From positions 622,257-686,256 of the forward strand of contig NZ_KI912183.1 in the NCBI RefSeq assembly GCF_000189755.2: a stretch of DNA of 64,000 bases. The letters run 5' to 3'. Made by a program: the position numbers and the translations under genes. The first letter of the stretch is position 1, and each line of letters starts with the position of its first letter. Shown in pieces: positions 1 to 64,000 of the stretch. The notes beneath the pieces were generated by a model. It ran no database searches. It saw only the letters and a program-made list of their open reading frames with translations, and was not told where the DNA came from. Source of the DNA: Desulfotomaculum nigrificans DSM 574. Its GTDB lineage: Bacteria > Bacillota > Desulfotomaculia > Desulfotomaculales > Desulfotomaculaceae.

Positions 1-1
1 A

Positions 2-394
2 CCCTTTAAAAACCTGGTCATAGCCTCGGTTTTTAAAATTTTAGGTTTATATTATCTTACCGCCGTTCCTTCATTGGGAATTTTGGGCTCGGCCTTGGCA
101 CTTAATGTTGGCTACTTGGTAATGGCCCTGTTAAATTATTTAGATTTAAGAATGTTGATTGGCTATCGAATAAATCTTTCGCACGATATCATAAAACCTG
201 GATTAGCAGCCATAGGCATGGCTGTTAGCGTGTGGCAAATTAAACTTCTCCTGTTACCCTACTCGGCTTTATTAACACTGGTGATTGCTTTAACCACCGG
301 GTGTCTGGTTTACTTAATTCTGCTATTCTTATTGGGCGGGATACATAGAAAGGATTTTCGTCATATTAAAGACTTGATTAGCCAACGTTTCTAA
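2..394 (+). CDS. SpoVB/MATE-like polysaccharide flippase, C-terminal part (5' end outside window)
   Basis: The reading frame is open from the first bases of the window to a TAA at 392-394, so only about the last 130 residues are seen. They are strongly hydrophobic, with three or four predicted membrane helices and a short basic cytoplasmic tail (RKDFRHIKDLISQRF). The pattern of short helices and loops fits the C-terminus of the polysaccharide-biosynthesis/MVF family (SpoVB, MurJ, Wzx-like lipid-linked precursor flippases). In spore formers SpoVB is needed for cortex synthesis. The exact family member cannot be fixed from this fragment, and no catalytic motif is available. It is the only gene on this strand before the SASP-like gene at 995. 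Confidence 0.5.
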   Translation, partial: PFKNLVIASVFKILGLYYLTAVPSLGILGSALALNVGYLVMALLNYLDLRMLIGYRINLSHDIIKPGLAAIGMAVSVWQIKLLLLPYSALLTLVIALTTGCLVYLILLFLLGGIHRKDFRHIKDLISQRF

Positions 395-994
395 TTATTT
401 TCTGAGACTTTTGTTTTTTTAATACCACGTCATGATTGTATTTAAATTTTTTCATTGGTTTTATGCCCAACTTTTTAACAAAATAAATTAAAATCCATCG
501 TTGCATACTATAGATAGTTTCCGGAAACAATAAAATTTTTTAAAATTTATTTTTTTAACTCTACTGCCGAAAATTAAGCCGCCTGGCAAATCAACCTTAC
601 TGGATGGACCGGGCGGATGGGATTCGGCCAACAAAAGAGTAATCTCGGGAAACAGTTAAAAAGTACCAGGTAAAAGACAGTAAATATTCCGTTTAATGTA
701 TTTACAGAAAAAGAAGCACAAAGAAACAAACAATTTACCAGTAAATAATACCATCTAAAAATGGCAATAAAAAAATCAGGCTTTTAAGTCGGAAAAGTCA
801 ATGTCGAAAAAATGCATGTTATTGGTTAATAGAAATAAATATGCAAATATATCTAGCTAATCATAACAATATTAATTATTTTCACTGCCAGTGCTTTTGG
901 GGGTGAAAAAATAATAGCCCTCGCTGGAGTGCTTGTGGATAGTAAATTATGACTTTCCGAAAACATTCCAAAAAAATTAAAAGGGGGAAAAAAG
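395..994. other. 600-bp AT-rich intergenic region with one GC-rich block
   Basis: No convincing ORF is seen. Most of it is strongly A+T rich. A GC-rich island at about 562-640 stands out and shares the core CCGGGCGGATG (609-619) with another intergenic block at 11064-11074 (see findings). The last 20 bases before 995 hold a strong purine-rich ribosome binding site (AAAAGGGGGAAAAAAG). No terminator with a clear T-run follows the flippase gene. Confidence 0.5.
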
Positions 995-1162
995 ATGGCC
1001 AGAGATAAAGTGATGAATTGGAAGATGAAACACTATGCTGCCAGGGTGCAAGGCGTAGAAGGCTTAATCGAAGGTGAACACAGTGACTATGGCAATTTGA
1101 CTTCCCGGCAATGTGGTAACTTCGTAAAAATTGCTTTAGCCCGGGCCAATGAATTAGTATAA
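995..1162 (+). CDS. Small SASP-like protein (55 aa), divergent alpha/beta type
   Basis: A 55-residue basic protein begins at ATG 995 behind a strong GGGGG ribosome binding site. Its second half (GNLTSRQCGNFVKI.LARANE) resembles the C-terminal DNA-binding segment of alpha/beta small acid-soluble spore proteins, where a G-x-L-T-x-R-x-x-G stretch is followed by GGEMVKRM and a short helix. The GG-E-M-V-K-R core is degenerate here, and the N-terminal GPR protease site (E-I/F-A) is not obvious (GVEGLIEGEHS lies in that place). If genuine, it would coat spore DNA or be a divergent relative. The family assignment is by pattern only. The spacing to surE is short and convergent, with a shared hairpin between them. 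Confidence 0.5.
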   Translation: MARDKVMNWKMKHYAARVQGVEGLIEGEHSDYGNLTSRQCGNFVKIALARANELV

Positions 1163-1182
1163 AAAAAGCCCATAAAAGGGCT
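1161..1182 (-). terminator. Intrinsic terminator of surE
   Basis: On the minus strand an AGCCC/GGGCT stem (1167-1171 with 1178-1182, 6-nt loop) is followed by seven T residues. It sits 15 bases after the surE stop and just beyond the stop of the convergent SASP-like gene. Confidence 0.7.
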
Positions 1183-1197
1183 CAAGATTTAAAGAAC

Positions 1198-1959
1198 CTA
1201 TTTGGTCGGCAACCAGCCGGCCATTTTTTTGCGGAAACTATAGTCTGTAAGGTCAAGGTTTAACGGAGTGATGGAAATATAGCCCTGTTTGACAGCGGCA
1301 GCATCAGTTTCCAAATCATCTTCATCTAAATTATGAGGTTCACCGGCCATCCAAAAATAAATCTGCCCCCGGGGGTCAACCCGCTTATCAAAAACATTGA
1401 CATAACGCCGGCGGGCCAGTCTGGTGATTCTAACTCCCCGCCCATCATAATCCCAGGGTACATTAATATTTAATAAAACACCTGGTTCCAATGGGTAGGC
1501 CAACATCTTTGGTATAAATTCCTTCATAAAATTGGCCGCCACGCTATAGTCTAGATTCTCCCAGGCTGCTAAGGACACTGCCACTGCCGGAACATGGTTG
1601 ATTACCCCTTCAAAGGCGGCGGAGACTGTGCCAGAGTATAATACATCAGTACCAAGGTTGGGTCCTAAATTAATTCCTGATACCACTAAATCAGGTTTAT
1701 GATCTAAAATAGCTTCCAATCCAAGTTTAACACAATCAGCGGGTGTGCCGTCCACCACCCATCCCTTGGCATGGCCCGACTTAAATTTATGTACTTTAGC
1801 CCTTAAAGGGCGAGTCACCGTTATGCCATGCCCACAGGCACTTCTTTCCCTGTCGGGGGCTACCACATAAACCTCATCGGCCACCTCTTCCATTGCTTTA
1901 CGGAGGGCGCCAATACCTTCAGCGTAAATACCGTCATCATTAGAAATCAGAACCCGCAT
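1198..1959 (-). CDS. surE: 5'/3'-nucleotidase SurE
   Basis: This 253-residue protein is a metal-dependent nucleoside monophosphate phosphatase (survival protein E family). The N-terminal SNDDG (residues 6-10) carries the conserved Asp pair that binds the divalent metal. The family Ser/Asn metal site appears as SGINLGPNLG (residues about 94-103), followed by YSGTVSAAFEG. Length is normal for the family. Start is ATG 1959 with AGGAGGA directly upstream; that Shine-Dalgarno overlaps the TAG of the YpmA-like gene, so the two are probably translationally coupled. It likely has a role in nucleotide salvage and stationary-phase survival in the cytoplasm. Confidence 0.95.
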   Translation of the reverse strand: MRVLISNDDGIYAEGIGALRKAMEEVADEVYVVAPDRERSACGHGITVTRPLRAKVHKFKSGHAKGWVVDGTPADCVKLGLEAILDHKPDLVVSGINLGPNLGTDVLYSGTVSAAFEGVINHVPAVAVSLAAWENLDYSVAANFMKEFIPKMLAYPLEPGVLLNINVPWDYDGRGVRITRLARRRYVNVFDKRVDPRGQIYFWMAGEPHNLDEDDLETDAAAVKQGYISITPLNLDLTDYSFRKKMAGWLPTK

Positions 1960-1967
1960 AATTCCTC

Positions 1968-2147
1968 CTAGGTTTCATAAATAGAAATGGTCATACTTCC
2001 GTCCTCATCTTTGGTTAAGCCAAAAATAACTTGCTTTTCTTTTAACGTTCTATTGAGAAAGTCCACTACTTTATACATTTCCGGATAAGGGGCAAAACTT
2101 TTAGTGGCTATCAGCTCCAGTTTATCAGAGCCCTTGGTTTCTGTCAT
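1968..2147 (-). CDS. YpmA-like small protein (DUF4264 family)
   Basis: A 59-residue ORF runs from ATG 2147 to TAG 1968, preceded by a good GGAGGG ribosome binding site. The core YPEMYKVVDFLNRTLKEKQ, followed by FGLTKD and TISIYET at the end, matches the short DUF4264 proteins typified by Bacillus YpmA (a 'YKIVDFLNRTLK' motif followed by a short beta segment). Its function is unknown. It lies between folE and surE, with surE starting only 8 bases after its stop, so it is probably co-transcribed with surE. Confidence 0.75.
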   Translation of the reverse strand: MTETKGSDKLELIATKSFAPYPEMYKVVDFLNRTLKEKQVIFGLTKDEDGSMTISIYET

Positions 2148-2188
2148 AGACTACCCTCCAATCCAAATAATTTTTTGTAAATATAAAA

Positions 2189-2761
2189 TTAAGATTTAAG
2201 AATCAAACTCATGGCTTCGGCCCGGGAGGCATCATTCTTCTTAAACAGCCCCCGTACCGCTGAGGTAACTGTATGGGCACCCGGTACCCTGACCCCACGC
2301 ATGGACATACATAGATGCTCTGCCTCTACCACGACCACCACGCCGTAAGGGTTTAATTTGGTCATAATGGCATCGGCAATTTGTTTTGTCAATCGTTCTT
2401 GCAATTGGGGCCGGCGGGCATAACCGTTTACTAACCTGGCCAATTTAGAAAGGCCGGTTACATTGCCATTTCTGGGAATATAACAGACGTGGGCTTTCCC
2501 TATGAAAGGTATTAAATGGTGTTCACACATGCTAAATAAAGGGATATCTTTTACCAGCACCATTTCCTCATGCTCTTCAGAAAAGGTCTTGCTCAGATGT
2601 TCTGAGGGATCTTCTTCCAATCCCATAAATATCTCCTGATACATCTTAGCAACCCGAGCAGGGGTCTCTAATAACCCCTCCCGCTGGGGATCTTCGCCAA
2701 TAGCTTCTAAAATCATTTTTACTGCTTGCTCTATTTTATGTAAATCAAACATTTTTTGCAC
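2189..2761 (-). CDS. folE: GTP cyclohydrolase I
   Basis: This 190-residue FolE converts GTP to 7,8-dihydroneopterin triphosphate, the shared first step of tetrahydrofolate and 7-deazaguanine (queuosine) synthesis. Zinc-binding and catalytic residues are visible: MCEHHLIPF (Cys and His of the zinc site) and HLCMSMRG with the second zinc Cys. [10 protein letters not shown] near the N-terminus and RPQLQERLT are further type-I motifs. It is the last gene of the queD-queC-DUF366-queE-folE run, 4 bases after queE, which points to a main role in preQ0 synthesis here. Other FolE copies elsewhere in the genome cannot be excluded. Confidence 0.96.
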
Positions 2762-2765
2762 TCCT

Positions 2766-3509
2766 CTATAATTGACCCATCATTAGATGGGTTTGCGGAA
2801 TAACCCTAACGTTTTTTATTATTTTAAGGGCTTGTTCCTGTAGGTACAGTACCCTGGACACCGGTGGCGCAATTACGCCGCAGTTAGGTGTCACAGGTTG
2901 CAAGATTAAAACTGCCTGGGGAGCCAGTTCCTGCAGCAGTTCCCCCGCTTTTTGCAATTCTTCCACCTTAGTTTCTGCAGTTACCACGATTTTTACATAT
3001 AGTTCACGCTGCCTGGCAACTTTTATAAAATGTCGGTGTAAATCCCAGGGCGTAGGGGTGCCGGTAGCACTGGATAGTTTAACATCCATGCTAATTATAT
3101 CAATACCGGTAATGACCTCAGTCAGCCGGTCCGGCAAGGTACCGTTGGTCTCCAAAAAAATTCCTCGCCGGGTGCTGGGTAAATGCTTAATTAAATCCTT
3201 AATATACTCAGTATGTAACAAAGGTTCCCCACCGGTCAGGCTTACTGAATGATGCCAGGATAAATTATAATATTGCCTAATTATTTCGGCCACCTGGCCC
3301 GGTGTCATGGGGTTGGCCAAGTTGACAAAATCCCGGTAACCGGGGGACTTTTCCACTACACAGGTGGCAGGCTGTGGCTCAGTGGGGGTATCACAATAGG
3401 CACAGCACCAGTTACAGCCAGCAAAACGGATAAACACTTGCCGACAACCAACATAGGGTCCTTCCCCCTGCACCGAAGAGAATATTTCTTGCAGGTATGC
3501 AACCGGCAC
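2766..3509 (-). CDS. queE: 7-carboxy-7-deazaguanine synthase (radical SAM)
   Basis: QueE catalyses the radical-mediated ring contraction of 6-carboxytetrahydropterin to 7-carboxy-7-deazaguanine. The protein is 247 residues. It opens with the signature [12 protein letters not shown], then the [4Fe-4S] motif CNWCCAYC (CX3CX2C) around residues 32-39, [10 protein letters not shown], and a C-terminal substrate-handling segment with QPVTPN. Start is GTG 3509, sharing one base with the TAG of the DUF366 gene (TAGTG), with AGGGGGG upstream. The one-base overlap indicates coupled translation within the preQ0 operon. Confidence 0.95.
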
Positions 3510-4072
3510 TAGTTTACCCCCCTAACTTTGCACCGGGCTAAATGTATGCTGACCGTTTCGTCGGCATAGGCCTGGGCAATGGATTGACCCAGGGCTAAAA
3601 TTTCAGCGGAGTTCCAGCCCATATCCGTTAAACCTATGGTGGGAACCGGTGTATTACGGGAAGACACATTTAATGCGGTATGGATTAAAGTGGAGACGGG
3701 ACTGGTAGTGGCAATGGACACCGATAATTTAAGGGTATCTTGATAAAGATCGTCTCCTTTTCTGGTTAACGCCACCCCCGCGTTTTGTTCTAAAATTTCT
3801 TTTATCATGGCCACAAACAGTCGCTGACGAATCACAGTTTTTTCCAAATCCATATCAAAATGCTCGATGATAAAATGCAACATATCTTCACTATAGATCG
3901 GGGCATTGTCCCTTACATCTGCTAAATCTACCATTTCGGTTAAGGCTACTTGACAAGCTCCTCGGAAGCAAACAATGCTATCACCCTGGATACCAAAATT
4001 CCGGAAGGCCCAAAGGGAGGATAATTGCCGCCCGTCATATTTTAGTGGTTCCTTGATTAAATGTACCAGCAT
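3509..4072 (-). CDS. DUF366 family protein embedded in the preQ0 operon
   Basis: This 187-residue protein matches the DUF366 family, known mainly from archaea and scattered bacteria. Conserved patches are YDGRQLSSLWAF near the N-terminus, GDSIVCFRGAC, MLHFIIEHFD, VIRQRL, GDDLY, KLSVSIATTSPVS and TPVPTIGLTD. The family has no established reaction as far as I know. I prefer start ATG 4072 because GAGGTGA sits six bases upstream; an earlier in-frame start at 4090 would overlap queC. Its position between queC and queE, overlapping queE by one base, argues for a part in 7-deazaguanine metabolism (handling of an intermediate, tRNA insertion or salvage). That is inference from context only. Confidence 0.8.
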   Translation of the reverse strand: MLVHLIKEPLKYDGRQLSSLWAFRNFGIQGDSIVCFRGACQVALTEMVDLADVRDNAPIYSEDMLHFIIEHFDMDLEKTVIRQRLFVAMIKEILEQNAGVALTRKGDDLYQDTLKLSVSIATTSPVSTLIHTALNVSSRNTPVPTIGLTDMGWNSAEILALGQSIAQAYADETVSIHLARCKVRGVN

Positions 4073-4082
4073 ATTACTCACC

Positions 4083-4769
4083 TCAGCCATTGTATACTAG
4101 GGTGGCAGGTAAATCCAGCCCCTGGGAAGTAAAGGCCCGCATCATGCGCTGGCAGCTTTCACATCTACCACACATTTTGTCACCGCCATGATAACAACTC
4201 CAAATTAAATCCCAGGGTACCCCCAATCTATGACCCAGGGCCACAATTTCTTTTTTATTCAGACGGTTGGTAAAACTTACCACCTTAACTTGATTTGCCG
4301 TGGAATAGGCCATTGCCGTACTGGCAGCAGTTACAAATTCCGGTGTGTTATCCGGAAAGGTGGCCGCTTCTTCGCGGTTAAAACCTGCCACTACCAACTG
4401 GCAGTTTAAGGTCTCTGCAAAACAAGCAGCAATATTAACAAATAAGCCGTTGCGATTCGGTACCCATACGGCTGCGGCTGTGGCTTTGGCCGTCGGTATG
4501 TAGTCCAGTTCCGGACCCATTGGTTCCGGAATGTTTTCCTCTTCATTTACTAAAGAGGTGGTGGTTATTTCGGCCAACCAGGGTAAGTCGATAACCCTGT
4601 GTTTAACCCCATAATAATTGGCTAAGGCTGCCGCAGCCTGTATTTCACGGGTAGCTGACCGTTGCCCGTAATTAAAAGTTAAAGCCAACTCCACCTTAGT
4701 TTCGGTAAGCCCATAAGCCAGGCAAACTGCAGAGTCCAGGCCCCCTGAAAGTAAGACAATACTTTTCAA
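4083..4769 (-). CDS. queC: 7-cyano-7-deazaguanine (preQ0) synthase
   Basis: QueC uses two ATP-dependent steps to turn 7-carboxy-7-deazaguanine and ammonia into preQ0. The PP-loop SGGLDS is at the N-terminus, VPNRNGLF and GFNREE lie in the middle, and the zinc site (CYHGGDKMCGRCESCQRM: four Cys) is at the C-terminus. I choose TTG 4769 as start: GGGAGG lies nine bases upstream and it gives 228 residues, the normal size, with no overlap of queD. An ATG start at 4802 would add 11 residues inside queD. Part of the preQ0 operon. Confidence 0.94.
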   Translation of the reverse strand: MKSIVLLSGGLDSAVCLAYGLTETKVELALTFNYGQRSATREIQAAAALANYYGVKHRVIDLPWLAEITTTSLVNEEENIPEPMGPELDYIPTAKATAAAVWVPNRNGLFVNIAACFAETLNCQLVVAGFNREEAATFPDNTPEFVTAASTAMAYSTANQVKVVSFTNRLNKKEIVALGHRLGVPWDLIWSCYHGGDKMCGRCESCQRMMRAFTSQGLDLPATLVYNG

Positions 4770-4773
4770 ATCC

Positions 4774-5157
4774 CTATTCCTCCCGGTAAGTGGCATAGGC
4801 ATCAGGCGATTCCCATACTGATATCTCTTGTAAAGTAACGCCTTCTCTTATTCCTGCAATTGGATTTTTCAATTTTTTATATATATAATAGGCTAAATTT
4901 TCCGCTGTGGGATTCATACCATCCTGGCCAAAACCAGGAATTTCATTTAAAAAACTGTGATCCAATTGGTCCACCACCTCGGCTAATAACTTTTTAATGG
5001 CTTTAAAGTCTACCAACATACCTAAATGGTCTAAATTATTGCCCTTTACCTTTACTTGCACATTCCATGTATGTCCATGCAGCCTGGCACAATCACCGGG
5101 ATAACCGCAAAGACTATGGGCAGCGGAGAACTTGCTATTAACTGTCAACTGGTACAT
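4774..5157 (-). CDS. queD: 6-carboxy-5,6,7,8-tetrahydropterin synthase
   Basis: This 127-residue PTPS-family enzyme converts dihydroneopterin triphosphate to 6-carboxytetrahydropterin. Zinc-binding histidines are visible in FSAAHSL and LHGHTWNV, with the catalytic Cys in DCARLHGH and the Asp/His dyad in QLDHSFLNE. PTAENLAYYI is the late family motif. It is the first gene of the operon, with AAGGAGG seven to eight bases before ATG 5157. The leader of about 120 bases upstream was inspected for a preQ1 riboswitch; none could be drawn. Confidence 0.94.
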   Translation of the reverse strand: MYQLTVNSKFSAAHSLCGYPGDCARLHGHTWNVQVKVKGNNLDHLGMLVDFKAIKKLLAEVVDQLDHSFLNEIPGFGQDGMNPTAENLAYYIYKKLKNPIAGIREGVTLQEISVWESPDAYATYREE

Positions 5158-5281
5158 ATGCGCTCCTCCTTAGATTTTTAGTATATCTCCCGGCCATGGA
5201 CTTTACTATAATTCTCCTCTTCATCCGATCTCCCTGCAAAATTAGATTATTTTTTTCTTGAGTAACGATTGTTTAAAAGAA

Positions 5282-5319
5282 AAGTGCATCTAAAACCTCC
5301 GGTAGGGTTAGATGCACTT
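5282..5319 (-). terminator. Intrinsic terminator of the TPR gene
   Basis: A 12-bp perfect stem (AAGTGCATCTAA at 5282-5293 with TTAGATGCACTT at 5308-5319) lies 17 bases after the TPR stop. On the minus strand it is followed by TTCTTTTAAA. It isolates the TPR gene from the preQ0 operon. Confidence 0.85.
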
Positions 5320-5336
5320 ACCAGTTAACTATTCAA

Positions 5337-6422
5337 CTATCCGGCCAGCCCCAGGGCTCGACCATAACATTCCGCTGCTTCATTCATTTTACCTTGTTCA
5401 GCCATTAATTCCCCCCGCAGCCCCCAGGCTTGATAATTTTGCGGATCCAGCCTAAGGATTGTTTCTACAATATCCTGCGCCTGCTCCAACTGACCAAGGT
5501 TAATTAGACAATGGCCATAGTTTAATAAAAAGGTAATATTATGGGGTGATAGTTCCACAGCCTTATTGTAACAATCAAGTGCTTCCTCTGTCCGTCCGGT
5601 ATTTTCTAGACAAATACCCAGGTTATTATATATCGTAGCATCCTGGGGGGCAGCCTTAAGAGCACTTTGATAGCAAGCTATGGCTTTGTCAACCTGGCCT
5701 AAATTATGATAACAGGAGGCCAGATTACTTAGCAGACCAAGATCTCCAGGTAAATACTGTCTAGCCACTTCATAACAGGCCAGAGCTTCTTCATACCGCT
5801 GCAGGTAGAAAAGGCTGTAGCCCTTGTTGTTTAATAATTCAGGGGTACAAAAATCCATCGTCTGGGCCAGACTATAAAACTCTACGGCCTCCGCATGCCG
5901 GTTTAGTTTGCTGAGAACTAACCCGGTATTAAATAAAATTGCCGCATCATTGCCACCCAAGGCCCTGGCTTGATCGAAACAAGTTAAGGCCTCCCGGTAA
6001 TGTCCGTTTTCCAGCAGGCAAAGCCCGATATTGTTCAACTCAGAGACCGGATCACCCACTGGCTCTGTGGACATAACCCGGTTTGTGTCCCCGGTCAAGC
6101 ATTCAATTTTTATTTCATCCCACTGATTTTGTTTCAAGCCCCCGTTAGACGCCCGGTTGAGCCAATAGATAAAACTGCCTGGCCCAAGTCCGGTGGCAGC
6201 TTTCTTACAGTGTAAGGCAGCCCGATCTAACTGGCCCAACTTTAAATACAAGCGACTGGCATGTAGATGTAAATTCGCCTGGTCCGGATTGGATTTAAGT
6301 GCCTTTTCCAGGGAAAGCAAGGCTGATTTACCTGCTCCGGCAGCCTCCAGTATATAGGCTACTATTTGCCATAGGCTAATTCTTTTGAGCATTCTGGCAA
6401 TCATTTGCTTAGTGTTCCACAT
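5337..6422 (-). CDS. Tetratricopeptide repeat protein (361 aa)
   Basis: This 361-residue protein consists mostly of tandem 34-residue TPR units. Their consensus W/Y-x2-LG-x2-Y-x7-A-x3-[FY]-x2-A is clear from about residue 25 to the end, for example NNLGICLENTGRTEEALDCY and SNLASCYHNLGQVDKAIACY. I count about nine repeats. There is no signal peptide or membrane span, so it is probably a cytoplasmic scaffold. No catalytic domain is attached and the partner is unknown. It is transcribed alone: a divergent gene lies upstream and a strong terminator lies downstream. Confidence 0.8.
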   Translation of the reverse strand: MWNTKQMIARMLKRISLWQIVAYILEAAGAGKSALLSLEKALKSNPDQANLHLHASRLYLKLGQLDRAALHCKKAATGLGPGSFIYWLNRASNGGLKQNQWDEIKIECLTGDTNRVMSTEPVGDPVSELNNIGLCLLENGHYREALTCFDQARALGGNDAAILFNTGLVLSKLNRHAEAVEFYSLAQTMDFCTPELLNNKGYSLFYLQRYEEALACYEVARQYLPGDLGLLSNLASCYHNLGQVDKAIACYQSALKAAPQDATIYNNLGICLENTGRTEEALDCYNKAVELSPHNITFLLNYGHCLINLGQLEQAQDIVETILRLDPQNYQAWGLRGELMAEQGKMNEAAECYGRALGLAG

Positions 6423-6633
6423 CCTGGCATCGCTCCTTTAATAACCTTTGCCTAATAATTCTGTCTTTTAATTTACTAATCCTTCCAATTATTCCTAAAT
6501 TCGTATGTCAAATCCCCTAACGTTTTGACATTCTTCATGGGATAAGTTTCTTTGTTTTTAAATCTTTGATTCCCAATTAGTGCTAACAGTGCTATATTAA
6601 TAGTAGAAGAAAACCCGAAGGGAAAGATGTTGT

Positions 6634-7095
6634 GTGGTGCAATATTTAACTGCCCCTAACTCTGACCTCGAATCATTACGTTTACAATTGGCGGCCTTGG
6701 TGCAACATCAACTTTGTTTTATGAACCATGTTTTATTTCCTAATTGCGTCTACATAACTTCCCTGGAACATAACAATGATGTGGAAGAAGAAAACTTTTA
6801 TTTGATATATGAAATAAAAAAAGACCGAGGCGGGATGCCGCAAGCAAATATTCATTTTTTACAAATTCCTTTAAGATTTCGTGGCCAGGGATTAGGAAGT
6901 AAGGTCTACCGTTTGTTGGAAGAGGTTTTGCGTAATCATGGCTGTGTATCGGTGGTTTTAGAGGCGCGGGTGAACTCATTAAATCCCCGGGATAATTCTG
7001 TTGGCTTTTGGGGTAAGCAGGGTTTTGTGCCGGGTGTGCATTATGCTTTCGATGATGAAAATTTTCCTATGATTAAGATGCTAAGGCAAACTTAA
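6634..7095 (+). CDS. GNAT family N-acetyltransferase
   Basis: A 153-residue protein starts at GTG 6634 with GAAGGGAAAG just upstream. The acetyl-CoA pyrophosphate-binding signature of GNAT proteins appears as LRFRGQGLGSKVYRLLEE (R/Q-x2-G-x-G/A) around residues 80-97. It is followed by VVLEARVNSLNPRDNSVGFW, the beta5-alpha4 region where the acceptor is usually bound. The first 60 residues are less typical. The acetyl acceptor is unknown. A possible extended -10 promoter (TGCTATATT at 6590-6598) precedes it. It is monocistronic and ends in a shared terminator. Confidence 0.8.
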   Translation: MVQYLTAPNSDLESLRLQLAALVQHQLCFMNHVLFPNCVYITSLEHNNDVEEENFYLIYEIKKDRGGMPQANIHFLQIPLRFRGQGLGSKVYRLLEEVLRNHGCVSVVLEARVNSLNPRDNSVGFWGKQGFVPGVHYAFDDENFPMIKMLRQT

Positions 7096-7115
7096 GGAGG
7101 CCGTGCGGCCTCCTT
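7094..7115. terminator. Bidirectional terminator between GNAT and flavoprotein genes
   Basis: The stem AAGGAGGCC/GGCCTCCTT has 9 perfect pairs and a GTGC loop, with T-runs on both strands. It overlaps the stop codon of the GNAT gene and abuts that of the convergent gene. Confidence 0.88.
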
Positions 7116-8033
7116 TTAAACTGTGGCTAATTGTTCCCTGGCCTTATTTTTTAATTCATCCAGGTACTTTACAGCTGCCAAAGCAGCCACTTGACCTTCA
7201 CCGGCAGCCTTACTTAACTGATAGGGGGCGCCGGTACAATCGCCTGCGGCAAAGACACCAGGAATATTGGTGGCGCCGCTTCTATCCACCTTAATACCTT
7301 GGTTGCTTATCTCCAACCCCGGTACCAGTTGATCCGGTAATACTGATTCCCGTATGATAAAAATACCGTCAGCGGATAAATTTTGGTCTTCCAGTGCTAC
7401 TCCAGTGGCCCACATTTCTCCGATAATACCCTTTGGTTTACCCTTAACAACTTTAATCTTTTGCTCCAGGGTAACTCCCTGGGCATCCTTTTCACTTATT
7501 ACTGGTACCAATACTACCTCGGCGGCTAATTCTGCCAAATAATTGGCTTCTTCTAAACCCTCCCGATTGTAGGCCAGTACAATTACTTTTTTGCCTTTAT
7601 ACAAAGGACCATCACAGGTGGCACAGTAGCTTACTCCCCGACCTAAATATTCCACTTCCTTGTCAATTGGTTTTACGGTACTTACGCCGGTGGCTAAAAC
7701 CACGGTACGGGCTTTATAAAATTTGTCTTTGGCCTGCAGGGCAAAACCGTCTTCCTCCGGGTATACACCGGTTATTTTGTTTTTATTGATGGACAACTTC
7801 ATTACATCTAAATGGCCCAAAAATCTTTTCCGCATCTCTTCCCCGGTTAGGTTGGGCAGACCCAAGTAATTCTCCACACTGGGAGCCCGGTGTAATTTGG
7901 GGCTGCAAAATTCTGTGCCGAAGATAGCCACTTTCTTTTTCCTGTTGGCTCCGTTGATAGCCGCGGAAAGACCTGCCGGACCACAACCCACTATAGCTAT
8001 ATCAAAGATTTCATTTACTTCCATATTCTCCAT
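7116..8033 (-). CDS. Thioredoxin-reductase-like flavoprotein lacking NADPH motifs
   Basis: This 305-residue flavoprotein has the thioredoxin reductase fold: an N-terminal FAD motif VGCGPAGLSAA, the redox-active CATC (within SYCATCDG, residues about 138-145) and the C-terminal FAD motif GVFAAGDCTG. The second dinucleotide domain is abnormal. In place of GxGxxA it has VIVLAYNREGLEEA, and the HRRxxxR that binds the NADPH 2'-phosphate is absent. This resembles flavin-type ferredoxin:thioredoxin reductases (FFTR) of clostridia, or other NADPH-independent relatives, rather than TrxB. The canonical TrxB lies at 19087-20010. Start ATG 8033 has GAGGTGA upstream. The electron donor is inferred, not shown. 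Confidence 0.75.
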   Translation of the reverse strand: MENMEVNEIFDIAIVGCGPAGLSAAINGANRKKKVAIFGTEFCSPKLHRAPSVENYLGLPNLTGEEMRKRFLGHLDVMKLSINKNKITGVYPEEDGFALQAKDKFYKARTVVLATGVSTVKPIDKEVEYLGRGVSYCATCDGPLYKGKKVIVLAYNREGLEEANYLAELAAEVVLVPVISEKDAQGVTLEQKIKVVKGKPKGIIGEMWATGVALEDQNLSADGIFIIRESVLPDQLVPGLEISNQGIKVDRSGATNIPGVFAAGDCTGAPYQLSKAAGEGQVAALAAVKYLDELKNKAREQLATV

Positions 8034-8187
8034 TTTATCACCTCAAAATAGATTAATTACGCATTTAGTACTTGTTTTCTTATGTCAAGTATTTTTCCCC
8101 GGTGGATAGTTTTTATCAAATCTGTATAAGTATAACCGAGCGATGGCTGGCTAAAATAATAAAAATTGGCTAAGGAGGCACAACAAG

Positions 8188-8382
8188 ATGGATAAAGATA
8201 ACCGTAATAAATATCAAAAAGAAGAAGAAAAACATTATGCCACCGGGAAAAAATTCGTTTATGAGCCCACCGGCTCTGCCACCCATATTAATGTGGACGG
8301 CCAGTGGGAGCATGATTTTTACGACCACAATAAAAAGAAAAGTGCCACCGGTGGTACCGGAGACAACCCTTTAGCGGAATAG
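8188..8382 (+). CDS. Small hydrophilic protein of unknown function (64 aa)
   Basis: A 64-residue charged protein starts at ATG 8188 with a perfect AAGGAGG eight bases upstream, so it is very likely expressed. It is rich in Lys, Asp, Glu, Gly and Tyr (for example TGKKFVYEPTGSATH and WEHDFYDHNKKK), has no membrane segment and no motif I recognise. The low complexity and late-type composition would suit a spore or stress protein, but this is a guess. It is followed at once by a structured repeat and then a terminator. Confidence 0.6.
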   Translation: MDKDNRNKYQKEEEKHYATGKKFVYEPTGSATHINVDGQWEHDFYDHNKKKSATGGTGDNPLAE

Positions 8383-8384
8383 TT

Positions 8385-8474
8385 AGAAAACCTGGCTGGC
8401 GCCAAGCTCTTGGGTGCCAACGGCAGCCTTAGTTGTCCTTTTGCTGTCGGAAAGTCTTTCCGATATGCAAAAAT
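8385..8474 (+). repeat. Structured intergenic repeat, copy 1
   Basis: This 90-base stretch is clearly related to 15945-16031. Shared blocks are GGCTGGC.CCAAG, CGGCAGCCTTAGTTG, GTCGGAAAGT and CCGATATGC. It can fold into three hairpins; the last pairs TCGGAAAG with CTTTCCGA. It lies between the 64-residue ORF and a terminator. I do not recognise the family. Confidence 0.65.
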
Positions 8475-8477
8475 AGT

Positions 8478-8502
8478 GAAGCCCCTGACAAACAGGGACT
8501 TC
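8478..8502. terminator. Bidirectional terminator
   Basis: The stem GAAGCCCCTG/CAGGGACTTC has one C.A mismatch and a 5-nt loop. It is followed by ATTATTTTT on the plus strand and ACTATTTTTG on the minus strand. It serves the small ORF upstream and the convergent radical SAM gene. Confidence 0.8.
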
Positions 8503-8577
8503 ATTATTTTTACTGGTAATATAATCACTTGGCTAGTACATTACTTTTCTCACCTCTCTCACCTAACCGCTCGCATC

Positions 8578-9174
8578 TCAATCGATGGGTTTTCTCAAGC
8601 GAAATTCTGCCCCTAATTCATTGGCGATGGCCTGACATGCCGGAACATCCACGCCGGGCCAGTCCACCACCGAAAGGATTACCCTGGGAATAACTCCCAC
8701 ACATTTACGGGCAAATTCCAGCATAGAATAATATGCCTCTTCACCATTGGCCGGAGCACAAATTTTTACGTAGGTGGCCGCGTCCTGGGCATTTAAGGAG
8801 ATAGACATGGTATCCACCAAATTAGCTAGCTCCGGCACTATATTACGACCGTAAAACAGGTTAGCCTGGCCATTGGTATTAACCCGAATGGATTTGGCCC
8901 CCTGCTTTTTTAGTGCTGCGGCTACCTCCTTAACAATCTCCAATCTGCTTAAAGGTTCTCCGTAACCGCAAAAAACAATTTCTTGATATGGTCGTGGGTC
9001 CTTAACCGCCGCCAGTACTTCTTGGACGGTGGGCTCTTTCTCTAACCATAAGTTATAACCTATACCGGTGGCAGTTTGCCTAATACAAAAAGCGCACCGG
9101 TTGGGGCAGCGATTGGTAATATTTAAATACAAACTATCCTGAATCTGGTAACTTACAATAAATTGCCTGTCCAT
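8578..9174 (-). CDS. TatD-associated radical SAM protein
   Basis: A short (198 residues) radical SAM enzyme. The CX3CX2C cluster motif is CPNRCAFC at residues about 23-30, followed by FCGYGEPLSRLE (the GGEP-like SAM-binding motif), VNTNGQAN and MSISLNAQD. Size and the opening LYLNITNRCPNRCAFC match the family described as radical SAM proteins linked to TatD-family nucleases. No tatD gene is in the window. There is no auxiliary-cluster Cys array, so it is a minimal radical SAM domain. Substrate unknown. Confidence 0.8.
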   Translation of the reverse strand: MDRQFIVSYQIQDSLYLNITNRCPNRCAFCIRQTATGIGYNLWLEKEPTVQEVLAAVKDPRPYQEIVFCGYGEPLSRLEIVKEVAAALKKQGAKSIRVNTNGQANLFYGRNIVPELANLVDTMSISLNAQDAATYVKICAPANGEEAYYSMLEFARKCVGVIPRVILSVVDWPGVDVPACQAIANELGAEFRLRKPID

Positions 9175-9258
9175 TTATGTTGTCTCTCCCATCTTTGTGT
9201 CATAAAGAGGTGGTTGGCCCAATACAAATATGTTAAAAAGTGTAAGGAGGTTTACAAT

Positions 9259-9660
9259 ATGTCACCAATTAAACAGAATACACCGGGTCCCCCTTTTTTT
9301 AACTATACCGCAATTTTACGCGGTACCTTAGTTTCTTTGGGGTTTTCCTTGGGTTTAAGTATCCTGGCGGGGCTTGCTTACTATTTTACCAGTATATCTG
9401 AGAATTCCATCCCCTGGGTAGCTGCAACAATTCTTTTTGTCAGTGTCTCCCTGGGCAGTGGTTATGCCGCTAAAAGGGCTCGTAGCAAAGGGCTTTTTAA
9501 CGGTATAGGGGTTGGCGTTTTAACCTTTATATTGATTTGGATTTTAACTGGTTTATTCTTACCTGGTAATATTTTATTGGTGGGGGCTCTGGGTAAATTG
9601 GCTTTAACCGTAATAGCGGGCGGTATTGGTGGAATGATTGGTGTTAGTTTTGCCTCTTAG
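9259..9660 (+). CDS. TIGR04086 family membrane protein (YrzE-like)
   Basis: This 133-residue membrane protein starts at ATG 9259 with AAGGAGG eight bases upstream. An upstream in-frame start at 9163 would run into the divergent radical SAM gene and is rejected. Four hydrophobic helices are seen (about residues 20-42, 50-65, 78-95 and 108-130), with the Gly-rich RSKGLFNGIGVGVLT loop and GGIGGMIGV end typical of the TIGR04086/YrzE family. In other Firmicutes the family lies near yajC/secDF; here it stands alone. Function unknown. Confidence 0.75.
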   Translation: MSPIKQNTPGPPFFNYTAILRGTLVSLGFSLGLSILAGLAYYFTSISENSIPWVAATILFVSVSLGSGYAAKRARSKGLFNGIGVGVLTFILIWILTGLFLPGNILLVGALGKLALTVIAGGIGGMIGVSFAS

Positions 9661-9673
9661 CTCTGCTAAGAGG
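9653..9673 (+). terminator. Intrinsic terminator overlapping two stop codons
   Basis: The stem CCTCTTAG/CTAAGAGG (8 bp, loop CTCTG) is followed by TTTTT on the plus strand. The TAG of the membrane protein and the TAG of the convergent kinase both lie inside the stem. Confidence 0.85.
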
Positions 9674-10880
9674 TTTTTGCATTATCGTAGTTAACTAACG
9701 GTAATGTTACGGTAAAGGTACTGCCTTGACCAACGGTTGATTGTACCGATAATTTTCCTCCGTGGTTATCTATTATTTGAAAACTTACCGGTAATCCCAA
9801 ACCGGTTCCCTCCGGACGAGTAGTGAAAAAGGGATGGAATATCCGAGTCAGGTTTTTTTCCGGGATACCTAAACCTGTATCTTTAAAAGTTACCACTATT
9901 ACATTATCTGATGAAATGTAGGATGCTGCAACAGTTAATTCACCACCAGTGGGCATAGCGTGAATGGCATTGGTAACCAAATGTAAAAATACCTGTTTCA
10001 TTTGATCTTCATCCAACACAGCCAGTGGCAGGCTATTATCGTAATTCTTTATAATACTAATGCCCCGGCCCAGGCACTCACCTTCCACCAGTAATAAGAC
10101 ATGGTCTAAAATAGCGGGTAACGAGGCAAAACTTAAATTCGGGCTGGTTCGTCTGGCAAGTAGTAGTAATTCCTTAATGATATAGTTAATTTGATCGATT
10201 TCGGCTAACATCATGGAGATATGTTCCCGGGCCGGATCCCCCTGGGAGAACCGGTTCCCTAATACCTGGATTAAACCTCTCACCGAAGTTAAAGGGTTAC
10301 GTATTTCGTGAGCCGTTCCAGCAGCCAGTTCGCCAATCATCACCATTTTTTCACGCTGGGTGAACTGTTTTTCCTGTAAATAGCGTTCCGAAAGATTCCA
10401 AGCAGTAAATGTCGCTCCCACTACTTTTCCCTGTTGATCCACCACCGGGGAGGTACGCACCCAAAAAAAGGGGGAGAGTCCTTTTATATTGTGAGTAAAA
10501 CTAAGGTCCTGATCAAATTGATCTCCTGCTAAGGTTTGCCTTAACAGGTAAAAGGGACTGTTTGTACTATTATCCAGATCATATATATTGCCTTGATCAA
10601 CAGACCATATTTGTTTCGCCAGATCGTTAGTGTAGGTGATTTTGCCTTTAGCATTTACTGAGATAATTACTACCGGGAGTTGCATAATAAATGGGGGATA
10701 AGTTTCTGGGAGGTGCTTAGTTGTCATCCACAGCGCTAAAAAAATAAAGGCAGCAATATCAAGAAAACCAGCTATATATTGCACCCAACCAGGAACACTA
10801 AAAATAACCACAACCCATTGCACAAAACCTGCTGCCAATATTACCCCGGGAACAGTCAGGCATATTTTTTCGCTTGACAC
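9666..10880 (-). CDS. Orphan PAS sensor histidine kinase
   Basis: Two N-terminal hydrophobic helices (within the first 60 residues) are followed by a PAS domain (about 75-180). A HisKA domain carries the phospho-acceptor His in GTAHEIRNPLTSVRG, and an HATPase_c domain has an N box (HLVTNAIHAMP), G1 (DTGLGIP), F (FHPFFTTRPEGTGLGL) and G2 boxes. I choose GTG 10880 because GGGAGGGTG precedes it at normal spacing; an ATG at 10907 lacks one. No response regulator is adjacent. Architecture and orphan status are like the KinA-E type kinases that feed Spo0A, so a sporulation role is plausible but unproven. Confidence 0.88.
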   Translation of the reverse strand: MSSEKICLTVPGVILAAGFVQWVVVIFSVPGWVQYIAGFLDIAAFIFLALWMTTKHLPETYPPFIMQLPVVIISVNAKGKITYTNDLAKQIWSVDQGNIYDLDNSTNSPFYLLRQTLAGDQFDQDLSFTHNIKGLSPFFWVRTSPVVDQQGKVVGATFTAWNLSERYLQEKQFTQREKMVMIGELAAGTAHEIRNPLTSVRGLIQVLGNRFSQGDPAREHISMMLAEIDQINYIIKELLLLARRTSPNLSFASLPAILDHVLLLVEGECLGRGISIIKNYDNSLPLAVLDEDQMKQVFLHLVTNAIHAMPTGGELTVAASYISSDNVIVVTFKDTGLGIPEKNLTRIFHPFFTTRPEGTGLGLPVSFQIIDNHGGKLSVQSTVGQGSTFTVTLPLVNYDNAKTS

Positions 10881-11475
10881 AAGCACCCTCCCTCTATAAT
10901 TTTGCATTTTCTAAAGATATCTCGCTGGATCTTAGATTTTCACATTTTCAAGAACAAGCTTTATGGGCAAGTTTTACTCACTTCTTGATTACCCGGCCAT
11001 CTCAGAAGCGAGACTGTCAAGGGTCCGAATTTCGGCGGAGACGCAGCCCTTGCCATTGACTGGCCGGGCGGATGCGATGTAAAATCACCGTTCGCTGTGC
11101 TTTTATGCGGCCTGTAATGCCGGCCTTTTAATGTCTCCTATGTAAGGAATCTTATTATTAAGATAACATCAGACTGAAATAATTATTACGACAGCAAATT
11201 GGATAATCCTGCCATATTTTGTAGATCTTAAGAAATTTTTATTATTTATTACTTTATTGTCAAAAATGTTCAAGGCAAGCCAATTGGCCTGCCTTGATCC
11301 TAATTCCAGATTTTCAACAACAAAGACCGTATAAAATTGGGAAGCCGCACAAAATAAACGCGCAAACCTATCACCCCTTGTTTATTTCAATTTCTTTAAT
11401 ATTGTATTTTCTTGGGGTCGGATTTGTGCATATATGTTACATTATGACGACTTAGAGAAAAAAATACCTTAAATC
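10881..11475. other. About 600-bp intergenic region with a GC-rich block and a hairpin
   Basis: A GC-rich segment (about 10983-11082) is set in AT-rich sequence. It contains a 39-codon plus-strand ORF (ATG 10963 to TAA 11080-11082, no good ribosome binding site) whose end is rich in Arg and Pro. It shares CCGGGCGGATG with the block at 609-619. A long hairpin (11271-11296) follows. No clear gene was found. Confidence 0.5.
11271..11296 (-). terminator. Palindromic hairpin, probable pssA terminator
   Basis: CAAGGCA-A-GCCAATTGGC-C-TGCCTTG forms a 10-bp stem with one A/C mismatch and an AATT loop. On the minus strand it is followed by AACATTTTTG. It is about 180 bases after the pssA stop. Confidence 0.55.
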
Positions 11476-11991
11476 CTAAAATTTTGGCACCTTTAATTTA
11501 CTTACCATCAGTCCGGATAATAACAACATAACCAATGGCAAAGCCAGCACGGGTAAAGGCAACTGGTTATTGGTGATTAGCACTAAAATTGCCACAATGG
11601 CGCCAGCAGCTGTAATAGGCACTCCCATAAAACTACCGCTAAAGGTGGTTACATTAAAACGGGCTAACCGTAACGCACCGCACATTACGAAAGCTAAACT
11701 AATACCTAATCCCATGTAACCCAAATCAGACAGGTTAAGGGCATAGGCAAGAATGGCCGGGGCCACACCGAAGGATACCAGGTCAGCTAAAGAATCCAAC
11801 TCTTTACCGAAGTCGGAAGAAACCTGTAGCTTTCTGGCCACTTTACCGTCCAAAAAGTCCATAACCCCGGCCATTAATATCATTAAAGCTCCGCGATTAT
11901 ATTGTTCTCCCAACGCCAAAACCAAAGCAAAAACCCCAAAGACTAGATTGCCCAGTGTGAATAAACTGGGTATGTGTCGACCCCTACTCAT
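11476..11991 (-). CDS. pssA: CDP-diacylglycerol-serine O-phosphatidyltransferase
   Basis: PssA makes phosphatidylserine from CDP-diacylglycerol and serine in the membrane, the first step to phosphatidylethanolamine. The 171-residue protein carries a perfect CDP-alcohol phosphotransferase motif beginning DGKVAR (about residues 48-53), with Gly and two Asp at the exact D-G-x2-A-R-x8-G-x3-D-x3-D spacing. It has five or six hydrophobic segments. The opening RGRHIPSLFTLGNLVFG is typical of class II PssA. The usual partner psd (decarboxylase) is not adjacent. Confidence 0.92.
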   Translation of the reverse strand: MSRGRHIPSLFTLGNLVFGVFALVLALGEQYNRGALMILMAGVMDFLDGKVARKLQVSSDFGKELDSLADLVSFGVAPAILAYALNLSDLGYMGLGISLAFVMCGALRLARFNVTTFSGSFMGVPITAAGAIVAILVLITNNQLPLPVLALPLVMLLLSGLMVSKLKVPKF

Positions 11992-12145
11992 TGGGTAACC
12001 TCCCCATTATTGTTTCGCCAATCAATTCCTGGACACATGGTATATGCCTGCATCCTATTTTAGCATCCCCCTGGCCTAAGTAAAAGAGGTATCCAAATTA
12101 TTATTAATTTTCCAGGGAGCTAAGAAAAAATTTTAATGAATCCCG

Positions 12146-14938
12146 TTAGTTGGGGTTTAACCAGGTATAAACCTTAGATAAAATTTGCTGCCAACTACCT
12201 CTGAAATGTTCGGTAACAGGTAAAGAATTAAAAAATTTTACTCCGTACCTTTTCTCCACCAACCGACTATCTAGTATCACCACTGCCCCTTTATCCTCGG
12301 GGTCTCGGATTAAGCGGCCAAATCCCTGTTTAAACTTAATGACGGCCTGGGGAATTTGGTAATCATGAAAACCGTTGCCCCCCTGCCTGGCTATTCTTTG
12401 CAACCTCGCTTCTACCACCGGTTGGTTGGGAGGTGAAAAAGGTAGCTTCACGATAATCACACAAGATAGAGTCTCACCCGGTATGTCCACACCTTCCCAA
12501 AAACTGGCGGCCCCAAAAAGAACTGTTCGGTGGCCTTCTTTAAATTGTTCCACCAGGCGGCCCCGACTGCCGTCCAACTCGTGACCCAGCAGACAAATAT
12601 CTTGCTCCTCAAAATCTTCCTTTAGCCTGTGGTAAACTTCCCGCAGGGACCTGTGAGAGGTAAATAATACCAAAGTGCGTCCTCCAGCGGCCAAGCTCAA
12701 ACGGTAGATGATTGACGATATCACGTCATGATAGGCCTTATCCCCTAGATCTCCCGGTTGAGGGATGTCCCTGGCAGCACATAAAAGTACCTGCTCACTA
12801 TAATTAAAGGGAGAATCCAATTGTTTCTCATTAATACTGTCTTTGGGCAATAAATCTAATCCAATACTTTTAATAAAATAGTCAAAGCTGCCATTTACCG
12901 AAAGAGTGGCAGAAGTTAAAATAACCGGCCGTTTAGCGGAAAACAGTTTCTCTTGCAGCAAAGGACCCACATCAATAGGTGCTGCCCTTAATAAAATATC
13001 CGTCTCGCTGCTGCCCTCAAGCCAGTAGACATAGCCATCACCCTGGCTGCGGCCAATGAATTCCAATTTATTGGCCAATTCCTGGCCCAGGGAGATTGCT
13101 GAGGCCATATCTTTGATTACCCCGGCCGCATCCTCGGTTAGGGTAATCACTTCTTCCAGGCGAGCAGATAATTTAATCAATAGTTGGTTGAAAGTTCTAA
13201 TATTAACCAGTAAATTATCCAGTTCCGTATCAATCGCCAGCGGCAGGGAGCAAACTCCGTCCGGGTTTTCCGGTCGGTCAAAACGCAGGTTATAGCGGCC
13301 AAAATCGCTATTAACGGCGCTCTGACCAGCCCAGCGGTGCAGCATTTCAAAAAGTACCGTGACCGAATCCATACAGGTTTGTTTAGCAGCTATGGATTGT
13401 TTTAATAACTTCTGCCATCCTTCTGGATCCACCGACACTACTAATTGTTCCAATTTTTGTAGCTGCCGACCGGTAGCCGTCAACCAGCGAGACACTTCGC
13501 TGCGACCGGATGTATAGCCCAAGTGTTCAGTGGCGGTGTTTTCCAGATGATGGGCTTCATCAATGATTAACGGGCCATAGGACGGTAAAACCATGTTATC
13601 AGTGTTAACATCACTAAGTAAAAGTGAATGATTTACGATTACCACATCAGCCTGTTCGGCAGCCCGCCTGGCAGCAGCAAAGAAACATTTTTCGGCAAAG
13701 AAGCGGCATCTGCTACCCAGACAACCATCACTTTCCGAGCAAACCCGGTACCAATACTCGGATTCTTGATAAGGAATGAACAGTTCACTTTTATCACCTG
13801 TTATTGTTTGGTGCAACCACACCAGTAGTCTGGCTAGAAAATGAGCCTCCTCGGGTTGGTGATTTGGTTCAGCCATTAAAGCAAACCAACGGCGCAGACA
13901 TAGATAATTACTGCGGCCTTTCATCAGGGCGGCTTTAAACTCAAAATCCGGCAAATTGGCCAGCAAAGGCAAATCTTTATGCCATAACTGTTCTTGCAGG
14001 TTGATAGTGTGGGTGGTAATTAAGACACGTTCATCATTTTGCCTGGCCCAAACAATAGCCGGTACTAAATAGGCCAGTGATTTACCGGTACCGGTGCCGG
14101 CCTCCACCAATAATATTTTATCCTCGTTAAAGGCCTTCACCACTTCACCCATCATGTCGCATTGTTGAGGTCGGTATTGAAACCTGGGCATGGTAGATTC
14201 CATGGCCCCCTGGGGGCCTAGTATATTCAGGCAATCTGTTAAGGAAATAGCTGTTTTATCTTGCTTCTGGCGGTCCCCGGTGGTTGGTTCTAGTGGCGGG
14301 GCGCCGGGTATCCTTTGGCCAAGCTTTTTATCGGGAAACTTTTTTAACAGTTGGTTACTTATCTCTTGGAATACAGGATGCCAAGCCGAACCGGCCTCTC
14401 TTAACAGATGGCTTAACTGCCAAACCACCTCAGGTTCCGTGTCGGTTAAGTTGCTTAACAGCTTAAGCATTAACCGGGCCGAACTGCGGGCATCATCTAA
14501 AGCCCGGTGTTCCACATTAACTTCAACGCCGGCAATTTTGCATAACTCGCCTAACCGGTGACTGGGGGCAGATGGCTGCAATATTCTGGCCAATTCAAGG
14601 GTATCGTATAAATCATTGGGCAACTGATGTCCACAGGCGGCTGCCAAAAAATCCCGGTCAAATTTTATGTTATGACCTACCAATGGCAGGTCGCCAATAA
14701 AAGTTAAAATTTTAGGTATAATGGTCTGGAACCAGGGAGCCGATTGGAAGTCGTCATCTTTTAGTCCGGTTAATTGTTTAATTTTAACCGGTAAAGGCCC
14801 GCCAGGACGCACCAGTGATTGAAAAAAATCCCTCTCCTGGCCGTCAATCACCTTCACCATGCCAATTTCTATGATATCATCGGACCAGCAATCCAGCCCG
14901 GTGGTTTCCAAATCTAAAGCTACAAAAGAAAACATCAA
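12146..14938 (-). CDS. dinG: DinG-type helicase with N-terminal DnaQ-like exonuclease domain
   Basis: This 930-residue protein fuses two parts. Residues about 1-165 are a DEDDh 3'-5' exonuclease (ALDLETTGLD, GHNIKFDRDFL, HRALDDARSS). Residues about 250-930 are an XPD/DinG superfamily 2 helicase with Walker A GTGTGKS, DEAH box IIDEAHHLE, GAASFWEGVDIPG and the motif VI-like QGFGRLIRDPEDKG. This is the Firmicute DinG layout. A Cys-rich stretch (CSESDGCLGSRC, then EKC, plus an earlier YLC) lies where XPD and E. coli DinG hold a [4Fe-4S] cluster, so a cluster is possible. It likely acts in DNA repair and is transcribed alone. Confidence 0.9.
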   Translation of the reverse strand: MMFSFVALDLETTGLDCWSDDIIEIGMVKVIDGQERDFFQSLVRPGGPLPVKIKQLTGLKDDDFQSAPWFQTIIPKILTFIGDLPLVGHNIKFDRDFLAAACGHQLPNDLYDTLELARILQPSAPSHRLGELCKIAGVEVNVEHRALDDARSSARLMLKLLSNLTDTEPEVVWQLSHLLREAGSAWHPVFQEISNQLLKKFPDKKLGQRIPGAPPLEPTTGDRQKQDKTAISLTDCLNILGPQGAMESTMPRFQYRPQQCDMMGEVVKAFNEDKILLVEAGTGTGKSLAYLVPAIVWARQNDERVLITTHTINLQEQLWHKDLPLLANLPDFEFKAALMKGRSNYLCLRRWFALMAEPNHQPEEAHFLARLLVWLHQTITGDKSELFIPYQESEYWYRVCSESDGCLGSRCRFFAEKCFFAAARRAAEQADVVIVNHSLLLSDVNTDNMVLPSYGPLIIDEAHHLENTATEHLGYTSGRSEVSRWLTATGRQLQKLEQLVVSVDPEGWQKLLKQSIAAKQTCMDSVTVLFEMLHRWAGQSAVNSDFGRYNLRFDRPENPDGVCSLPLAIDTELDNLLVNIRTFNQLLIKLSARLEEVITLTEDAAGVIKDMASAISLGQELANKLEFIGRSQGDGYVYWLEGSSETDILLRAAPIDVGPLLQEKLFSAKRPVILTSATLSVNGSFDYFIKSIGLDLLPKDSINEKQLDSPFNYSEQVLLCAARDIPQPGDLGDKAYHDVISSIIYRLSLAAGGRTLVLFTSHRSLREVYHRLKEDFEEQDICLLGHELDGSRGRLVEQFKEGHRTVLFGAASFWEGVDIPGETLSCVIIVKLPFSPPNQPVVEARLQRIARQGGNGFHDYQIPQAVIKFKQGFGRLIRDPEDKGAVVILDSRLVEKRYGVKFFNSLPVTEHFRGSWQQILSKVYTWLNPN

Positions 14939-15042
14939 ACCCCTTAACCCCCATACTTATATCCTAACCTTTTTAAATTCTATTGCTAAAGACCGATATC
15001 CTGCCTACAATATAAATTATTGAGATATAGGAGGCCGTTATT

Positions 15043-15396
15043 ATGGGTATTAATTTAGCTGAAGTTAGCTCTGCATTAAAGCTATTAGAGGAAACACTTG
15101 GGGCTAAGATGATCAAGGCGGAGGTTCATAAAATAGATGGTTGGAATCCCGAAGGTGCGCCGGGATTGCACCCGCTGGTTTTACTATGGTATAAATGCCG
15201 GGAAGACTTGGCCATGGCCTCCTTAACCGGCACTTCTCCCAACTCCCGGTGGGTACAGGAGCTTCTGTCATTAGCCGGCCTTTTACAGTCCGCCGCTGTA
15301 CATCCCCGGTATCAGCAGGTGGTTGTAAAGCTCAGGTATAAAGAAAGTGTGCATGAGGGTATTAACCAGTTAAAGGAACTTCGTCTGGACGAATAA
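15043..15396 (+). CDS. Conserved-looking hypothetical protein (117 aa)
   Basis: A 117-residue soluble protein starts at ATG 15043 with ATAGGAGG upstream. It looks alpha-helical at both ends (EVSSALKLLEETLGAK and LRYKESVHEGINQLKEL) with a central segment HPLVLLWYKCREDLAMASL. I recognise no family. Good ribosome binding site, normal composition and a strong terminator right after the stop support a real gene. Confidence 0.65.
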   Translation: MGINLAEVSSALKLLEETLGAKMIKAEVHKIDGWNPEGAPGLHPLVLLWYKCREDLAMASLTGTSPNSRWVQELLSLAGLLQSAAVHPRYQQVVVKLRYKESVHEGINQLKELRLDE

Positions 15397-15398
15397 CA

Positions 15399-15434
15399 AA
15401 GACCGGCCTCTCAACGTAGAGAGAGGCCGGTCTT
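15399..15434. terminator. Strong bidirectional terminator
   Basis: A 14-bp perfect stem (AAGACCGGCCTCTC with GAGAGGCCGGTCTT, 8-nt loop) sits between two convergent genes. It is followed by TATCCTTATTC on one side and TGTTATTC on the other. Confidence 0.85.
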
Positions 15435-15438
15435 ATCC

Positions 15439-15873
15439 TTATTCTTCGTAAACCCTTACTTCCTTCATTTTGTCGCCGGGCTTAATTTGGTCCACATACT
15501 CCATACCTTCAATTACCTGGCCAAAAACGGTATGCACTCCGTCCAGGTGGGGAAAAGTATCATAACAAATAAAGAATTGGCTGCCACCGGTATCTTTACC
15601 GGCATGGGCCATGGATAGCGCACCTCTGATGTGTTTATTGGGGTTACCTTCTGTCTCACATTTGATGGTATAACCGGGGCCGCCGGTTCCGGTGCCATAG
15701 GGGCAACCGCCCTGGGCCACAAAACCGGGAATTACCCGGTGAAAGGTTAAACCATTGTAAAACCCTGAATTAGCTAATTTTTCAAAGTTGGCTACTGTGC
15801 CGGGGGCATCCTTTTCTTTAAGTTCAATTACCACTTTACCGCCTTTCTCCAGCGTAATTTCTGCTTTTTTCAA
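15439..15873 (-). CDS. Cyclophilin-type peptidyl-prolyl cis-trans isomerase
   Basis: This 144-residue cytoplasmic single-domain cyclophilin catalyses proline isomerisation during folding. Active-site segments are visible: [13 protein letters not shown] (catalytic Arg and Phe), GALSMAH, GGSQFFI and [12 protein letters not shown]. There is no signal peptide. ATG 15873 has GGAGGA upstream. PpiB-like; the symbol is left open because several paralogues may exist. Confidence 0.94.
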
Positions 15874-15944
15874 TGGTACGTCCTCCTTCGGGTATAATCC
15901 ACTTTATTTTACTACAAAGAAAGGCAGTAGGCAATTTCTGACAA

Positions 15945-16031
15945 AGAAAACTTGGCTGGCACCAAGCCCGGCGGCAGCCTTAGTTGCCCTTGTGCATGTC
16001 GGAAAGTTTAGACTTCCCGATATGCCAAGAA
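15945..16031 (+). repeat. Structured intergenic repeat, copy 2
   Basis: Second copy of the element at 8385-8474. It holds a CTTGG/CCAAG hairpin, a GGCA/TGCC hairpin and a TCGGAAAGT/ACTTCCCGA hairpin, and ends with GATATGCC. It begins about 70 bases upstream of the cyclophilin gene and ends one base from the stop codon of the hydrolase gene at 16033. Confidence 0.65.
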
Positions 16032-16032
16032 A

Positions 16033-16719
16033 TTAAATCTCCATGGATTCCCCTGGCTGCAGAACATTTACTTTGGCCACTGTTTCTTTCTCAACAGCTT
16101 GCTTGAAGGCTAAAGGATCCTGGGTGATTAGGGGGAAGGTGTTATAATGCATGGGTACCACCACCTGAGGATTAAGCATTTTTACTGCTTCCAGGGCGTC
16201 TGTCGGGCCCATGGTAAAATTATCCCCAATGGGCAGCAATGCTACATCAATGTCATGCATACTGCCAATCAGTTTCATGTCCCCGAATAAACCGGTATCA
16301 CCGGCATGATAAACCGTTTTGCCGTTTACGGTAATCAGAAAACCGCAAGGATTACCCAGGTATTCAGCGGGGCCCTTATCACCACCGACGGAATTGCCGT
16401 GTAAGGCCTGGGTCAGCTTAACTTTAAAGGAGCCAAAATCGTGGGTCCCGCCTATGTGCATGGCATGGGCCTTAACTCCTTGGCGGGCAAAGTAATTGGC
16501 CAACTCAAAAACCGCAATAACGGTGGCATCCGATTGCCGGGCCAGGGTCAGCGTGTCACCGATATGATCCCCGTGTCCGTGAGTCACTAAAATATGATCC
16601 GGCTTGATTTGCAAATTGGCCGGCGCCTGAGGATTGCCGGTAATAAAGGGGTCAATGACAATGGTCAGACCAGCTGACTCCAGCATAAAAGCAGCATGTC
16701 CCAAAAAAGTTAGACGCAA
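16033..16719 (-). CDS. Metal-dependent hydrolase, UPF0173 (YtkL-like) metallo-beta-lactamase fold
   Basis: This 228-residue protein opens with LTFLGHAAFMLE and has the metallo-beta-lactamase metal motif HGHGDHIGD (HxHxDH), then ALHGNSVGG, VYHAGDTGLF (the bridging Asp region) and VPMHYNTFP at the C-terminus. These are the UPF0173 family marks. The family is cytoplasmic and its substrate is not established; some members have been proposed to hydrolyse phospho- or acyl-containing metabolites. GGAGATG precedes ATG 16719. It is monocistronic. Confidence 0.88.
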   Translation of the reverse strand: MRLTFLGHAAFMLESAGLTIVIDPFITGNPQAPANLQIKPDHILVTHGHGDHIGDTLTLARQSDATVIAVFELANYFARQGVKAHAMHIGGTHDFGSFKVKLTQALHGNSVGGDKGPAEYLGNPCGFLITVNGKTVYHAGDTGLFGDMKLIGSMHDIDVALLPIGDNFTMGPTDALEAVKMLNPQVVVPMHYNTFPLITQDPLAFKQAVEKETVAKVNVLQPGESMEI

Positions 16720-16797
16720 TTATACCATCTCCTTCCAACAGGATGATACCATCTTCCCCACTTTTTAAGCAAGATATACTAAAACCAGTCAGTGGAA

Positions 16798-17670
16798 CTA
16801 ACCTTTCTGCAGTGATTCCTTAACCAGTTGAGGTACTTCCCAGGGTAAGTTGGCCACTTTCGCTCCCGCCGCAGTTAGTGCCGCCACTTTACTTTGAAAG
16901 GTGCCCTTACCCCTTTCAATGATGGCCCCGGCATGCCCCATCCTTTTTCCCGGCGGGGCCGAACTACCGGCCAGGAAGGCCATCACCGGTTTGGTCATTT
17001 CTTTAATGTAAAGAGAGGCCTCTTCCTCAGCATTGCCTCCAATCTCACCCACCAATACTATGGCTTCTGTATTTGGATCAGTCTCAAATTGCCGCAGCAC
17101 ATCCACAAAAGATAACCCTACCACCCGGTCACCACCCAGACCAACCACGGTGGACTGGCCCAGACCAGCGGCGGTCAGATTATAGACTATTTCATAACTT
17201 AGGGTACCACTGCGGGCCACCACCCCTACAGACCCCGGTTGATAAATGCTGTTGGGCATAATACCCATTTTGCTCTGGCCCGGAGATATAATACCAAAGG
17301 TATTGGGCCCGATGACGGTAACCCCCCATTTTTCGGCATAGGCCATAATATCTAATTCATCGTGCAGCGGCACATGCTCGGTGATGATTACTAAAGTCTT
17401 AATACCGGCGGATATGGCCTCAAAGGCGGCGTCCTTTACCCCCGGTGCCGGAATAAATATGATACTGGCGGTTATGGGGTAGTGCTCCACCGCCTCGGCT
17501 ACGGTATTAAACACAGGCACTCCATGCACTGACTGGCCACCCTTACCAGGGGAAACCCCAGCTGCCACCCGGGAACCGTAAGCCAGCATTTGGGCTGTAT
17601 GGAAACTACCCTGTTTACCGGTAATACCCTGCACCAGAATAACGGTATCATGATCAATGATTATCGCCAC
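16798..17670 (-). CDS. sucD: Succinyl-CoA ligase (ADP-forming) alpha subunit
   Basis: SucD carries the CoA-binding Rossmann domain ([16 protein letters not shown], residues 13-28) and the active-site histidine that is transiently phosphorylated ([12 protein letters not shown], about residues 245-256). Length is 290 residues, as usual. It forms a heterotetramer with SucC and interconverts succinyl-CoA + ADP + Pi with succinate + ATP + CoA. The start lies 17 bases inside sucC, so the pair is translationally coupled. With the nearby KorABCD it makes the 2-oxoglutarate to succinate step. Confidence 0.96.
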
Positions 17671-18793
17671 TATAAAGAGCCCCCTTACCCGCCGCCAGTT
17701 CCACCACTTTCACCACGGCTTCATCAATGTTACGATAGGCACTCATGCCCTGCTGCTGAAGAACTTCTATCCCGGCCTGCTCATTGGTACCCACCAACCG
17801 GATGACAATGGGTACCGGGATACCGGTGGTTTCCCTCACATGGGCAAAGGCCCGGGCCACATCATCACATCTGGTAATACCACCAAAAATATTTATTAAA
17901 ATGGCTCTAGGATTAGTGGAAAGTAATATTTCCAGGGCCTTAGCGGTGGCTTCGGTACTGGCCCCACCCCCGGCATCCATAAAGTTCCTGGGGCTACCCC
18001 CAAAATGGTTCAGCATATCCAGAGTAGCCATAGTAATACCGGCCCCGTTGGCCATCACAGCAATATCTCCGTCTAGCTCCACAAAGGAAATACCCAGCTC
18101 GGTAGCCCTTAATTCCAGTTGGCTGCGTTCCTCCACTCGGGGCAGCCAATCAGGCCAACGGAAAGATGCTTCATCGTCAATGTTAAACTTAGCATCAGCT
18201 GCCACCAGTTTATCGCCACTAACCACCAGCGGGTTAATCTCCACTAACTCCGCGTCGTACTTACGGAATATGGTGTACATTTTAACCAGTATGTCAGCAA
18301 ATTGCTTGGCCTCACCGGCAGGCAAACCCATGCGGCGGGCCACTTCCCGTCCCATATAGGGTTGGATACCGCTATGCACATCCACATGCATTTTAACTAG
18401 CTGGTGCTCCGGAACTTCTTCTATATCCACTCCACCATAGGCTGAGGCAATGACCAGGGGCTTACGCCGGGCCCCATCCACGGTAATGGCCACATAATAC
18501 TCCTTATCAATAGTTAACTTTTCTTCCACCAGCACCGCTTGCACCGATAGATCTTTAATTACCGTACCCAGCAATGCTTCCGCCGCCGCTGCGGCATCGG
18601 TGGCAGTAGCGGGAAACTTTATACCCCCGGCTTTGCTCCTGCCGCCAGATAATACCTGGCTCTTCACTACCACGGCTGGCAGCCCGGCGGCATACTCAGC
18701 CACCCCCGTCGGATTAAAAAAAGCCTGGCCCCGGGGTACCGGAATACCTTCTTTACGAAAGATATCCTTCCCCATATACTCGTACAATTTCAT
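17654..18793 (-). CDS. sucC: Succinyl-CoA ligase (ADP-forming) beta subunit
   Basis: This 379-residue subunit has an N-terminal ATP-grasp domain (VKSQVLSGGRSKAGG near residue 43, then the Mg/ATP residues in AELVEINPLVV) and a C-terminal CoA-ligase domain with GGGASTEATAKALE and INIFGGITRCDDVA. All are canonical SucC motifs. ATG 18793 has AGGAGGGG upstream. It is the first gene of a two-gene operon whose promoter must lie in the 18794-18910 region. The substrate could be another acid in this family, but the sequence is typical for succinate. Confidence 0.96.
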   Translation of the reverse strand: MKLYEYMGKDIFRKEGIPVPRGQAFFNPTGVAEYAAGLPAVVVKSQVLSGGRSKAGGIKFPATATDAAAAAEALLGTVIKDLSVQAVLVEEKLTIDKEYYVAITVDGARRKPLVIASAYGGVDIEEVPEHQLVKMHVDVHSGIQPYMGREVARRMGLPAGEAKQFADILVKMYTIFRKYDAELVEINPLVVSGDKLVAADAKFNIDDEASFRWPDWLPRVEERSQLELRATELGISFVELDGDIAVMANGAGITMATLDMLNHFGGSPRNFMDAGGGASTEATAKALEILLSTNPRAILINIFGGITRCDDVARAFAHVRETTGIPVPIVIRLVGTNEQAGIEVLQQQGMSAYRNIDEAVVKVVELAAGKGALYSGDNH

Positions 18794-18919
18794 TATGGAT
18801 AACCCCTCCTATTTTATTTTTCAGACTAATTAAAATATTCGTTATAAAAATATTATTTTCCTGTTAAAAGAGAGGTCAGGCTTTACTTTTTGACTCATTG
18901 TTGCTTAAAAATAATAAGA

Positions 18920-18944
18920 AACACCACAGGCAACCTGTGGTGTT
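18920..18944 (-). terminator. Intrinsic terminator downstream of trxB
   Basis: An 11-bp perfect stem (AACACCACAGG/CCTGTGGTGTT, 3-nt loop) is followed on the minus strand by TCTTATTATTTTT. It would end trxB transcripts about 140 bases after the stop codon and separate them from sucC. Confidence 0.7.
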
Positions 18945-18984
18945 TTGGGGTCAAATGTGATAATATTTTTTACCCTTTTGGGCA

Positions 18985-19067
18985 TAATACCTTAGGTAGG
19001 TTGAGATTATCAACCTAATCTCCTCTCCCTTTCTCGCTGTATCTGATAAAGATACAGCCTTTTTTTA
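18985..19067 (+). ncRNA. Candidate small RNA or regulatory RNA element
   Basis: There is no plus-strand gene here, yet the plus strand ends in a textbook terminator: GCTGTATCT/AGATACAGC (19036-19044 with 19050-19058) followed by CTTTTTTT. Upstream are two mutually exclusive stems, TAGGTTGA/TCAACCTA (18997-19004 with 19010-19017) and GAGATTA/TAATCTC (19003-19009 with 19016-19022). A single-stranded C/T-rich stretch (about 19020-19035) could pair with Shine-Dalgarno sequences. The promoter is unclear. It overlaps, in antisense, the predicted 3' end of the trxB transcript. Confidence 0.4.
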
Positions 19068-19086
19068 AGAGGATTCTTTTCACATC

Positions 19087-20010
19087 TTACTTCTCCAAGT
19101 CGGCCAGGTATTTTTCCACCTGCATGGCGGCAATGGCGCCATCGGCTACAGCGGTGACCACCTGGCGCAGGGGTTTTTGCCTGACATCACCGATGGCGAA
19201 CAAACCGGGTATGTTAGTGGCCATTTTTTCATCTGTAATAATATAGCCCCGCTCATCCATTTCAACTAAATTCTTGACCAGATCGGAGTTGGCCCTGGTA
19301 CCCACATAGACGAAAACGCCGTCAACCGGCACTTCAGTCAACTCTCCAGTTTGTACGTTTTTAATTTTAACTGCCTCTACTTTGTTTTCCCCCACAATCC
19401 GGTCTACCACTGAATGCCAGAGAAACTCAATTTTTTCATTTGCCATAGCCCGTTTTTGAATTAATTTGGTGGCCCGGAGTTCACCCCGGCGGTGAATAAT
19501 ATAAACTTTACCGGCAAATTTGGTTAGAAAGAGGGCCTCCTCTACAGCGGCATCCCCACCTCCTACCACAGCCACGGTTTTATCCCGGAAAAAGGCTCCG
19601 TCACAGGTGGCACAGTAGGAAACACCACGACCGTGAAACTTGCTTTCTCCCTCAACTCCAAGGTACTGTGGCTTAGCGCCGCTGGCTAAAATAACTGCTT
19701 TGGTTTTAAACGATTCGCCTCCGGCATAAACAATAAATTCTTCATCATGTCGTTCCAGCTTTTCGACATCTGCATTTAAAATTTCCAGGCCAAAAGAGCG
19801 GGCCTGTTCATCAAATTTCATAGCTAGGTCAATACCGCCAATACCACCTGGGAAACCAGGATAATTTTCTATCCACTCGGTGGCTGCCGCCTGCCCGCCG
19901 GGCATACCCCGTTCTATTAATATAGAATTTATATCAGCCCTGGCAGCATATAGCCCGGCTGTGTATCCGGCTGGACCTCCACCGATAATAACCAGATCTT
20001 TTTCCTGCAT
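19087..20010 (-). CDS. trxB: Thioredoxin reductase (NADPH)
   Basis: Canonical low-molecular-weight thioredoxin reductase, 307 residues. FAD motif GGGPAGYTAGLYAA, redox-active CATC in SYCATCDGAFF, NADPH motif VGGGDAAVEEA and the 2'-phosphate motif HRRGELRA are all intact. The C-terminus has IGDVRQKPLRQV. It transfers electrons from NADPH through FAD to thioredoxin. No thioredoxin gene is next to it. It contrasts with the NADPH-motif-less paralogue at 7116-8033. ATG 20010 follows GGAGGT. Confidence 0.96.
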   Translation of the reverse strand: MQEKDLVIIGGGPAGYTAGLYAARADINSILIERGMPGGQAAATEWIENYPGFPGGIGGIDLAMKFDEQARSFGLEILNADVEKLERHDEEFIVYAGGESFKTKAVILASGAKPQYLGVEGESKFHGRGVSYCATCDGAFFRDKTVAVVGGGDAAVEEALFLTKFAGKVYIIHRRGELRATKLIQKRAMANEKIEFLWHSVVDRIVGENKVEAVKIKNVQTGELTEVPVDGVFVYVGTRANSDLVKNLVEMDERGYIITDEKMATNIPGLFAIGDVRQKPLRQVVTAVADGAIAAMQVEKYLADLEK

Positions 20011-20168
20011 CCTAATACCTCCAAGTCAAAATCAATTCTGAAAAATGTCGACAATTGTAGTATCTCATTTTTGCAAATTGTAAGTCAAGTAGATACTTTT
20101 TAGTTAATAAATTTTTAATAAAAGTAAATCTTTTGCAGTCTGCCCAAGGCAATTTAATGGTCATTCAA

Positions 20169-21629
20169 TTAAATATCTTTTTGTTTTTGTAAAATTGCTT
20201 TGGTTTCCCTGGCCGCCCGCTGTACCTGGGGGTCTTCGGCCGGGTTAGTAATTATTCGTTCCATATGTTTTAAGGCACTTACCATTTTAAGTTGACCCAA
20301 GGCCCGAATGGCATTTTCCCTAACCAGTGCCACCGGATCACTCAGGGCTGAAATCAGGGCAAAATAAAAGGACTGGTCAGCCATCTCCCCCATGGCCTGA
20401 CAGGTACGCACCCGTACTAAACTGTCCCGGTCATTAATGGTTTTGCTTAATAAATTCACCGCATCCTTGCCACCCAGTTGGCCACAGGCCCAGATAATTT
20501 GTAAAAAAACCTTTTTCGGTACTCGCCGCTGCAGGGCTTTAAAACACATAACCACACTTGTATCTTTCCGACGAACTAGTTCACGAATAACCTGGATAGT
20601 AATTTCTGAATTTCTTCCTTGTAATACGGCGAGAGTCCGGGAAATCCTATCTTTGGCTTTACTGCGCAAAATATTTTGCACTTCATCAGCCAATTTAGGC
20701 ACCACCAGAGGTACAATAAGTTTAGCCGCCCCTTCGGAAAGGGTCAACCCCTGTTCCGGCCCGGTATCATCCATCAGCAAATTAGCCTCCATCAAACGAT
20801 CCAGCAAGGTGATAATTTGCTTTCTAGGCCAGTGGGCCAGTAAGCTATAAGCACAGGTTTTAGTAAAATAACTTTCCCCCGTAAGCCAGGGGGTCTTCGC
20901 CCCTTTAAGAATATCCGCAAAACGCTGGATGGTGACTTGCCTCTCCACCGAAAAGAGTCCTTCAAATAGTCGAATTAGGCCATCGGGGTCTAATTCAAGC
21001 CCCAGGTCCATGATGATTTGCTCGGCCTGTAATCTCTCATAATAGTTCTTAAATACCTTAAAGCGGTGCTGAAAGTCAATTAGCAAACGAATTTGACTAA
21101 CCGTCAAACCGGCCAATTCTTTGTGGTTGACCAATTGCTCTTCCGACACATCCGCCAACCCCTCAATCACCTGTTGAAACTTGTAGTACTGCTTACGAAA
21201 CTTCTCCAAATAAGCTTCCGGATAACCTGTACGTTGGGCAATTTCCGGCAGGCGGTGGCCAATGGTTAACATACGCAAAATGATTTCCCAGGGCTGCCAT
21301 GGATGATTGTTGGAGAGGGGACTTTTGCCTAATACGGCTTTGGCACACAGCAAAATATCACCGGTTAAACCTTCGGCAAAGGTCGGCGGGTAGGCAAACT
21401 GAGAATTAAGTTTGCTGATTAGGATCTCCCGAAAGGTAGGATTATCTAAATACTGCCAGTTGGTTTTTAAACAGTGAACCAGATCAGGTATCACCGTATC
21501 CCGGAGGTAAGCTAAAGCCAGGGCGCTTTTGGGCCCGCCCCAATCTTCGGTAAACATTTTTTCCAACTCAATGGCCAAATTTCCTGCACTCTCCGGTGGT
21601 CTGGGTTGTACCTTTATATCCAAGGCCAT
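20169..21629 (-). CDS. Winged-helix (RQC-like) and HEAT-repeat protein
   Basis: An unusual protein of about 486 residues. The middle (about residues 235-310) reads like the RecQ C-terminal winged helix: an ILKGAKTPWL opening, then a YSLLAHWPRKQIITLLDRL helix and LTLSEGA at the wing. The C-terminal third has three or four HEAT-type repeats (LLSKTINDRDSLVRVRTCQA and ISALSDPVALVRENAIRALG). The first 200 residues are helical with an HTH-like patch (RLPEIAQRTGYPEAYLEKF). It may be a DNA-binding protein with a helical scaffold. It has no helicase motor. I choose ATG 21629 over an earlier TTG because a G-rich site precedes it. Transcribed just after the ger operon. Confidence 0.6.
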   Translation of the reverse strand: MALDIKVQPRPPESAGNLAIELEKMFTEDWGGPKSALALAYLRDTVIPDLVHCLKTNWQYLDNPTFREILISKLNSQFAYPPTFAEGLTGDILLCAKAVLGKSPLSNNHPWQPWEIILRMLTIGHRLPEIAQRTGYPEAYLEKFRKQYYKFQQVIEGLADVSEEQLVNHKELAGLTVSQIRLLIDFQHRFKVFKNYYERLQAEQIIMDLGLELDPDGLIRLFEGLFSVERQVTIQRFADILKGAKTPWLTGESYFTKTCAYSLLAHWPRKQIITLLDRLMEANLLMDDTGPEQGLTLSEGAAKLIVPLVVPKLADEVQNILRSKAKDRISRTLAVLQGRNSEITIQVIRELVRRKDTSVVMCFKALQRRVPKKVFLQIIWACGQLGGKDAVNLLSKTINDRDSLVRVRTCQAMGEMADQSFYFALISALSDPVALVRENAIRALGQLKMVSALKHMERIITNPAEDPQVQRAARETKAILQKQKDI

Positions 21630-21713
21630 CACATCCCCCAATTATAATCCAAAAGAAAAATATTCCACAGACAAGTAATATTATCCTTTTTAACAATTAC
21701 CTTAGGCCTAACT

Positions 21714-21887
21714 TTACTCGAAGCCTTGCCTTATAAATATAGCATAAAAAGAAAGCAACAGGGTAAGGACGGTTAACAATATGGTGCCTACGGCACCCCG
21801 CTTATTTTTCTGCTGCCATAACCAAACCGCAAAAGATATGGTATAGGCCCCCACGGCCAAGGGTACTAAGGCCAGTAAATAGTTCAT
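21714..21887 (-). CDS. Small two-helix membrane protein of the germinant-receptor operon (D-subunit-like)
   Basis: A 57-residue ORF (ATG 21887, stop 21714-21716) has GAGGAG ten bases upstream, inside the end of the gerAC gene, and starts only 7 bases after its stop. Two hydrophobic helices (LLALVPLAVGAYTISFAVWL and TILLTVLTLLLSFYAIFI) flank a basic loop QQKNKRGA. Small two-helix 'D' proteins encoded with germinant receptors are known in Bacillus and modulate receptor function. This matches them in size, topology and position, but sequence similarity cannot be tested here. Confidence 0.65.
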   Translation of the reverse strand: MNYLLALVPLAVGAYTISFAVWLWQQKNKRGAVGTILLTVLTLLLSFYAIFIRQGFE

Positions 21888-21893
21888 CCGTAT

Positions 21894-23246
21894 CTACTCC
21901 TCGGGATAAGGCTCAGTTTTCCGCAAAAGGCCGGGTCGGCGAATGTTACTCTTACAAGTAACAGTGATATCGGCCTGGTCATAGATATCCTTCCAGTTTA
22001 GGCTTTCCCATTCTTTCCAGGAATTTAACTCTTTACGGTAAAAGCGGTCATAACGAAAAATATCACCCCAATCCTGTTCCCTGGTCTTGGCAATCAGTTC
22101 AGTAGCCAGTTTTTCCATTTCCCGGTCAAAGTTTTGCTCCAAAAATCTCTTGTTCTCCGGGCTTTCGTAATTTTCCCCGCTGGGAATAGACAGAAATTCT
22201 CCTTCTAAAAAGATGGTTTCTTTAATTTTAACCTGACCTTGCTCTATGGTAACTTTAATTTGTGGCTTCTTGGCTTGTTTTAATCTTAAGGACACAACCT
22301 TATCTTCATGCTTGGGATCAGGAAGGATAAAGATGCCCGTATCAAAGTCACCCCTTAAAAGTAGCATGGTGCGGGTTTCATCTCCGGTTAACTGGCCCAC
22401 CATTTGATCATTACGAAAAACCGCTGATCCCAAAAATTCAGCTTTATTCTCCCCTGTTCTAGGCACCTCCCCGGCATAATAGGGTACCCTTAATGGATTC
22501 TCTACTGACTGTTTAACTTCATTCATCTGCTGTTCTGGCTGTTGACCGCCTTCTTTATTACTTCCCCCTTGTTTTCCTTGTTGCTGATCTTGTTGGGGCT
22601 GACCTCCTGCTTTTTTATTGATACCCACCAGGCTGACAACGGGCGAACTATGCAGTGATTTAATGGTAAAATAAAAATCATCAATATCAGTACGGGGAAA
22701 AAGCCCGAAAAACCGGCTGGAACGCTCAATTAAATCAAATTGTTTAGCCGGAGAAGTTTCCAGTTTGGGTTTATTGTTGACTAAAAAATCCTTGGCCTTC
22801 CCCCGGCAGACATACAGGTAAGTGTTGCCTCTCACTTCCCGGAAACGTGAGAGCATTCTAATATGTTCTTCCAGCCCGTCCCGGGCCAGTTCCTCTCCAA
22901 AAATAAAGGACTTAGCATGCATCAAGTTAATTTCCCGGGCAATATAACTGTTTAGTAGTTTAAAACAATCCAACATAGAAGGACCCCTGACACTGGTAAC
23001 CACAAAGGGCTCTACTTGTCCCCCACCGCCTCCGCCCCCGCCACTACCTGCGGCAAAGGCTAAAGTATTGGCAAAGGCTACCGTTACTTCAATTTGATCA
23101 TTCGTTACTTTATCCACTCCTACTGCCAGAACAAAGGCTACTTCATTGGTTTCACGGGCACCCCAGCAACCTGTCAATAAGGCAGTTAGAATTATTAAGC
23201 AAATTATTTTACTATAAAGTTTATATTTCTTGGCTTTATGTTCCAT
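21894..23246 (-). CDS. gerAC: Spore germination lipoprotein, Ger(x)C family
   Basis: GerAC-type subunit of a nutrient germinant receptor. A type II signal peptide with lipobox LLTGC puts the lipidated Cys at residue 27, and CWGARETNEVAFVLAVGVD is the classic Ger(x)C opening. The C-terminal domain has LAKTREQDWGDIFRYDRFYRKE-like conserved text near its end. Two low-complexity inserts are odd: a Gly8 run (about residue 77) and a Gln/Gly/Lys-rich linker (about 220-250). ATG 23246 is preferred; a TTG at 23264 would add six residues. It overlaps the gerAB stop by 11 bases. Confidence 0.92.
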   Translation of the reverse strand: MEHKAKKYKLYSKIICLIILTALLTGCWGARETNEVAFVLAVGVDKVTNDQIEVTVAFANTLAFAAGSGGGGGGGGQVEPFVVTSVRGPSMLDCFKLLNSYIAREINLMHAKSFIFGEELARDGLEEHIRMLSRFREVRGNTYLYVCRGKAKDFLVNNKPKLETSPAKQFDLIERSSRFFGLFPRTDIDDFYFTIKSLHSSPVVSLVGINKKAGGQPQQDQQQGKQGGSNKEGGQQPEQQMNEVKQSVENPLRVPYYAGEVPRTGENKAEFLGSAVFRNDQMVGQLTGDETRTMLLLRGDFDTGIFILPDPKHEDKVVSLRLKQAKKPQIKVTIEQGQVKIKETIFLEGEFLSIPSGENYESPENKRFLEQNFDREMEKLATELIAKTREQDWGDIFRYDRFYRKELNSWKEWESLNWKDIYDQADITVTCKSNIRRPGLLRKTEPYPEE

Positions 23247-24339
23247 CTTCAGGTTGCTCACCAACTTTACGAACTTTGGATAACACCAGTAATAACAGGG
23301 GCAGCAATACGGTGGGCATCAGAGTCCAGGTTCTTAGCCGGGCTACATCGAGTTTAACTGCCGTGGGTAAATCCGGGGGCAGGATACTGACGATAAAACA
23401 AAGTAAGCTAACAATCCATAGTAATGGCCGAAAATCCGGTAAACGAAAAACCCTGGCCAAAATCACAACTGCAGCGTAAAAAGTCACCGCCAGTTTAATA
23501 AAACCCACCATGGCCCAGGTTAACAGAAAAACTGATTCAATTCGCTGAAAAAACCGACCGAAGGTAACCAGACGGCTTAAATTAAAAAAAGGTAGTAATT
23601 CCTCAGAAGCCACGTGTACTCCAAAGGTAAGTAATATTAATAGAGCTACAATTAATTTAATCACCCCGCCCAACGACAAGGCAGTTATACCACTGCGCCA
23701 AAAATACTGCCATCCGCCAAAGGTTTGTATAATAACCGCTGCCAGTAACCCCTCGCTGACCAAACTATACTTCATTACCGATTCAATTAAGATGGTTTTC
23801 GCATCCATACTCCACAGGGGGTAAATATTGGTCACGTCCACAAAGCGTGTAACACTGACGAACAAAATCACCAGACCTAGCACCACAAAGGTAACGGATA
23901 CCCTGGCCACCCGGGCCATAGTTTCCAAACCATAAAAACAGGCCGCGATGCCTGTAATTAAGGGCATCATCAACACCAAACTGATAGGCGTATCTGGTAA
24001 GGCAGCCGTTAAAATAGCTTCGGAGTATCGCCGCATTAAGATTGATTCTTCATAAATAAAAAAAGCAGCAAACACCAAATTACAAAGCAGGCCCAAATAA
24101 GGACCTAAAATCTGTTCACTGGCCTCCACAATGGTTACATTTTGATGCCGACGCATTAGCGAGGCAATAATCCAAAACTCAAATAAACTAACTACCGTGC
24201 CTATGGCATAGAGAGCCCAGGCCATATTTTTACCCACTTCAATGGCAATGGCCGGATCAGCTAAAAAAATGCGGGCCAGATTGGATAAAAACAGTAAGGC
24301 GAAACCTTCTGCAAAGCCAATTTTTCCTTCCCTGATCAA
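23236..24339 (-). CDS. gerAB: Spore germination permease, GerAB family
   Basis: The 367-residue integral membrane subunit of the germinant receptor is an amino acid-polyamine-organocation superfamily member with ten predicted helices. It opens with GKIGFAEGFALLFL and has family segments such as SEQILGPYLG and NIYPLW. GerAB binds the small-molecule germinant in the spore inner membrane. Start is TTG 24339, overlapping the gerAA stop (TTGA), with GGGAGA upstream. Middle gene of an A-B-C-(D) operon. Confidence 0.93.
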   Translation of the reverse strand: MIREGKIGFAEGFALLFLSNLARIFLADPAIAIEVGKNMAWALYAIGTVVSLFEFWIIASLMRRHQNVTIVEASEQILGPYLGLLCNLVFAAFFIYEESILMRRYSEAILTAALPDTPISLVLMMPLITGIAACFYGLETMARVARVSVTFVVLGLVILFVSVTRFVDVTNIYPLWSMDAKTILIESVMKYSLVSEGLLAAVIIQTFGGWQYFWRSGITALSLGGVIKLIVALLILLTFGVHVASEELLPFFNLSRLVTFGRFFQRIESVFLLTWAMVGFIKLAVTFYAAVVILARVFRLPDFRPLLWIVSLLCFIVSILPPDLPTAVKLDVARLRTWTLMPTVLLPLLLLVLSKVRKVGEQPEDGT

Positions 24340-26294
24340 TGGTGCTTGTCTCCCTTTTTGTTCGATTCCCTAACCCAACCCTGGGCAATGTTTTCTTGCA
24401 ATTGATCTTTCTGGGTGTTTAAAAAATCCGGTCTCCTTTCCCAATCAAAAACCGGTTTACGGAATACCACATCACCGGTGGTACCAGTGGTGGGGGCCAT
24501 GGGCGATAAGTAAGGCACACCAAAGGACTTAAGGGAGGCCATCATATGCATTTGGATAAACAACCCAAAAACAATGCCCACAAAACCCAATATGGTACCC
24601 AAGGCGATATAGGCAAATCGGGTAATTCGCAGGCCAAACTGTAGTGAATAGTTAGGTACCGCAAAGGAAGCCAGACCGGTCACAGCAACGATAATTACCA
24701 AAATTGGACTGACAATATTAGCCTGTACGGCGGCCTGGCCTAAAATTAAGGCCCCCACAATGCCAATGGTGTTGCCCATGGCACCAGGTACCCTAAGACC
24801 AGCTTCCCGGATCAATTCAAAGGATATTTCCATGATGATAACTTCCACAAAACTGGGAAAGGGCACTCTTTCCCTGGCCCCGGAGATGGCCAGTAACAAT
24901 TCCGTAGGAATCATTTCCTTATGAAATAATACAATGGCTAAATAAAATCCCGGCAATAAAAAGGATATATAAAAGGCTAAGGTTCGCACCAATCTTAAAA
25001 AAGAACCATACAACGGTCTTAAATAATAATCCTCCTGGGTATGTAATTGGTCAAACATGGTGCTGGGTACCACAAGTACATAGGGGTTACTGTCAAGGAA
25101 AATAGCCACCTTGCCCCTGAGCAGGGCATAGGCTACCCGGTCCGGTCGCTCAGTGGCGGTTACCTGGGGGGCAATGTTCCAGGGACGTTCTTCAATAAGT
25201 TGCTCCAAAATGCCACTGTCAATCACCCCATCCACTTTCAGTGACTCAATGCGGCGTTTTACCTCCTGCACCAGTTGCTTGTTAGCCACCGTTCTGATAT
25301 ACATAATGGCTACATCGAGATGGGTAGTATTACCTATTTTTAACATTTCTGTGGTTAGTTCCGAAGTTCGTAGTAACTTTCTTACCAAGGCCGTATTGGT
25401 GCGTAACGTTTCGCCAAAGGCCTCCTGAGCCCCCCGAATCACCTGCTCGTTTACCGGCCGGTCTACACTGCGGTGTTCCCAACCCTTGGTTTCCACCAGC
25501 AGGGCCTTATCACAGCCTTCAATAAAAACAGCAGTGGATCCGTAGTTAACACCGGCCACAATTTGCTCAAATCTGTCATGAACGGTGACCTGATTACCTA
25601 TTAAAACCCGCTTTTGAATATGATCCAATAAATAACCTTCTACATCCTCATGAAAATTAGAAAACAACATCATGGGCTGCAGTACATAGGTATTAATGGC
25701 TGTTTTATCACTGAGTCCTTCCATGAACAGGACAAAGGCACGGACCGGCGGTGCTACAGCGATGGTGAACTCCCGGATGATAAAATCTTTGTTTTGTGGC
25801 AGACCATATATTTCTTCCAAGCGTTTTTTATTGTTCTCTAAATATGGACTAACTTGTTCCCGATCCTGTTGATTTTGTATTTCCGCCACCCGCAGTGGCT
25901 TTTTTAACCTTTTACGACTTTTGTCACTCTCCTTTTCTTCATTATTGTCCTTTTTCTGTAACTGGGCCTTATCTGCTGCTTGCTGCTTTCCTTGGTCATC
26001 CTGGTGCCGCCTGACGGATCGAATCTGTTTTCTCAGCCGCCCCCCCTTACCGGAGTCTGCCCCTTTCTCCTCTTCTTTGCCTGCCCGGTGTTGTTTTTGT
26101 CGTTCCGCTGCCCGTACCGGCTTTTTTATTCCAGACCTCCTACCGGTACTTTTGTCTTCTCCTGCCGACTGGTTATCCGTTGGGTGCTGATTTAGTTCCG
26201 CCTTTTCATCGGGCGTTTCCTTTAATACAAAACCTTCCTGGTCAAGGTTAGGATTAAATTCAAATGTTCGCTTAATAATCTCCCAAAGCTGCAT
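24336..26294 (-). CDS. gerAA: Spore germination protein, GerAA family, with long charged N-terminal extension
   Basis: A 652-residue GerAA; typical members are near 480-500. Residues from about 165 on are the normal family: NKDFIIREFTIA, then VFIEGCDKALLVETKGWEH, VDGVIDSGILEQLIEERPW, EVIIMEISFELIREAGLRVP and four to five C-terminal helices ending with MHMMASLKSFGVPYLSP. The first 165 residues are Lys/Arg/Gln/Glu-rich and carry three loose repeats of an [IL][KR]K[PQ].R pattern (KKPVRAAERQ, RKQIRSVRRH, KKPLRVAEIQ). The extension is cytoplasmic and may mediate clustering or ion-gate control. First gene of the ger operon. Confidence 0.93.
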   Translation of the reverse strand: MQLWEIIKRTFEFNPNLDQEGFVLKETPDEKAELNQHPTDNQSAGEDKSTGRRSGIKKPVRAAERQKQHRAGKEEEKGADSGKGGRLRKQIRSVRRHQDDQGKQQAADKAQLQKKDNNEEKESDKSRKRLKKPLRVAEIQNQQDREQVSPYLENNKKRLEEIYGLPQNKDFIIREFTIAVAPPVRAFVLFMEGLSDKTAINTYVLQPMMLFSNFHEDVEGYLLDHIQKRVLIGNQVTVHDRFEQIVAGVNYGSTAVFIEGCDKALLVETKGWEHRSVDRPVNEQVIRGAQEAFGETLRTNTALVRKLLRTSELTTEMLKIGNTTHLDVAIMYIRTVANKQLVQEVKRRIESLKVDGVIDSGILEQLIEERPWNIAPQVTATERPDRVAYALLRGKVAIFLDSNPYVLVVPSTMFDQLHTQEDYYLRPLYGSFLRLVRTLAFYISFLLPGFYLAIVLFHKEMIPTELLLAISGARERVPFPSFVEVIIMEISFELIREAGLRVPGAMGNTIGIVGALILGQAAVQANIVSPILVIIVAVTGLASFAVPNYSLQFGLRITRFAYIALGTILGFVGIVFGLFIQMHMMASLKSFGVPYLSPMAPTTGTTGDVVFRKPVFDWERRPDFLNTQKDQLQENIAQGWVRESNKKGDKHH

Positions 26295-26348
26295 CTACAT
26301 CACCGTTTTTATTTTCCTCCGTAAAGCGGTAGATTATCCAAATAAAAA

Positions 26349-26368
26349 CAACCCCCTAATGGAGGTTG
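26349..26368 (-). terminator. Intrinsic terminator of the kor operon
   Basis: The stem CAACCCCC/GGAGGTTG has one mismatch and a 4-nt loop. On the minus strand it is followed by TTTTTATTT, 13 bases after the korC stop. Confidence 0.75.
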
Positions 26369-26381
26369 CATAACAACTAAT

Positions 26382-26954
26382 TTAATTTTGACTGACTCGG
26401 GCTCGGGCCATTGCCTGGTCGCCCAGTGCAAAACCCAGCTCCAGTGCTTTACGGTTCATGTCTTCAGTACCTTTGGGTACTCTCCTTAGCAGAGCGGTGG
26501 TGACAGCCTGCCGACTGACCATGCCGGATAGAGCGGCCATAGCCCCCAGAGCCACCGCATTGGCCACCAACTCCCGGCCCACTTGTTTGCGAGCAGTTTC
26601 GGTAATGGGCAGGGCATAAACTTTAGCCAGACTGGCGGGGATGTAATTAACCAGACCCGAATCCACTATGGCCAGACTATTTTCTTTACAGCCGGCCATA
26701 TACTTTAATACAGATTCCTGATTTAAACCCAGAAAAACATCCGGGCGGTCCACCTTGGGGTAATCAATTTCCTCCGAACTGATAATAACTTCAGCTTTGC
26801 TGGCACCACCACGGGCCGCCGGCCCGTAGGATTGGGTCTGGACCACATTTTGGCCGTCAATAACGGCCGCCTCGGCCAAAATAATTCCGGCAAGGATCAG
26901 TCCCTGGCCTCCGGATCCGCTAAGTCTTACCTCCCAAGTTCCTGCCATTTTCAT
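26382..26954 (-). CDS. korC: 2-oxoacid:ferredoxin oxidoreductase, gamma subunit
   Basis: This 190-residue gamma domain of the 2-oxoacid:acceptor oxidoreductase family has the opening WEVRLSGSGGQGLILAG (GxGGQG), QSYGPAARGGASKAEV and DVFLGLNQES, the standard marks. It belongs to the four-subunit KorDABC complex and contacts the TPP-binding subunit. ATG 26954 overlaps the korB stop (TAATG), so it is translationally coupled. The substrate is most likely 2-oxoglutarate given sucCD nearby, although branched 2-oxoacids are possible. Confidence 0.93.
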   Translation of the reverse strand: MKMAGTWEVRLSGSGGQGLILAGIILAEAAVIDGQNVVQTQSYGPAARGGASKAEVIISSEEIDYPKVDRPDVFLGLNQESVLKYMAGCKENSLAIVDSGLVNYIPASLAKVYALPITETARKQVGRELVANAVALGAMAALSGMVSRQAVTTALLRRVPKGTEDMNRKALELGFALGDQAMARARVSQN

Positions 26955-27769
26955 TACCTCCCCAGAAATTTTTCCACTAACTTCTGGTATTCCGCCGTAT
27001 ACTCCGGCGCCTCGTCCTTATGCAGTACACCCACCACAAACTTACCTACCCGCTCTTCCGGGGTTAAATTATCATAGCGCAGGGCTGTTACACCGTGATC
27101 CCGTTGCCATTTCAACATATCTGCCGGTGAACCCATCTTGTTTTGCCGCCCAAAGGAGGTCGGGCAGTGGGTAATAACCTCAATCAGCGAAAATCCCTTA
27201 TTTCTATATCCCTCAATAATTAGATCGGTCAGTAGTTTAGTATGATAGGTGCTGGCTCTCCCCACAAAGGTGGCTCCGGCCGCTATGGCCAGTTCTGCCA
27301 GATTAAAGGGACGCTCCAGGTTGCCGTAGGGGGAGGTGGTGGCGCGACTGGCGTTGGGTGTCATGGGGGAGTATTGACCACCGGTCATGCCGTAAATGTT
27401 GTTATTAAATACTATGGTGGTAAGGTTAATATTGCGCCTGGCGGCATGAATAAAATGATTACCCCCAATGGCCGTACAGTCACCATCACCGGTTAGGACA
27501 AATACATTAAGCTCCGGTTTAGCCAACTTGACACCGGTGGCAAAGGCCAAAGCCCGGCCATGGGTGGTATGCAAGGTATCAAAATCCAGGTAACCGGAGG
27601 CTCTGGCGGCGCAGCCAATGCCCGAAACAATGCTGGTTTGATCCTGATCCAAACACAGTTTATCAATGGCCTTGACCAAGCAATGCAAGATGATACCGTT
27701 GCCGCAGCCGGGGCACCACATATGGGGTAACTTTTCCAAACGAAAATATTGTTCAATCTCTGGGAGCAT
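26954..27769 (-). CDS. korB: 2-oxoacid:ferredoxin oxidoreductase, beta (TPP) subunit
   Basis: A 271-residue thiamine-diphosphate-binding subunit. It has the conserved opening PHMWCPGCGNG with the WCxGCG cluster-binding Cys pair, GIGCAARASGYLDFDT, THGRALAFATGVK, and the TPP/Mg motif LTGDGDCTAIGGNHFIHAAR with NNNIYGMTGGQYSPMTP. It is the catalytic heart where the 2-oxoacid is decarboxylated and electrons pass to [4Fe-4S]. The QYSPMTP motif is common to 2-oxoglutarate and 2-oxoisovalerate types. It is 2 bases from korA. Confidence 0.95.
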   Translation of the reverse strand: MLPEIEQYFRLEKLPHMWCPGCGNGIILHCLVKAIDKLCLDQDQTSIVSGIGCAARASGYLDFDTLHTTHGRALAFATGVKLAKPELNVFVLTGDGDCTAIGGNHFIHAARRNINLTTIVFNNNIYGMTGGQYSPMTPNASRATTSPYGNLERPFNLAELAIAAGATFVGRASTYHTKLLTDLIIEGYRNKGFSLIEVITHCPTSFGRQNKMGSPADMLKWQRDHGVTALRYDNLTPEERVGKFVVGVLHKDEAPEYTAEYQKLVEKFLGR

Positions 27770-27771
27770 GT

Positions 27772-28905
27772 TTAGTACACCTCCCTTATTTTATTTAAAA
27801 TGGTTTCCGGCTTGGTTAACTCGCCGTCAGCTTGCAGGCAGCTATAAACCCCACACCTACCACCAGCCACCCGCTGTACTTCCAATAGTAATTGACCGTA
27901 ATTCATTTCCACCACCAGCAATTTCTTGCCAGCCTGGGCTAAACTGCTGACGGCCTCTTCCGGGAAGGGCCAGATGGTTTGCGGTCTAAAGGTGCCTACT
28001 TTTAGGCCTGCCGCCCGGGCTAATTTTACTGCCCGGGCCACCGCCCGGTAGGTGCCGCCATAGGCTATTACCACCAGTTCCGCATTCTCTGTTTGTTGAC
28101 TTTCGTACGAGATGACCTGGTCTAGATTATAAGATATCTTATGATGCAGTCTTCGCAGTTGCCTGGCCACAATGTCCGGTTTTTCCGTGGCAAACCCGCT
28201 TTCATCATGGAACAGTCCGGTGACATGGAAACGGTAACCTTCACCAAAAAGGGCCATGGGGGGTGCTTCGTTTTCTTGGGCCCGGTAAGGGTAATAACTT
28301 TCCCGGTCACAATCGGGTTTAACTCGGTTAAAAATGGGTAAATCTCCCGGCTCAGGTAGGGTTACCTTCTCTCTCATGTGCCCCACCACTTCATCCATCA
28401 GGATAATCACAGGCACCCGAAATTTCTCCGCTAAATTGAAGGCCCGCACGGTTAGGTCAAAGGTCTCCCGTACTGAGGACGGGGATACCACGATGGCGGG
28501 ATGATCCCCGTGGGTTCCCCAACGAGCCTGCATCACATCGCCCTGGGCCGGAGCCGTAGCCACCCCGGTGCTGGGACCCAGCCTTTGTACGTTGACGATG
28601 ACACAGGGGATTTCCGCCATGGAGGCATAACCGATATTCTCCTGTTTTAGCGAGAACCCCGGTCCACTGGTGGCAGTCATACTTTTAGCCCCGGTGAGAG
28701 ATGCCCCTATCACGGCTGCCATGCTGGCAATCTCATCTTCCATTTGAATGAATTTGCCACCCACCTGGGGTAATCTTTTGGCTAAAATTTCGGCTATTTC
28801 GGTGGAAGGGGTAATGGGATAACCGGCATAAAATCTCATACCGGCATAGATAGCTCCTTCAGCACAGGCTTCATTGCCCTGCACCAGGCGAGGTTCTTGG
28901 CTCAT
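27772..28905 (-). CDS. korA: 2-oxoacid:ferredoxin oxidoreductase, alpha subunit
   Basis: A 377-residue alpha subunit with the pyrimidine-binding domain: QGNEACAEGAIYAGMRFYAG, YPITPSTEIAE, QMEDEIASMAAVIGASLTG and TATSGPGFSLKQENIGYA. All are hallmarks of KorA. The C-terminal transketolase-like half (EMNYGQLLLEVQRVAGGR) is present. The start overlaps the korD stop (TAATG). It provides CoA and 2-oxoacid binding in the complex. Confidence 0.95.
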   Translation of the reverse strand: MSQEPRLVQGNEACAEGAIYAGMRFYAGYPITPSTEIAEILAKRLPQVGGKFIQMEDEIASMAAVIGASLTGAKSMTATSGPGFSLKQENIGYASMAEIPCVIVNVQRLGPSTGVATAPAQGDVMQARWGTHGDHPAIVVSPSSVRETFDLTVRAFNLAEKFRVPVIILMDEVVGHMREKVTLPEPGDLPIFNRVKPDCDRESYYPYRAQENEAPPMALFGEGYRFHVTGLFHDESGFATEKPDIVARQLRRLHHKISYNLDQVISYESQQTENAELVVIAYGGTYRAVARAVKLARAAGLKVGTFRPQTIWPFPEEAVSSLAQAGKKLLVVEMNYGQLLLEVQRVAGGRCGVYSCLQADGELTKPETILNKIREVY

Positions 28906-29129
28906 TAGTTTTCCACCTCCAGGGTTATGGCATAATCAGGGCAGAAATTTTCACAAATACCGCATCCTACACAGTTATCCGGTTGGGCCACTTCTACCCG
29001 GTTTCCTTCCCCAAAAGACAGTACCCCTTTGGCGCAGAAGGCAATGCAGATGCCGCATTTTTTGCACCAGGCCTGGTTAATTACCACGCCAGTGGGTCTT
29101 AACCTTGGTACTGATGAAGGATCTGTCAC
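28905..29129 (-). CDS. korD: 2-oxoacid:ferredoxin oxidoreductase, delta (ferredoxin) subunit
   Basis: A 74-residue dicluster ferredoxin with two CX2CX2CX3C motifs (CKKCGICIAFCAKG and CVGCGICENFCPDY), so two [4Fe-4S] clusters. It opens with VVINQAWCKKCG, as KorD and VorD subunits do. It passes electrons from the TPP subunit to free ferredoxin. GTG 29129 follows GGGGAG. It is first in the kor operon. The 150-bp upstream region is AT rich, with a TATACT -10-like sequence but no clear -35. Confidence 0.93.
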   Translation of the reverse strand: MTDPSSVPRLRPTGVVINQAWCKKCGICIAFCAKGVLSFGEGNRVEVAQPDNCVGCGICENFCPDYAITLEVEN

Positions 29130-29283
29130 TGTGCACTCCCCATTTCTGTTTAGTTTTTGTTAATAAGTATTTTAGTTAACCAGTAGGAAATACTTTTTGT
29201 GTTAGATTTAACATAGCATTTATTTCTGGTTAGAAATATTAGTATAACAATTGTGTATTTTCTGAAAAAATATCTTAAAAAAA

Positions 29284-29517
29284 TTATCCCCCTGCCAACG
29301 GTGAAATTAAGACAATCTCCGCCTCGTCCGGTGGTATATAAGATAAATCTTGACGCTGCCCGTTGACCAACACAGTCATAACCAGTTCATGGCTCAGCGG
29401 AATAAGCTTTAGAATTTCTTTAATCGTAAGGGGCTTTTCTATGTGCAGCGGCAGTATTCCTTTGCCGACTGGGAAATATTCTGTTAGCAGACCAGTGACT
29501 TTAATTTTTATCTGCAA
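29284..29517 (-). CDS. MoaD/ThiS-type ubiquitin-like sulfur carrier
   Basis: A 77-residue beta-grasp protein ends in Gly-Gly (ISPLAGG), the C-terminus that is thiocarboxylated for sulfur transfer. I choose TTG 29517 because AAGGGGG is seven bases upstream. Its place just after the tungsten-type aldehyde oxidoreductase gene is the usual context of MoaD-like proteins that supply the dithiolene sulfur of the pterin cofactor. ThiS-like roles cannot be excluded. A long perfect inverted repeat separates it from the AOR gene. Confidence 0.8.
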   Translation of the reverse strand: MQIKIKVTGLLTEYFPVGKGILPLHIEKPLTIKEILKLIPLSHELVMTVLVNGQRQDLSYIPPDEAEIVLISPLAGG

Positions 29518-29585
29518 AGAAAGACCCCCTTCAATTGAAAGTAAATAGCCTGATATAAATTTAGCCATCAGTGGTTAGCCTTCAT

Positions 29586-29620
29586 CTGTAAGCAATCAGT
29601 TTAAAACTGATTGCTTACAG
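29586..29620. repeat. Perfect 17-bp inverted repeat without T-run
   Basis: CTGTAAGCAATCAGTTT (29586-29602) and its exact reverse complement (29604-29620) are separated by a single A. Neither side is followed by a T-run. It lies between the AOR stop and the MoaD-like gene. It could be a transcript-stabilising or pausing hairpin, a cruciform or a protein site. Confidence 0.8.
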
Positions 29621-29656
29621 CTCTAACACTTTTTTTATATCTCAACTTCTTTTTGT

Positions 29657-31504
29657 TTAAGATAACTTTCTCCCCTGTTTGAGCAATTCCTCCACTACAA
29701 ATTGCAAACCTAAAGAATTTAGTTTTTCTTTGGTAGGCAGGCCATTTTTGTCCCAGCCACGTAGTTGATAATAATCGTCCAGTAGTTTATCCAGATGTTC
29801 TTTAGGAATGAAATCTCCGGCATTGGGACCGGTGGTTACGGCTTCTTCGTAGAAGCGAGCCGGCGGGTAGTCGTACTGACGGCCAAAGTCAGCTATTTCA
29901 CGCCAGGCAAAGGCCCTGGTTAGATTCCAAACCTTCTCGGAAATTTGCATTAACTCTTCCTGGCTGTAGTCAAAGCCGGTAACTAAGCGGCATACCTCCG
30001 GGTAATGTTCTAGTTCAAAACCAATTTCCACCCACTGTAAGCGGCAGCAACCTATGAGATCAAAGAAAGGTCTAATATGCTGCAAATCAACCACCTTTTT
30101 GGCCTTACCATCCAGCACTTTTCTGCCCACAGCGATATCGTGGGTAACAGACCAGGCCCGGCTATGGTGGGCACCTAAATCACAGGTCATATAAGCCAGC
30201 ATGTTGGACGGTGCACTGCGGGACTCATAGCCGCTCCATTCCAGGCCCTTGACTTGGATAGCGTATTTAATGGAATCGCCGCCAAACTGCTCCGCTGCAT
30301 ATTTAACTCCTTCGGCCAGTATGTGGCCAATTCCTTGTCTAGCCACAATTTGCTCCACTAAAAATTTGAAGGACTCCACATCGCCAAATTTAATTTCCCG
30401 GCCAACCTGTTCTTTGGTGATAACACCCTTTTCATAGCACTCCATGGCGAAACCAATAACGTTACCCGCAGAAATGGTGTCTAAACCTAATTCATCACAT
30501 AGGTAGTTTAAATACCCTACCTTTTCTATGTCGGTGAATACACAGCTGCCACCAATTAATGCGGTGGTTTCATACTCCGGTCCTTCCACATACACATCGT
30601 AACCCGGTACATAACAGTATTTACCACAGGGGCTGGGGCAACCAAAACATCCCTTATCAGTCACCAGCATTTTTTGCCGCATTAACTTACCATCCAGGGT
30701 TTCGTTGCCTTCTAGGTAGGAGGATTGGAAGTTACGGGTGGGGAAGGCGCCGATGGAATTGGCCCAACAGGGCACCCCGGCAGTACCGTAATCCTGCCAC
30801 TCGTTCAAGTTTTCCTTGGCAAAGCACCCCTGTAACATTTCCTTGGCCTTGGCCACCGTGGCTGGTAGATCGGCCAGAGGAATGCTTTTAGAACCATAAA
30901 TGGCAATGGCCTTAATATTTTTGCTACCCATCACAGTACCCATACCGGTACGGCCCGCCTGCCGACCAAAATCATGGGAAATACAAGCGTATTTAACTAA
31001 TTTCTCGCCGGCGGGGCCTATGGTACAGATTTGGAATTCTTCACCCAATTCATCCTTCAGGGCTTTTTCGGTTTGGATAGCGCCTTTACCCCACAGGTGT
31101 GCGGCATCCTTTATTTCCACCTGGTCATCATTGATATAAATATAACTGGGCCTACTGGCCTGGCCTTCCAGGATAATCACATCATAGCCGGCATATTTCA
31201 TTTCGGCGGCAATATGACCGCCCACACAGCTTTCCCCGTAAATACCAGTGGCCGGTGATTTGGCCCCAAAACTTACTTTCCCGCCCGCTGGCACCAGAGT
31301 TCCGGCCAGGGGTCCGGTGGACATAATTAGCTTATTCTCAGGACCCAGGGGATCAATACCAGGCTTTAATTCATCCCAAAGAATTTTGGCGATGAATCCC
31401 CGTTGACCAACCCACTCTCTGGCCATAACTTCATCAAGGGGTTGTTTTTTGATTTCCCCGGTTGACAGGTTAATTCTTAGTATGTTACCACCGTAACCGT
31501 ACAT
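29657..31504 (-). CDS. aor: Aldehyde:ferredoxin oxidoreductase (tungsten-type)
   Basis: A 615-residue AOR-family enzyme oxidises aldehydes to carboxylic acids with ferredoxin as acceptor (or reduces acids). Visible marks are YGGNILRINLSTGE at the start, GPLAGTLVPAGGK, GRTGMGTVMGSKNIKA, and the [4Fe-4S] ligands CFGCPSPC plus a fourth Cys near the C-terminus (DLIGCC). The bis-pterin binding segments match family spacing. I start at ATG 31504 behind GGGAGGTG, one base after the ferredoxin-like gene stop; an upstream in-frame ATG at 31534 would overlap that gene. The aldehyde substrate is unknown. Context suggests aldehydes from amino-acid breakdown. Confidence 0.93.
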   Translation of the reverse strand: MYGYGGNILRINLSTGEIKKQPLDEVMAREWVGQRGFIAKILWDELKPGIDPLGPENKLIMSTGPLAGTLVPAGGKVSFGAKSPATGIYGESCVGGHIAAEMKYAGYDVIILEGQASRPSYIYINDDQVEIKDAAHLWGKGAIQTEKALKDELGEEFQICTIGPAGEKLVKYACISHDFGRQAGRTGMGTVMGSKNIKAIAIYGSKSIPLADLPATVAKAKEMLQGCFAKENLNEWQDYGTAGVPCWANSIGAFPTRNFQSSYLEGNETLDGKLMRQKMLVTDKGCFGCPSPCGKYCYVPGYDVYVEGPEYETTALIGGSCVFTDIEKVGYLNYLCDELGLDTISAGNVIGFAMECYEKGVITKEQVGREIKFGDVESFKFLVEQIVARQGIGHILAEGVKYAAEQFGGDSIKYAIQVKGLEWSGYESRSAPSNMLAYMTCDLGAHHSRAWSVTHDIAVGRKVLDGKAKKVVDLQHIRPFFDLIGCCRLQWVEIGFELEHYPEVCRLVTGFDYSQEELMQISEKVWNLTRAFAWREIADFGRQYDYPPARFYEEAVTTGPNAGDFIPKEHLDKLLDDYYQLRGWDKNGLPTKEKLNSLGLQFVVEELLKQGRKLS

Positions 31505-31505
31505 T

Positions 31506-31913
31506 TTACTGCACCTCCCTGACATCGGCATCATATAATGCTCCCCGCTGACATAATGTCACACATTCACCACAGGCTACACATTTAATAGGTGCTGTTT
31601 CTGCCGGGTGCTTAACCATGGCGTTAGAGGGGCAGGCTTCGATACATTCACCACAGCCAGTACATTTTTCCCTGTCTATTACATAAACACCGTCTTTTTC
31701 GGCAATGGCCTCAAACTGGCACACTGCAGCGCAAACACCACACTGGTTACAAATTTTTATTTCAAAACGTCCAGGTGCCGGAAAATGTCCAACTATCTTC
31801 ACAGCAGCTTTTTTAGGATTGTTTTCCGCAAAGTTGTGCAGGCTGCAAATCACCTGGCAGGTACGGCAGCCGGAACAACGAGCTTCGTTTAAAGCAATTC
31901 TCAAGTCTTTCAC
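31506..31913 (-). CDS. AOR-associated polyferredoxin electron carrier
   Basis: This 135-residue protein carries several 4Fe-4S Cys sets: CSGCRTCQVIC, CNQCGVCAAVC, CTGCGECIEAC and CVACGECVTLC, enough for four clusters. The layout is that of the DMSO-reductase-B/HycB-like electron-transfer subunits often encoded next to AOR. It would carry electrons between AOR and ferredoxin or a respiratory partner. It sits one base from aor and 27 bases after the dehydrogenase subunit gene at 31941, so all may share the sigma-54 transcript. Confidence 0.9.
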   Translation of the reverse strand: MKDLRIALNEARCSGCRTCQVICSLHNFAENNPKKAAVKIVGHFPAPGRFEIKICNQCGVCAAVCQFEAIAEKDGVYVIDREKCTGCGECIEACPSNAMVKHPAETAPIKCVACGECVTLCQRGALYDADVREVQ

Positions 31914-31940
31914 TCCTCTGCTATTAGAATGTGTTATTAA

Positions 31941-33089
31941 CTAGACAACTGATGGTTCCACAAATAACTGTCCCCGGGCAAAGCGGGTAAAGTCAAACAT
32001 ATCGATGGGTAGACTGGTTTCCTCGCCTAAAATGTATTCGGCCATTAATTTCCCGGTCATGGGGGAGATCATAAAACCGTGACCGGAAAAGCCGGCAGCC
32101 AAATAAAAGCCTTCTGTGCCGGGCACACTGCCTAAAATTTGCTGCCGATCTGGAGTCATGTCGTACTGACCGGCCCATTGCCGTACCACCCTGAGGTTAG
32201 CCAGGGGTGGTAGTAAGAAGGTAACTTTAGCCGCCATTTCATGCAAGAACTGCCAACTGGAATTATAGTTAAATTCCTTGGGTTCATTAGGATCACCAAT
32301 GCCCATAACAAAACTGCCATGGGGTACCTGCTGGCAGTACAGGCCATGGTAAAAACTCATAACCATGGGTTCTTGTATCATTTCCACCGGTTCTGTTACT
32401 AGAATTTGGTGTCGTTCCGGATGAAGTGGTAATTCAATGCCTATGGTGGCTGCCAAATCCCGGGAATAAGCCCCGGCGCAGCATACCACCACGGGACTCT
32501 CGATAACTCCTTTATTTGTTTCAACGCCGGTAATTTTACCGTCTTTGGCCAGCAATTTAGTTACTTCTGTATAGGTCATAATTTCCACGCCCAGCCGCCG
32601 GGCTGCTTTGACGTAAGCATCGGTGGTCTTAAATGGGTTACAGTGCCCGTCTTTACCACAAAAGGTGGCCCCCAGGAGTCCCTGGGTGTTTAAGTGGGGG
32701 ACAATTTCCTTCGCTTCGGCAGGGGTAACCCAGCGGGAGGGAATACCCAGTTTATGCTGCACACCCAAGTTTTTGTGGAATTGCTCCACCATTTTCTCGG
32801 TATAGGCCAGCAGTAAATAACCTCCCTGTTTAAATTCAATGCTATCGTCATAACCAAGTTCTTCTTCTAGTTGCTCAAACATTTCTATACTTTTTTTAGC
32901 CAGCAGGCAGTTGGTTTCGGTACCAAACTGCATACGTACCCCCGCTCCACAGCGTCCGGTGGCACCGCTGGTGAGATACTTCCGTTCAATTAAGATAATG
33001 TTTTTAGCACCTTTTTTAGCCAGGTTATAAGCAATGGAGCAGCCAATGACGCCGCCGCCGATAATAACAATATCCGCAGTTTTATTCAT
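31941..33089 (-). CDS. FAD-dependent amino-acid dehydrogenase catalytic subunit (DAO family)
   Basis: A 382-residue DAO-family flavoprotein (sarcosine oxidase beta / glycine oxidase / PRODH beta type). The FAD Rossmann motif VIIGGGVIGCSIAYNLAKKG is at residues 6-25, followed by TSGATGRCGAGVR. The C-terminal motif is GFYLAAGFSGHGFMISPMTG. It should oxidise the C-N bond of an amino or imino acid such as proline, hydroxyproline, sarcosine or glycine. ATG 33089 is chosen for its GGGAGGT. It overlaps the BFD-like gene by 8 bases, so it is the last of five coupled subunits. Confidence 0.88.
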   Translation of the reverse strand: MNKTADIVIIGGGVIGCSIAYNLAKKGAKNIILIERKYLTSGATGRCGAGVRMQFGTETNCLLAKKSIEMFEQLEEELGYDDSIEFKQGGYLLLAYTEKMVEQFHKNLGVQHKLGIPSRWVTPAEAKEIVPHLNTQGLLGATFCGKDGHCNPFKTTDAYVKAARRLGVEIMTYTEVTKLLAKDGKITGVETNKGVIESPVVVCCAGAYSRDLAATIGIELPLHPERHQILVTEPVEMIQEPMVMSFYHGLYCQQVPHGSFVMGIGDPNEPKEFNYNSSWQFLHEMAAKVTFLLPPLANLRVVRQWAGQYDMTPDRQQILGSVPGTEGFYLAAGFSGHGFMISPMTGKLMAEYILGEETSLPIDMFDFTRFARGQLFVEPSVV

Positions 33090-33369
33090 GATCGGTACCT
33101 CCCGCCAGCACGCCAAGTTTTACCGGAGTGGTGGGCGGCCGAAAAACAGTGAGGGGAATCTCCTGCACCGGACGTCCGGTAGCCAGGGCCAATTCGTTGA
33201 CAATGAGCGGGGTACAGGTACGACCCTGGCAGGGGCCCATACCAACCCGCAATAAACGCTTCAGTTGCTCCAAATCCGTTACCCCTTGAGCAATGTAGGC
33301 CCGAACTTCTTCGGCGGTAATATCTTCGCAGCGACACATAATGGTCACGTCCTTATTGTGCTCACACAT
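33082..33369 (-). CDS. BFD-type [2Fe-2S] subunit of the dehydrogenase
   Basis: A 95-residue protein with the bacterioferritin-associated-ferredoxin-like [2Fe-2S] fold: MCRCEDITAEEVR (CxC) and GPCQGRTC (CX4C). This domain is often the C-terminal part of the alpha subunit of sarcosine oxidase-like and hydrogen cyanide synthase-like complexes; here it is a free subunit. Gene ends fit closely (stop overlaps the next gene, start abuts the previous stop), supporting a stable complex. Confidence 0.88.
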   Translation of the reverse strand: MCEHNKDVTIMCRCEDITAEEVRAYIAQGVTDLEQLKRLLRVGMGPCQGRTCTPLIVNELALATGRPVQEIPLTVFRPPTTPVKLGVLAGGTDHE

Positions 33370-33864
33370 TTACCGTACCTCCTTAGTCTTGAAGTGCCGT
33401 ACTTCCATCATTAAATCTTTAGCCACCGCCAACCATACCACCGCAGTCCGATCCTGGACTTTACTGTTTTGTACCTTAACCACCCGGGCTTCTCCCACAG
33501 CCTGGCCGGCCCGGTTAATGGCCGTGACTGTTTCACCCACCTGGGGAATAGGTAAAAATTCATAGGGAATCTTAACTAACGCCTCCTGCTCGGAAAAGGT
33601 AGCATCAACCACAAATATAGCTAAACCCGGACAACGACTCATGCATGATCCACAGCCGTTGCACTTGTCAAAATCAATTTGCGGACGCTGATTTATATCT
33701 GTAAATTCTTTAATGGCCCCCTGCTTACAACTGTGATAACAGGGATCGCAGGGAATATTTTGGAAGCACTCGGCAATGGCTACCGGCCCTTTAGCCAACC
33801 TTTCTGCCGGTGGTAGTACCTCGGCTATGTCCTCCGGTGTCGGGATGCCGTTTTGTGCCAGCAT
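33370..33864 (-). CDS. 4Fe-4S ferredoxin-like subunit of the dehydrogenase
   Basis: A 164-residue protein with a first Cys set CDPCYHSC and a ferredoxin set CNGCGSCMSRCP, so probably one or two [4Fe-4S] clusters, followed by a beta-rich C-terminal domain (VKIPYEFLPIPQVGETV and VWLAVAKD). Similar subunits occur in archaeal proline dehydrogenase complexes and clostridial amino-acid oxidising clusters. It probably links the flavins to external ferredoxin or a quinone route. ATG 33864 follows GGAGTGA. Confidence 0.8.
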   Translation of the reverse strand: MLAQNGIPTPEDIAEVLPPAERLAKGPVAIAECFQNIPCDPCYHSCKQGAIKEFTDINQRPQIDFDKCNGCGSCMSRCPGLAIFVVDATFSEQEALVKIPYEFLPIPQVGETVTAINRAGQAVGEARVVKVQNSKVQDRTAVVWLAVAKDLMMEVRHFKTKEVR

Positions 33865-33881
33865 ATGTAATCACTCCTATC

Positions 33882-34958
33882 CTAAAAAATTACCTGGGTC
33901 AAACCTTGCCTGATCTTTTCCCCTACCGGACCGGAACGTAGACCAGTTAGCTGGTCCATTATATTTTGTCGATCGGAAGCCAGGTTCTCACTGCTATAGT
34001 CCAGACTGGCTGCAGCATTTAACCCGGCTAAGGCTCCTTCCATCATGGCTGCAGACGCTTCTTCAATACCCGCCACATCACCAGCCACATAAATACCAGG
34101 CACCGAAGTTTCCAAATTCTCATTACGTAAAGGAACGTGACCTCCCAGTTGGGGTACATAAACCATCTTACAACCGGCTTGCCACAATAGTTCCGTAAGG
34201 GGTGTTAGGCCAACGGCCAGGCAAATAACATCAGTGGCCACATCCTTTTCCGTACCCGGGATAGGTTGCCAGTTGTCATCCAGTTGCACAATGGTGGCTC
34301 CGGTGACTTCCTTTTCACCAATGGCCCGCTTAATGGTATACCGGGTATAAATGGGTACCCCAGCCCGCACCACCTTAGCAGCGTGTACCCAATAAGCACC
34401 AATGCGGGGAGCTGCTTCGATGATGCCCACCACTTCAATACCCGCTTGCAGCAGTTGGTAACTGACGATAACCCCAATATTACCGGCTCCCACCATCAGT
34501 ACTTTGTTACCTGGTTTTACACCATAAACATTGACCAGTGTTTGTACTGCACCGGCCCCGTAAACGCCCGGTAGGTCATTATTAGGGAATAATAAACTTT
34601 TTTCCGCCCCGCCGGTGGCAATGATCAGCCGCTGAGGTTTAAGGGGAATAATTTTGTTATGCTGCTGTACTAACAAAACGCCGTCCTCATAATAACCCAG
34701 GGCGGTGGCTTCGGTCATAATCTTTATTTTTTCACAGTTTTTGACTTCACTGGCCAACTGGCGGGCAATATCTATCCCTCTTTCGGAAGCTCGCTGTTGT
34801 TTGGAACCAAAAAAACGGTGAGTTTGTTTAATTAATTGACCACCTAAATAATCATTGCGATCAACCAGAGTAACTTCCGCTCCCAGTTGGGAGGCTTTCA
34901 GGGCCGCTGACAATCCTGCCGGGCCACCCCCAACGATGACAATTTCCGTATTTAGCAC
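33882..34958 (-). CDS. Pyridine-nucleotide-disulfide-family flavoprotein subunit
   Basis: This 358-residue flavoprotein has two dinucleotide motifs: VGGGPAGLSAALKA (FAD, residues about 9-22) and VGAGNIGVIVSYQLL (NAD(P)H or a second flavin), plus VPGIYVAGDVAGIEEA at the C-terminus. No redox Cys pair is seen. It resembles the alpha subunit of proline/sarcosine/octopine dehydrogenase-type complexes (HcnB-like). It probably passes electrons between the DAO subunit and the Fe-S subunits. The start overlaps the [2Fe-2S] gene by 7 bases. Confidence 0.88.
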   Translation of the reverse strand: MLNTEIVIVGGGPAGLSAALKASQLGAEVTLVDRNDYLGGQLIKQTHRFFGSKQQRASERGIDIARQLASEVKNCEKIKIMTEATALGYYEDGVLLVQQHNKIIPLKPQRLIIATGGAEKSLLFPNNDLPGVYGAGAVQTLVNVYGVKPGNKVLMVGAGNIGVIVSYQLLQAGIEVVGIIEAAPRIGAYWVHAAKVVRAGVPIYTRYTIKRAIGEKEVTGATIVQLDDNWQPIPGTEKDVATDVICLAVGLTPLTELLWQAGCKMVYVPQLGGHVPLRNENLETSVPGIYVAGDVAGIEEASAAMMEGALAGLNAAASLDYSSENLASDRQNIMDQLTGLRSGPVGEKIRQGLTQVIF

Positions 34959-35260
34959 TTTAACTCACCCTTTCCCTTTTGGGTTTCCACCACCATACCT
35001 GCCTGTAATCTCTCAACACAAACCCTAACATTTGGTTCGCCGTTTACTACCATCAAACAAGAGGAACAATTACCAATGTTACAGAACAAGCCCCTGGGAC
35101 GATGCAGGTGGGCACTTTCCCGCATGATACGAATACCGGCCGCATGCAGGGCGGCGGCAATGGTTTCACCTTCATAGCCCTCCAATTCTTGGCCATTAAA
35201 AATAAATTTAACTTTTCGTCTGGGCTGAAATTCCAGAATTGGGTGTTTTTCTATCCGCAT
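34952..35260 (-). CDS. [2Fe-2S] (Fer2_4) small subunit of the dehydrogenase
   Basis: This 102-residue subunit matches the N-terminal domain of sarcosine oxidase alpha (HcnA-like), with cluster ligands CNIGNCSSC and a later Cys (RVC). I start at ATG 35260, where AGGAGGT is eight bases upstream; the longer frame to 35350 would cover the sigma-54 promoter and its leader. First gene of the dehydrogenase operon. Confidence 0.87.
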   Translation of the reverse strand: MRIEKHPILEFQPRRKVKFIFNGQELEGYEGETIAAALHAAGIRIMRESAHLHRPRGLFCNIGNCSSCLMVVNGEPNVRVCVERLQAGMVVETQKGKGELKC

Positions 35261-35291
35261 AGGCCAATACCTCCTCATACCTTTAATACAA

Positions 35292-35306
35292 GCAAAAGGC
35301 ATGCCA
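35292..35306 (-). promoter_or_regulatory. Sigma-54 (-24/-12) promoter of the dehydrogenase operon
   Basis: Read on the minus strand, TGGCATGCCTTTTGC matches the sigma-54 consensus TGGCACGN4TTGC at every fixed position but one (C to T at position 6), including the GG and GC dinucleotides at correct spacing. Transcription would start near 35280, about 20 bases before the ATG at 35260. Confidence 0.82.
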
Positions 35307-35420
35307 ATGTGTGCTGAGCCAAAACAAATAACAGTAACACAAGTACCCATTTTAATCTAATTTTCTTTAAATTTAAGCATTTAAAATTAAAAATTACTTA
35401 AAATTATTTTAGGACATAAA

Positions 35421-35446
35421 AAAAGCACGCCGAAATGCGTGCTTTT
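35421..35446 (-). terminator. Intrinsic terminator of the first sigma-54 activator gene
   Basis: A 10-bp stem AAAAGCACGC/GCGTGCTTTT with a 6-nt loop, followed on the minus strand by a run of seven T's. It lies between the activator gene and the sigma-54 promoter. Confidence 0.87.
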
Positions 35447-35468
35447 TACCTAACCTTTAACTTAAAAA

Positions 35469-35486
35469 TGTATAATATATTGTACA
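35469..35486. promoter_or_regulatory. AT-rich near-palindrome upstream of the sigma-54 promoter
   Basis: TGTATAATATATTGTACA is palindromic except for one pair. It lies about 165-195 bp upstream of the -12/-24 elements. A related TGTATAATATATTG occurs at about 48687-48700, in the leader of the second importer operon. Possible operator or IHF-like site. Confidence 0.4.
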
Positions 35487-35489
35487 ATC

Positions 35490-35519
35490 TGTCATGCTTT
35501 TGACATGTCATGTTTGACA
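35490..35519. promoter_or_regulatory. Probable upstream activator site: tandem TGTCA...TGACA inverted repeats
   Basis: Two adjacent inverted repeats, TGTCA-N6-TGACA (35490-35505) and TGTCA-N4-TGACA (35506-35519), lie about 185-225 bp upstream of the sigma-54 promoter and directly after the activator gene. Distance and tandem dyad symmetry are typical of enhancer sites of sigma-54 activators. Confidence 0.6.
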
Positions 35520-37247
35520 CTACATAATTCCCAACTGATGCATTTTATAATAGAGAGTACTTCTGGGAATACCTAGCATACGTGCAGCCTCGGAACGGTT
35601 TCCGTTAACTTGTTTTAAAGTGCGGATAATTAAATCTCTTTCGGTCTGCTCTGTTACCGAGGCCAGTCCCACTGTGGTAGTGGCTTGATCTTGCTGGTAA
35701 GCGGTCTTGATAGATTCAGGAATGGTGGCTTCGGTAACCGTGTCACCTTCGGTCAAGATCACCATTCTTTCAATTACATTTTTTAATTGCCTGATGTTCC
35801 CAGGCCAGGGGTAAGCCAGGAAGGTAGCCATAACCCCCGGTTCCAGCTTAGTAATTTGCTTGTTATAAAGCTGGCTGAATTCGTGGAGGAATAAGTAGAC
35901 CAACTCAGGTATATCTTCACGACGTTCCCTTAAGGGAGGAATCTCCAGGGATACCACATTAAGCCGATAATATAGATCTTCTCTAAAGGTGCCTTCACGT
36001 ATCATTTCCTCTAAATCACGGTTGGTGGCAGCTATGATGCGTACGTCAACCTTAATGGGAGTTGAACCACCTACCCGGGAAAACTCGCCGTCCTGCAGCA
36101 CCCGTAGCAGCTTTACCTGCATATCTAAGGGTAATTCCCCCACTTCGTCTAAAAATAAAGTACCCCCGTCTGCCTTTTCGAAAACACCAGTCTTTCCTTT
36201 CTTGTCCGCTCCAGTGAAGGCCCCGCCGTCATAGCCAAACATTTCGCTTTCAAACAAAGTTGGGGGGATAGCTGCGCAATTTATCACGGTAAAGCTTTTA
36301 TTTGCCCTGGGACTGGCTTCATGGATGGCTTTGGCCACTAATTCCTTACCGGTACCGCTTTCACCCCGTAACAATACCACCGCATTGGTGGGAGCAACTT
36401 TTCTGGCTACATTGATTATTTCAATTAACCGCTTATGGTGACCTTTAATGTTAGCAAAGGGATTTCTGCCGGTACTCATTTGTTTAATTTCTCTCTCTAA
36501 CCGCTTTACCTGGGAACTGGCTTGATTTAATTTTTGATTAAGCTGAACAATTTCTGTGACATCTCTTTCAGCAGAGACAGCGCCAATAATCTTTGGTCCC
36601 AGTCGAACCGGGGTAGCATTGATTAAAACATGAGTTCCTGCCACAGGTTGGTGCTGTAGGGCACGAATCTCCTGCCAATCCCGATTTATTTTGGTAACAA
36701 TAATATTGGAGAAATATTTGTTAATGGGCTGGCCAATTATTTCATCTGCCTTTATCCCATATAATTCTTCAGCCCGGCTGTTCCAGGTAAGTACCACATC
36801 AGAACTGTCCACAATACAAATTGCCTCATCAACCGTTTCCACCACGGCATTTAATCTTGCCTCAATTTCACATACCCGCAGGGCTAAATCGTGAAACACC
36901 TGATCATAAGATAACACACCCAGTATATTACCCTGATGGTCCCGGCAAATCAAAGCATGGTACCTTAACTCCGGTAAAAAGGCAAGTATTTCTCTGTCTA
37001 AATCCTCTTGATCAAGGGAAGAAAAATCACGTTTCATCAGTTTATTCACCGGCACATCAGATGCAACCTGCCTGTTAATGACGTCCTTCCATAGGAGCAC
37101 GCCAACCAATTTAGTACCTTCCATGACCAGTACCACCGGACGTTTGGGAATTCCCTTTTCCCTAACTTCGCCAATGGTACTCTCAGGAGACACCAGCAAC
37201 AAATCTTTATATAGCATTTCTCTTACTGTCAAAAACCCTTTATGCAT
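35520..37247 (-). CDS. Sigma-54 activator with CBS, PAS, AAA+ and Fis domains (PrdR-like), copy 1
   Basis: 575 residues. The N-terminal ~120 residues form a CBS-domain pair, then a PAS domain (about 130-235, AICIVDSSDVVLTWN), a coiled coil and a sigma-54 AAA+ domain (Walker A GESGTGKE, sigma-54 contact loop GGAFTGA, Walker [14 protein letters not shown]). The C-terminal HTH is [19 protein letters not shown]. This architecture is that of PrdR, the proline-responsive activator of Clostridioides. It likely senses a ligand through CBS or PAS and activates the -24/-12 promoter just downstream. Confidence 0.93.
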   Translation of the reverse strand: MHKGFLTVREMLYKDLLLVSPESTIGEVREKGIPKRPVVLVMEGTKLVGVLLWKDVINRQVASDVPVNKLMKRDFSSLDQEDLDREILAFLPELRYHALICRDHQGNILGVLSYDQVFHDLALRVCEIEARLNAVVETVDEAICIVDSSDVVLTWNSRAEELYGIKADEIIGQPINKYFSNIIVTKINRDWQEIRALQHQPVAGTHVLINATPVRLGPKIIGAVSAERDVTEIVQLNQKLNQASSQVKRLEREIKQMSTGRNPFANIKGHHKRLIEIINVARKVAPTNAVVLLRGESGTGKELVAKAIHEASPRANKSFTVINCAAIPPTLFESEMFGYDGGAFTGADKKGKTGVFEKADGGTLFLDEVGELPLDMQVKLLRVLQDGEFSRVGGSTPIKVDVRIIAATNRDLEEMIREGTFREDLYYRLNVVSLEIPPLRERREDIPELVYLFLHEFSQLYNKQITKLEPGVMATFLAYPWPGNIRQLKNVIERMVILTEGDTVTEATIPESIKTAYQQDQATTTVGLASVTEQTERDLIIRTLKQVNGNRSEAARMLGIPRSTLYYKMHQLGIM

Positions 37248-37323
37248 ATTAATAAAACACCCCAGTCATATAAGAAGAAGTGAGAGGTGAGGATGTATGC
37301 ACGCTTAAAAAGTTGCTAATTTA

Positions 37324-38031
37324 TTATTCACCTAAATAGGCCTTTTTTACCTCAGGATTATTAGCTAATTCTTGGGCGTCACCAGATAATACCACTTCAC
37401 CGGTCTCTAACACATAAGCACGGTTACTGATGGACAGAGCCATATGGGCGTTTTGTTCAACCAGTAAAATAGTAGTACCAGCTTGATTAATCTCCTTAAT
37501 TATAGCAAAAATCTCCTGTACTAGCATAGGGGCAAGTCCCATTGATGGTTCATCCAACAGCAGTAATTTAGGTTTTGACATTAAAGCTCGTCCCATGGCT
37601 AGCATTTGTTGTTCACCACCGGAAAGTGTCCCGGCCAACTGGTTCTTTCTTTCCTCTAACCGGGGAAAGCGTTGAAATATTTTCTTAATATCTTCCTTGA
37701 CCTTGGCTTTGTCCTTACGAGTGTAGGCTCCCATTTCTAAATTTTCCATTACTGTCATGCGGGTAAAAACACGCCGTCCCTCGGGTACCTGAGATATACC
37801 CAGATTAACAATTTGGTGAGGCGGCATTTTTATTAAAGATTGTCCCTGGTAGGTAATTTCTCCACTTTTCGGTCGAATAAGACCGGATATTGTGCGCAGG
37901 GTGGTGCTTTTACCGGCTCCGTTGGCACCAATTAAGGCTACTATTTCCCCTTCCCTTATTTGGCAGGAAATTCCGCGCAGTGCCCTGATAGCTCCGTAAG
38001 AAACGTGCAGATCCTTTACATCCAGTAGCAT
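37324..38031 (-). CDS. livF: Branched-chain-type amino-acid ABC transporter ATPase LivF, system 1
   Basis: This 235-residue ATPase has Walker A GANGAGKS, signature LSGGEQQMLAMGRAL and Walker B KLLLLDEPSMGLAP. The LSGGEQQ with following SMGLAP is typical of LivF rather than LivG. It pairs with LivG to power import through LivHM. Last gene of the first importer operon; 76 bases and no terminator separate it from the activator gene at 37247. Confidence 0.95.
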   Translation of the reverse strand: MLLDVKDLHVSYGAIRALRGISCQIREGEIVALIGANGAGKSTTLRTISGLIRPKSGEITYQGQSLIKMPPHQIVNLGISQVPEGRRVFTRMTVMENLEMGAYTRKDKAKVKEDIKKIFQRFPRLEERKNQLAGTLSGGEQQMLAMGRALMSKPKLLLLDEPSMGLAPMLVQEIFAIIKEINQAGTTILLVEQNAHMALSISNRAYVLETGEVVLSGDAQELANNPEVKKAYLGE

Positions 38032-38034
38032 GAA

Positions 38035-38805
38035 CTAAACCACGTCCTTTCCCAGATAGGCAGCGATAACTGCGGGATCCCGCTGAATTTCTGCAGGAGA
38101 ACCAGCGGCAATTTTTTTGCCATAATCCAGCACTGTAATGCGGTGTGACAAACTCATAACAAATTTCATGTCATGTTCTACCAAAAAGATGGTGAGACCC
38201 ATTTCTTGAATTTTCCTGATCATTTTCATAAGGGTTTGTTTTTCCTGGGGATTCATACCAGCAGCCGGCTCGTCAAGCAAAAGCAACTTTGGTTCCGTGG
38301 CCAGGGCCCTGGCAATCTCTAAACGTCTTTGTTCCCCATAGGGTAAATTCTTAGCTAACTCGTCTTTTTTATGACTTAGTTCCATCAATTCCAATGCAGC
38401 CATGGCCGCTTCGGTGATGTGTGCTTCTTCTTTCTTAACCCTCGGTCCCCGTAACACAGCCCCAAGGAAACCGGTGCTGGTCCGGCAATGCTGACCCACT
38501 TTAACGTTGTCTAAAACCGTCATTTCACCAAACAACCTGATATTTTGAAAGGTCCGGGCAATCCCCATTTTGGTAATGATATGGGGCTTTAAACCATTAA
38601 TGGTTTGGCCCATAAAGCGAATCTCCCCGGAAGTGGGGGTATAAATGCAGGTAACCAGATTGAAAATGGTACTTTTACCGGCGCCATTGGGACCAATTAA
38701 AGCACGGATACTACCCTCTTCTATGTTCATATCTACACTGTCTACGGCAGTAAGCCCACCGAAACGAATGGTCACGCTATCTAACTCCAGGATGTTGTTT
38801 GCCAT
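38035..38805 (-). CDS. livG: Branched-chain-type amino-acid ABC transporter ATPase LivG, system 1
   Basis: 256 residues with Walker A GPNGAGKS, ARTFQNIRLF (a LivG mark), LPYGEQRRLEIARALA as the signature region and LLLDEPAAGMNPQE as Walker B. It sits 3 bases from livF. The order livK-H-M-G-F is the standard operon. Confidence 0.95.
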   Translation of the reverse strand: MANNILELDSVTIRFGGLTAVDSVDMNIEEGSIRALIGPNGAGKSTIFNLVTCIYTPTSGEIRFMGQTINGLKPHIITKMGIARTFQNIRLFGEMTVLDNVKVGQHCRTSTGFLGAVLRGPRVKKEEAHITEAAMAALELMELSHKKDELAKNLPYGEQRRLEIARALATEPKLLLLDEPAAGMNPQEKQTLMKMIRKIQEMGLTIFLVEHDMKFVMSLSHRITVLDYGKKIAAGSPAEIQRDPAVIAAYLGKDVV

Positions 38806-38818
38806 GCTTTTACCTCCA

Positions 38819-39724
38819 TCAGTTGGCCCCGCCGGCAGCGGAAGTTCCTGTGTTTTGTACCTTTCTTCTGGATAAAAGCCGGGTTAATTTAACCCCTCCC
38901 AGCAGTCCCCTGGGCCTAAAGATCATCATAATGACCATTAATGCACCATAAACCATCATCCGATATTCAGCTACAAACCGCAGAAATTCCGGTGCCAGGG
39001 TCAGTACCGTGGTACCCAGGATAACTCCCGGGATACTCCCCAGGCCCCCTAAAACAACGAAGGTTAAAAAATCAAAAGACTTTTGAAAACCGAAGTCCTG
39101 AGGGTTTAGGTACTGAATCAGGTGGGCATAAAGTCCACCGCTGATACCGGCCAGAAAAGTACCAATGGCAAAGGCGGTAATCTTGCTGGTAGTAATGTTA
39201 ACGCCCATGGCCTCGGCAGCAATTTCGTCTTCCCTAATTGCTACCAGCGCACGGCCAAAGCGGGAATTTTCAAGTCGATACATGGCCCAAACGGTGAGCA
39301 CAACCAAAACAATCACTAAAGTAAGGGTAGTGTAACGTGGTATGCCGGATAAACCCAAGGCACCACCCGTGATACTTAAGTTAAGGAAAACAACTCTAAC
39401 AATCTCACCAAAACCTAAAGTAGCAATACCTAAATAGTCGCCGGTCAATCTAAGTGTAGGATAACCCAGCAGAACTCCCCACAGGGCAGCCATAAAGCCG
39501 CCTGCTAAAAGTACCATCGGAAAGGGTAGATGGAGTCTAAGGCTAAGAATTGCCGAGGTATAGGCTCCGATGCTCAGAAATGCAGCGTGACCGAATGAAA
39601 GCTGCCCGGTAACACCGGAAATAAGGTTTAAACCCAGGGCGCCAATCAAGTAGATTCCCAACATAATTAATACTTGGATATAGTAGTCATTTAAAAACAT
39701 GCTGAAAATACTATCCATGTTCAT
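38819..39724 (-). CDS. livM: Branched-chain-type amino-acid ABC permease LivM, system 1
   Basis: About 301 residues, eight or so helices. It has the permease marks GLNLISGVTGQLSFGHAAFLSIGAY, LRLTGDYLGIATLGFGEIVR (EAA-like coupling helix) and VVLGGLGSIPGV. Start ATG 39724 lies just after the livH stop. With LivH it forms the membrane pore. Confidence 0.94.
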   Translation of the reverse strand: MNMDSIFSMFLNDYYIQVLIMLGIYLIGALGLNLISGVTGQLSFGHAAFLSIGAYTSAILSLRLHLPFPMVLLAGGFMAALWGVLLGYPTLRLTGDYLGIATLGFGEIVRVVFLNLSITGGALGLSGIPRYTTLTLVIVLVVLTVWAMYRLENSRFGRALVAIREDEIAAEAMGVNITTSKITAFAIGTFLAGISGGLYAHLIQYLNPQDFGFQKSFDFLTFVVLGGLGSIPGVILGTTVLTLAPEFLRFVAEYRMMVYGALMVIMMIFRPRGLLGGVKLTRLLSRRKVQNTGTSAAGGAN

Positions 39725-39728
39725 CAAC

Positions 39729-40601
39729 CTACACTTTCCTCTGGATTGGCCGTCCTAATAATCCGGTGGGCCGGAAAAGCAAGACGACAATCAGCATAGT
39801 AAAGGCAATGGCATCCTTATATAAATCAAATCCTCCGGCAACCCCCAATGTTTCTGCCACACCCAAGAATAAACCACCTAACATGGCACCTGGAATGCTG
39901 CCGATGCCACCCAAAACTGCCGCACAAAAGGCCTTTAGACCAGCCAATACTCCCATTAAAGGAGCCACCGAATTAAAGTACATACCCACCAGTACACCTC
40001 CTGCTGCGGCCAGTGCGGAGCCAATGGCAAAGGTAAAGGAAATAACTCGGTTCACATTAATACCCATCAGCGCCGCTGTATCGTAGTCCTCAGAGGCAGC
40101 CCGCATGGCTTTACCAATCTTTACATACTTAACGATAAAATGAAGACCCAACATTAATAAGCTTGAAACCACTAAAATGATTAACTGAATCTTACTAATC
40201 TCAATGGCTCCCATGTGATAGAGGGAATCATTAATTACATGGGGAAAAGCCACCGCTTGAGGTCCTTCAATTTTGGTCATCAATGTCTGCAAAAAAATAG
40301 ACACACCAATGGCTGAAATTAATGGCGCCAATCTAGTAGATCGCCGCAAAGGACGGTATGCCACTCGTTCAATGGCTACACCCATAATCATGCAAAAAGC
40401 CATAGCGGCACACAAGGAAATCAGTAAGCCCTGATGGAATACACTAACCATGAGAACCCCGATGAAGGCACCAACCATATATATTTCTCCGTGGGCAAAG
40501 TTAATTAACTGAATAATACCATAAACCATGGTATAACCCAGGGCTATCAGGGCATAGGTAGCACCCAGAGTTATTCCATTAAGCAACTGCTGCGTCAGCA
40601 T
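39729..40601 (-). CDS. livH: Branched-chain-type amino-acid ABC permease LivH, system 1
   Basis: 290 residues with the LivH opening LLNGITLGATYALIALGYTMVYGIIQLINFAHGEIYM, quoted here in part only through its key words (YALIALGYTMVYG, INFAHGE). AVLGGIGSIPGAMLGG is near the C-terminus. Multi-helix inner-membrane permease that pairs with LivM. AGGAAGGGTGG precedes the ATG. Confidence 0.94.
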   Translation of the reverse strand: MLTQQLLNGITLGATYALIALGYTMVYGIIQLINFAHGEIYMVGAFIGVLMVSVFHQGLLISLCAAMAFCMIMGVAIERVAYRPLRRSTRLAPLISAIGVSIFLQTLMTKIEGPQAVAFPHVINDSLYHMGAIEISKIQLIILVVSSLLMLGLHFIVKYVKIGKAMRAASEDYDTAALMGINVNRVISFTFAIGSALAAAGGVLVGMYFNSVAPLMGVLAGLKAFCAAVLGGIGSIPGAMLGGLFLGVAETLGVAGGFDLYKDAIAFTMLIVVLLFRPTGLLGRPIQRKV

Positions 40602-40647
40602 CTAACCACCCTTCCTACGGGGATTATGTTTACAAACATGGTTAGCA

Positions 40648-40671
40648 GCCATTACGGTCTTCCGTAATGGC
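40648..40671 (-). other. Intercistronic hairpin between livK and livH, system 1
   Basis: A 10-bp perfect stem GCCATTACGG/CCGTAATGGC with a TCTT loop lies 10 bases beyond the livK stop, without a T-run. This is typical for raising binding-protein mRNA over permease mRNA. The second system has an analogous hairpin at 47231-47257. Confidence 0.7.
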
Positions 40672-40681
40672 CGCCTCCCTA

Positions 40682-41878
40682 TTACTTCACTTCTACGGTG
40701 TCTTTAACCTGGAACTTACCGTCTTTTACAGTTAGGATATATACGGGGCTCTTAAGGGGCTCACGGTTATCCTGGAAGGTGATGACACCGGAAACGCCCT
40801 GCCAATCCTTAGTTTTGGCCAGTTCAACCCGGAATTTTTGCGGGTCTTCGCTCTTGGCTGCCTTCATGGCATCGGCCAGCAACATTACAGCATCGTAACC
40901 CTGAGCAGAGAACATATCCGGCAGTGTACCGTTGTTGCCGGCTTTATAAGCCTCAATAAACTTCTTGGTTTTTTCATTAGCCCTGGCTTCGTCAGCAGCA
41001 AAGCCGCAATAAACCATACTGCCTTCTACGGCATCGCCACCCATCTTCATCAAAACGTCGGACAACAAGCCATCGCCACCAACCATCACAGCCTTCATAC
41101 CTTGTTTACGAGCTTCCTTCATGAACAGGCCACCCTCAGTATAGTAACCGGTAAAGATAATACCATCAGGGTTTTTATCCTTAATGGCGGTTACCTGGGC
41201 GCTAAAGTTCTGGTCACGGTCCTGGATGCTCTGTTCAGCAACAATCTCCATGCCATTTTCTTGAATGGCTTTTCTGAACAGCTTGCTCAGCCCAACACTG
41301 TAATCGTTATTCATGGAGGTGATTAACGCAACTTTTTTCCAACCAAGCTTTTGATTAACATACTTGGTTACTGCCGGTGCAGCAACGGCATCCAGCAATA
41401 CATCACGGAAAATGTAATCACCAATTTCCACTACTCCGGTACCAACAGCGCCTGCAGACAGTAAAACAACCTTATTTTGCTGAGCAATAGGAGCTGCAGC
41501 CTTGGTGATACCGGTGGTGGGGTCACCCACAATGGCAACAACCTTATCCCGGGTAATTAGTTTTTGGGTAACATTAGTTCCCTCAGTAATTTTACTTCCA
41601 TGGTCCGATTCTACGATTTCAATTTTCTTACCATTTACACCGCCGGCCTTGTTAATATCATCTGCCGCCATTTTCATACCTTTAAGGGTCTCAACACCAA
41701 AGGCGGCATGCTCACCGGTTTTAGCACCCAGAAAACCAATTTTAATGGTGTCACCACCGCCAGCAGCTTGGTTGCTGTCAGCAGAATTTTGCTTTTGGCC
41801 GCCACCGCCACAACCGGCCATAATCATTACTACGCCAACTAAAATCGTTAGTAATAACCATAGCTTACCTTTTTTCAT
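40682..41878 (-). CDS. livK: Amino-acid ABC transporter substrate-binding lipoprotein, system 1
   Basis: This 398-residue type I periplasmic-binding-like lipoprotein has an N-terminal signal peptide with lipobox MAGC (Cys 23), a Gly/Ser linker, then the Leu/Ile/Val-binding fold: KIGFLGAKTGEHAAFG, GMKMAADDIN, NGKKIEIVESD, VAIVGDPTTG and DGIIFTGYYTEGG. The ligand cannot be read from sequence and may be an amino acid other than LIV. GAGGAGG precedes ATG 41878. It follows the second activator gene by 90 bases with no terminator. Confidence 0.93.
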   Translation of the reverse strand: MKKGKLWLLLTILVGVVMIMAGCGGGGQKQNSADSNQAAGGGDTIKIGFLGAKTGEHAAFGVETLKGMKMAADDINKAGGVNGKKIEIVESDHGSKITEGTNVTQKLITRDKVVAIVGDPTTGITKAAAPIAQQNKVVLLSAGAVGTGVVEIGDYIFRDVLLDAVAAPAVTKYVNQKLGWKKVALITSMNNDYSVGLSKLFRKAIQENGMEIVAEQSIQDRDQNFSAQVTAIKDKNPDGIIFTGYYTEGGLFMKEARKQGMKAVMVGGDGLLSDVLMKMGGDAVEGSMVYCGFAADEARANEKTKKFIEAYKAGNNGTLPDMFSAQGYDAVMLLADAMKAAKSEDPQKFRVELAKTKDWQGVSGVITFQDNREPLKSPVYILTVKDGKFQVKDTVEVK

Positions 41879-41967
41879 CTAATATTTTTTCCTCCTCTTA
41901 TGTTGTATTTAGAAAATATTCTACACGATGCCCGGCCTCACCTCCTGGTTTCAGCATGAATACATTA

Positions 41968-43713
41968 TCATTTTGCTGGTATCCCCAGTTGTCTAAGCTT
42001 GTAATATAACGTGCTTCTGGGAATGCCCAATACCCTGGCGGCCTCGGAACGGTTACCTTTTACTTGTTGCAGGGTTTTTAAAATCAACTGCTTTTCTGCT
42101 TCCACCGCCACACTCATTAATTTGCCTTGGGCCGTCGGAGCTGTCACCAGGGAAATATAAGTATTACGGCGTAAATTTTCGGGCAGCGATTGTTCATCTA
42201 TAACTTCGCCCTCTGTCAATACCACCAGGCGCTCCACCGCATTTTTAAGTTCGCGAATGTTTCCCGGCCAGGAGTAGTCTAAAAATGCGGTCATCACAGC
42301 AGGTTCAATCTTGCTGATGGACTTCTGGTATTTTTGGCAAAACTCCTGCAAGAATTGATGTACCAATTCCGGAATATCCTCTCGTCTTTCCCTTAATGGG
42401 GGGATCTCCAGTGACACTACATTAAGCCGGTAATACAGATCCTCTCTAAACTGGCGCCGACTGATCATAGCCTCCAGATCCCGGTGGGTTGCCGCCAGTA
42501 CCCTTACGTTTACTTGCACGGGCTCAGAACCTCCCACCCGGTAAAAGCTACCTTCCTGCAGTACTCTTAGTAATTTAACCTGCATTTCCAGCGGCAGTTC
42601 GCCCACTTCGTCTAAAAAAATGGTACCCCCATTGGCCAGTTCGAACATACCGGGTTTTCCTTTACGGTCTGCCCCGGTAAAGGCTCCACCCTCATAACCA
42701 AATAATTCACTCTCAAAGAGGTTGTTGGGTATGGCCCCGCAGTTAACCACGATAAAAGGACGTAAATGCCTGTTACTGTTTTGATGAATGGCCCGAGCAA
42801 ATAACTCTTTCCCGGTACCGCTTTCACCCCTAAGTAGTACGGTGGCATCGGTAGTACTTACCTTTTTACCAAAATTAATCAGATTTTGCATGGCCAAACT
42901 GCGACCGGTTAATTTACTAAAGGCACAGTCTTGACCGGATATCTTTTTGATTTCTTGCTCCAGTAACTTGACCTGGGAACTGGCCTTGGATAGTTCCTGA
43001 TTTAAATGGACAATCTCAGTAATATCCTTTTCCGCTGAAATGCCGCCAATTACCTTTTGACCTATACATACCGGCCCTGCATTAATTAAAACGTGGGCCC
43101 CCTCACAGGGTTGGTGGTAATGGCCGTTCACCACCTTATTTTCATGCATACAGGTGGTTATCCTAATGTTAGAAAAAAAATCTTCAATGGGCGCTGATAA
43201 GATGGTTTCTGCCTTTACTCCATACAATTCTTCGGCTTTAGAATTCCAAATAACTACCCGGTGCTGTTCATCAATACCACATATACTGTCATTCACCAGG
43301 GCCAGCAACCTATCCAGATACGCTCTTAACCTGGTGAATTCCGCCAACAAAACACTGGCCGTAGTTAACGGGTCCAGCACACCTAAAGGCTTACCGTCAT
43401 CATCCGTAACCAGAGGTATTGAACCCGGATTTTTGGTCCATTGCTCAACTACCTCGGACACAGTATCACCAACCTTAACCAATAAGGCCGGTCTCCGAGC
43501 CCGGGAACTTATGGAGTCACTTTCCCTACCGTCCATCAGGTCGGAGGTGAGAACTACCATATGAGAATTATTAATGGTAAGTAATAGTCCACCCAGCAGG
43601 CCTGATTGCAGCAATCTCTTTCCTTCCTGAACGGAAATTGATTGATCTACCTCCAGCACAGGCAGCATGCGCAAGTCCCGGACAGTTGGGTAGAACCTGT
43701 GATATCTGCCCAT
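41968..43713 (-). CDS. Sigma-54 activator with CBS, PAS, AAA+ and Fis domains (PrdR-like), copy 2
   Basis: 581 residues, paralogue of the protein at 35520-37247. The CBS-like N-terminal half is more diverged ([19 protein letters not shown]), the PAS contains [21 protein letters not shown], and the AAA+ domain has [15 protein letters not shown] and DEVGELP. The HTH is [19 protein letters not shown]. Both HTHs are nearly the same, so the two proteins may recognise similar sites but respond to different signals. It lies between the two importer operons, apparently reading through into livK of system 1. Confidence 0.93.
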
Positions 43714-43878
43714 ATCTGCTCACATCCAGCTCATAATTATTAGTGGTGATACATTATAATTCAACCAAACTGCTTTAATCCCCTTTTATGTTTTTGAATT
43801 TTGTAATAAGTATTAATATAACATTGAACAACTAACTGGACAATAAACTAAAAAAATAATCGCTATTTCTCTGTATGG

Positions 43879-44583
43879 TTAGCCCCCCAGGTATGCTTTT
43901 TTTACTTCCGGCGACTCCAGTAATTCTTGGGCATCTCCCGCCATAACAATACGACCTGTCTCCACAACATAACCTTTATCGGCAATGGAAAGTGCCATTT
44001 TGGCGTTTTGTTCTACTAATAAAATAGTGGTCCCCTGTTCATTTAATTCCTTAATAATGGAAAAGATCTCTTTAACTAAAATAGGCGACAGGCCCATAGA
44101 GGGCTCATCCAACAAAAGAAGTTTGGGTCTGGACATTAATGCCCGGCCCATGGCTAACATTTGCTGCTCCCCACCGGAAAGACTGCCGGCCAGCTGGTGC
44201 TTCCTTTCCAATAACCGGGGAAACCGGGCATACACCCTTTCCATGTCTTGGGCCACCTGTTTTTTATCCTTATTTAGAAAGGCACCCAGTTCCAAATTTT
44301 CATACACTGGCATATTAGCAAATATCCGGCGCCCTTCCGGTACCTGGGTTAAACCTAGTCTGACTATATTTTGGGTATCAACCCCGGTGATATCTTTACC
44401 CTCAAAAAATATTTTGCCGCTTTTAGGTTTAGTCAAACCGCAAATAGTGTTCAGGGTGGTGGTTTTGCCCGCACCATTGGCCCCGATGAGGGTTACGATC
44501 TTACCCTGAGGTACCTCCAAGGAAATGCCTTTAATGGCATGAATTGCACCGTAATAGACATGAATATCTTCCACCTTTAGCAT
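43879..44583 (-). CDS. livF: Branched-chain-type amino-acid ABC transporter ATPase LivF, system 2
   Basis: 234 residues, paralogous to LivF of system 1, with GANGAGKT, LSGGEQQMLAMGRAL and LLLDEPSMGLSP. It ends the second importer operon, 166 bases before the second activator gene. It overlaps livG by one base (ATG at the livG stop). Confidence 0.95.
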   Translation of the reverse strand: MLKVEDIHVYYGAIHAIKGISLEVPQGKIVTLIGANGAGKTTTLNTICGLTKPKSGKIFFEGKDITGVDTQNIVRLGLTQVPEGRRIFANMPVYENLELGAFLNKDKKQVAQDMERVYARFPRLLERKHQLAGSLSGGEQQMLAMGRALMSRPKLLLLDEPSMGLSPILVKEIFSIIKELNEQGTTILLVEQNAKMALSIADKGYVVETGRIVMAGDAQELLESPEVKKAYLGG

Positions 44584-45350
44584 TAGGAGGCCTCCTCTCC
44601 CAGATAGGCTTCAATCACGCGCCGGTTGTTCTTAATTTCATCCGGCGTGCCTAAGGCAATGATTTGACCGTAATCCAAAACGTAGATCTTTTCGCAAACC
44701 CCCATTACCAAAGACATGTCGTGTTCGATTAAAAGAATAGTCAGGTCAAATTCATTGCGTATCCATCTAATTAAATTCATCAAATCTTGGGTCTCCTGGG
44801 GATTCATGCCCGCCGCTGGTTCGTCCAATAATAACAACCGTGGTTGGGTGGCCATAGCCCTGGCAATTTCCAAGCGGCGCTGTTCACCATAGGGTAAATT
44901 TTTAGCCAGTTCGTCCCACTTATGATCTAGGTTAAAGATTCTTAAAAGTTCCATTGACCTTTCGTGAATTTCCCTTTCACCACTGTAAAAACCAGGTAAA
45001 CGGCAAATGGCTCCTAACAGTCCGTACTTGGAGTGACTGTGGAAAGCAATTTTTAGATTATCAATTACCGTTAAATCACTGAATAAACGAATATTTTGGA
45101 AAGTCCTGGCTATACCCCGCTGGTTAATTTGGTAAGGTTTTAACCCCACGATACTTTTTCCGTCCAACAGGATATCCCCGGAGGTAGGCAAGTAAACCCC
45201 GGTGAGCATATTAAATACAGTGGTTTTACCTGCTCCGTTGGGACCGATTAAACCGGCCAGATCATTTTTATATAGCTCCAAATTTAGATCGGAAACAGCT
45301 TTTAGGCCGCCGAAAGATATGGATAGATTATTGACCGACAGCAGTGCCAT
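44583..45350 (-). CDS. livG: Branched-chain-type amino-acid ABC transporter ATPase LivG, system 2
   Basis: 255 residues with GPNGAGKT, ARTFQNIRLF, LPYGEQRRLEIARAMA and LLLDEPAAGMNPQE. The start lies 23 bases inside livM, which implies coupled translation. Clear paralogue of the system 1 LivG. Confidence 0.95.
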   Translation of the reverse strand: MALLSVNNLSISFGGLKAVSDLNLELYKNDLAGLIGPNGAGKTTVFNMLTGVYLPTSGDILLDGKSIVGLKPYQINQRGIARTFQNIRLFSDLTVIDNLKIAFHSHSKYGLLGAICRLPGFYSGEREIHERSMELLRIFNLDHKWDELAKNLPYGEQRRLEIARAMATQPRLLLLDEPAAGMNPQETQDLMNLIRWIRNEFDLTILLIEHDMSLVMGVCEKIYVLDYGQIIALGTPDEIKNNRRVIEAYLGEEAS

Positions 45351-46311
45351 GTGGTTTTTCCTCCCTATCTTTCGATTTCTTACTAAACATTTTAAAACTA
45401 AACTCTTTGGTACCCATTAACCCCTGTGGTCTAAAGAGCATGATAATAATTAGCAGCAGTGCATAAATAACCAACCTGAGCGCTGCCAAACTTTGCAGTG
45501 AAGCCGAGATAATAGTTAAAAAGATAGCAGCGATAATAGAGCCAGTAATACTTCCTTGCCCCCCTAAAACAACCATCACTAAAATATCAAAGGACTTAAG
45601 AAAGTTAAAGGTATTTGGCTGAATAGTGTAAAAATAATGAGCATGCAAACCGCCGGCCAAACCGGCAAAAAAGGAACCAATAGTAAAGGCCATAACTTTG
45701 TACTTAGTTGTATTTATGCCCATGGCCTCAGCGGCAATCTCGTTTTCCCTAATAGATATAGTTGCTCTACCGTGGGTGGAGTTGACGAAGTTTGTAATAA
45801 TAATAACAGTTAAAACAGTTAACCAGAAAACCCAAGACCAGGTGGCTATTTTAGGGATGCCGGAAAGGCCATAGGCACCACCAATGTAGTCAATATTGAC
45901 AATTATACCTCTGATAATTTCGCCAAATCCAAGGGTAGCAATGGCTAAATAGTCGCCTCGTAACCGCAAAGTAGGTATACCCACCAGCACACCAAACACA
46001 CCGGCTAAAAGTGCACCAAACAACAGCGCCAGTGGTAAAGGAAGCTGAGTTTTTAAGGTAATCATGGCTGCGCCGTAGGCCCCTACCGCCATAAATCCGG
46101 CATGACCAATGGAAAATTGACCGTTAAAACCGTTAATTAGGTTTAAGCTAACTGCCAGGATAATGTTAATACCAATTAAGATCAAGTTAAGTTCGTAAAA
46201 AGGATTAAGAATTCCGAATCTAATCATGAATTCAACGGCTAACCAAATTAATACCAATACAAGTAAAATGGCAAATTGCTTGCCAATTTGGCGTTGAAAC
46301 ATTGACATCAC
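45328..46311 (-). CDS. livM: Branched-chain-type amino-acid ABC permease LivM, system 2
   Basis: 327 residues, eight to ten helices, with NLINGFNGQFSIGHAGFMAVGAYG (shown by its key words NGQFSIGHAGF), LRGDYLAIATLGFGEIIRG and VVLGGQGSITGS. It has a longer N-terminal helix and a Lys-rich cytoplasmic tail (KMFSKKSKDREEK) that overlaps livG. Confidence 0.94.
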   Translation of the reverse strand: MMSMFQRQIGKQFAILLVLVLIWLAVEFMIRFGILNPFYELNLILIGINIILAVSLNLINGFNGQFSIGHAGFMAVGAYGAAMITLKTQLPLPLALLFGALLAGVFGVLVGIPTLRLRGDYLAIATLGFGEIIRGIIVNIDYIGGAYGLSGIPKIATWSWVFWLTVLTVIIITNFVNSTHGRATISIRENEIAAEAMGINTTKYKVMAFTIGSFFAGLAGGLHAHYFYTIQPNTFNFLKSFDILVMVVLGGQGSITGSIIAAIFLTIISASLQSLAALRLVIYALLLIIIMLFRPQGLMGTKEFSFKMFSKKSKDREEKPHGTAVGQ

Positions 46312-47193
46312 CTACACTTTCTCCCGAACGTTCTTACCGAACAATCCGGCCGGCTTGACGATTAGAATAATGATTAGGATTACGAAGGCAACCGGGTCAC
46401 GATACAATGACTTACCGTAACCACTGACCATGGCCTCCACAATACCCAGCAAAAATCCACCAGTCATAGCCCCGGGGATGATGCCAATACCACCCAGCAC
46501 AGCAGCAACAAAGGCTTTTAATCCAGGCATGATTCCCATCAAAGGGTTGATGGCATTATAGTAAATTCCCACCAGTACCCCGGCAGCAGCAGCTAAGGCC
46601 GATCCTATGGCAAAGGTTGCGGAAATAGTCTGGTTGACGTTTATGCCCATCAATTGAGCTGCTTGCTTATCATAGGAAACCGCCCGCATGGCCTTACCTA
46701 TTTTTGTTTTGTGTACGATATACTGTAACAGCACCATTAACACTATAGTAATAACTAAAATAATTACTTGCCGGTTACTAACTGTTAAATTACCAAACAG
46801 CTTCCACTGTACTTCCGGCAGCACTTGGGGGAAGGTTCTAACCTGCGGTGTCACCAGCAACATCGTACCATACTCTAAAAACAGAGAAACTCCAATGGCA
46901 GTAATTAAAGCAGTAATCCTGGGAGCGTTGCGTAAGGGTTTATAAGCCAGTTTCTCAATAACCACACCTAAAATAGCGCAAACAATCATGGCCATAACCA
47001 ATGCCGGCAAAAAACTCCAACCAAGGATGGCCGTGGCAAAGAACCCCAGGTAAGCCCCCACCATATAAACATCGCCATGGGCAAAGTTAATTAATTGCAC
47101 AATGCCATAGACCATGGTATAACCCAAGGCTATCAGGGCATAAATGCTTCCCAGGGATATTCCGTTGATCAATTGTTGCAGAAACACTTCCAA
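46312..47193 (-). CDS. livH: Branched-chain-type amino-acid ABC permease LivH, system 2
   Basis: 293 residues with YALIALGYTMVYGIVQLINF, FAHGDVYMVG and AVLGGIGIIPGAMTGG. It forms the pore with LivM, whose start is one base after its stop. Paralogue of the system 1 LivH. Confidence 0.94.
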   Translation of the reverse strand: MEVFLQQLINGISLGSIYALIALGYTMVYGIVQLINFAHGDVYMVGAYLGFFATAILGWSFLPALVMAMIVCAILGVVIEKLAYKPLRNAPRITALITAIGVSLFLEYGTMLLVTPQVRTFPQVLPEVQWKLFGNLTVSNRQVIILVITIVLMVLLQYIVHKTKIGKAMRAVSYDKQAAQLMGINVNQTISATFAIGSALAAAAGVLVGIYYNAINPLMGIMPGLKAFVAAVLGGIGIIPGAMTGGFLLGIVEAMVSGYGKSLYRDPVAFVILIIILIVKPAGLFGKNVREKV

Positions 47194-47230
47194 GGAACGC
47201 CACCCCTTTAGTTGTTTTAAAAAATGTCAG

Positions 47231-47257
47231 TTGAGGGGGGTATTACTCCCCCCTCAA
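47231..47257 (-). other. Intercistronic hairpin between livK and livH, system 2
   Basis: The stem TTGAGGGGGG/CCCCCCTCAA has 10 perfect pairs and a 7-nt loop. No T-run follows. Probably a 3' stabiliser of livK mRNA, in the same place as in system 1 but unrelated in sequence. Confidence 0.72.
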
Positions 47258-47290
47258 AGACTTGCTTAATAATAACAATGGTCCTGATAC

Positions 47291-48481
47291 TTATGGTTTG
47301 ACATAGGTCTTAAAAGCCTGTTTACCATCCTTCATTTCCAAAATAACCGCACCTTTAATGGGGTTATGGTTTTCGTCAAAGGACAGTTTACCGGTTACTG
47401 CCTGTACATCCTTGGACTTGGCCAGGGCGTCCTTGATTTTTTCCGGAGAAGCATCACCGGCATTCTTAATGGCATTTACCAGCAAGACAGCTGTGTCATA
47501 ACCCAGGGCAGCAAAGGTATCAGGAACTTGCCCATACTTAGCTTGATACTTTTTGACGAATTCTTTAATTACCGGATCATCCTGTTGTGAGGAATAGTGG
47601 TTAGTAAAATAGGTATTGTTAAGGGCAGCTGCCCCTGCAATCTCCGGCAGTTTGGGGGAATCCCAGCCATCGCCGCCCAGGAAAGGAACGGTGATACCCA
47701 GTTCACGACCTTGCTTGACGATTTTACCCACCGGCTCATAATAAGCGGGCACATAAATTACATCGGGATTTAAACCTTTTATCTTGGTTAGCGTAGCCTT
47801 AAAGTCCTGATCCTCGGGAACAAAGGCCTCTTTACCGACAATTTTACCTCCCTGCTTAGTAAAGGACTCTTCAAAGAACTGGGCTAACCCTTTAGAGTAG
47901 GGGGAATTATTGTCAATATAAAGAACAGCTGTCTTGGCCTTGAGATCTTTAATGGCAAAGTTGGCCATCGCAGTGCCCTGGAATGGGTCGATGAAACAAG
48001 TACGGAAAACATAGTCACGAACCTTCTTGGTATTGGGATCAACGGTTACTTCAAGGGCTGTACCAGAGGGAGTAATGATGGGAATTTTTGCGTCAATGGC
48101 CACCGGCATGTATCCCATGGTATTACCGGTAGTGGCAGCACCGATAATTGCCACAACCTTGTCCTGGGTAATTAAACGGGTAGCAACGTTAGTAGCCTCA
48201 GTGGCATCAGATTTGTTATCCAGGACATCAAACTTAATCTGTTTACCTAATACACCACCGGCAGCATTCACTTCATCAAAGTACAATTGGGCACCATTTT
48301 TAATAGCTGTACCAAAGGTGGCCACTGCACCACTTAATTCCAAGTTACCGCCTATGATGATTTCCTTGGCATCGGCCGCTTGCTTTGTTTCCCCGCCTCC
48401 ACCAGCACCGCAACCGGTAAGTAAACCGATAAATAAGGTTAGTGCTGCCAACAGGGCAAATATACGGGTGTTCCTTTTCAT
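47291..48481 (-). CDS. livK: Amino-acid ABC transporter substrate-binding lipoprotein, system 2
   Basis: 396-residue binding protein with signal peptide and lipobox LLTGC, then the LivK/AmiC-type fold (IIIGGNLELSGAVATFG, GAQLYFDEVNAAGGV, VVAIIGAATTGNT and PDVIYVPAYYEPVG). ATG 48481 is chosen for the AGGAGGA eight bases upstream; an in-frame ATG at 48577 would add 32 basic residues before the signal peptide. It is only moderately similar to the system 1 protein, so the two importers probably differ in ligand. Confidence 0.93.
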   Translation of the reverse strand: MKRNTRIFALLAALTLFIGLLTGCGAGGGGETKQAADAKEIIIGGNLELSGAVATFGTAIKNGAQLYFDEVNAAGGVLGKQIKFDVLDNKSDATEATNVATRLITQDKVVAIIGAATTGNTMGYMPVAIDAKIPIITPSGTALEVTVDPNTKKVRDYVFRTCFIDPFQGTAMANFAIKDLKAKTAVLYIDNNSPYSKGLAQFFEESFTKQGGKIVGKEAFVPEDQDFKATLTKIKGLNPDVIYVPAYYEPVGKIVKQGRELGITVPFLGGDGWDSPKLPEIAGAAALNNTYFTNHYSSQQDDPVIKEFVKKYQAKYGQVPDTFAALGYDTAVLLVNAIKNAGDASPEKIKDALAKSKDVQAVTGKLSFDENHNPIKGAVILEMKDGKQAFKTYVKP

Positions 48482-48909
48482 GGTAATCCTCCTTGATTTC
48501 TTTGACCTGATTTTTAATGCAACCTGATTAACACCTGTCAGACCTTTAATCACCTCCCGGTATAATTTGCAAAGCATAGTTGATTAAAAATTTCTACGAA
48601 AAACATATTCCATAGTTTATGAAAAATTCCTTCTTGTCGGAAAATAAAATGTTTGTTTTTTAAAAATATAAAGTTATTGGTTACTTGTATAATATATTGA
48701 CACTTTGATTTGTCTATAGCATAATGCTCTTTTAAAAACATAAAGCTTTCAAAAAGATGTTTAAAACATCTTTCTGAAAGCTTCTCTGCTTCTGTAGAGC
48801 TCCTTCGCTTATTAATTAATTTGTACATATTATAAGACGGGTATTTGACAAAAGTCCAGTGTTTTTGAAAATAACACTGTATACATAAAATTGTATTTAA
48901 TAGAAATGA
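48482..48909. other. Long AT-rich leader region of the second importer operon
   Basis: A minus-strand TATAAT (48829-48834) with a TGGACT-like -35 could start transcription near 48822, giving a leader of about 340 bases before livK. A 41-base inverted repeat (48743-48783) lies in it. A minus-strand 92-codon ORF (48550-48828) has no ribosome binding site and poor composition and is not called as a gene. Confidence 0.4.
48743..48783 (-). repeat. Long inverted repeat in the livK leader
   Basis: AAGCTTTC and AAAGATGTTT pair with AAACATCTTT and GAAAGCTT (18 pairs, a 2x2 internal loop). On the minus strand it is followed by TATGTTTTTAAAAG, so it could act as a weak terminator or attenuator in the leader. 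Confidence 0.6.
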
Positions 48910-49740
48910 TTATTTTTGTTCTTTTAGCAGCGTTGGTGTCCTTAATTCCGGACATTGACAGCACTGCCCAGACTTAATATTAGTTAAAGCCGTGAGTAAA
49001 ATCTCTCCGATGCGTTGCGATTCGCTATAAAATATCTCTTTTAGTTCCCTGTGTTCCCATTCTTTTACCACCCCTTCGGCGTAATTTACCACCATATCAA
49101 TGCGGGCGTAACAGGCGCCTATTTCTCTGGCCAGGTATACCTCCGGACACATACTTTGGCCCACTATGTCGGCTCCTAACCTACCCAGCATGTTTATTTC
49201 GGCCGGGCTTTCAAAGTGCCTGCCGTCAGTGACTGCGTAAACGCCACGCTCAAATACCCTGCCCACAGCCAATTTTTCAGCAGCTTTAACAAGTTCTGCT
49301 GCCATTTCTGCACAAACCGGATGCCGCATGGTCAATAAATAGGGACTACCCAGAGCCACATCTTTACGCATGGAAAAATCCAAGTAATCGTTGGGAATTA
49401 AAAGGTCCCTCAATTTAAGTAAATGGTTAATGGCTCCCACACCGCCCTCGGCTAAAATTCTTTTCACCCCGGCTTCCCGGAGGACCCAAAAAACCTGCCG
49501 AGAGGCATCAGCTCTGGTCACCCCGTCCCGCCAGCCATGCATTTTTAGGGTTAAAATCTTTTTATCCCCCAGTGTAAATAATTTGAAGACCGGACTGTCG
49601 CCAAATGGCGTGGTAAATACAAGATCTTTCTCTAGTACCGTAACGTTAGGAAAATTTAAATCTTCCGGAAAGGAAATAGAGAAAGTTGATGAACCCCCAA
49701 TGATGGCATAGGCTGCCTGGGGAATTTTTGATTGAGACAT
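48910..49740 (-). CDS. Methylthioadenosine/purine nucleoside phosphorylase family protein
   Basis: 276 residues, MTAP/PNP family II. It opens with AYAIIGGSSTFSISFP, then TTPFGDSPVFKL, ILAEGGVGAINHLLKLRDLLIPNDYLDF (key words only: GGVGAIN, DLLIPNDYLDF), HFESPAEI and SMCPEVYLAREIG. It cleaves the glycosidic bond of methylthioadenosine, methylthioinosine or a purine nucleoside with phosphate. The first motif is altered (IGGSST rather than IGGSGL), so the exact substrate is uncertain. A Cys-containing C-terminal tail (CCQC) is unusual. ATG 49740 follows GGGAGGA. Confidence 0.85.
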   Translation of the reverse strand: MSQSKIPQAAYAIIGGSSTFSISFPEDLNFPNVTVLEKDLVFTTPFGDSPVFKLFTLGDKKILTLKMHGWRDGVTRADASRQVFWVLREAGVKRILAEGGVGAINHLLKLRDLLIPNDYLDFSMRKDVALGSPYLLTMRHPVCAEMAAELVKAAEKLAVGRVFERGVYAVTDGRHFESPAEINMLGRLGADIVGQSMCPEVYLAREIGACYARIDMVVNYAEGVVKEWEHRELKEIFYSESQRIGEILLTALTNIKSGQCCQCPELRTPTLLKEQK

Positions 49741-49771
49741 ACTGATTCCTCCCTTGGTGCTAATACAGAAG

Positions 49772-49798
49772 AAAAACTCTCGCTAAGCGAGAGTTTTT
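49772..49798 (-). terminator. Intrinsic terminator of adk
   Basis: A 12-bp perfect stem AAAAACTCTCGC/GCGAGAGTTTTT with a TAA loop, followed on the minus strand by CTTCTG after five T's, 11 bases after the adk stop. Confidence 0.85.
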
Positions 49799-49809
49799 TA
49801 GTTACTTAA

Positions 49810-50484
<675 letters not shown>

Positions 50485-50612
50485 CTAACAGATATGTATA
50501 TTATATCACAAACTAGTCAATATGGGTATTTTGCAAGAAAAAAATGTTTAGCATGGAATAACTTTCATCCAAAGGTTATAATGAAATAAAAAACTTAAAG
50601 GACGTGTTAATT

Positions 50613-50843
50613 TTGAAAATTGATGTAGATAAGTTCGTGCAAGAACACCAGGAAAAAATCACCACCTTGGTCAACCACAGTTTAAATCGGGCCGGTGACA
50701 TTGTTAATAAAAAGGTGCAATCCGGCGAGGTAGGGGCCACCTTTCAAGATGTACTGCCTTTAATGCTTTATGAGATATTGCTCACAAGCACAGTGGCCAC
50801 CCTGCGTCTGGTGGCTGATATGGTGAATGAGTTTAAAGAGTAG
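50613..50843 (+). CDS. Small helical protein of unknown function (76 aa)
   Basis: TTG 50613 has AAAGGA about ten bases upstream; a GTG at 50604 is too close to it. The 76-residue product is acidic and predicted to be all helix (VDKFVQEHQEKITTLVNHSL and LMLYEILLTSTVATLRLVAD). No family recognised. Divergent from adk. Composition and reading frame quality support a real gene. Confidence 0.6.
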   Translation: MKIDVDKFVQEHQEKITTLVNHSLNRAGDIVNKKVQSGEVGATFQDVLPLMLYEILLTSTVATLRLVADMVNEFKE

Positions 50844-50850
50844 GAATCCA

Positions 50851-50913
50851 GGGGTCAGCTGTTGAATGTTGGATTTTAGTTGTTAGATGTTTAATGGCCA
50901 TTCAGCTGACCCC
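50851..50913. repeat. Inverted repeat downstream of the small helical gene
   Basis: GGGGTCAGCTG (50851-50861) and CAGCTGACCCC (50903-50913) form an 11-bp stem around a 41-base loop with AGTTGTTAG-like text. Similar AGCT/GTTAG words recur at 51115-51180 on the other side of the rubredoxin-like gene. Confidence 0.55.
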
Positions 50914-50931
50914 AGAGCCTGTCCCTTAAGT

Positions 50932-51045
50932 TTATTTCGCTTCTTCTTTAACGAAGTCTTCCTTAGTGGCTCCACAGGCACATTTTTGAGGGCGGCAACG
51001 ACCTTCCTTGGTGGCACCGCACTTTTGACACTTCCAAACGGCCAT
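50932..51045 (-). CDS. Rubredoxin-like mini-protein (37 aa, RCKP-type)
   Basis: ATG 51045 to TAA 50932-50934, with GGGAGGTGA upstream. The product is 37 residues: MAVWKCQKCGATKEGR starts it and CACGATKEDF follows. Cys pairs CQKC and CAC fit a minimal metal knuckle of the 'RCKP-type rubredoxin-like' proteins (W-K-C-x2-C-G-x-T-K-E-G-R-C-[KR]-P), though the second pair is C-x-C with a Cys before it (GRC...CAC). It probably binds iron or zinc. Function unknown; often found near rubrerythrin genes, none of which is seen here. Confidence 0.75.
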   Translation of the reverse strand: MAVWKCQKCGATKEGRCRPQKCACGATKEDFVKEEAK

Positions 51046-51194
51046 TTTTGTCACCTCCCTTGACTAGCATAAAAACTAATCTCTAACCATAATTGACCCC
51101 AAAGCAGTACCCCCTAAGGCTAACAGCCAGGCCCTAAAGAACTGCCCCAAAGGCTGAAAGCTAACAGCTAATAGCTAGACCACAAAGACTTACC
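51046..51194. other. Intergenic region with degenerate AGCTAACAGC words
   Basis: Contains several imperfect copies of GGCTAACAGC / AGCTAATAGCT between 51115 and 51180. No ORF. May be a decayed simple repeat related to that at 50851-50913. Confidence 0.4.
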
Positions 51195-51854
51195 CTAAAG
51201 GTTTGCCGCTGCTTTCCTTATATCTTTCACCGCCTGTCCCGGATTATCAGCCCCGAAAATTGCTGACCCGGCCACCAGCACGTTGGCACCGGCACCGGTT
51301 ACCAGCGTTGCTGTTTCACTATTGATCCCGCCGTCCACTTCAATTTCCGTGGCCAAACCTTGCTCTTTAATTATCTGTGACAATCTCTTAATCTTCGGCA
51401 AAACTTCAGGGATAAATTTTTGCCCTCCGAACCCAGGGTTTACTGTCATTAACAGCACTAGATCCAACATGGGTAAGATATATTCAATAATGTTTAAAGG
51501 AGTATGGGGATTTAGCGCCACCCCTACTTTTGCCCCCAATTCCTTAACCTGGCTGACACAGCGGTGTAAATGAGTACATGCTTCTGCGTGAACACATACC
51601 AGATCCGCCCCAGCCTTAACAAAGTCAGAAATGTAACGATCCGGCTGCTCGATCATTAAATGTACATCAAAAAACATATTACTACGGGGCCGTAGGGCTT
51701 TTACAATTAAGGGGCCAATGGTTATATTGGGCACAAAATGCCCATCCATGACATCTATATGTAAATATTCAGCGCCGGCCTGTTCAACCACCTGCACTGC
51801 CTGGGCCAGGTTGGCAAAATCAGCTGATAGAATGGATGGCGCGATTTTAACCAT
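51195..51854 (-). CDS. rpe: Ribulose-phosphate 3-epimerase
   Basis: 219 residues, TIM barrel. Marks: APSILSADFANL, HIDVMDGHFVPNITIGP (catalytic Asp and metal His), FDVHLMIEQPDRYI, LMTVNPGFGGQKF and EVDGGINSETA. It interconverts ribulose 5-phosphate and xylulose 5-phosphate. Last gene of the long def-to-rpe operon, 2 bases after rsgA. No hairpin terminator with a T-run was seen directly after it. Confidence 0.96.
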   Translation of the reverse strand: MVKIAPSILSADFANLAQAVQVVEQAGAEYLHIDVMDGHFVPNITIGPLIVKALRPRSNMFFDVHLMIEQPDRYISDFVKAGADLVCVHAEACTHLHRCVSQVKELGAKVGVALNPHTPLNIIEYILPMLDLVLLMTVNPGFGGQKFIPEVLPKIKRLSQIIKEQGLATEIEVDGGINSETATLVTGAGANVLVAGSAIFGADNPGQAVKDIRKAAANL

Positions 51855-51856
51855 GT

Positions 51857-52738
51857 TTAATATCTCCTCTCTTGCTGGATAACCTCTTCTAAAAAGGCCA
51901 GATAATTTTGGTGCCGACCTTCATTTATTAATCCTTGTTGCACAGCCTGTTTTACGGCACAGCAAGGTTCATGATAATGTAAACAGCCGTTAAATTTGCA
52001 GTCACCTATGAAGTTAGCGAACTCTGGAAAATAGTAAGTCAGTTCTTCCCGTTGCATGGGAGGCAAATCCAAGCTGGAAAAGCCTGGACTGTCCATGACA
52101 AAGCCTCCCATTTGCAGGGGCAGCAATTCTACATGCCTGGTGGTGTGCTTACCACGTTTTAGTTTGCTGCTGATCTCACCGGTTTTTAATGCTAGGCCAG
52201 GTTGCACCGCATTTAACAGGCTGGACTTACCAACTCCGGAAGGACCGGCAAAAACCGATGTTTTTCCCACCAGGAGTTGCCGTAATTCCTCGATACCATC
52301 ACCATTTTTAGTACTGGTGATCACGGTTTGGTAACCAATTTTACGATACAGTTTAAGCCAATCATGTTCCCGGCGGCCGCTCATCAAATCGGCTTTGTTC
52401 AAACACACAACCGGGTCTACATTGGCATGCTCTGCTAAAACCAGAAAACGGTCAAGTAGAGTCAGGTTAGGTTCAGGGTCTTGAACAGCAAAAACAATAA
52501 CCGCCTGTTCAATATTGGCCACAGGTGGACGAAACAATTGGGTTTTTCTGGGCAATACTTCATCAATCCTACCGGTGTTCCCCCGTATGGGGGTAACCTT
52601 AACCCGGTCCCCCACTAAAGCAGCGGAAGAAGATTTATCTAATCGAAATTTGCCCCGTAAGGTACATTCCCAAATTTCATCTCCTTTTTTGACATAGTAA
52701 AATCCCCCGTATGCCTTGATTAAAACCCCTTCAAACAC
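51857..52738 (-). CDS. rsgA: Ribosome small-subunit-dependent GTPase RsgA
   Basis: 293 residues. An N-terminal OB fold is followed by a circularly permuted GTPase domain (order NKADL, then GPSGVGKSSLLN, then VMDSPGFSSLDL) and a C-terminal zinc knuckle (GDCKFNGCLHYHEPCC). It acts late in 30S maturation and is checked by (p)ppGpp. In Bacillus it is phosphorylated by PrkC, whose gene is directly upstream here, so the neighbourhood is functional as well as conserved. Confidence 0.96.
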   Translation of the reverse strand: MFEGVLIKAYGGFYYVKKGDEIWECTLRGKFRLDKSSSAALVGDRVKVTPIRGNTGRIDEVLPRKTQLFRPPVANIEQAVIVFAVQDPEPNLTLLDRFLVLAEHANVDPVVCLNKADLMSGRREHDWLKLYRKIGYQTVITSTKNGDGIEELRQLLVGKTSVFAGPSGVGKSSLLNAVQPGLALKTGEISSKLKRGKHTTRHVELLPLQMGGFVMDSPGFSSLDLPPMQREELTYYFPEFANFIGDCKFNGCLHYHEPCCAVKQAVQQGLINEGRHQNYLAFLEEVIQQERRY

Positions 52739-52767
52739 GCCATTCTCTCCTTGGTCTGGCCGGAATT

Positions 52768-54645
52768 TTAAATATCTTTACTATATAACAAGCTCCCATC
52801 GATAAAAACTTTAATATTCCCATGCCCGTAGACTCGGATTTCTTTTATCACTGTATCGCCGGGTTGATGGGTGCTGACATAAACATCTTTCTTCCCTTCG
52901 GCATCCTCTTTAGTTATTTTGACCTCATGGGTTTTGCCGTCCTGGGGTACCGGAACAATCACCTTTACGTCCTGAGGGGCCGGTCCGGGACCCACATTAA
53001 GGAAAATCTTCACCTTTGATCCTTGTTGCACTTCCGTGTTGGCAGTCGGCTCCTGCCTGGCCACCCGGCCTGGCAGCTGATCCGGACTTTCGGTTTGGCC
53101 AATAGTTTCATCTAACTCCAAACCAACCCCCACCAATTTGGCCCGGGCTTCCTCTTGGGTGAGACCGGTTAGATCGGGCACCTTGGTAGGTTTGGGCTCA
53201 GGTCCCTTGCTGACGCTAAGCTTGACTGTACTACCCCGGGGGGCCATGCTGTTAGCCCGGGGACTTTGTTCAGCAATTTTTCCTTCTGCAATGCTGTTAC
53301 TATAAACCGGTTCTGTGGTCTCCACTTCAAACCCGGCATTGATCAGTTCTAACCTGGCATCTTCAAATGACCAATCTACAACATCAGGCACTTTCACCAG
53401 GTCTTGCCCATTACTCACTGTAAGCTGAACAATACGGCCCTTCTTAACAATATCATTGGCGGCTGGGTCCTGGGATATGACTATATCCTTTGGTATCCTA
53501 TCATGGTTCTGGCGGACAATTTTTACATTAAGCCCCTGCTCTTTTAACAGCTGCTCCGCCTCAACATAGTTTCTCCCCTCCACTGCTGGTACCTTAACCT
53601 CGCCCACATTCAGGTAACTGTTGAGGGCCAATCCAGCACCAGCAATTAAGGCCAATGCCAGCAAACCCAGTATAACCCATGCCGTAGGTTTCATCTTTTT
53701 CCGGTGGGTCGACACCGGGGATACCGATTTAGGCTCTCTTGCTTCCTGCCTATCCGGTCTGATCACCACCGGATTGGGCAAAATTCTTGTCCGTTCGTCA
53801 TCTTCGTCGATGTAAGGTGTTAAATTACGGGTTTCCTCACTAATTGTAACTAAATCATCTGCCAAAGCCCGGGCACTTTTTTGTCTTCTGTCAGGTATTT
53901 TGTCCATAGCCCGCAGAACAACCTTTTCTAAATCCTCAGGAACTTTCGGGTTGATTTGCCGCAGTGAAGGTGGTTGTTCTTGAATGTGTTTCAGGGCTAC
54001 ACTAATGGCCCCGTCACCCTGGTATGGCACTTGTCCTGTCAACATTTCATAAAGTACCACACCAAGGGAATAAATATCTGACTTGGGTCCGGCAGGTTCA
54101 CCTTTGGCTTGTTCCGGTGATATGTAATGAACGGAGCCGACAATAGTATCAGTATGGGTTACCGTGGCCGCGCTGGCCTGGGCAATACCAAAATCAGTTA
54201 GTTTGGCCCGACCGGTTTTGGTAATTAAAATATTATGTGGCTTGACATCCCGGTGGATAATATTATTTTCATGGGCATGTTCCAATGCCTCTGCAATCTG
54301 TCGGCCGATTTGCACAACCCGGCCGGGAGCCAAAGGGGCTTCGCGGCGAATTAACTCCTTTAAGCTCTCCCCATCCACATACTCCATTACCAGGTAGTGA
54401 GCATCATTTTCCTGCCCTACATCATAAATACTAACAATATTAGGGTGGGACAGGCTGGCTACGGCCTGGGCTTCACGGCGGAAACGGCGCACAAAGTCCT
54501 GGTCACTGGCATACTCAGGCCGTAACACTTTAATGGTGACTAATCTGTTTAAAAAGGTATCTTTACCCTTCCAAACCAGGGCCATTCCCCCGCCGCCCAA
54601 CTGTTCTAATATTTCATATCGGTTGCCCAGAAGTTTGCCAATCAT
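52768..54645 (-). CDS. prkC: PASTA-domain serine/threonine protein kinase
   Basis: 625 residues. Cytoplasmic Hanks-type kinase (about 10-270: LGGGGMALVWKG, VTIKVLR, HRDVKPHNI, DFGIAQA, GSVHYISPEQA), juxtamembrane linker rich in Arg/Thr, one helix at about 325-345 (WVILGLLALALIAGAGLAL), then three extracellular PASTA repeats (about 353-555) and an extra beta-rich tail of about 70 residues ending FIDGSLLYSKDI. PASTA domains bind muropeptides or lipid II; in Bacillus this triggers spore germination. It lies between pbpA and rsgA and works with PrpC at 57449. Confidence 0.96.
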   Translation of the reverse strand: MIGKLLGNRYEILEQLGGGGMALVWKGKDTFLNRLVTIKVLRPEYASDQDFVRRFRREAQAVASLSHPNIVSIYDVGQENDAHYLVMEYVDGESLKELIRREAPLAPGRVVQIGRQIAEALEHAHENNIIHRDVKPHNILITKTGRAKLTDFGIAQASAATVTHTDTIVGSVHYISPEQAKGEPAGPKSDIYSLGVVLYEMLTGQVPYQGDGAISVALKHIQEQPPSLRQINPKVPEDLEKVVLRAMDKIPDRRQKSARALADDLVTISEETRNLTPYIDEDDERTRILPNPVVIRPDRQEAREPKSVSPVSTHRKKMKPTAWVILGLLALALIAGAGLALNSYLNVGEVKVPAVEGRNYVEAEQLLKEQGLNVKIVRQNHDRIPKDIVISQDPAANDIVKKGRIVQLTVSNGQDLVKVPDVVDWSFEDARLELINAGFEVETTEPVYSNSIAEGKIAEQSPRANSMAPRGSTVKLSVSKGPEPKPTKVPDLTGLTQEEARAKLVGVGLELDETIGQTESPDQLPGRVARQEPTANTEVQQGSKVKIFLNVGPGPAPQDVKVIVPVPQDGKTHEVKITKEDAEGKKDVYVSTHQPGDTVIKEIRVYGHGNIKVFIDGSLLYSKDI

Positions 54646-54692
54646 CTACTGTCTCACTCCTTACCAATCTTCCCACTTCAAGCTCATATATC

Positions 54693-56117
54693 TCAATGTT
54701 CAAATAGGGCAGCTGCCATTACTTCCCTGGCAATGGGAGTAGCCACCGCAGCCCCGGAACCAGCTTTTTCCACAATAACTGCCACCACCACTTTGGGGTG
54801 GTCGGCCGGGGCAAAGCCCACAAACCATGAGTGAGGAGGGCTATGGGGGTCTCTGGCCGTTTTAGTTTCAGCAGTACCTGTTTTACCAGCTACCCTAACT
54901 CCCCTGATGGCGGCGCCAGTCCCGGTTCCCCATTCCACTGCGCCCAGCATCCCCTGGGTGATAATGTTTGCTATCTGTGGACTGGTGGCAGTCAACCAGG
55001 GCGAAACCTCGGCCCGCTGTAGCGTACTGCCGCTGGCGGTACGAATTTCCTGCACCAGGTAAGGCTTCATAATGACACCATTATTGGCAATGGCGGCGCC
55101 GGCCAAAGCCATATGTAAAGGACTAACCAGGGTATCTCCCTGGCCAAAGGAGGATTCGGCCAATTGGCTTTGAGTACGACGTTCACCGGTGGCCAGGGTA
55201 CCGGACCGCACCGGAATCCCCAGATCAGGTGATTTGGTTAAACCAAATTTATTGGCTGTGTCTATAAAACCATCCCAGCCCAGCTTCAATCCTTCCCGGG
55301 CAAAATATGTATTACAGGAAACAGCCAGGGCTTTAATAAAATTAACCGTACCGTGGGCCCGGTTATCTGCTATTTTACTGCCATCAACCACTACATATCC
55401 GGGACATGATAATGTATCCCCAGGTTGCACCTGAACATTGGCTAAAATCCCTGCCCCGGTAATAATTTTCATAACTGAACCAGGTGGATAGGCCCCCTGA
55501 GTAGCTCGATTCAAAAGCGGGGCACCATTTTGATTATTATTTAAATATGTCCAAACCCCGGGGTTACCGATGGTATTAGTGTCATAGGCGGGTGAACTGG
55601 CCATGGCCAGTACCGCCCCCGTGTTGGGATCCAGGGCCACCACCGCCCCCCGGTGACCATGTAGTGCTTGCAGAGCAATCATTTGTAACCTGGTATCCAA
55701 AGTTAATACCAAGTCGTGGCCCCTGGGTGTCCGGTTTAGTATTTTATCTATGATGTTTTTCACGGCATCGGCATCGGTTAGTCCCAGGAGTTGTTTACCA
55801 TAGGCTGCTTCCAATCCCGACGATCCGTATTTTTCAGAGACATAACCAACCACCTGGGCAAAAGGAGCAACATTTCCCGCAGTGAAATAAACTCGCTGGC
55901 CATGATCCCCCAACCACCTGGTTTCCGCCAGTTTTACGCCATTGCGGTCATAAATGGTACCACGGATGATGGCTGCTTCCTTGGCCGCCAGGCGCCGGTT
56001 TTGGGGATGGTTGGCCAGGGCTTCTCCCTGTTGCACCATCAAATAGGTTAAGTACAAAATCAATATAATAAATGTTGACAATAAAGCATAACCCAGTTTT
56101 TTAATATTTTGTTTCAT
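54693..56117 (-). CDS. pbpA: Class B penicillin-binding protein (PbpA/FtsI-like transpeptidase)
   Basis: 474 residues with one N-terminal membrane helix (LGYALLSTFIILILYLTYL), a short dimerisation-like domain with IIRGTIYDRNG, and a C-terminal transpeptidase domain. The active-site Ser is in GSVMK (SxxK), then SCNTYF (SxN) and KTGTAE (KTG). It is shorter than typical PBP2/FtsI, like actinobacterial PbpA. It would act with the RodA-type glycosyltransferase encoded just upstream (overlap of 17 bases) in peptidoglycan polymerisation and crosslinking. Confidence 0.94.
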   Translation of the reverse strand: MKQNIKKLGYALLSTFIILILYLTYLMVQQGEALANHPQNRRLAAKEAAIIRGTIYDRNGVKLAETRWLGDHGQRVYFTAGNVAPFAQVVGYVSEKYGSSGLEAAYGKQLLGLTDADAVKNIIDKILNRTPRGHDLVLTLDTRLQMIALQALHGHRGAVVALDPNTGAVLAMASSPAYDTNTIGNPGVWTYLNNNQNGAPLLNRATQGAYPPGSVMKIITGAGILANVQVQPGDTLSCPGYVVVDGSKIADNRAHGTVNFIKALAVSCNTYFAREGLKLGWDGFIDTANKFGLTKSPDLGIPVRSGTLATGERRTQSQLAESSFGQGDTLVSPLHMALAGAAIANNGVIMKPYLVQEIRTASGSTLQRAEVSPWLTATSPQIANIITQGMLGAVEWGTGTGAAIRGVRVAGKTGTAETKTARDPHSPPHSWFVGFAPADHPKVVVAVIVEKAGSGAAVATPIAREVMAAALFEH

Positions 56118-57423
56118 TACCCTCGTTTACCTCGTGGGAAATGTTCAAAAGTAAACCCAGCAGAACAAAATTTGCCACCAGGGAACTGCCTCCATAACTA
56201 ATAAACGGTAGGGTTACACCGGTCATGGGTAACAATTTAGTAACTCCGGCAATAATGATAAAAGTTTGTAACCCCATTAAAGCTGTAAGTCCTGTGGCTA
56301 ATAGGGAATAAAAGTCATTTGGTGCTGCCAGGGCAATCATTAACCCTCGAAATACCAGGCACATATACAGCACAACCACGGCACAGGCTCCTAATAATCC
56401 CAGTTCCTCACCAATGGCAGAAAAGATAAAATCGGTATGTACGGCGGGTATTAGGTTAGGCATACCTTGTCCCAGACCGCTGCCAAAAATTCCTCCGGAG
56501 CCCAGGGCGAACAGGGATTGGACAATTTGGTACCCGCTGCCATCCATGAAGGGCCAAGGATTGAGCCATATATCTACCCGGGCCTGCACATGGCCAAAGG
56601 CAAAATAGGCCAGTGTACCTCCCAAAAAAAACATCACCATACCAATTAGGACATAAAACAGCCGGGCTGTTGCCGCATAAACCATGGCCAGAAAGGTACA
56701 AAAATAAATCAAAGCTGTGCCAAGGTCCTTTTGAAATACCAAAATCAGCAGGGATACTCCCCACATAGCCACCAGAGGACCCCATTCCCGAATACCCGGG
56801 ATACTAACACCCAGTATTTGGTTGGCGCCGGTAGTAAGAAACCGGCCGTTTTCGGCTAAAAAACTGGCTAAAAATAAGACTAATAAAATTTTAACGAATT
56901 CCGAAGGCTGTATCTGAAATAACCCCAGATTTAGCCAACTACGGGCCCCATATTGTTCCTTACCAAAAAATATTGGTAAAACCAGTAGCAAAACCCCAGA
57001 CGCCACATAAATATACTTATAATCCGCCAGCCAGTCTAATTTTCTGAGCAGGGTGGTTAGTATCACCAGAGCCAAAAGCCCAATCAGGAGCCAGGCAAAC
57101 TGCCGCTCAGCATATTGGGGTCGCAGGCGAAACAAAAATACCAAGCCAAAGGCGGTTAGAGACGCGGCAATGGGTAACAAGTAGGGATCACATTTAAAAC
57201 GAACCAACCGCCAGTAAGCACTAACCAACCAAAATGCGGCCACGGTGCCAAGACTTAAAATTATCATAAACCAATAAAAAGATATTTTATGGTTGCTTAT
57301 AACCAATTGGTAGGAACCTTTTAGCTCCTGTTCACTTAAAAACAAGGCCAGTACCCCAACAGCCAAATAGATCGCAATATAGTATAACAACCTTCGCTCT
57401 TCCTGGCGCAGGTTTGTAGTCAA
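56101..57423 (-). CDS. SEDS-family peptidoglycan glycosyltransferase (FtsW/RodA/SpoVE-like)
   Basis: 440 residues, ten or so helices. SEDS marks are GARSWLNLGLFQIQPSEFVKI, FQKDLGTALIYF, GSGLGQGM and the C-terminal LPFISYGGSSLVANFVLLG. TTG 57423 is chosen for GGAGGTG seven bases before it; the longer frame to 57459 would overlap prpC. It polymerises lipid II together with PbpA. In the actinobacterial equivalent cluster this gene is called rodA. Confidence 0.94.
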   Translation of the reverse strand: MTTNLRQEERRLLYYIAIYLAVGVLALFLSEQELKGSYQLVISNHKISFYWFMIILSLGTVAAFWLVSAYWRLVRFKCDPYLLPIAASLTAFGLVFLFRLRPQYAERQFAWLLIGLLALVILTTLLRKLDWLADYKYIYVASGVLLLVLPIFFGKEQYGARSWLNLGLFQIQPSEFVKILLVLFLASFLAENGRFLTTGANQILGVSIPGIREWGPLVAMWGVSLLILVFQKDLGTALIYFCTFLAMVYAATARLFYVLIGMVMFFLGGTLAYFAFGHVQARVDIWLNPWPFMDGSGYQIVQSLFALGSGGIFGSGLGQGMPNLIPAVHTDFIFSAIGEELGLLGACAVVVLYMCLVFRGLMIALAAPNDFYSLLATGLTALMGLQTFIIIAGVTKLLPMTGVTLPFISYGGSSLVANFVLLGLLLNISHEVNEGNETKY

Positions 57424-57448
57424 TTGGGGCCACCTCCATCCTGCTTCA

Positions 57449-58162
57449 CTATACCTCAATTAAAATCATGGTAATGTTATCCAACCCGCCCCGGCTTAAG
57501 GCTTCATTCAGTAAAGCCTGCAGACAATTTTCCAGGTTAGATTGATTTTGCACTATTTCCTTGATCTCCCCGGGTCCCAGGTGGTTAGTTAAGCCGTCAG
57601 TACAAAGCAAAATTCTATCCCCGGTGGATAACTTGATCCGGTATAAATCACTGTTTACCATCGGTGCGGTGCCCAATGCCCGGGTCAATACATTGCGCTG
57701 GGGATGATTAAGTGCTTGTTCTTCGGTAATACCACCACAACGCAACATTTCCCCCACCAGTGAATGGTCATCGGTAATTTGCGTAATTTGGTTGTTTCGA
57801 ATAAGATAAGCCCTGGAATCACCAATGTGCGCAACGATTAATTCCGTCCCCACAAAAAGTCCGACAGTGACTGTAGTGCCCATACCCCGGTACTCCACAA
57901 ACTCAGTGGACATGCGGTAAACCCGCAGGTTTGCTTCAGCCAGAACCCTGGTCAAGGCCTCGGCATAATCAACCTTTTTGGACAAATACTCAGGTAAATT
58001 TTCCTGTAAACATTTCATGGCTGTGGTGCTGGCGATTTCTCCTGCTTTATGGCCACCCATACCATCGGCCACCGCAAAAAGACCAATTTCCGGGCAGGCG
58101 CATAAACTGTCCTCATTGATAGTTCTTACCCGTCCGACATCAGTTATCTGACTCCATTTCAT
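57449..58162 (-). CDS. prpC: PP2C-type protein phosphatase PrpC/Stp
   Basis: 237 residues, PPM family. Metal-binding Asp residues are in INEDSL, AVADGMGGHKAGE, HIGDSRAYLI, LCTDGLTNHL and GGLDNITM. All eleven family motifs appear intact. It removes phosphate from PrkC and its substrates. The start overlaps fhaB by 23 bases. Confidence 0.96.
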   Translation of the reverse strand: MKWSQITDVGRVRTINEDSLCACPEIGLFAVADGMGGHKAGEIASTTAMKCLQENLPEYLSKKVDYAEALTRVLAEANLRVYRMSTEFVEYRGMGTTVTVGLFVGTELIVAHIGDSRAYLIRNNQITQITDDHSLVGEMLRCGGITEEQALNHPQRNVLTRALGTAPMVNSDLYRIKLSTGDRILLCTDGLTNHLGPGEIKEIVQNQSNLENCLQALLNEALSRGGLDNITMILIEV

Positions 58163-58634
58163 ACGCCCACCTCACAAACTGAAAAATTACATCGCCTATC
58201 CGGATGCGGTCTCCGTTGGCCAGAACTGTTGGCCGCTTTACAGGCATTTCATTTAAATAAGTTTGGTTTAAACTTCCCAAGTCCTCCAGCCAATATTGTC
58301 CCTGCCGAAACACAATTTGTGCATGTTCCTGTGAAGCAAAGGCCCCGGTAAAGGCTATATGATTGCCGGGACCTCTACCTAACCTGGTCAATTCCCCCAG
58401 CCGAAAACTATCACCAGGCGTCATTGGTTCCTCTCCCGCCGTTATCACTTTAAGACGGGCTCCATCTCCCCCTACCGCCACTGGAGGAGCCGGAATCGGC
58501 ACATCTTTAGCTGGCCGGTGTTGTTTAGCAGCTTGTCTAAGTTCATCAAGCATACTGGCTGTCAAGCGAAAAATAAACAGGTACAGTAATATTAAAAATA
58601 AGTATCTTAAAATGGTTATCACTAGGGCTACCAC
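58140..58634 (-). CDS. fhaB: FHA-domain membrane protein (FhaB-like)
   Basis: 164 residues with one N-terminal helix (VITILRYLFLILLYLFIFRL), a linker, and a C-terminal FHA phosphothreonine-binding domain (about 75-150: LGRGPGNHIAFTGAFASQEHA, LEDLGSLNQTYLN, and later GDRIRIGDVIFQF). It resembles FhaB/FipA of Actinobacteria and would read kinase output at the membrane. GTG 58634 follows AAGGAG. Confidence 0.9.
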   Translation of the reverse strand: MVALVITILRYLFLILLYLFIFRLTASMLDELRQAAKQHRPAKDVPIPAPPVAVGGDGARLKVITAGEEPMTPGDSFRLGELTRLGRGPGNHIAFTGAFASQEHAQIVFRQGQYWLEDLGSLNQTYLNEMPVKRPTVLANGDRIRIGDVIFQFVRWAYEMESDN

Positions 58635-58635
58635 T

Positions 58636-59427
58636 TTAATGCTCCTTAAATATAAGAACTGTATTACCCACCGTTATGACATCCCCCGAGGTAAGCTCAA
58701 CCTTCTCTATGGGCAATCCGTTAACATAGGTTCCGTTGGTACTATTAAGGTCGGTTAACCAGAAACGCCCGGCCACCTGCTCAAACTGGGCATGGCGCCG
58801 GGATACACTATGGTCAGATAGCATAATGTCACAGGTATCACGGCGACCCAAAATGGTACGGTAGGGACCAAGCGGAAACTCCTTGCCGGCATCTTTTCCC
58901 TCTTCCACCAGCAGGGTGGCTGTAACCGTCGATTGTATTTTGGGTAGAGGAGCTGTGTCCTGGATGGGTTGGTACTGTCGGGTGTCTTGCTGTTCATCAT
59001 CAGTTTCCTCTTGATACCATGTAGGTGTTATTGATTTTACTTCATCCGGGGTAACCTCGGCAAAATGACTATCTATCTTAATTTCACCCGGCTGCAAACT
59101 GTTCTCCTGGGTAAACATAATTTGGGGCTGTCCCACCAGGGTAAATTTTTTTTCCGTTGCCTTTTGCACCAGGTAATCTGCCATTTCCTTAGAGATAAGA
59201 GCAGCCATAGGTTTAATCGGTAAATAATCTTCCGGGTGTAGTAAAACGATATACTGGTTAGGCACGTATACATTAGAAACACTGACCCGACGGTTATCTT
59301 TCATTGCCCGGGCCAGTTTTTTAGCAATATCCGTTGGCTGTACCCTGGCATCAGAGCTAAATTTATCTTTAAAAAAACCTTCTATGTATTTTTCCAAACT
59401 ATCCTCCAGCCCAGAAAACAGTCCCAC
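58636..59427 (-). CDS. fhaA: DUF3662 and FHA-domain protein (FhaA-like)
   Basis: 263 residues. The N-terminal DUF3662 domain (about 1-120: FSGLEDSLEKYIEGFF, VYVPNQYIVLLHPEDY) is joined by a linker to a C-terminal FHA domain (about 185-260: LGRRDTCDIMLSDHSVSRRHA, LTDLNSTNGTYVNG). This is the exact domain pair of actinobacterial FhaA, which binds phosphorylated PknB and MviN. GTG 59427 follows GGAGGGA. Cytoplasmic. Confidence 0.92.
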   Translation of the reverse strand: MGLFSGLEDSLEKYIEGFFKDKFSSDARVQPTDIAKKLARAMKDNRRVSVSNVYVPNQYIVLLHPEDYLPIKPMAALISKEMADYLVQKATEKKFTLVGQPQIMFTQENSLQPGEIKIDSHFAEVTPDEVKSITPTWYQEETDDEQQDTRQYQPIQDTAPLPKIQSTVTATLLVEEGKDAGKEFPLGPYRTILGRRDTCDIMLSDHSVSRRHAQFEQVAGRFWLTDLNSTNGTYVNGLPIEKVELTSGDVITVGNTVLIFKEH

Positions 59428-59456
59428 GGAGATCCCTCCTGTTGAGAAGTTAGAGG

Positions 59457-60515
59457 TTAGATCAAAGATTCCTTTTGGAACCTACGTCTAAGTTGACCGC
59501 ATGCGGCGTCTATGTCTGTTCCCAATTCCCGGCGTACGGTTACGGCCAGCCCGGCCTTCTCAATAATATTACGGAACCTCTCAACTTTTTCGGGTGGGGT
59601 TCTTTCAAACCCCTTTTCCTCCACCGGGTTAGCCGGGATGAGATTCACGTGACATAGCATACCTTTAAGTAAATTCACCAGTTGCCGGGCGTGTTCCTCG
59701 CTGTCATTAATTTCTTTTAACAGAGCATACTCAAATGTTATCCGGCGACCGGTGATTTCAGTATACTCCCGGCAGGCCGGTATTAATTCGGCCAGGCTGT
59801 AACGACGGTTAATGGGCACCAACTGATTTCGCAGCTCGTCATTTGGTGCATGCAACGATACAGCCAAAGTGATGGGTAATTTTTTAAAAGCCAATTGCTT
59901 TAACTTTGGTACCAATCCGCAGGTGGAAAGAGTGATATGACGGTAACCGATATTAAGACCATAATCCGCATTGACATTCTCTAAAAACTTAATCACGTTA
60001 TCATAATTATCCAGGGGTTCGCCGGAACCCATAATCACAATATGACTGACTCGCTCCCCAGTATCCTGCTGAATACCTAATACCTGATCATAAATTTCGC
60101 CAGGGGTCAGGCTACGCACCAAACCTTCTATGGTGGAGGCGCAGAACATGCATCCCATCCGGCAGCCCACCTGGGTAGAAACACAGGCAGAATTGCCGTA
60201 GGAATGTTTCATTAATACACATTCCACCGCATGTCCATCAGCAAGACCCAAGAGGTACTTAATGGTATCCCCCCGAGCAGACTGCTGGCGGGCCAGCATT
60301 TTGGTCTGACTAATATAGGCTACATCGGCCAGTTTCGCCTGTAGTTCTTTAGAAATGTTGGTCATTTGGTCAAAGGATGTCACACCTTTAGCCAAAACCC
60401 ACTGGCAAATCTGGATGGCCCGGAAAGGCTTTTCACCTAGCTCCGTCATTAGACGTTTCATTTCCGATAAAGTTAGATCTCTTAGGTTCAATTTTGACTT
60501 GGTATTTCTACACAT
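59457..60515 (-). CDS. rlmN: Dual-specificity 23S rRNA/tRNA adenine-C2 methyltransferase RlmN
   Basis: 352 residues. Radical SAM motif CRMGCMFC (CX3CX2C), VIMGSGEPLDNYDNV, STCGLVP, and the resolving Cys near the C-terminus (IDAACGQLRRR). It methylates A2503 in 23S rRNA and A37 in some tRNAs by a radical mechanism. It starts one base after rsmB ends. Confidence 0.97.
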   Translation of the reverse strand: MCRNTKSKLNLRDLTLSEMKRLMTELGEKPFRAIQICQWVLAKGVTSFDQMTNISKELQAKLADVAYISQTKMLARQQSARGDTIKYLLGLADGHAVECVLMKHSYGNSACVSTQVGCRMGCMFCASTIEGLVRSLTPGEIYDQVLGIQQDTGERVSHIVIMGSGEPLDNYDNVIKFLENVNADYGLNIGYRHITLSTCGLVPKLKQLAFKKLPITLAVSLHAPNDELRNQLVPINRRYSLAELIPACREYTEITGRRITFEYALLKEINDSEEHARQLVNLLKGMLCHVNLIPANPVEEKGFERTPPEKVERFRNIIEKAGLAVTVRRELGTDIDAACGQLRRRFQKESLI

Positions 60516-60517
60516 TT

Positions 60518-61879
60518 CTACTCAAATCCTTTTTTCCTTAGCCGGGCAATGAAAAACCCATCCATCCCATGAATATGCGGTAGTAGCTGAATAAAGCCGT
60601 TTTCAGCCGTTTCCTCTTCTGCTAACCCCGGCGGTAAAAACTGCCTCAGATCACCCAGGCTAAACTCCGGGTGATCTGCCAGAAACGCCTCCAGCACACC
60701 GATATTTTCTTCCCTGGTTATAGTACAGGTGCTGTATATCAACACACCGCCAGGACGCAGGTAGGTACTGGCGGACTCTAAGATTTCCCTTTGCAAACGT
60801 ACAATACCGGGCAGTTGGCTGGGATCTTTACGCCAACGGGCATCTGGCCGTCGGCGTAGCACACCTAATCCAGAACAAGGAGCATCCACCAAAACATAAT
60901 CAGCCCAGTTGGTATATTCCGCTGGTAAGCACCGAGCGTCAGCCAGCAAAGTCCTAATAGAATTAATACCTAGGCGCTGGCAGTTTTCTTTTATTAATTC
61001 CAACTTGTGAGGATGAATATCCACCGCCACAATTTCCCCCCGGTCCTTCATCAATTGGGCTAGGTGAGTGGTTTTACCACCGGGGGCGGAAGCTACATCA
61101 ATGATTCTGGCTCCAGAAGCCGGGTTTAAAGCATGGGCCACTAACATGGAACTTTCGTCCTGAACCTGAAATAACCCCTCTTGGAAAGAGGGCAGTGACT
61201 GGTAGGATAAAAATCCATTTAAATGTAAACCTTCCGGTGCATATTTTGTAACTCTGGTTTCCACCCCTTCGAACTCTAACCGGGCCTTTAAATCAGTCCG
61301 GTTAATTTTTAAGGTGTTAGTACGAATAGTGTTGGGGGCCGGGTGATTGTTAGCCTTACAGAGGGCCACCGTTTGGTCAAAACCAAATTCTTTTAACCAG
61401 CGTTCCACCAACCAAGTAGGGTGAGAATATTTCAAGGAAATATAATCAATGGGAGATTCCTGGGGGTCCGGGAAATCTAATTCACCCTGCTGCCTGGCCA
61501 CATTACGTAATACACCGTTGACAAATTTGGCCGCTCCGGTATGCCCGTATTTTTTAGCTAATTCCACAGATTCATTGCAAGCAGCAGAATCCGGTACCCG
61601 GGGCATAAACATTATTTGGTAGGTGCCCATGCGCAATATATTACGAACCCAAACGGTTTGTGCTGCCAGAGGCTGTTTTAAAAAGTGGGCCAGTACCCAA
61701 TCAATAGTATTTAAGTTTCGTAGCACACCGTAAGTAATTTCAGTGGCAAAAGCCCGGTCTAACTTGCCGGGCTGATATAATTCTAAATACCGATTAAGAG
61801 CCAGGTTGGCATAGGCCCCTTCCTCTTCAACTACTTTTAAAACTTGCAGTGCTAAGTCTCTGGCAGTTACCTTTTTCAA
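60518..61879 (-). CDS. rsmB: 16S rRNA (cytosine-967-C5)-methyltransferase RsmB
   Basis: 453 residues. NusB-like N-terminal domain (about 1-140) and Fmu/RsmB methyltransferase domain with SAM motif DVASAPGGKTTHLA, DAPCSGLGVLRRRPD and YSTCTI (the catalytic Cys). TTG 61879 is chosen because GGAAGGG precedes it and it overlaps only the DUF116 stop (TTGA); an ATG at 61909 would add ten residues. It methylates 16S rRNA C967. Confidence 0.95.
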   Translation of the reverse strand: MKKVTARDLALQVLKVVEEEGAYANLALNRYLELYQPGKLDRAFATEITYGVLRNLNTIDWVLAHFLKQPLAAQTVWVRNILRMGTYQIMFMPRVPDSAACNESVELAKKYGHTGAAKFVNGVLRNVARQQGELDFPDPQESPIDYISLKYSHPTWLVERWLKEFGFDQTVALCKANNHPAPNTIRTNTLKINRTDLKARLEFEGVETRVTKYAPEGLHLNGFLSYQSLPSFQEGLFQVQDESSMLVAHALNPASGARIIDVASAPGGKTTHLAQLMKDRGEIVAVDIHPHKLELIKENCQRLGINSIRTLLADARCLPAEYTNWADYVLVDAPCSGLGVLRRRPDARWRKDPSQLPGIVRLQREILESASTYLRPGGVLIYSTCTITREENIGVLEAFLADHPEFSLGDLRQFLPPGLAEEETAENGFIQLLPHIHGMDGFFIARLRKKGFE

Positions 61880-62685
61880 TTTTTCATCCCTTCCTGGTGT
61901 TGGTTGCACTTACCATCAAGAAAAAATTCTATGGCCTTTCTTACACCGGGGATGGATACCCGGGTGTTAAAACACGGTCCAAAGGGGCGTTCGTTTAATA
62001 CCCCCAGGACAGGAATTGGACTGCAATCTTGAATACCGCTGGACAGATCCCGCTCACAAGCAATGGCCACAATGGCTTTAGGTCGGTATTCTTTCACATA
62101 TTTTCTGGCCAAAGTGCCGCCTGTAGCCACTCCTACACGAACCCCATATTCATCACGCAGTTCTAATAAATTACTAACCGTGCATTTACCACAGCGCCGG
62201 CAATTATTGATGTCATTGGTTACTTTGTGGGGACAATTATTATCCTGTAAACAGTGCGGGGCCAGTACCAGTATTTCCTGCGGCCGCAGGGTAATTTGTC
62301 CGGTTCGAACTAACTCATTATTGACCTCGATAAAGGAATTTTTTATTTTATCAACATCAATCTTAAAGATTCTCCCTAATCCAATGGCAAAAGGAAAAAG
62401 AATATGCATGGCCACCCGCATTAGTGGTTGCAGCGGCTTAATGGTTTGCGCCAACCAAAGGGTCAGTACTATACCGCCCACTCCAAAGGCCACCAGTATA
62501 ATTGCCAGGATAACTAATACCACTATACCCACTAATAATACCTGATGCCATAAATTTGTCGGATGGTAGATTAAAAACCAAATAGTAAAAAGCAGCAGTC
62601 CAACAACTAATATGCTGGCTACCAGCAAACCCAGGAACAGCCTTTTTCGCACGTGGGGAACCTGTGTTTGACTGGGAGAGATCAC
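61876..62685 (-). CDS. DUF116 family membrane protein
   Basis: 269 residues. Two N-terminal helices (about 18-45 and 55-80), then a cytoplasmic domain with conserved Cys residues CLQDNNCPHKVTNDINNC, CRRCGKC and later CERDLSSGIQDC, typical of DUF116 and suggestive of a metal or Fe-S site. Function unknown. It is common between fmt and rsmB in Desulfotomaculum-type genomes. GTG 62685 overlaps the fmt stop (GTGA). Confidence 0.88.
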   Translation of the reverse strand: MISPSQTQVPHVRKRLFLGLLVASILVVGLLLFTIWFLIYHPTNLWHQVLLVGIVVLVILAIILVAFGVGGIVLTLWLAQTIKPLQPLMRVAMHILFPFAIGLGRIFKIDVDKIKNSFIEVNNELVRTGQITLRPQEILVLAPHCLQDNNCPHKVTNDINNCRRCGKCTVSNLLELRDEYGVRVGVATGGTLARKYVKEYRPKAIVAIACERDLSSGIQDCSPIPVLGVLNERPFGPCFNTRVSIPGVRKAIEFFLDGKCNQHQEGMKN

Positions 62686-63638
62686 TTGCTTTCAACCCTT
62701 TCTATATTACCCAGAACAGTGCCGGGCATAATCTTTTTGCCACGTAGGAACTCACTAAACCCCATTCGTCTGCTGCCCTGCAACTGTAACTCAGTTATCA
62801 ACAACTGGCCCTCACCGGTTTGTACCAACAGCCCATCGGTTAAAGATTCCACCACAGTGCCAGGTGACACCGGTAAATCATGCCGGTCAGTTAACTTAGT
62901 GCGCCATATCTTTAACACTTTGCCCTGCCAGGTGGTGAAAGCTCCCGGCCAGGGATCCATGCCCCGCACATGATTATGGATACTTACTGCCGGACGATCC
63001 CAATGAATTTCCTCGTGTTCCTTATGCAGCATGGGGGCATAGGTAGCTGCACTGTGATCCTGGGGTATCCTGGGGGCTTTGTTCTGCTCCAGCAATTCTA
63101 TGGTTTCTACCAACGCTTCCGCTCCCAGGTGGGCCAGCCGGTCGTGGACCAAACCCACATTATCTTCCGGTCCAATGGCTAGGCTTTTTTTCAGGATCAT
63201 GTCCCCTGTATCCATACCTTCATTCATAAACATGGTGGTGACACCGGTTTCCCTCTCCCCATTAATCACCGCCCAGTGAATGGGGGCAGAACCACGGTAA
63301 TAAGGTAACAGGGAGGCATGAACATTTATGCAACCCTTGGGAGGTAAGTTAAGTATTGCGGGTGGTAAAATTTTACCGTAGGCCACCACTACAATACAAT
63401 CCGGTTCCAGAGCCTGTAACTGCTGCAAAAACTCTACAGTCTTAATACTGGTGGGTTGTAATACAGGTAAATTATGTTCTAAAGCTAAAACCTTTACCGG
63501 TGGCGGTTGTACCTGTTTTCCCCTGCCTTTTGGTTTATCTGGCTGGGTTACCACTGCTACTATTTGATGGCCGACAGCAAGTAAAGCTTTCAGGGAAGTC
63601 ACCGCAAAATCCGGTGTACCCATGTAAACAATACGCAT
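62682..63638 (-). CDS. fmt: Methionyl-tRNA formyltransferase
   Basis: 318 residues. Formyltransferase marks VYMGTPDFAVTSL, TQPDKPKGRGK, INVHASLLPYYRGSAPIHWAV (catalytic Asn/His; key words INVHASLLP and RGSAPIHWA) and DTGDMI. It transfers the formyl group from 10-formyltetrahydrofolate to Met-tRNA(i). ATG 63638 is chosen for AAGGAG seven bases upstream; a TTG at 63644 lies within the spacer. Confidence 0.96.
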   Translation of the reverse strand: MRIVYMGTPDFAVTSLKALLAVGHQIVAVVTQPDKPKGRGKQVQPPPVKVLALEHNLPVLQPTSIKTVEFLQQLQALEPDCIVVVAYGKILPPAILNLPPKGCINVHASLLPYYRGSAPIHWAVINGERETGVTTMFMNEGMDTGDMILKKSLAIGPEDNVGLVHDRLAHLGAEALVETIELLEQNKAPRIPQDHSAATYAPMLHKEHEEIHWDRPAVSIHNHVRGMDPWPGAFTTWQGKVLKIWRTKLTDRHDLPVSPGTVVESLTDGLLVQTGEGQLLITELQLQGSRRMGFSEFLRGKKIMPGTVLGNIERVESK

Positions 63639-63674
63639 TACCAATCTCCTTTTATTGTTCGGTTTATCCCAAAC

Positions 63675-64000
63675 TTAATCTACTTTGCGTAGATTTTTAG
63701 CCTTATCTACATAAATAATCCCATCCAGATGATCAATTTCATGTTGAAAGGCCCTGGCCAAAAAACCTTTGGCCTGGTAGGTCACTTGCTCACCTTTTCG
63801 GTTTAACCCCTGCACTACTATTCTTTCCGCTCTGGCCACTTCACCTATCATTCCCGGTACCGAAAGACAACCTTCGGTATCAATCACACTGCCAGTGGCT
63901 TCTACAATTTCCGGGTTAATTAATTCCACCAAGCCGTCACCTACATCAACCACCACAACCCGCTTGGATACACCGATCTGGGGAGCGGCTAAACCAACTC
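63675..64000 (-). CDS. def: Peptide deformylase (5' end outside window)
   Basis: The frame is open to the end of the window, so the first ~40 residues are missing. The three PDF metal motifs are present: GLAAPQIG (just before the edge), EGCLSVPG and HEIDHLDG. The enzyme removes the N-formyl group of nascent proteins. Internal Met codons near 63956 are not the start. It opens the translation-to-cell-wall operon as seen here; priA often precedes it in Firmicutes. Confidence 0.95.

Follow-up and report, generated by a model that had tools for sequence, protein, structure and literature searches.

A conserved sigma-54 promoter with a putative upstream enhancer array between a PrdR-like activator gene and an amino-acid dehydrogenase operon in a Desulforamulus genome

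The window, i.e., the whole stretch of DNA analyzed here, comprises 64,000 nucleotides of a 3.05-Mb genome that consists of one contig and belongs to the genus Desulforamulus. The order on the minus strand is second Liv cluster, activator 2, Liv cluster 1, activator 1, terminator, sigma-54 promoter and dehydrogenase operon. The individual features are:

26382..31913, minus strand: probable continuation of the operon, with genes for a 4Fe-4S protein, aldehyde:ferredoxin oxidoreductase, a small MoaD/ThiS-like protein, a 4Fe-4S protein, and 2-oxoacid:ferredoxin oxidoreductase alpha, beta and gamma
31941..34958, minus strand: operon core, with genes for a pyridine-nucleotide/FAD subunit, a 4Fe-4S protein, a BFD [2Fe-2S] protein and a DAO-family dehydrogenase subunit
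34952..35260, minus strand: first gene of the operon, 2Fe-2S (Fer2_4) subunit; ATG 45 bp from the -24 GG, Shine-Dalgarno sequence AGGAGG at about 35275-35270
35291..35306, minus strand: sigma-54 -24/-12 promoter TGGCATGCCTTTTGCT, from pattern match and conservation
about 35417..35447, minus strand: intrinsic terminator of activator 1 (hairpin and T-run), in the loop between the UAS sites and the promoter
35469..35486, minus strand: UAS site C TGTACAATATATTATACA, TGT-N12-ACA, 18 bp, an AT-rich palindrome, from conservation
35490..35505, minus strand: UAS site B TGTCAAAAGCATGACA, TGT-N10-ACA, 16 bp, a PrdR-type dyad, from an exact match
35506..35519, minus strand: UAS site A TGTCAAACATGACA, 14 bp, from dyad search and alignment of congeners
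35520..37247, minus strand: activator 1, PrdR-like sigma-54 activator with CBS-like N-terminus, PAS, AAA+ with GAFTGA, and Fis-type HTH
37324..41878, minus strand: Liv cluster 1, from livK (40682-41878) to livF (37324-38031)
41968..43713, minus strand: activator 2, a paralogue and candidate second binder

Genome-wide scans were pattern scans of the 3.05-Mb genome. The comparison set consisted of ten family genomes, the window genome and nine others; activator 1 has an orthologue (80-84% identical) in each of the nine, and the sequence downstream of these genes was aligned.

Activator 1 matches PF00158 with 243 bits and PF02954 with 56 bits and contains GAFTGA, and thus ranks as a bacterial enhancer-binding protein. 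Activator 2 is 58% identical to it over 475 residues, and the helix core IPRSTLYYK is common to both. The best match of both proteins is the PrdR model (NF041552), with 609 and 581 bits, respectively, against a cut-off of 795 bits, which is exceeded by the PrdRs L050, L061 and L062 (839-882 bits; Natronincola, Acetoanaerobium and a Clostridiaceae relative). No prdA/PrdA was found in the ten family genomes, while the same search recovers PrdA in the Natronincola genome; the organism appears to be without proline reductase. The earlier note had spoken of a PrdR-like regulator. That description fits activator 1, which by its sequence is not PrdR itself because it falls below the cut-off and prdA is absent from the ten genomes.

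The DAO subunit has its best PDB match in 1y56_B (E 2.8e-92) and the pyridine-nucleotide/FAD subunit in 1y56_A, the entry 1Y56 being the L-proline dehydrogenase complex of P. horikoshii (PMC1949818). The archaeal enzyme shares with the operon the DAO-family beta subunit and the FAD subunit; unlike in that complex, the alpha part is here split into separate genes, and extra ferredoxins are present. The product is most probably a flavin-dependent amino-acid dehydrogenase, with the archaeal L-proline dehydrogenase as its nearest relative. Its substrate can be named only provisionally, because D-hydroxyproline dehydrogenases, opine dehydrogenases and HCN synthase are among the hetero-oligomeric relatives of the enzyme (PMC4575208). 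Activator 1 is adjoined by Liv-type transporters, not by a known proline transporter. In the MAGs L054, L064 and L066 (Bacillota; two are Syntrophomonadaceae), too, the five-gene dehydrogenase core has PrdR-like activators and TGTCA dyads as neighbors. In one MAG (L040, 9186-10888, compared with L039; window 29657-31534) no aldehyde:ferredoxin oxidoreductase gene separates the DAO gene from korA, and on this ground that gene is regarded as an optional part of the operon.

The genome contains one rpoN gene (sigma-54 DNA-binding domain, 4.7e-64) and 23 PF00158 matches, 17 of which exceed 225 bits. The near-perfect sigma-54 promoter announced in the earlier note was recovered: the element at 35306-35291 deviates from TGGCACGNNNNTTGCW at one position and matches TGGCAYRNNNNTTGCW throughout, and is the sole perfect -24/-12 site in the 64-kb window. 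Perfect matches are expected 0.14 times per window, and at least one was seen in 13 of 100 shuffles; genome-wide, 20 sites were found versus three for the reversed control pattern. By itself the match is modest evidence. The promoter becomes convincing through its conservation across the genus, since all ten family genomes retain the GG-N10-GC core behind the orthologous activator gene, with 42-45 bp between it and the 2Fe-2S start codon. Transcription is predicted to start around 35281-35280 on the minus strand. Upstream of the other 19 perfect -24/-12 sites in the genome there is no exact match to the B or C type. Three perfect -24/-12 sites lie within 4 kb at G000:C1:307689-311358 (L150-L152), with a further sigma-54 activator close by (about 317300), and one of the three is the identical 16-mer TGGCATGCCTTTTGCT. 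A sigma-70 promoter at 35500-35528 (plus strand, 11/12 positions matched) was rejected; it faces the opposite way, and such matches are near chance level (3 vs 1.6).

Measured from the -24 GG, site A lies at 214-201 bp, site B at 200-185 bp and site C at 181-164 bp. The dyads A and B abut exactly, and their first base directly follows the stop codon of activator 1; both the touching TGTCA dyads about 185-225 bp upstream and their place right behind the activator gene are thus as first described. They form the sole TGTCA-N2-8-TGACA pair in the window, in which 0.18 single dyads are expected, and the tandem arrangement was produced by none of 100 shuffles, even with three mismatches allowed. Genome-wide, TGTCA-N2-8-TGACA dyads and the reversed control pattern were each counted 15 times, which puts single dyads at chance level in the genome. 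A and B are, nevertheless, the sole tandem pair in the 3.05-Mb genome and the sole dyad near a sigma-54 site, so that the scan for dyads upstream of -24/-12 sites, which had been suggested as a check, returned a single co-occurrence, at the window locus.

Across the family, the three sites are conserved to different degrees. Site C is present by best match in all ten genomes and within one mismatch in nine of them, versus 0.3 in shuffles, with the family consensus TGTRCA-N6-TNNACA. In most family genomes site B reads TGTCA-N6-TGACA or has a 17-bp form, and it is degenerate in three; the strict 16-bp form (at most two mismatches) is found in just 2/10 congeners, the rest having the 17-bp or degenerate version. 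The full dyad of site A occurs in the window only, and most congeners keep the half-site TGTNCAAACA at that position. Mean column information amounts to 1.36 bits for C, 0.94 for B, 0.87 for A, 0.67 for the loop and 1.43 for the promoter. On these alignments the conservation rank is C > B > A, and the touching A and B dyads are not a genus-wide trait. The proposal of a tandem dyad enhancer is therefore supported as regards an array beside the activator gene, but not as regards its touching form as a conserved element of the genus; likewise, the AT-rich palindrome at 35469-35486 is where it had been placed, but as the best conserved of the three elements it is no mere partner.

The distance from C to the -24 GG is 177-181 bp in eight of the ten genomes (170 and 150 bp in the other two), and that from the stop codon to C is 32-80 bp. 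Between some genome pairs the similarity of the loop is 0.49, compared with 0.51 for shuffled sequence. The loop length appears to be constrained independently of sequence, because the spacing between C and the promoter holds while some loops have lost detectable similarity. A helical phasing of the loop (180, 170, 150 bp) was considered and is not significant (p 0.26).

Distant relatives bear on the identity of the operator. A range of 50-320 bp upstream of sigma-54 sites was searched at all relative loci; the exact-GAFTGA subset gave 30 TGTCA-N6-TGACA units versus 0.18 in shuffles. With at most one mismatch, TGTCA-N6-TGACA was found upstream of sigma-54 sites at 13 of 19 loci whose activators carry IPRSTL(Y/H)YK versus 1 of 43 others (Fisher p 4e-8, a value that overstates the case as the relatives are not independent, with positives in several families). 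Positive loci include those of confirmed PrdRs; in Natronincola, where the dyad is present, a sigma-54 site and prdC, prdA and prdB come after the PrdR gene. Site B, next to the activator gene and upstream of the sigma-54 promoter, is an exact TGTCA-N6-TGACA and therefore has the sequence of a PrdR-type operator, whereas site C deviates from the motif of the distant relatives in arm sequence and spacing. TGTCA-type dyads are supported as the putative operator of the PrdR-like activator, which had been the suggestion of the earlier note; its emphasis on A and B together is not borne out. One could instead assume that the sigma-54 promoter is real and that the dyads are bound by some other regulator, a repressor or a global one, with the activator working via C alone or elsewhere. 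The weaker conservation of A and B relative to C and the restriction of the tandem pair to the window species would agree with this, but the B-type dyad tracks the activator recognition helix across distant genera, PrdR loci included, and the mutual spacing of A, B and C is fixed in several congeners; we consider this explanation unlikely.

Less probable still, by a clear distance, is that the dyads are parts of an RNA hairpin or of the terminator of the activator gene and not DNA operators. In the congener G007 (L125) a 22-pair hairpin (-30.5 kcal/mol) has TGTACA-N6-TGTACA, i.e., site C, in the terminator stem, as this reading would have it. In the window, a terminator between dyads and promoter, as claimed at the outset, does exist as a separate hairpin at about 35447-35417 (-18.6 kcal/mol, z -4.6, with T-run), which a simple terminator scan did not list and which has a counterpart at the corresponding place in most congeners. 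The A-B-C transcript, by contrast, folds no better than shuffles (z -0.25), and the dyad motif stands upstream of sigma-54 sites in other genera as well. The G007 palindrome may be terminator and enhancer in one element. As for a riboswitch or other known RNA family, no Rfam match was obtained in the window. A chance origin of dyads and promoter match, for which the equal counts of dyads and reversed control and the frequency of promoter matches in shuffled sequence could be quoted, can practically be dismissed; shuffling yields no tandem dyads, and the comparison already contradicts it, with promoter and site C kept in all ten genomes.

Very probably, then, the locus is a local sigma-54 regulon, an enhancer-promoter unit in which a PrdR-like activator acts on a TGT-N8-12-ACA array and drives the dehydrogenase operon. 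The steps proposed below draw on the elements, their conservation and spacing, the motif-helix association, the gene context and rpoN. Sigma-54 RNA polymerase would wait at 35306-35291. Once its sensor domains detect their substrate, for which proline or a similar amino acid is the likeliest candidate, activator 1, perhaps also its paralogue (41968-43713), would bind the dyad array 164-214 bp upstream, mainly at C and B, site A being auxiliary or a half-site. The activator would then loop across its own terminator, hydrolyze ATP and open the promoter. The operon for a proline-dehydrogenase-like flavin/iron-sulfur enzyme and ferredoxin-linked 2-oxoacid oxidation would thereby be turned on.

A tentative extension, which we regard as possible but rather doubtful, is that the two activators act jointly on the one promoter via B (16-17 bp) and C (18 bp) and so combine two amino-acid signals. 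It is suggested because activator 2 has the same helix core, always co-occurs with activator 1 (6-7 kb apart in 10/10 genomes), and is without another perfect sigma-54 site: no further one was found in the window for activator 2 or the liv clusters. A search near activator 2 and the liv clusters in six congeners gave just two weak sigma-54 matches, whose place relative to the genes was not established. Ahead of the second livK stands a UAS-like sequence, TGTCAATATATTATACA, which is not conserved as such in five congeners. Also upstream of the second livK, at 48500-48627 on the minus strand, a block TGGAATAT..TTTTCGTAGAAATTTTTAATCAA ... GGGAGGTG(A/G)T(T/C)AAA..CTGACAG shows strong conservation across five congeners (L171, L173-L176). 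This block has no Rfam match and is possibly a leader that contains a short upstream open reading frame (MVKGLT...).

Nie et al. 2019 (PMC6615313) assigned TGT-N10-12-ACA motifs to 15 Clostridiales activator groups, PrdR among them, most of the enhancer sites lying 100-250 bp from the promoter. The dehydrogenase operon is named by none of the regulons in Table 1 of that paper. Like the enhancers of NifA, FhlA and the 15 Clostridiales groups (PMC6615313), the array described here has inverted TGT/ACA arms, a 10-12 bp spacer and several sites, which lie 100-250 bp ahead of the promoter and next to the activator gene; site A differs in its 8-bp spacer. With the PrdR enhancers at the prdA and prdC promoters of Clostridioides, Clostridium and others (PMC6615313, PMC7438776) the system has in common a model match over nearly the whole length of the activator, the recognition helix, and TGTCA-N6-TGACA dyads upstream of a sigma-54 promoter adjoining the activator gene. 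It is unlike them in the score (609 vs 795 bits), the absence of prdA from ten family genomes, the amino-acid dehydrogenase operon as target, the extra and best conserved TGTRCA-N6-TNNACA site, and the presence of two paralogous activators.

On sequence comparison the regulon is well supported, yet ordinary, as TGT-N10-12-ACA enhancers, including those of PrdR, were known before in Clostridiales. TGTCA-N6-TGACA together with its TGTRCA variant is offered as a candidate operator for a widespread branch of PrdR-like activators, and this branch would be tied to amino-acid oxidation, beyond reduction alone. For sulfate reducers, the genus-wide enhancer may serve as a test bed for the roles of loop length and of two paralogous activators in sigma-54 control.
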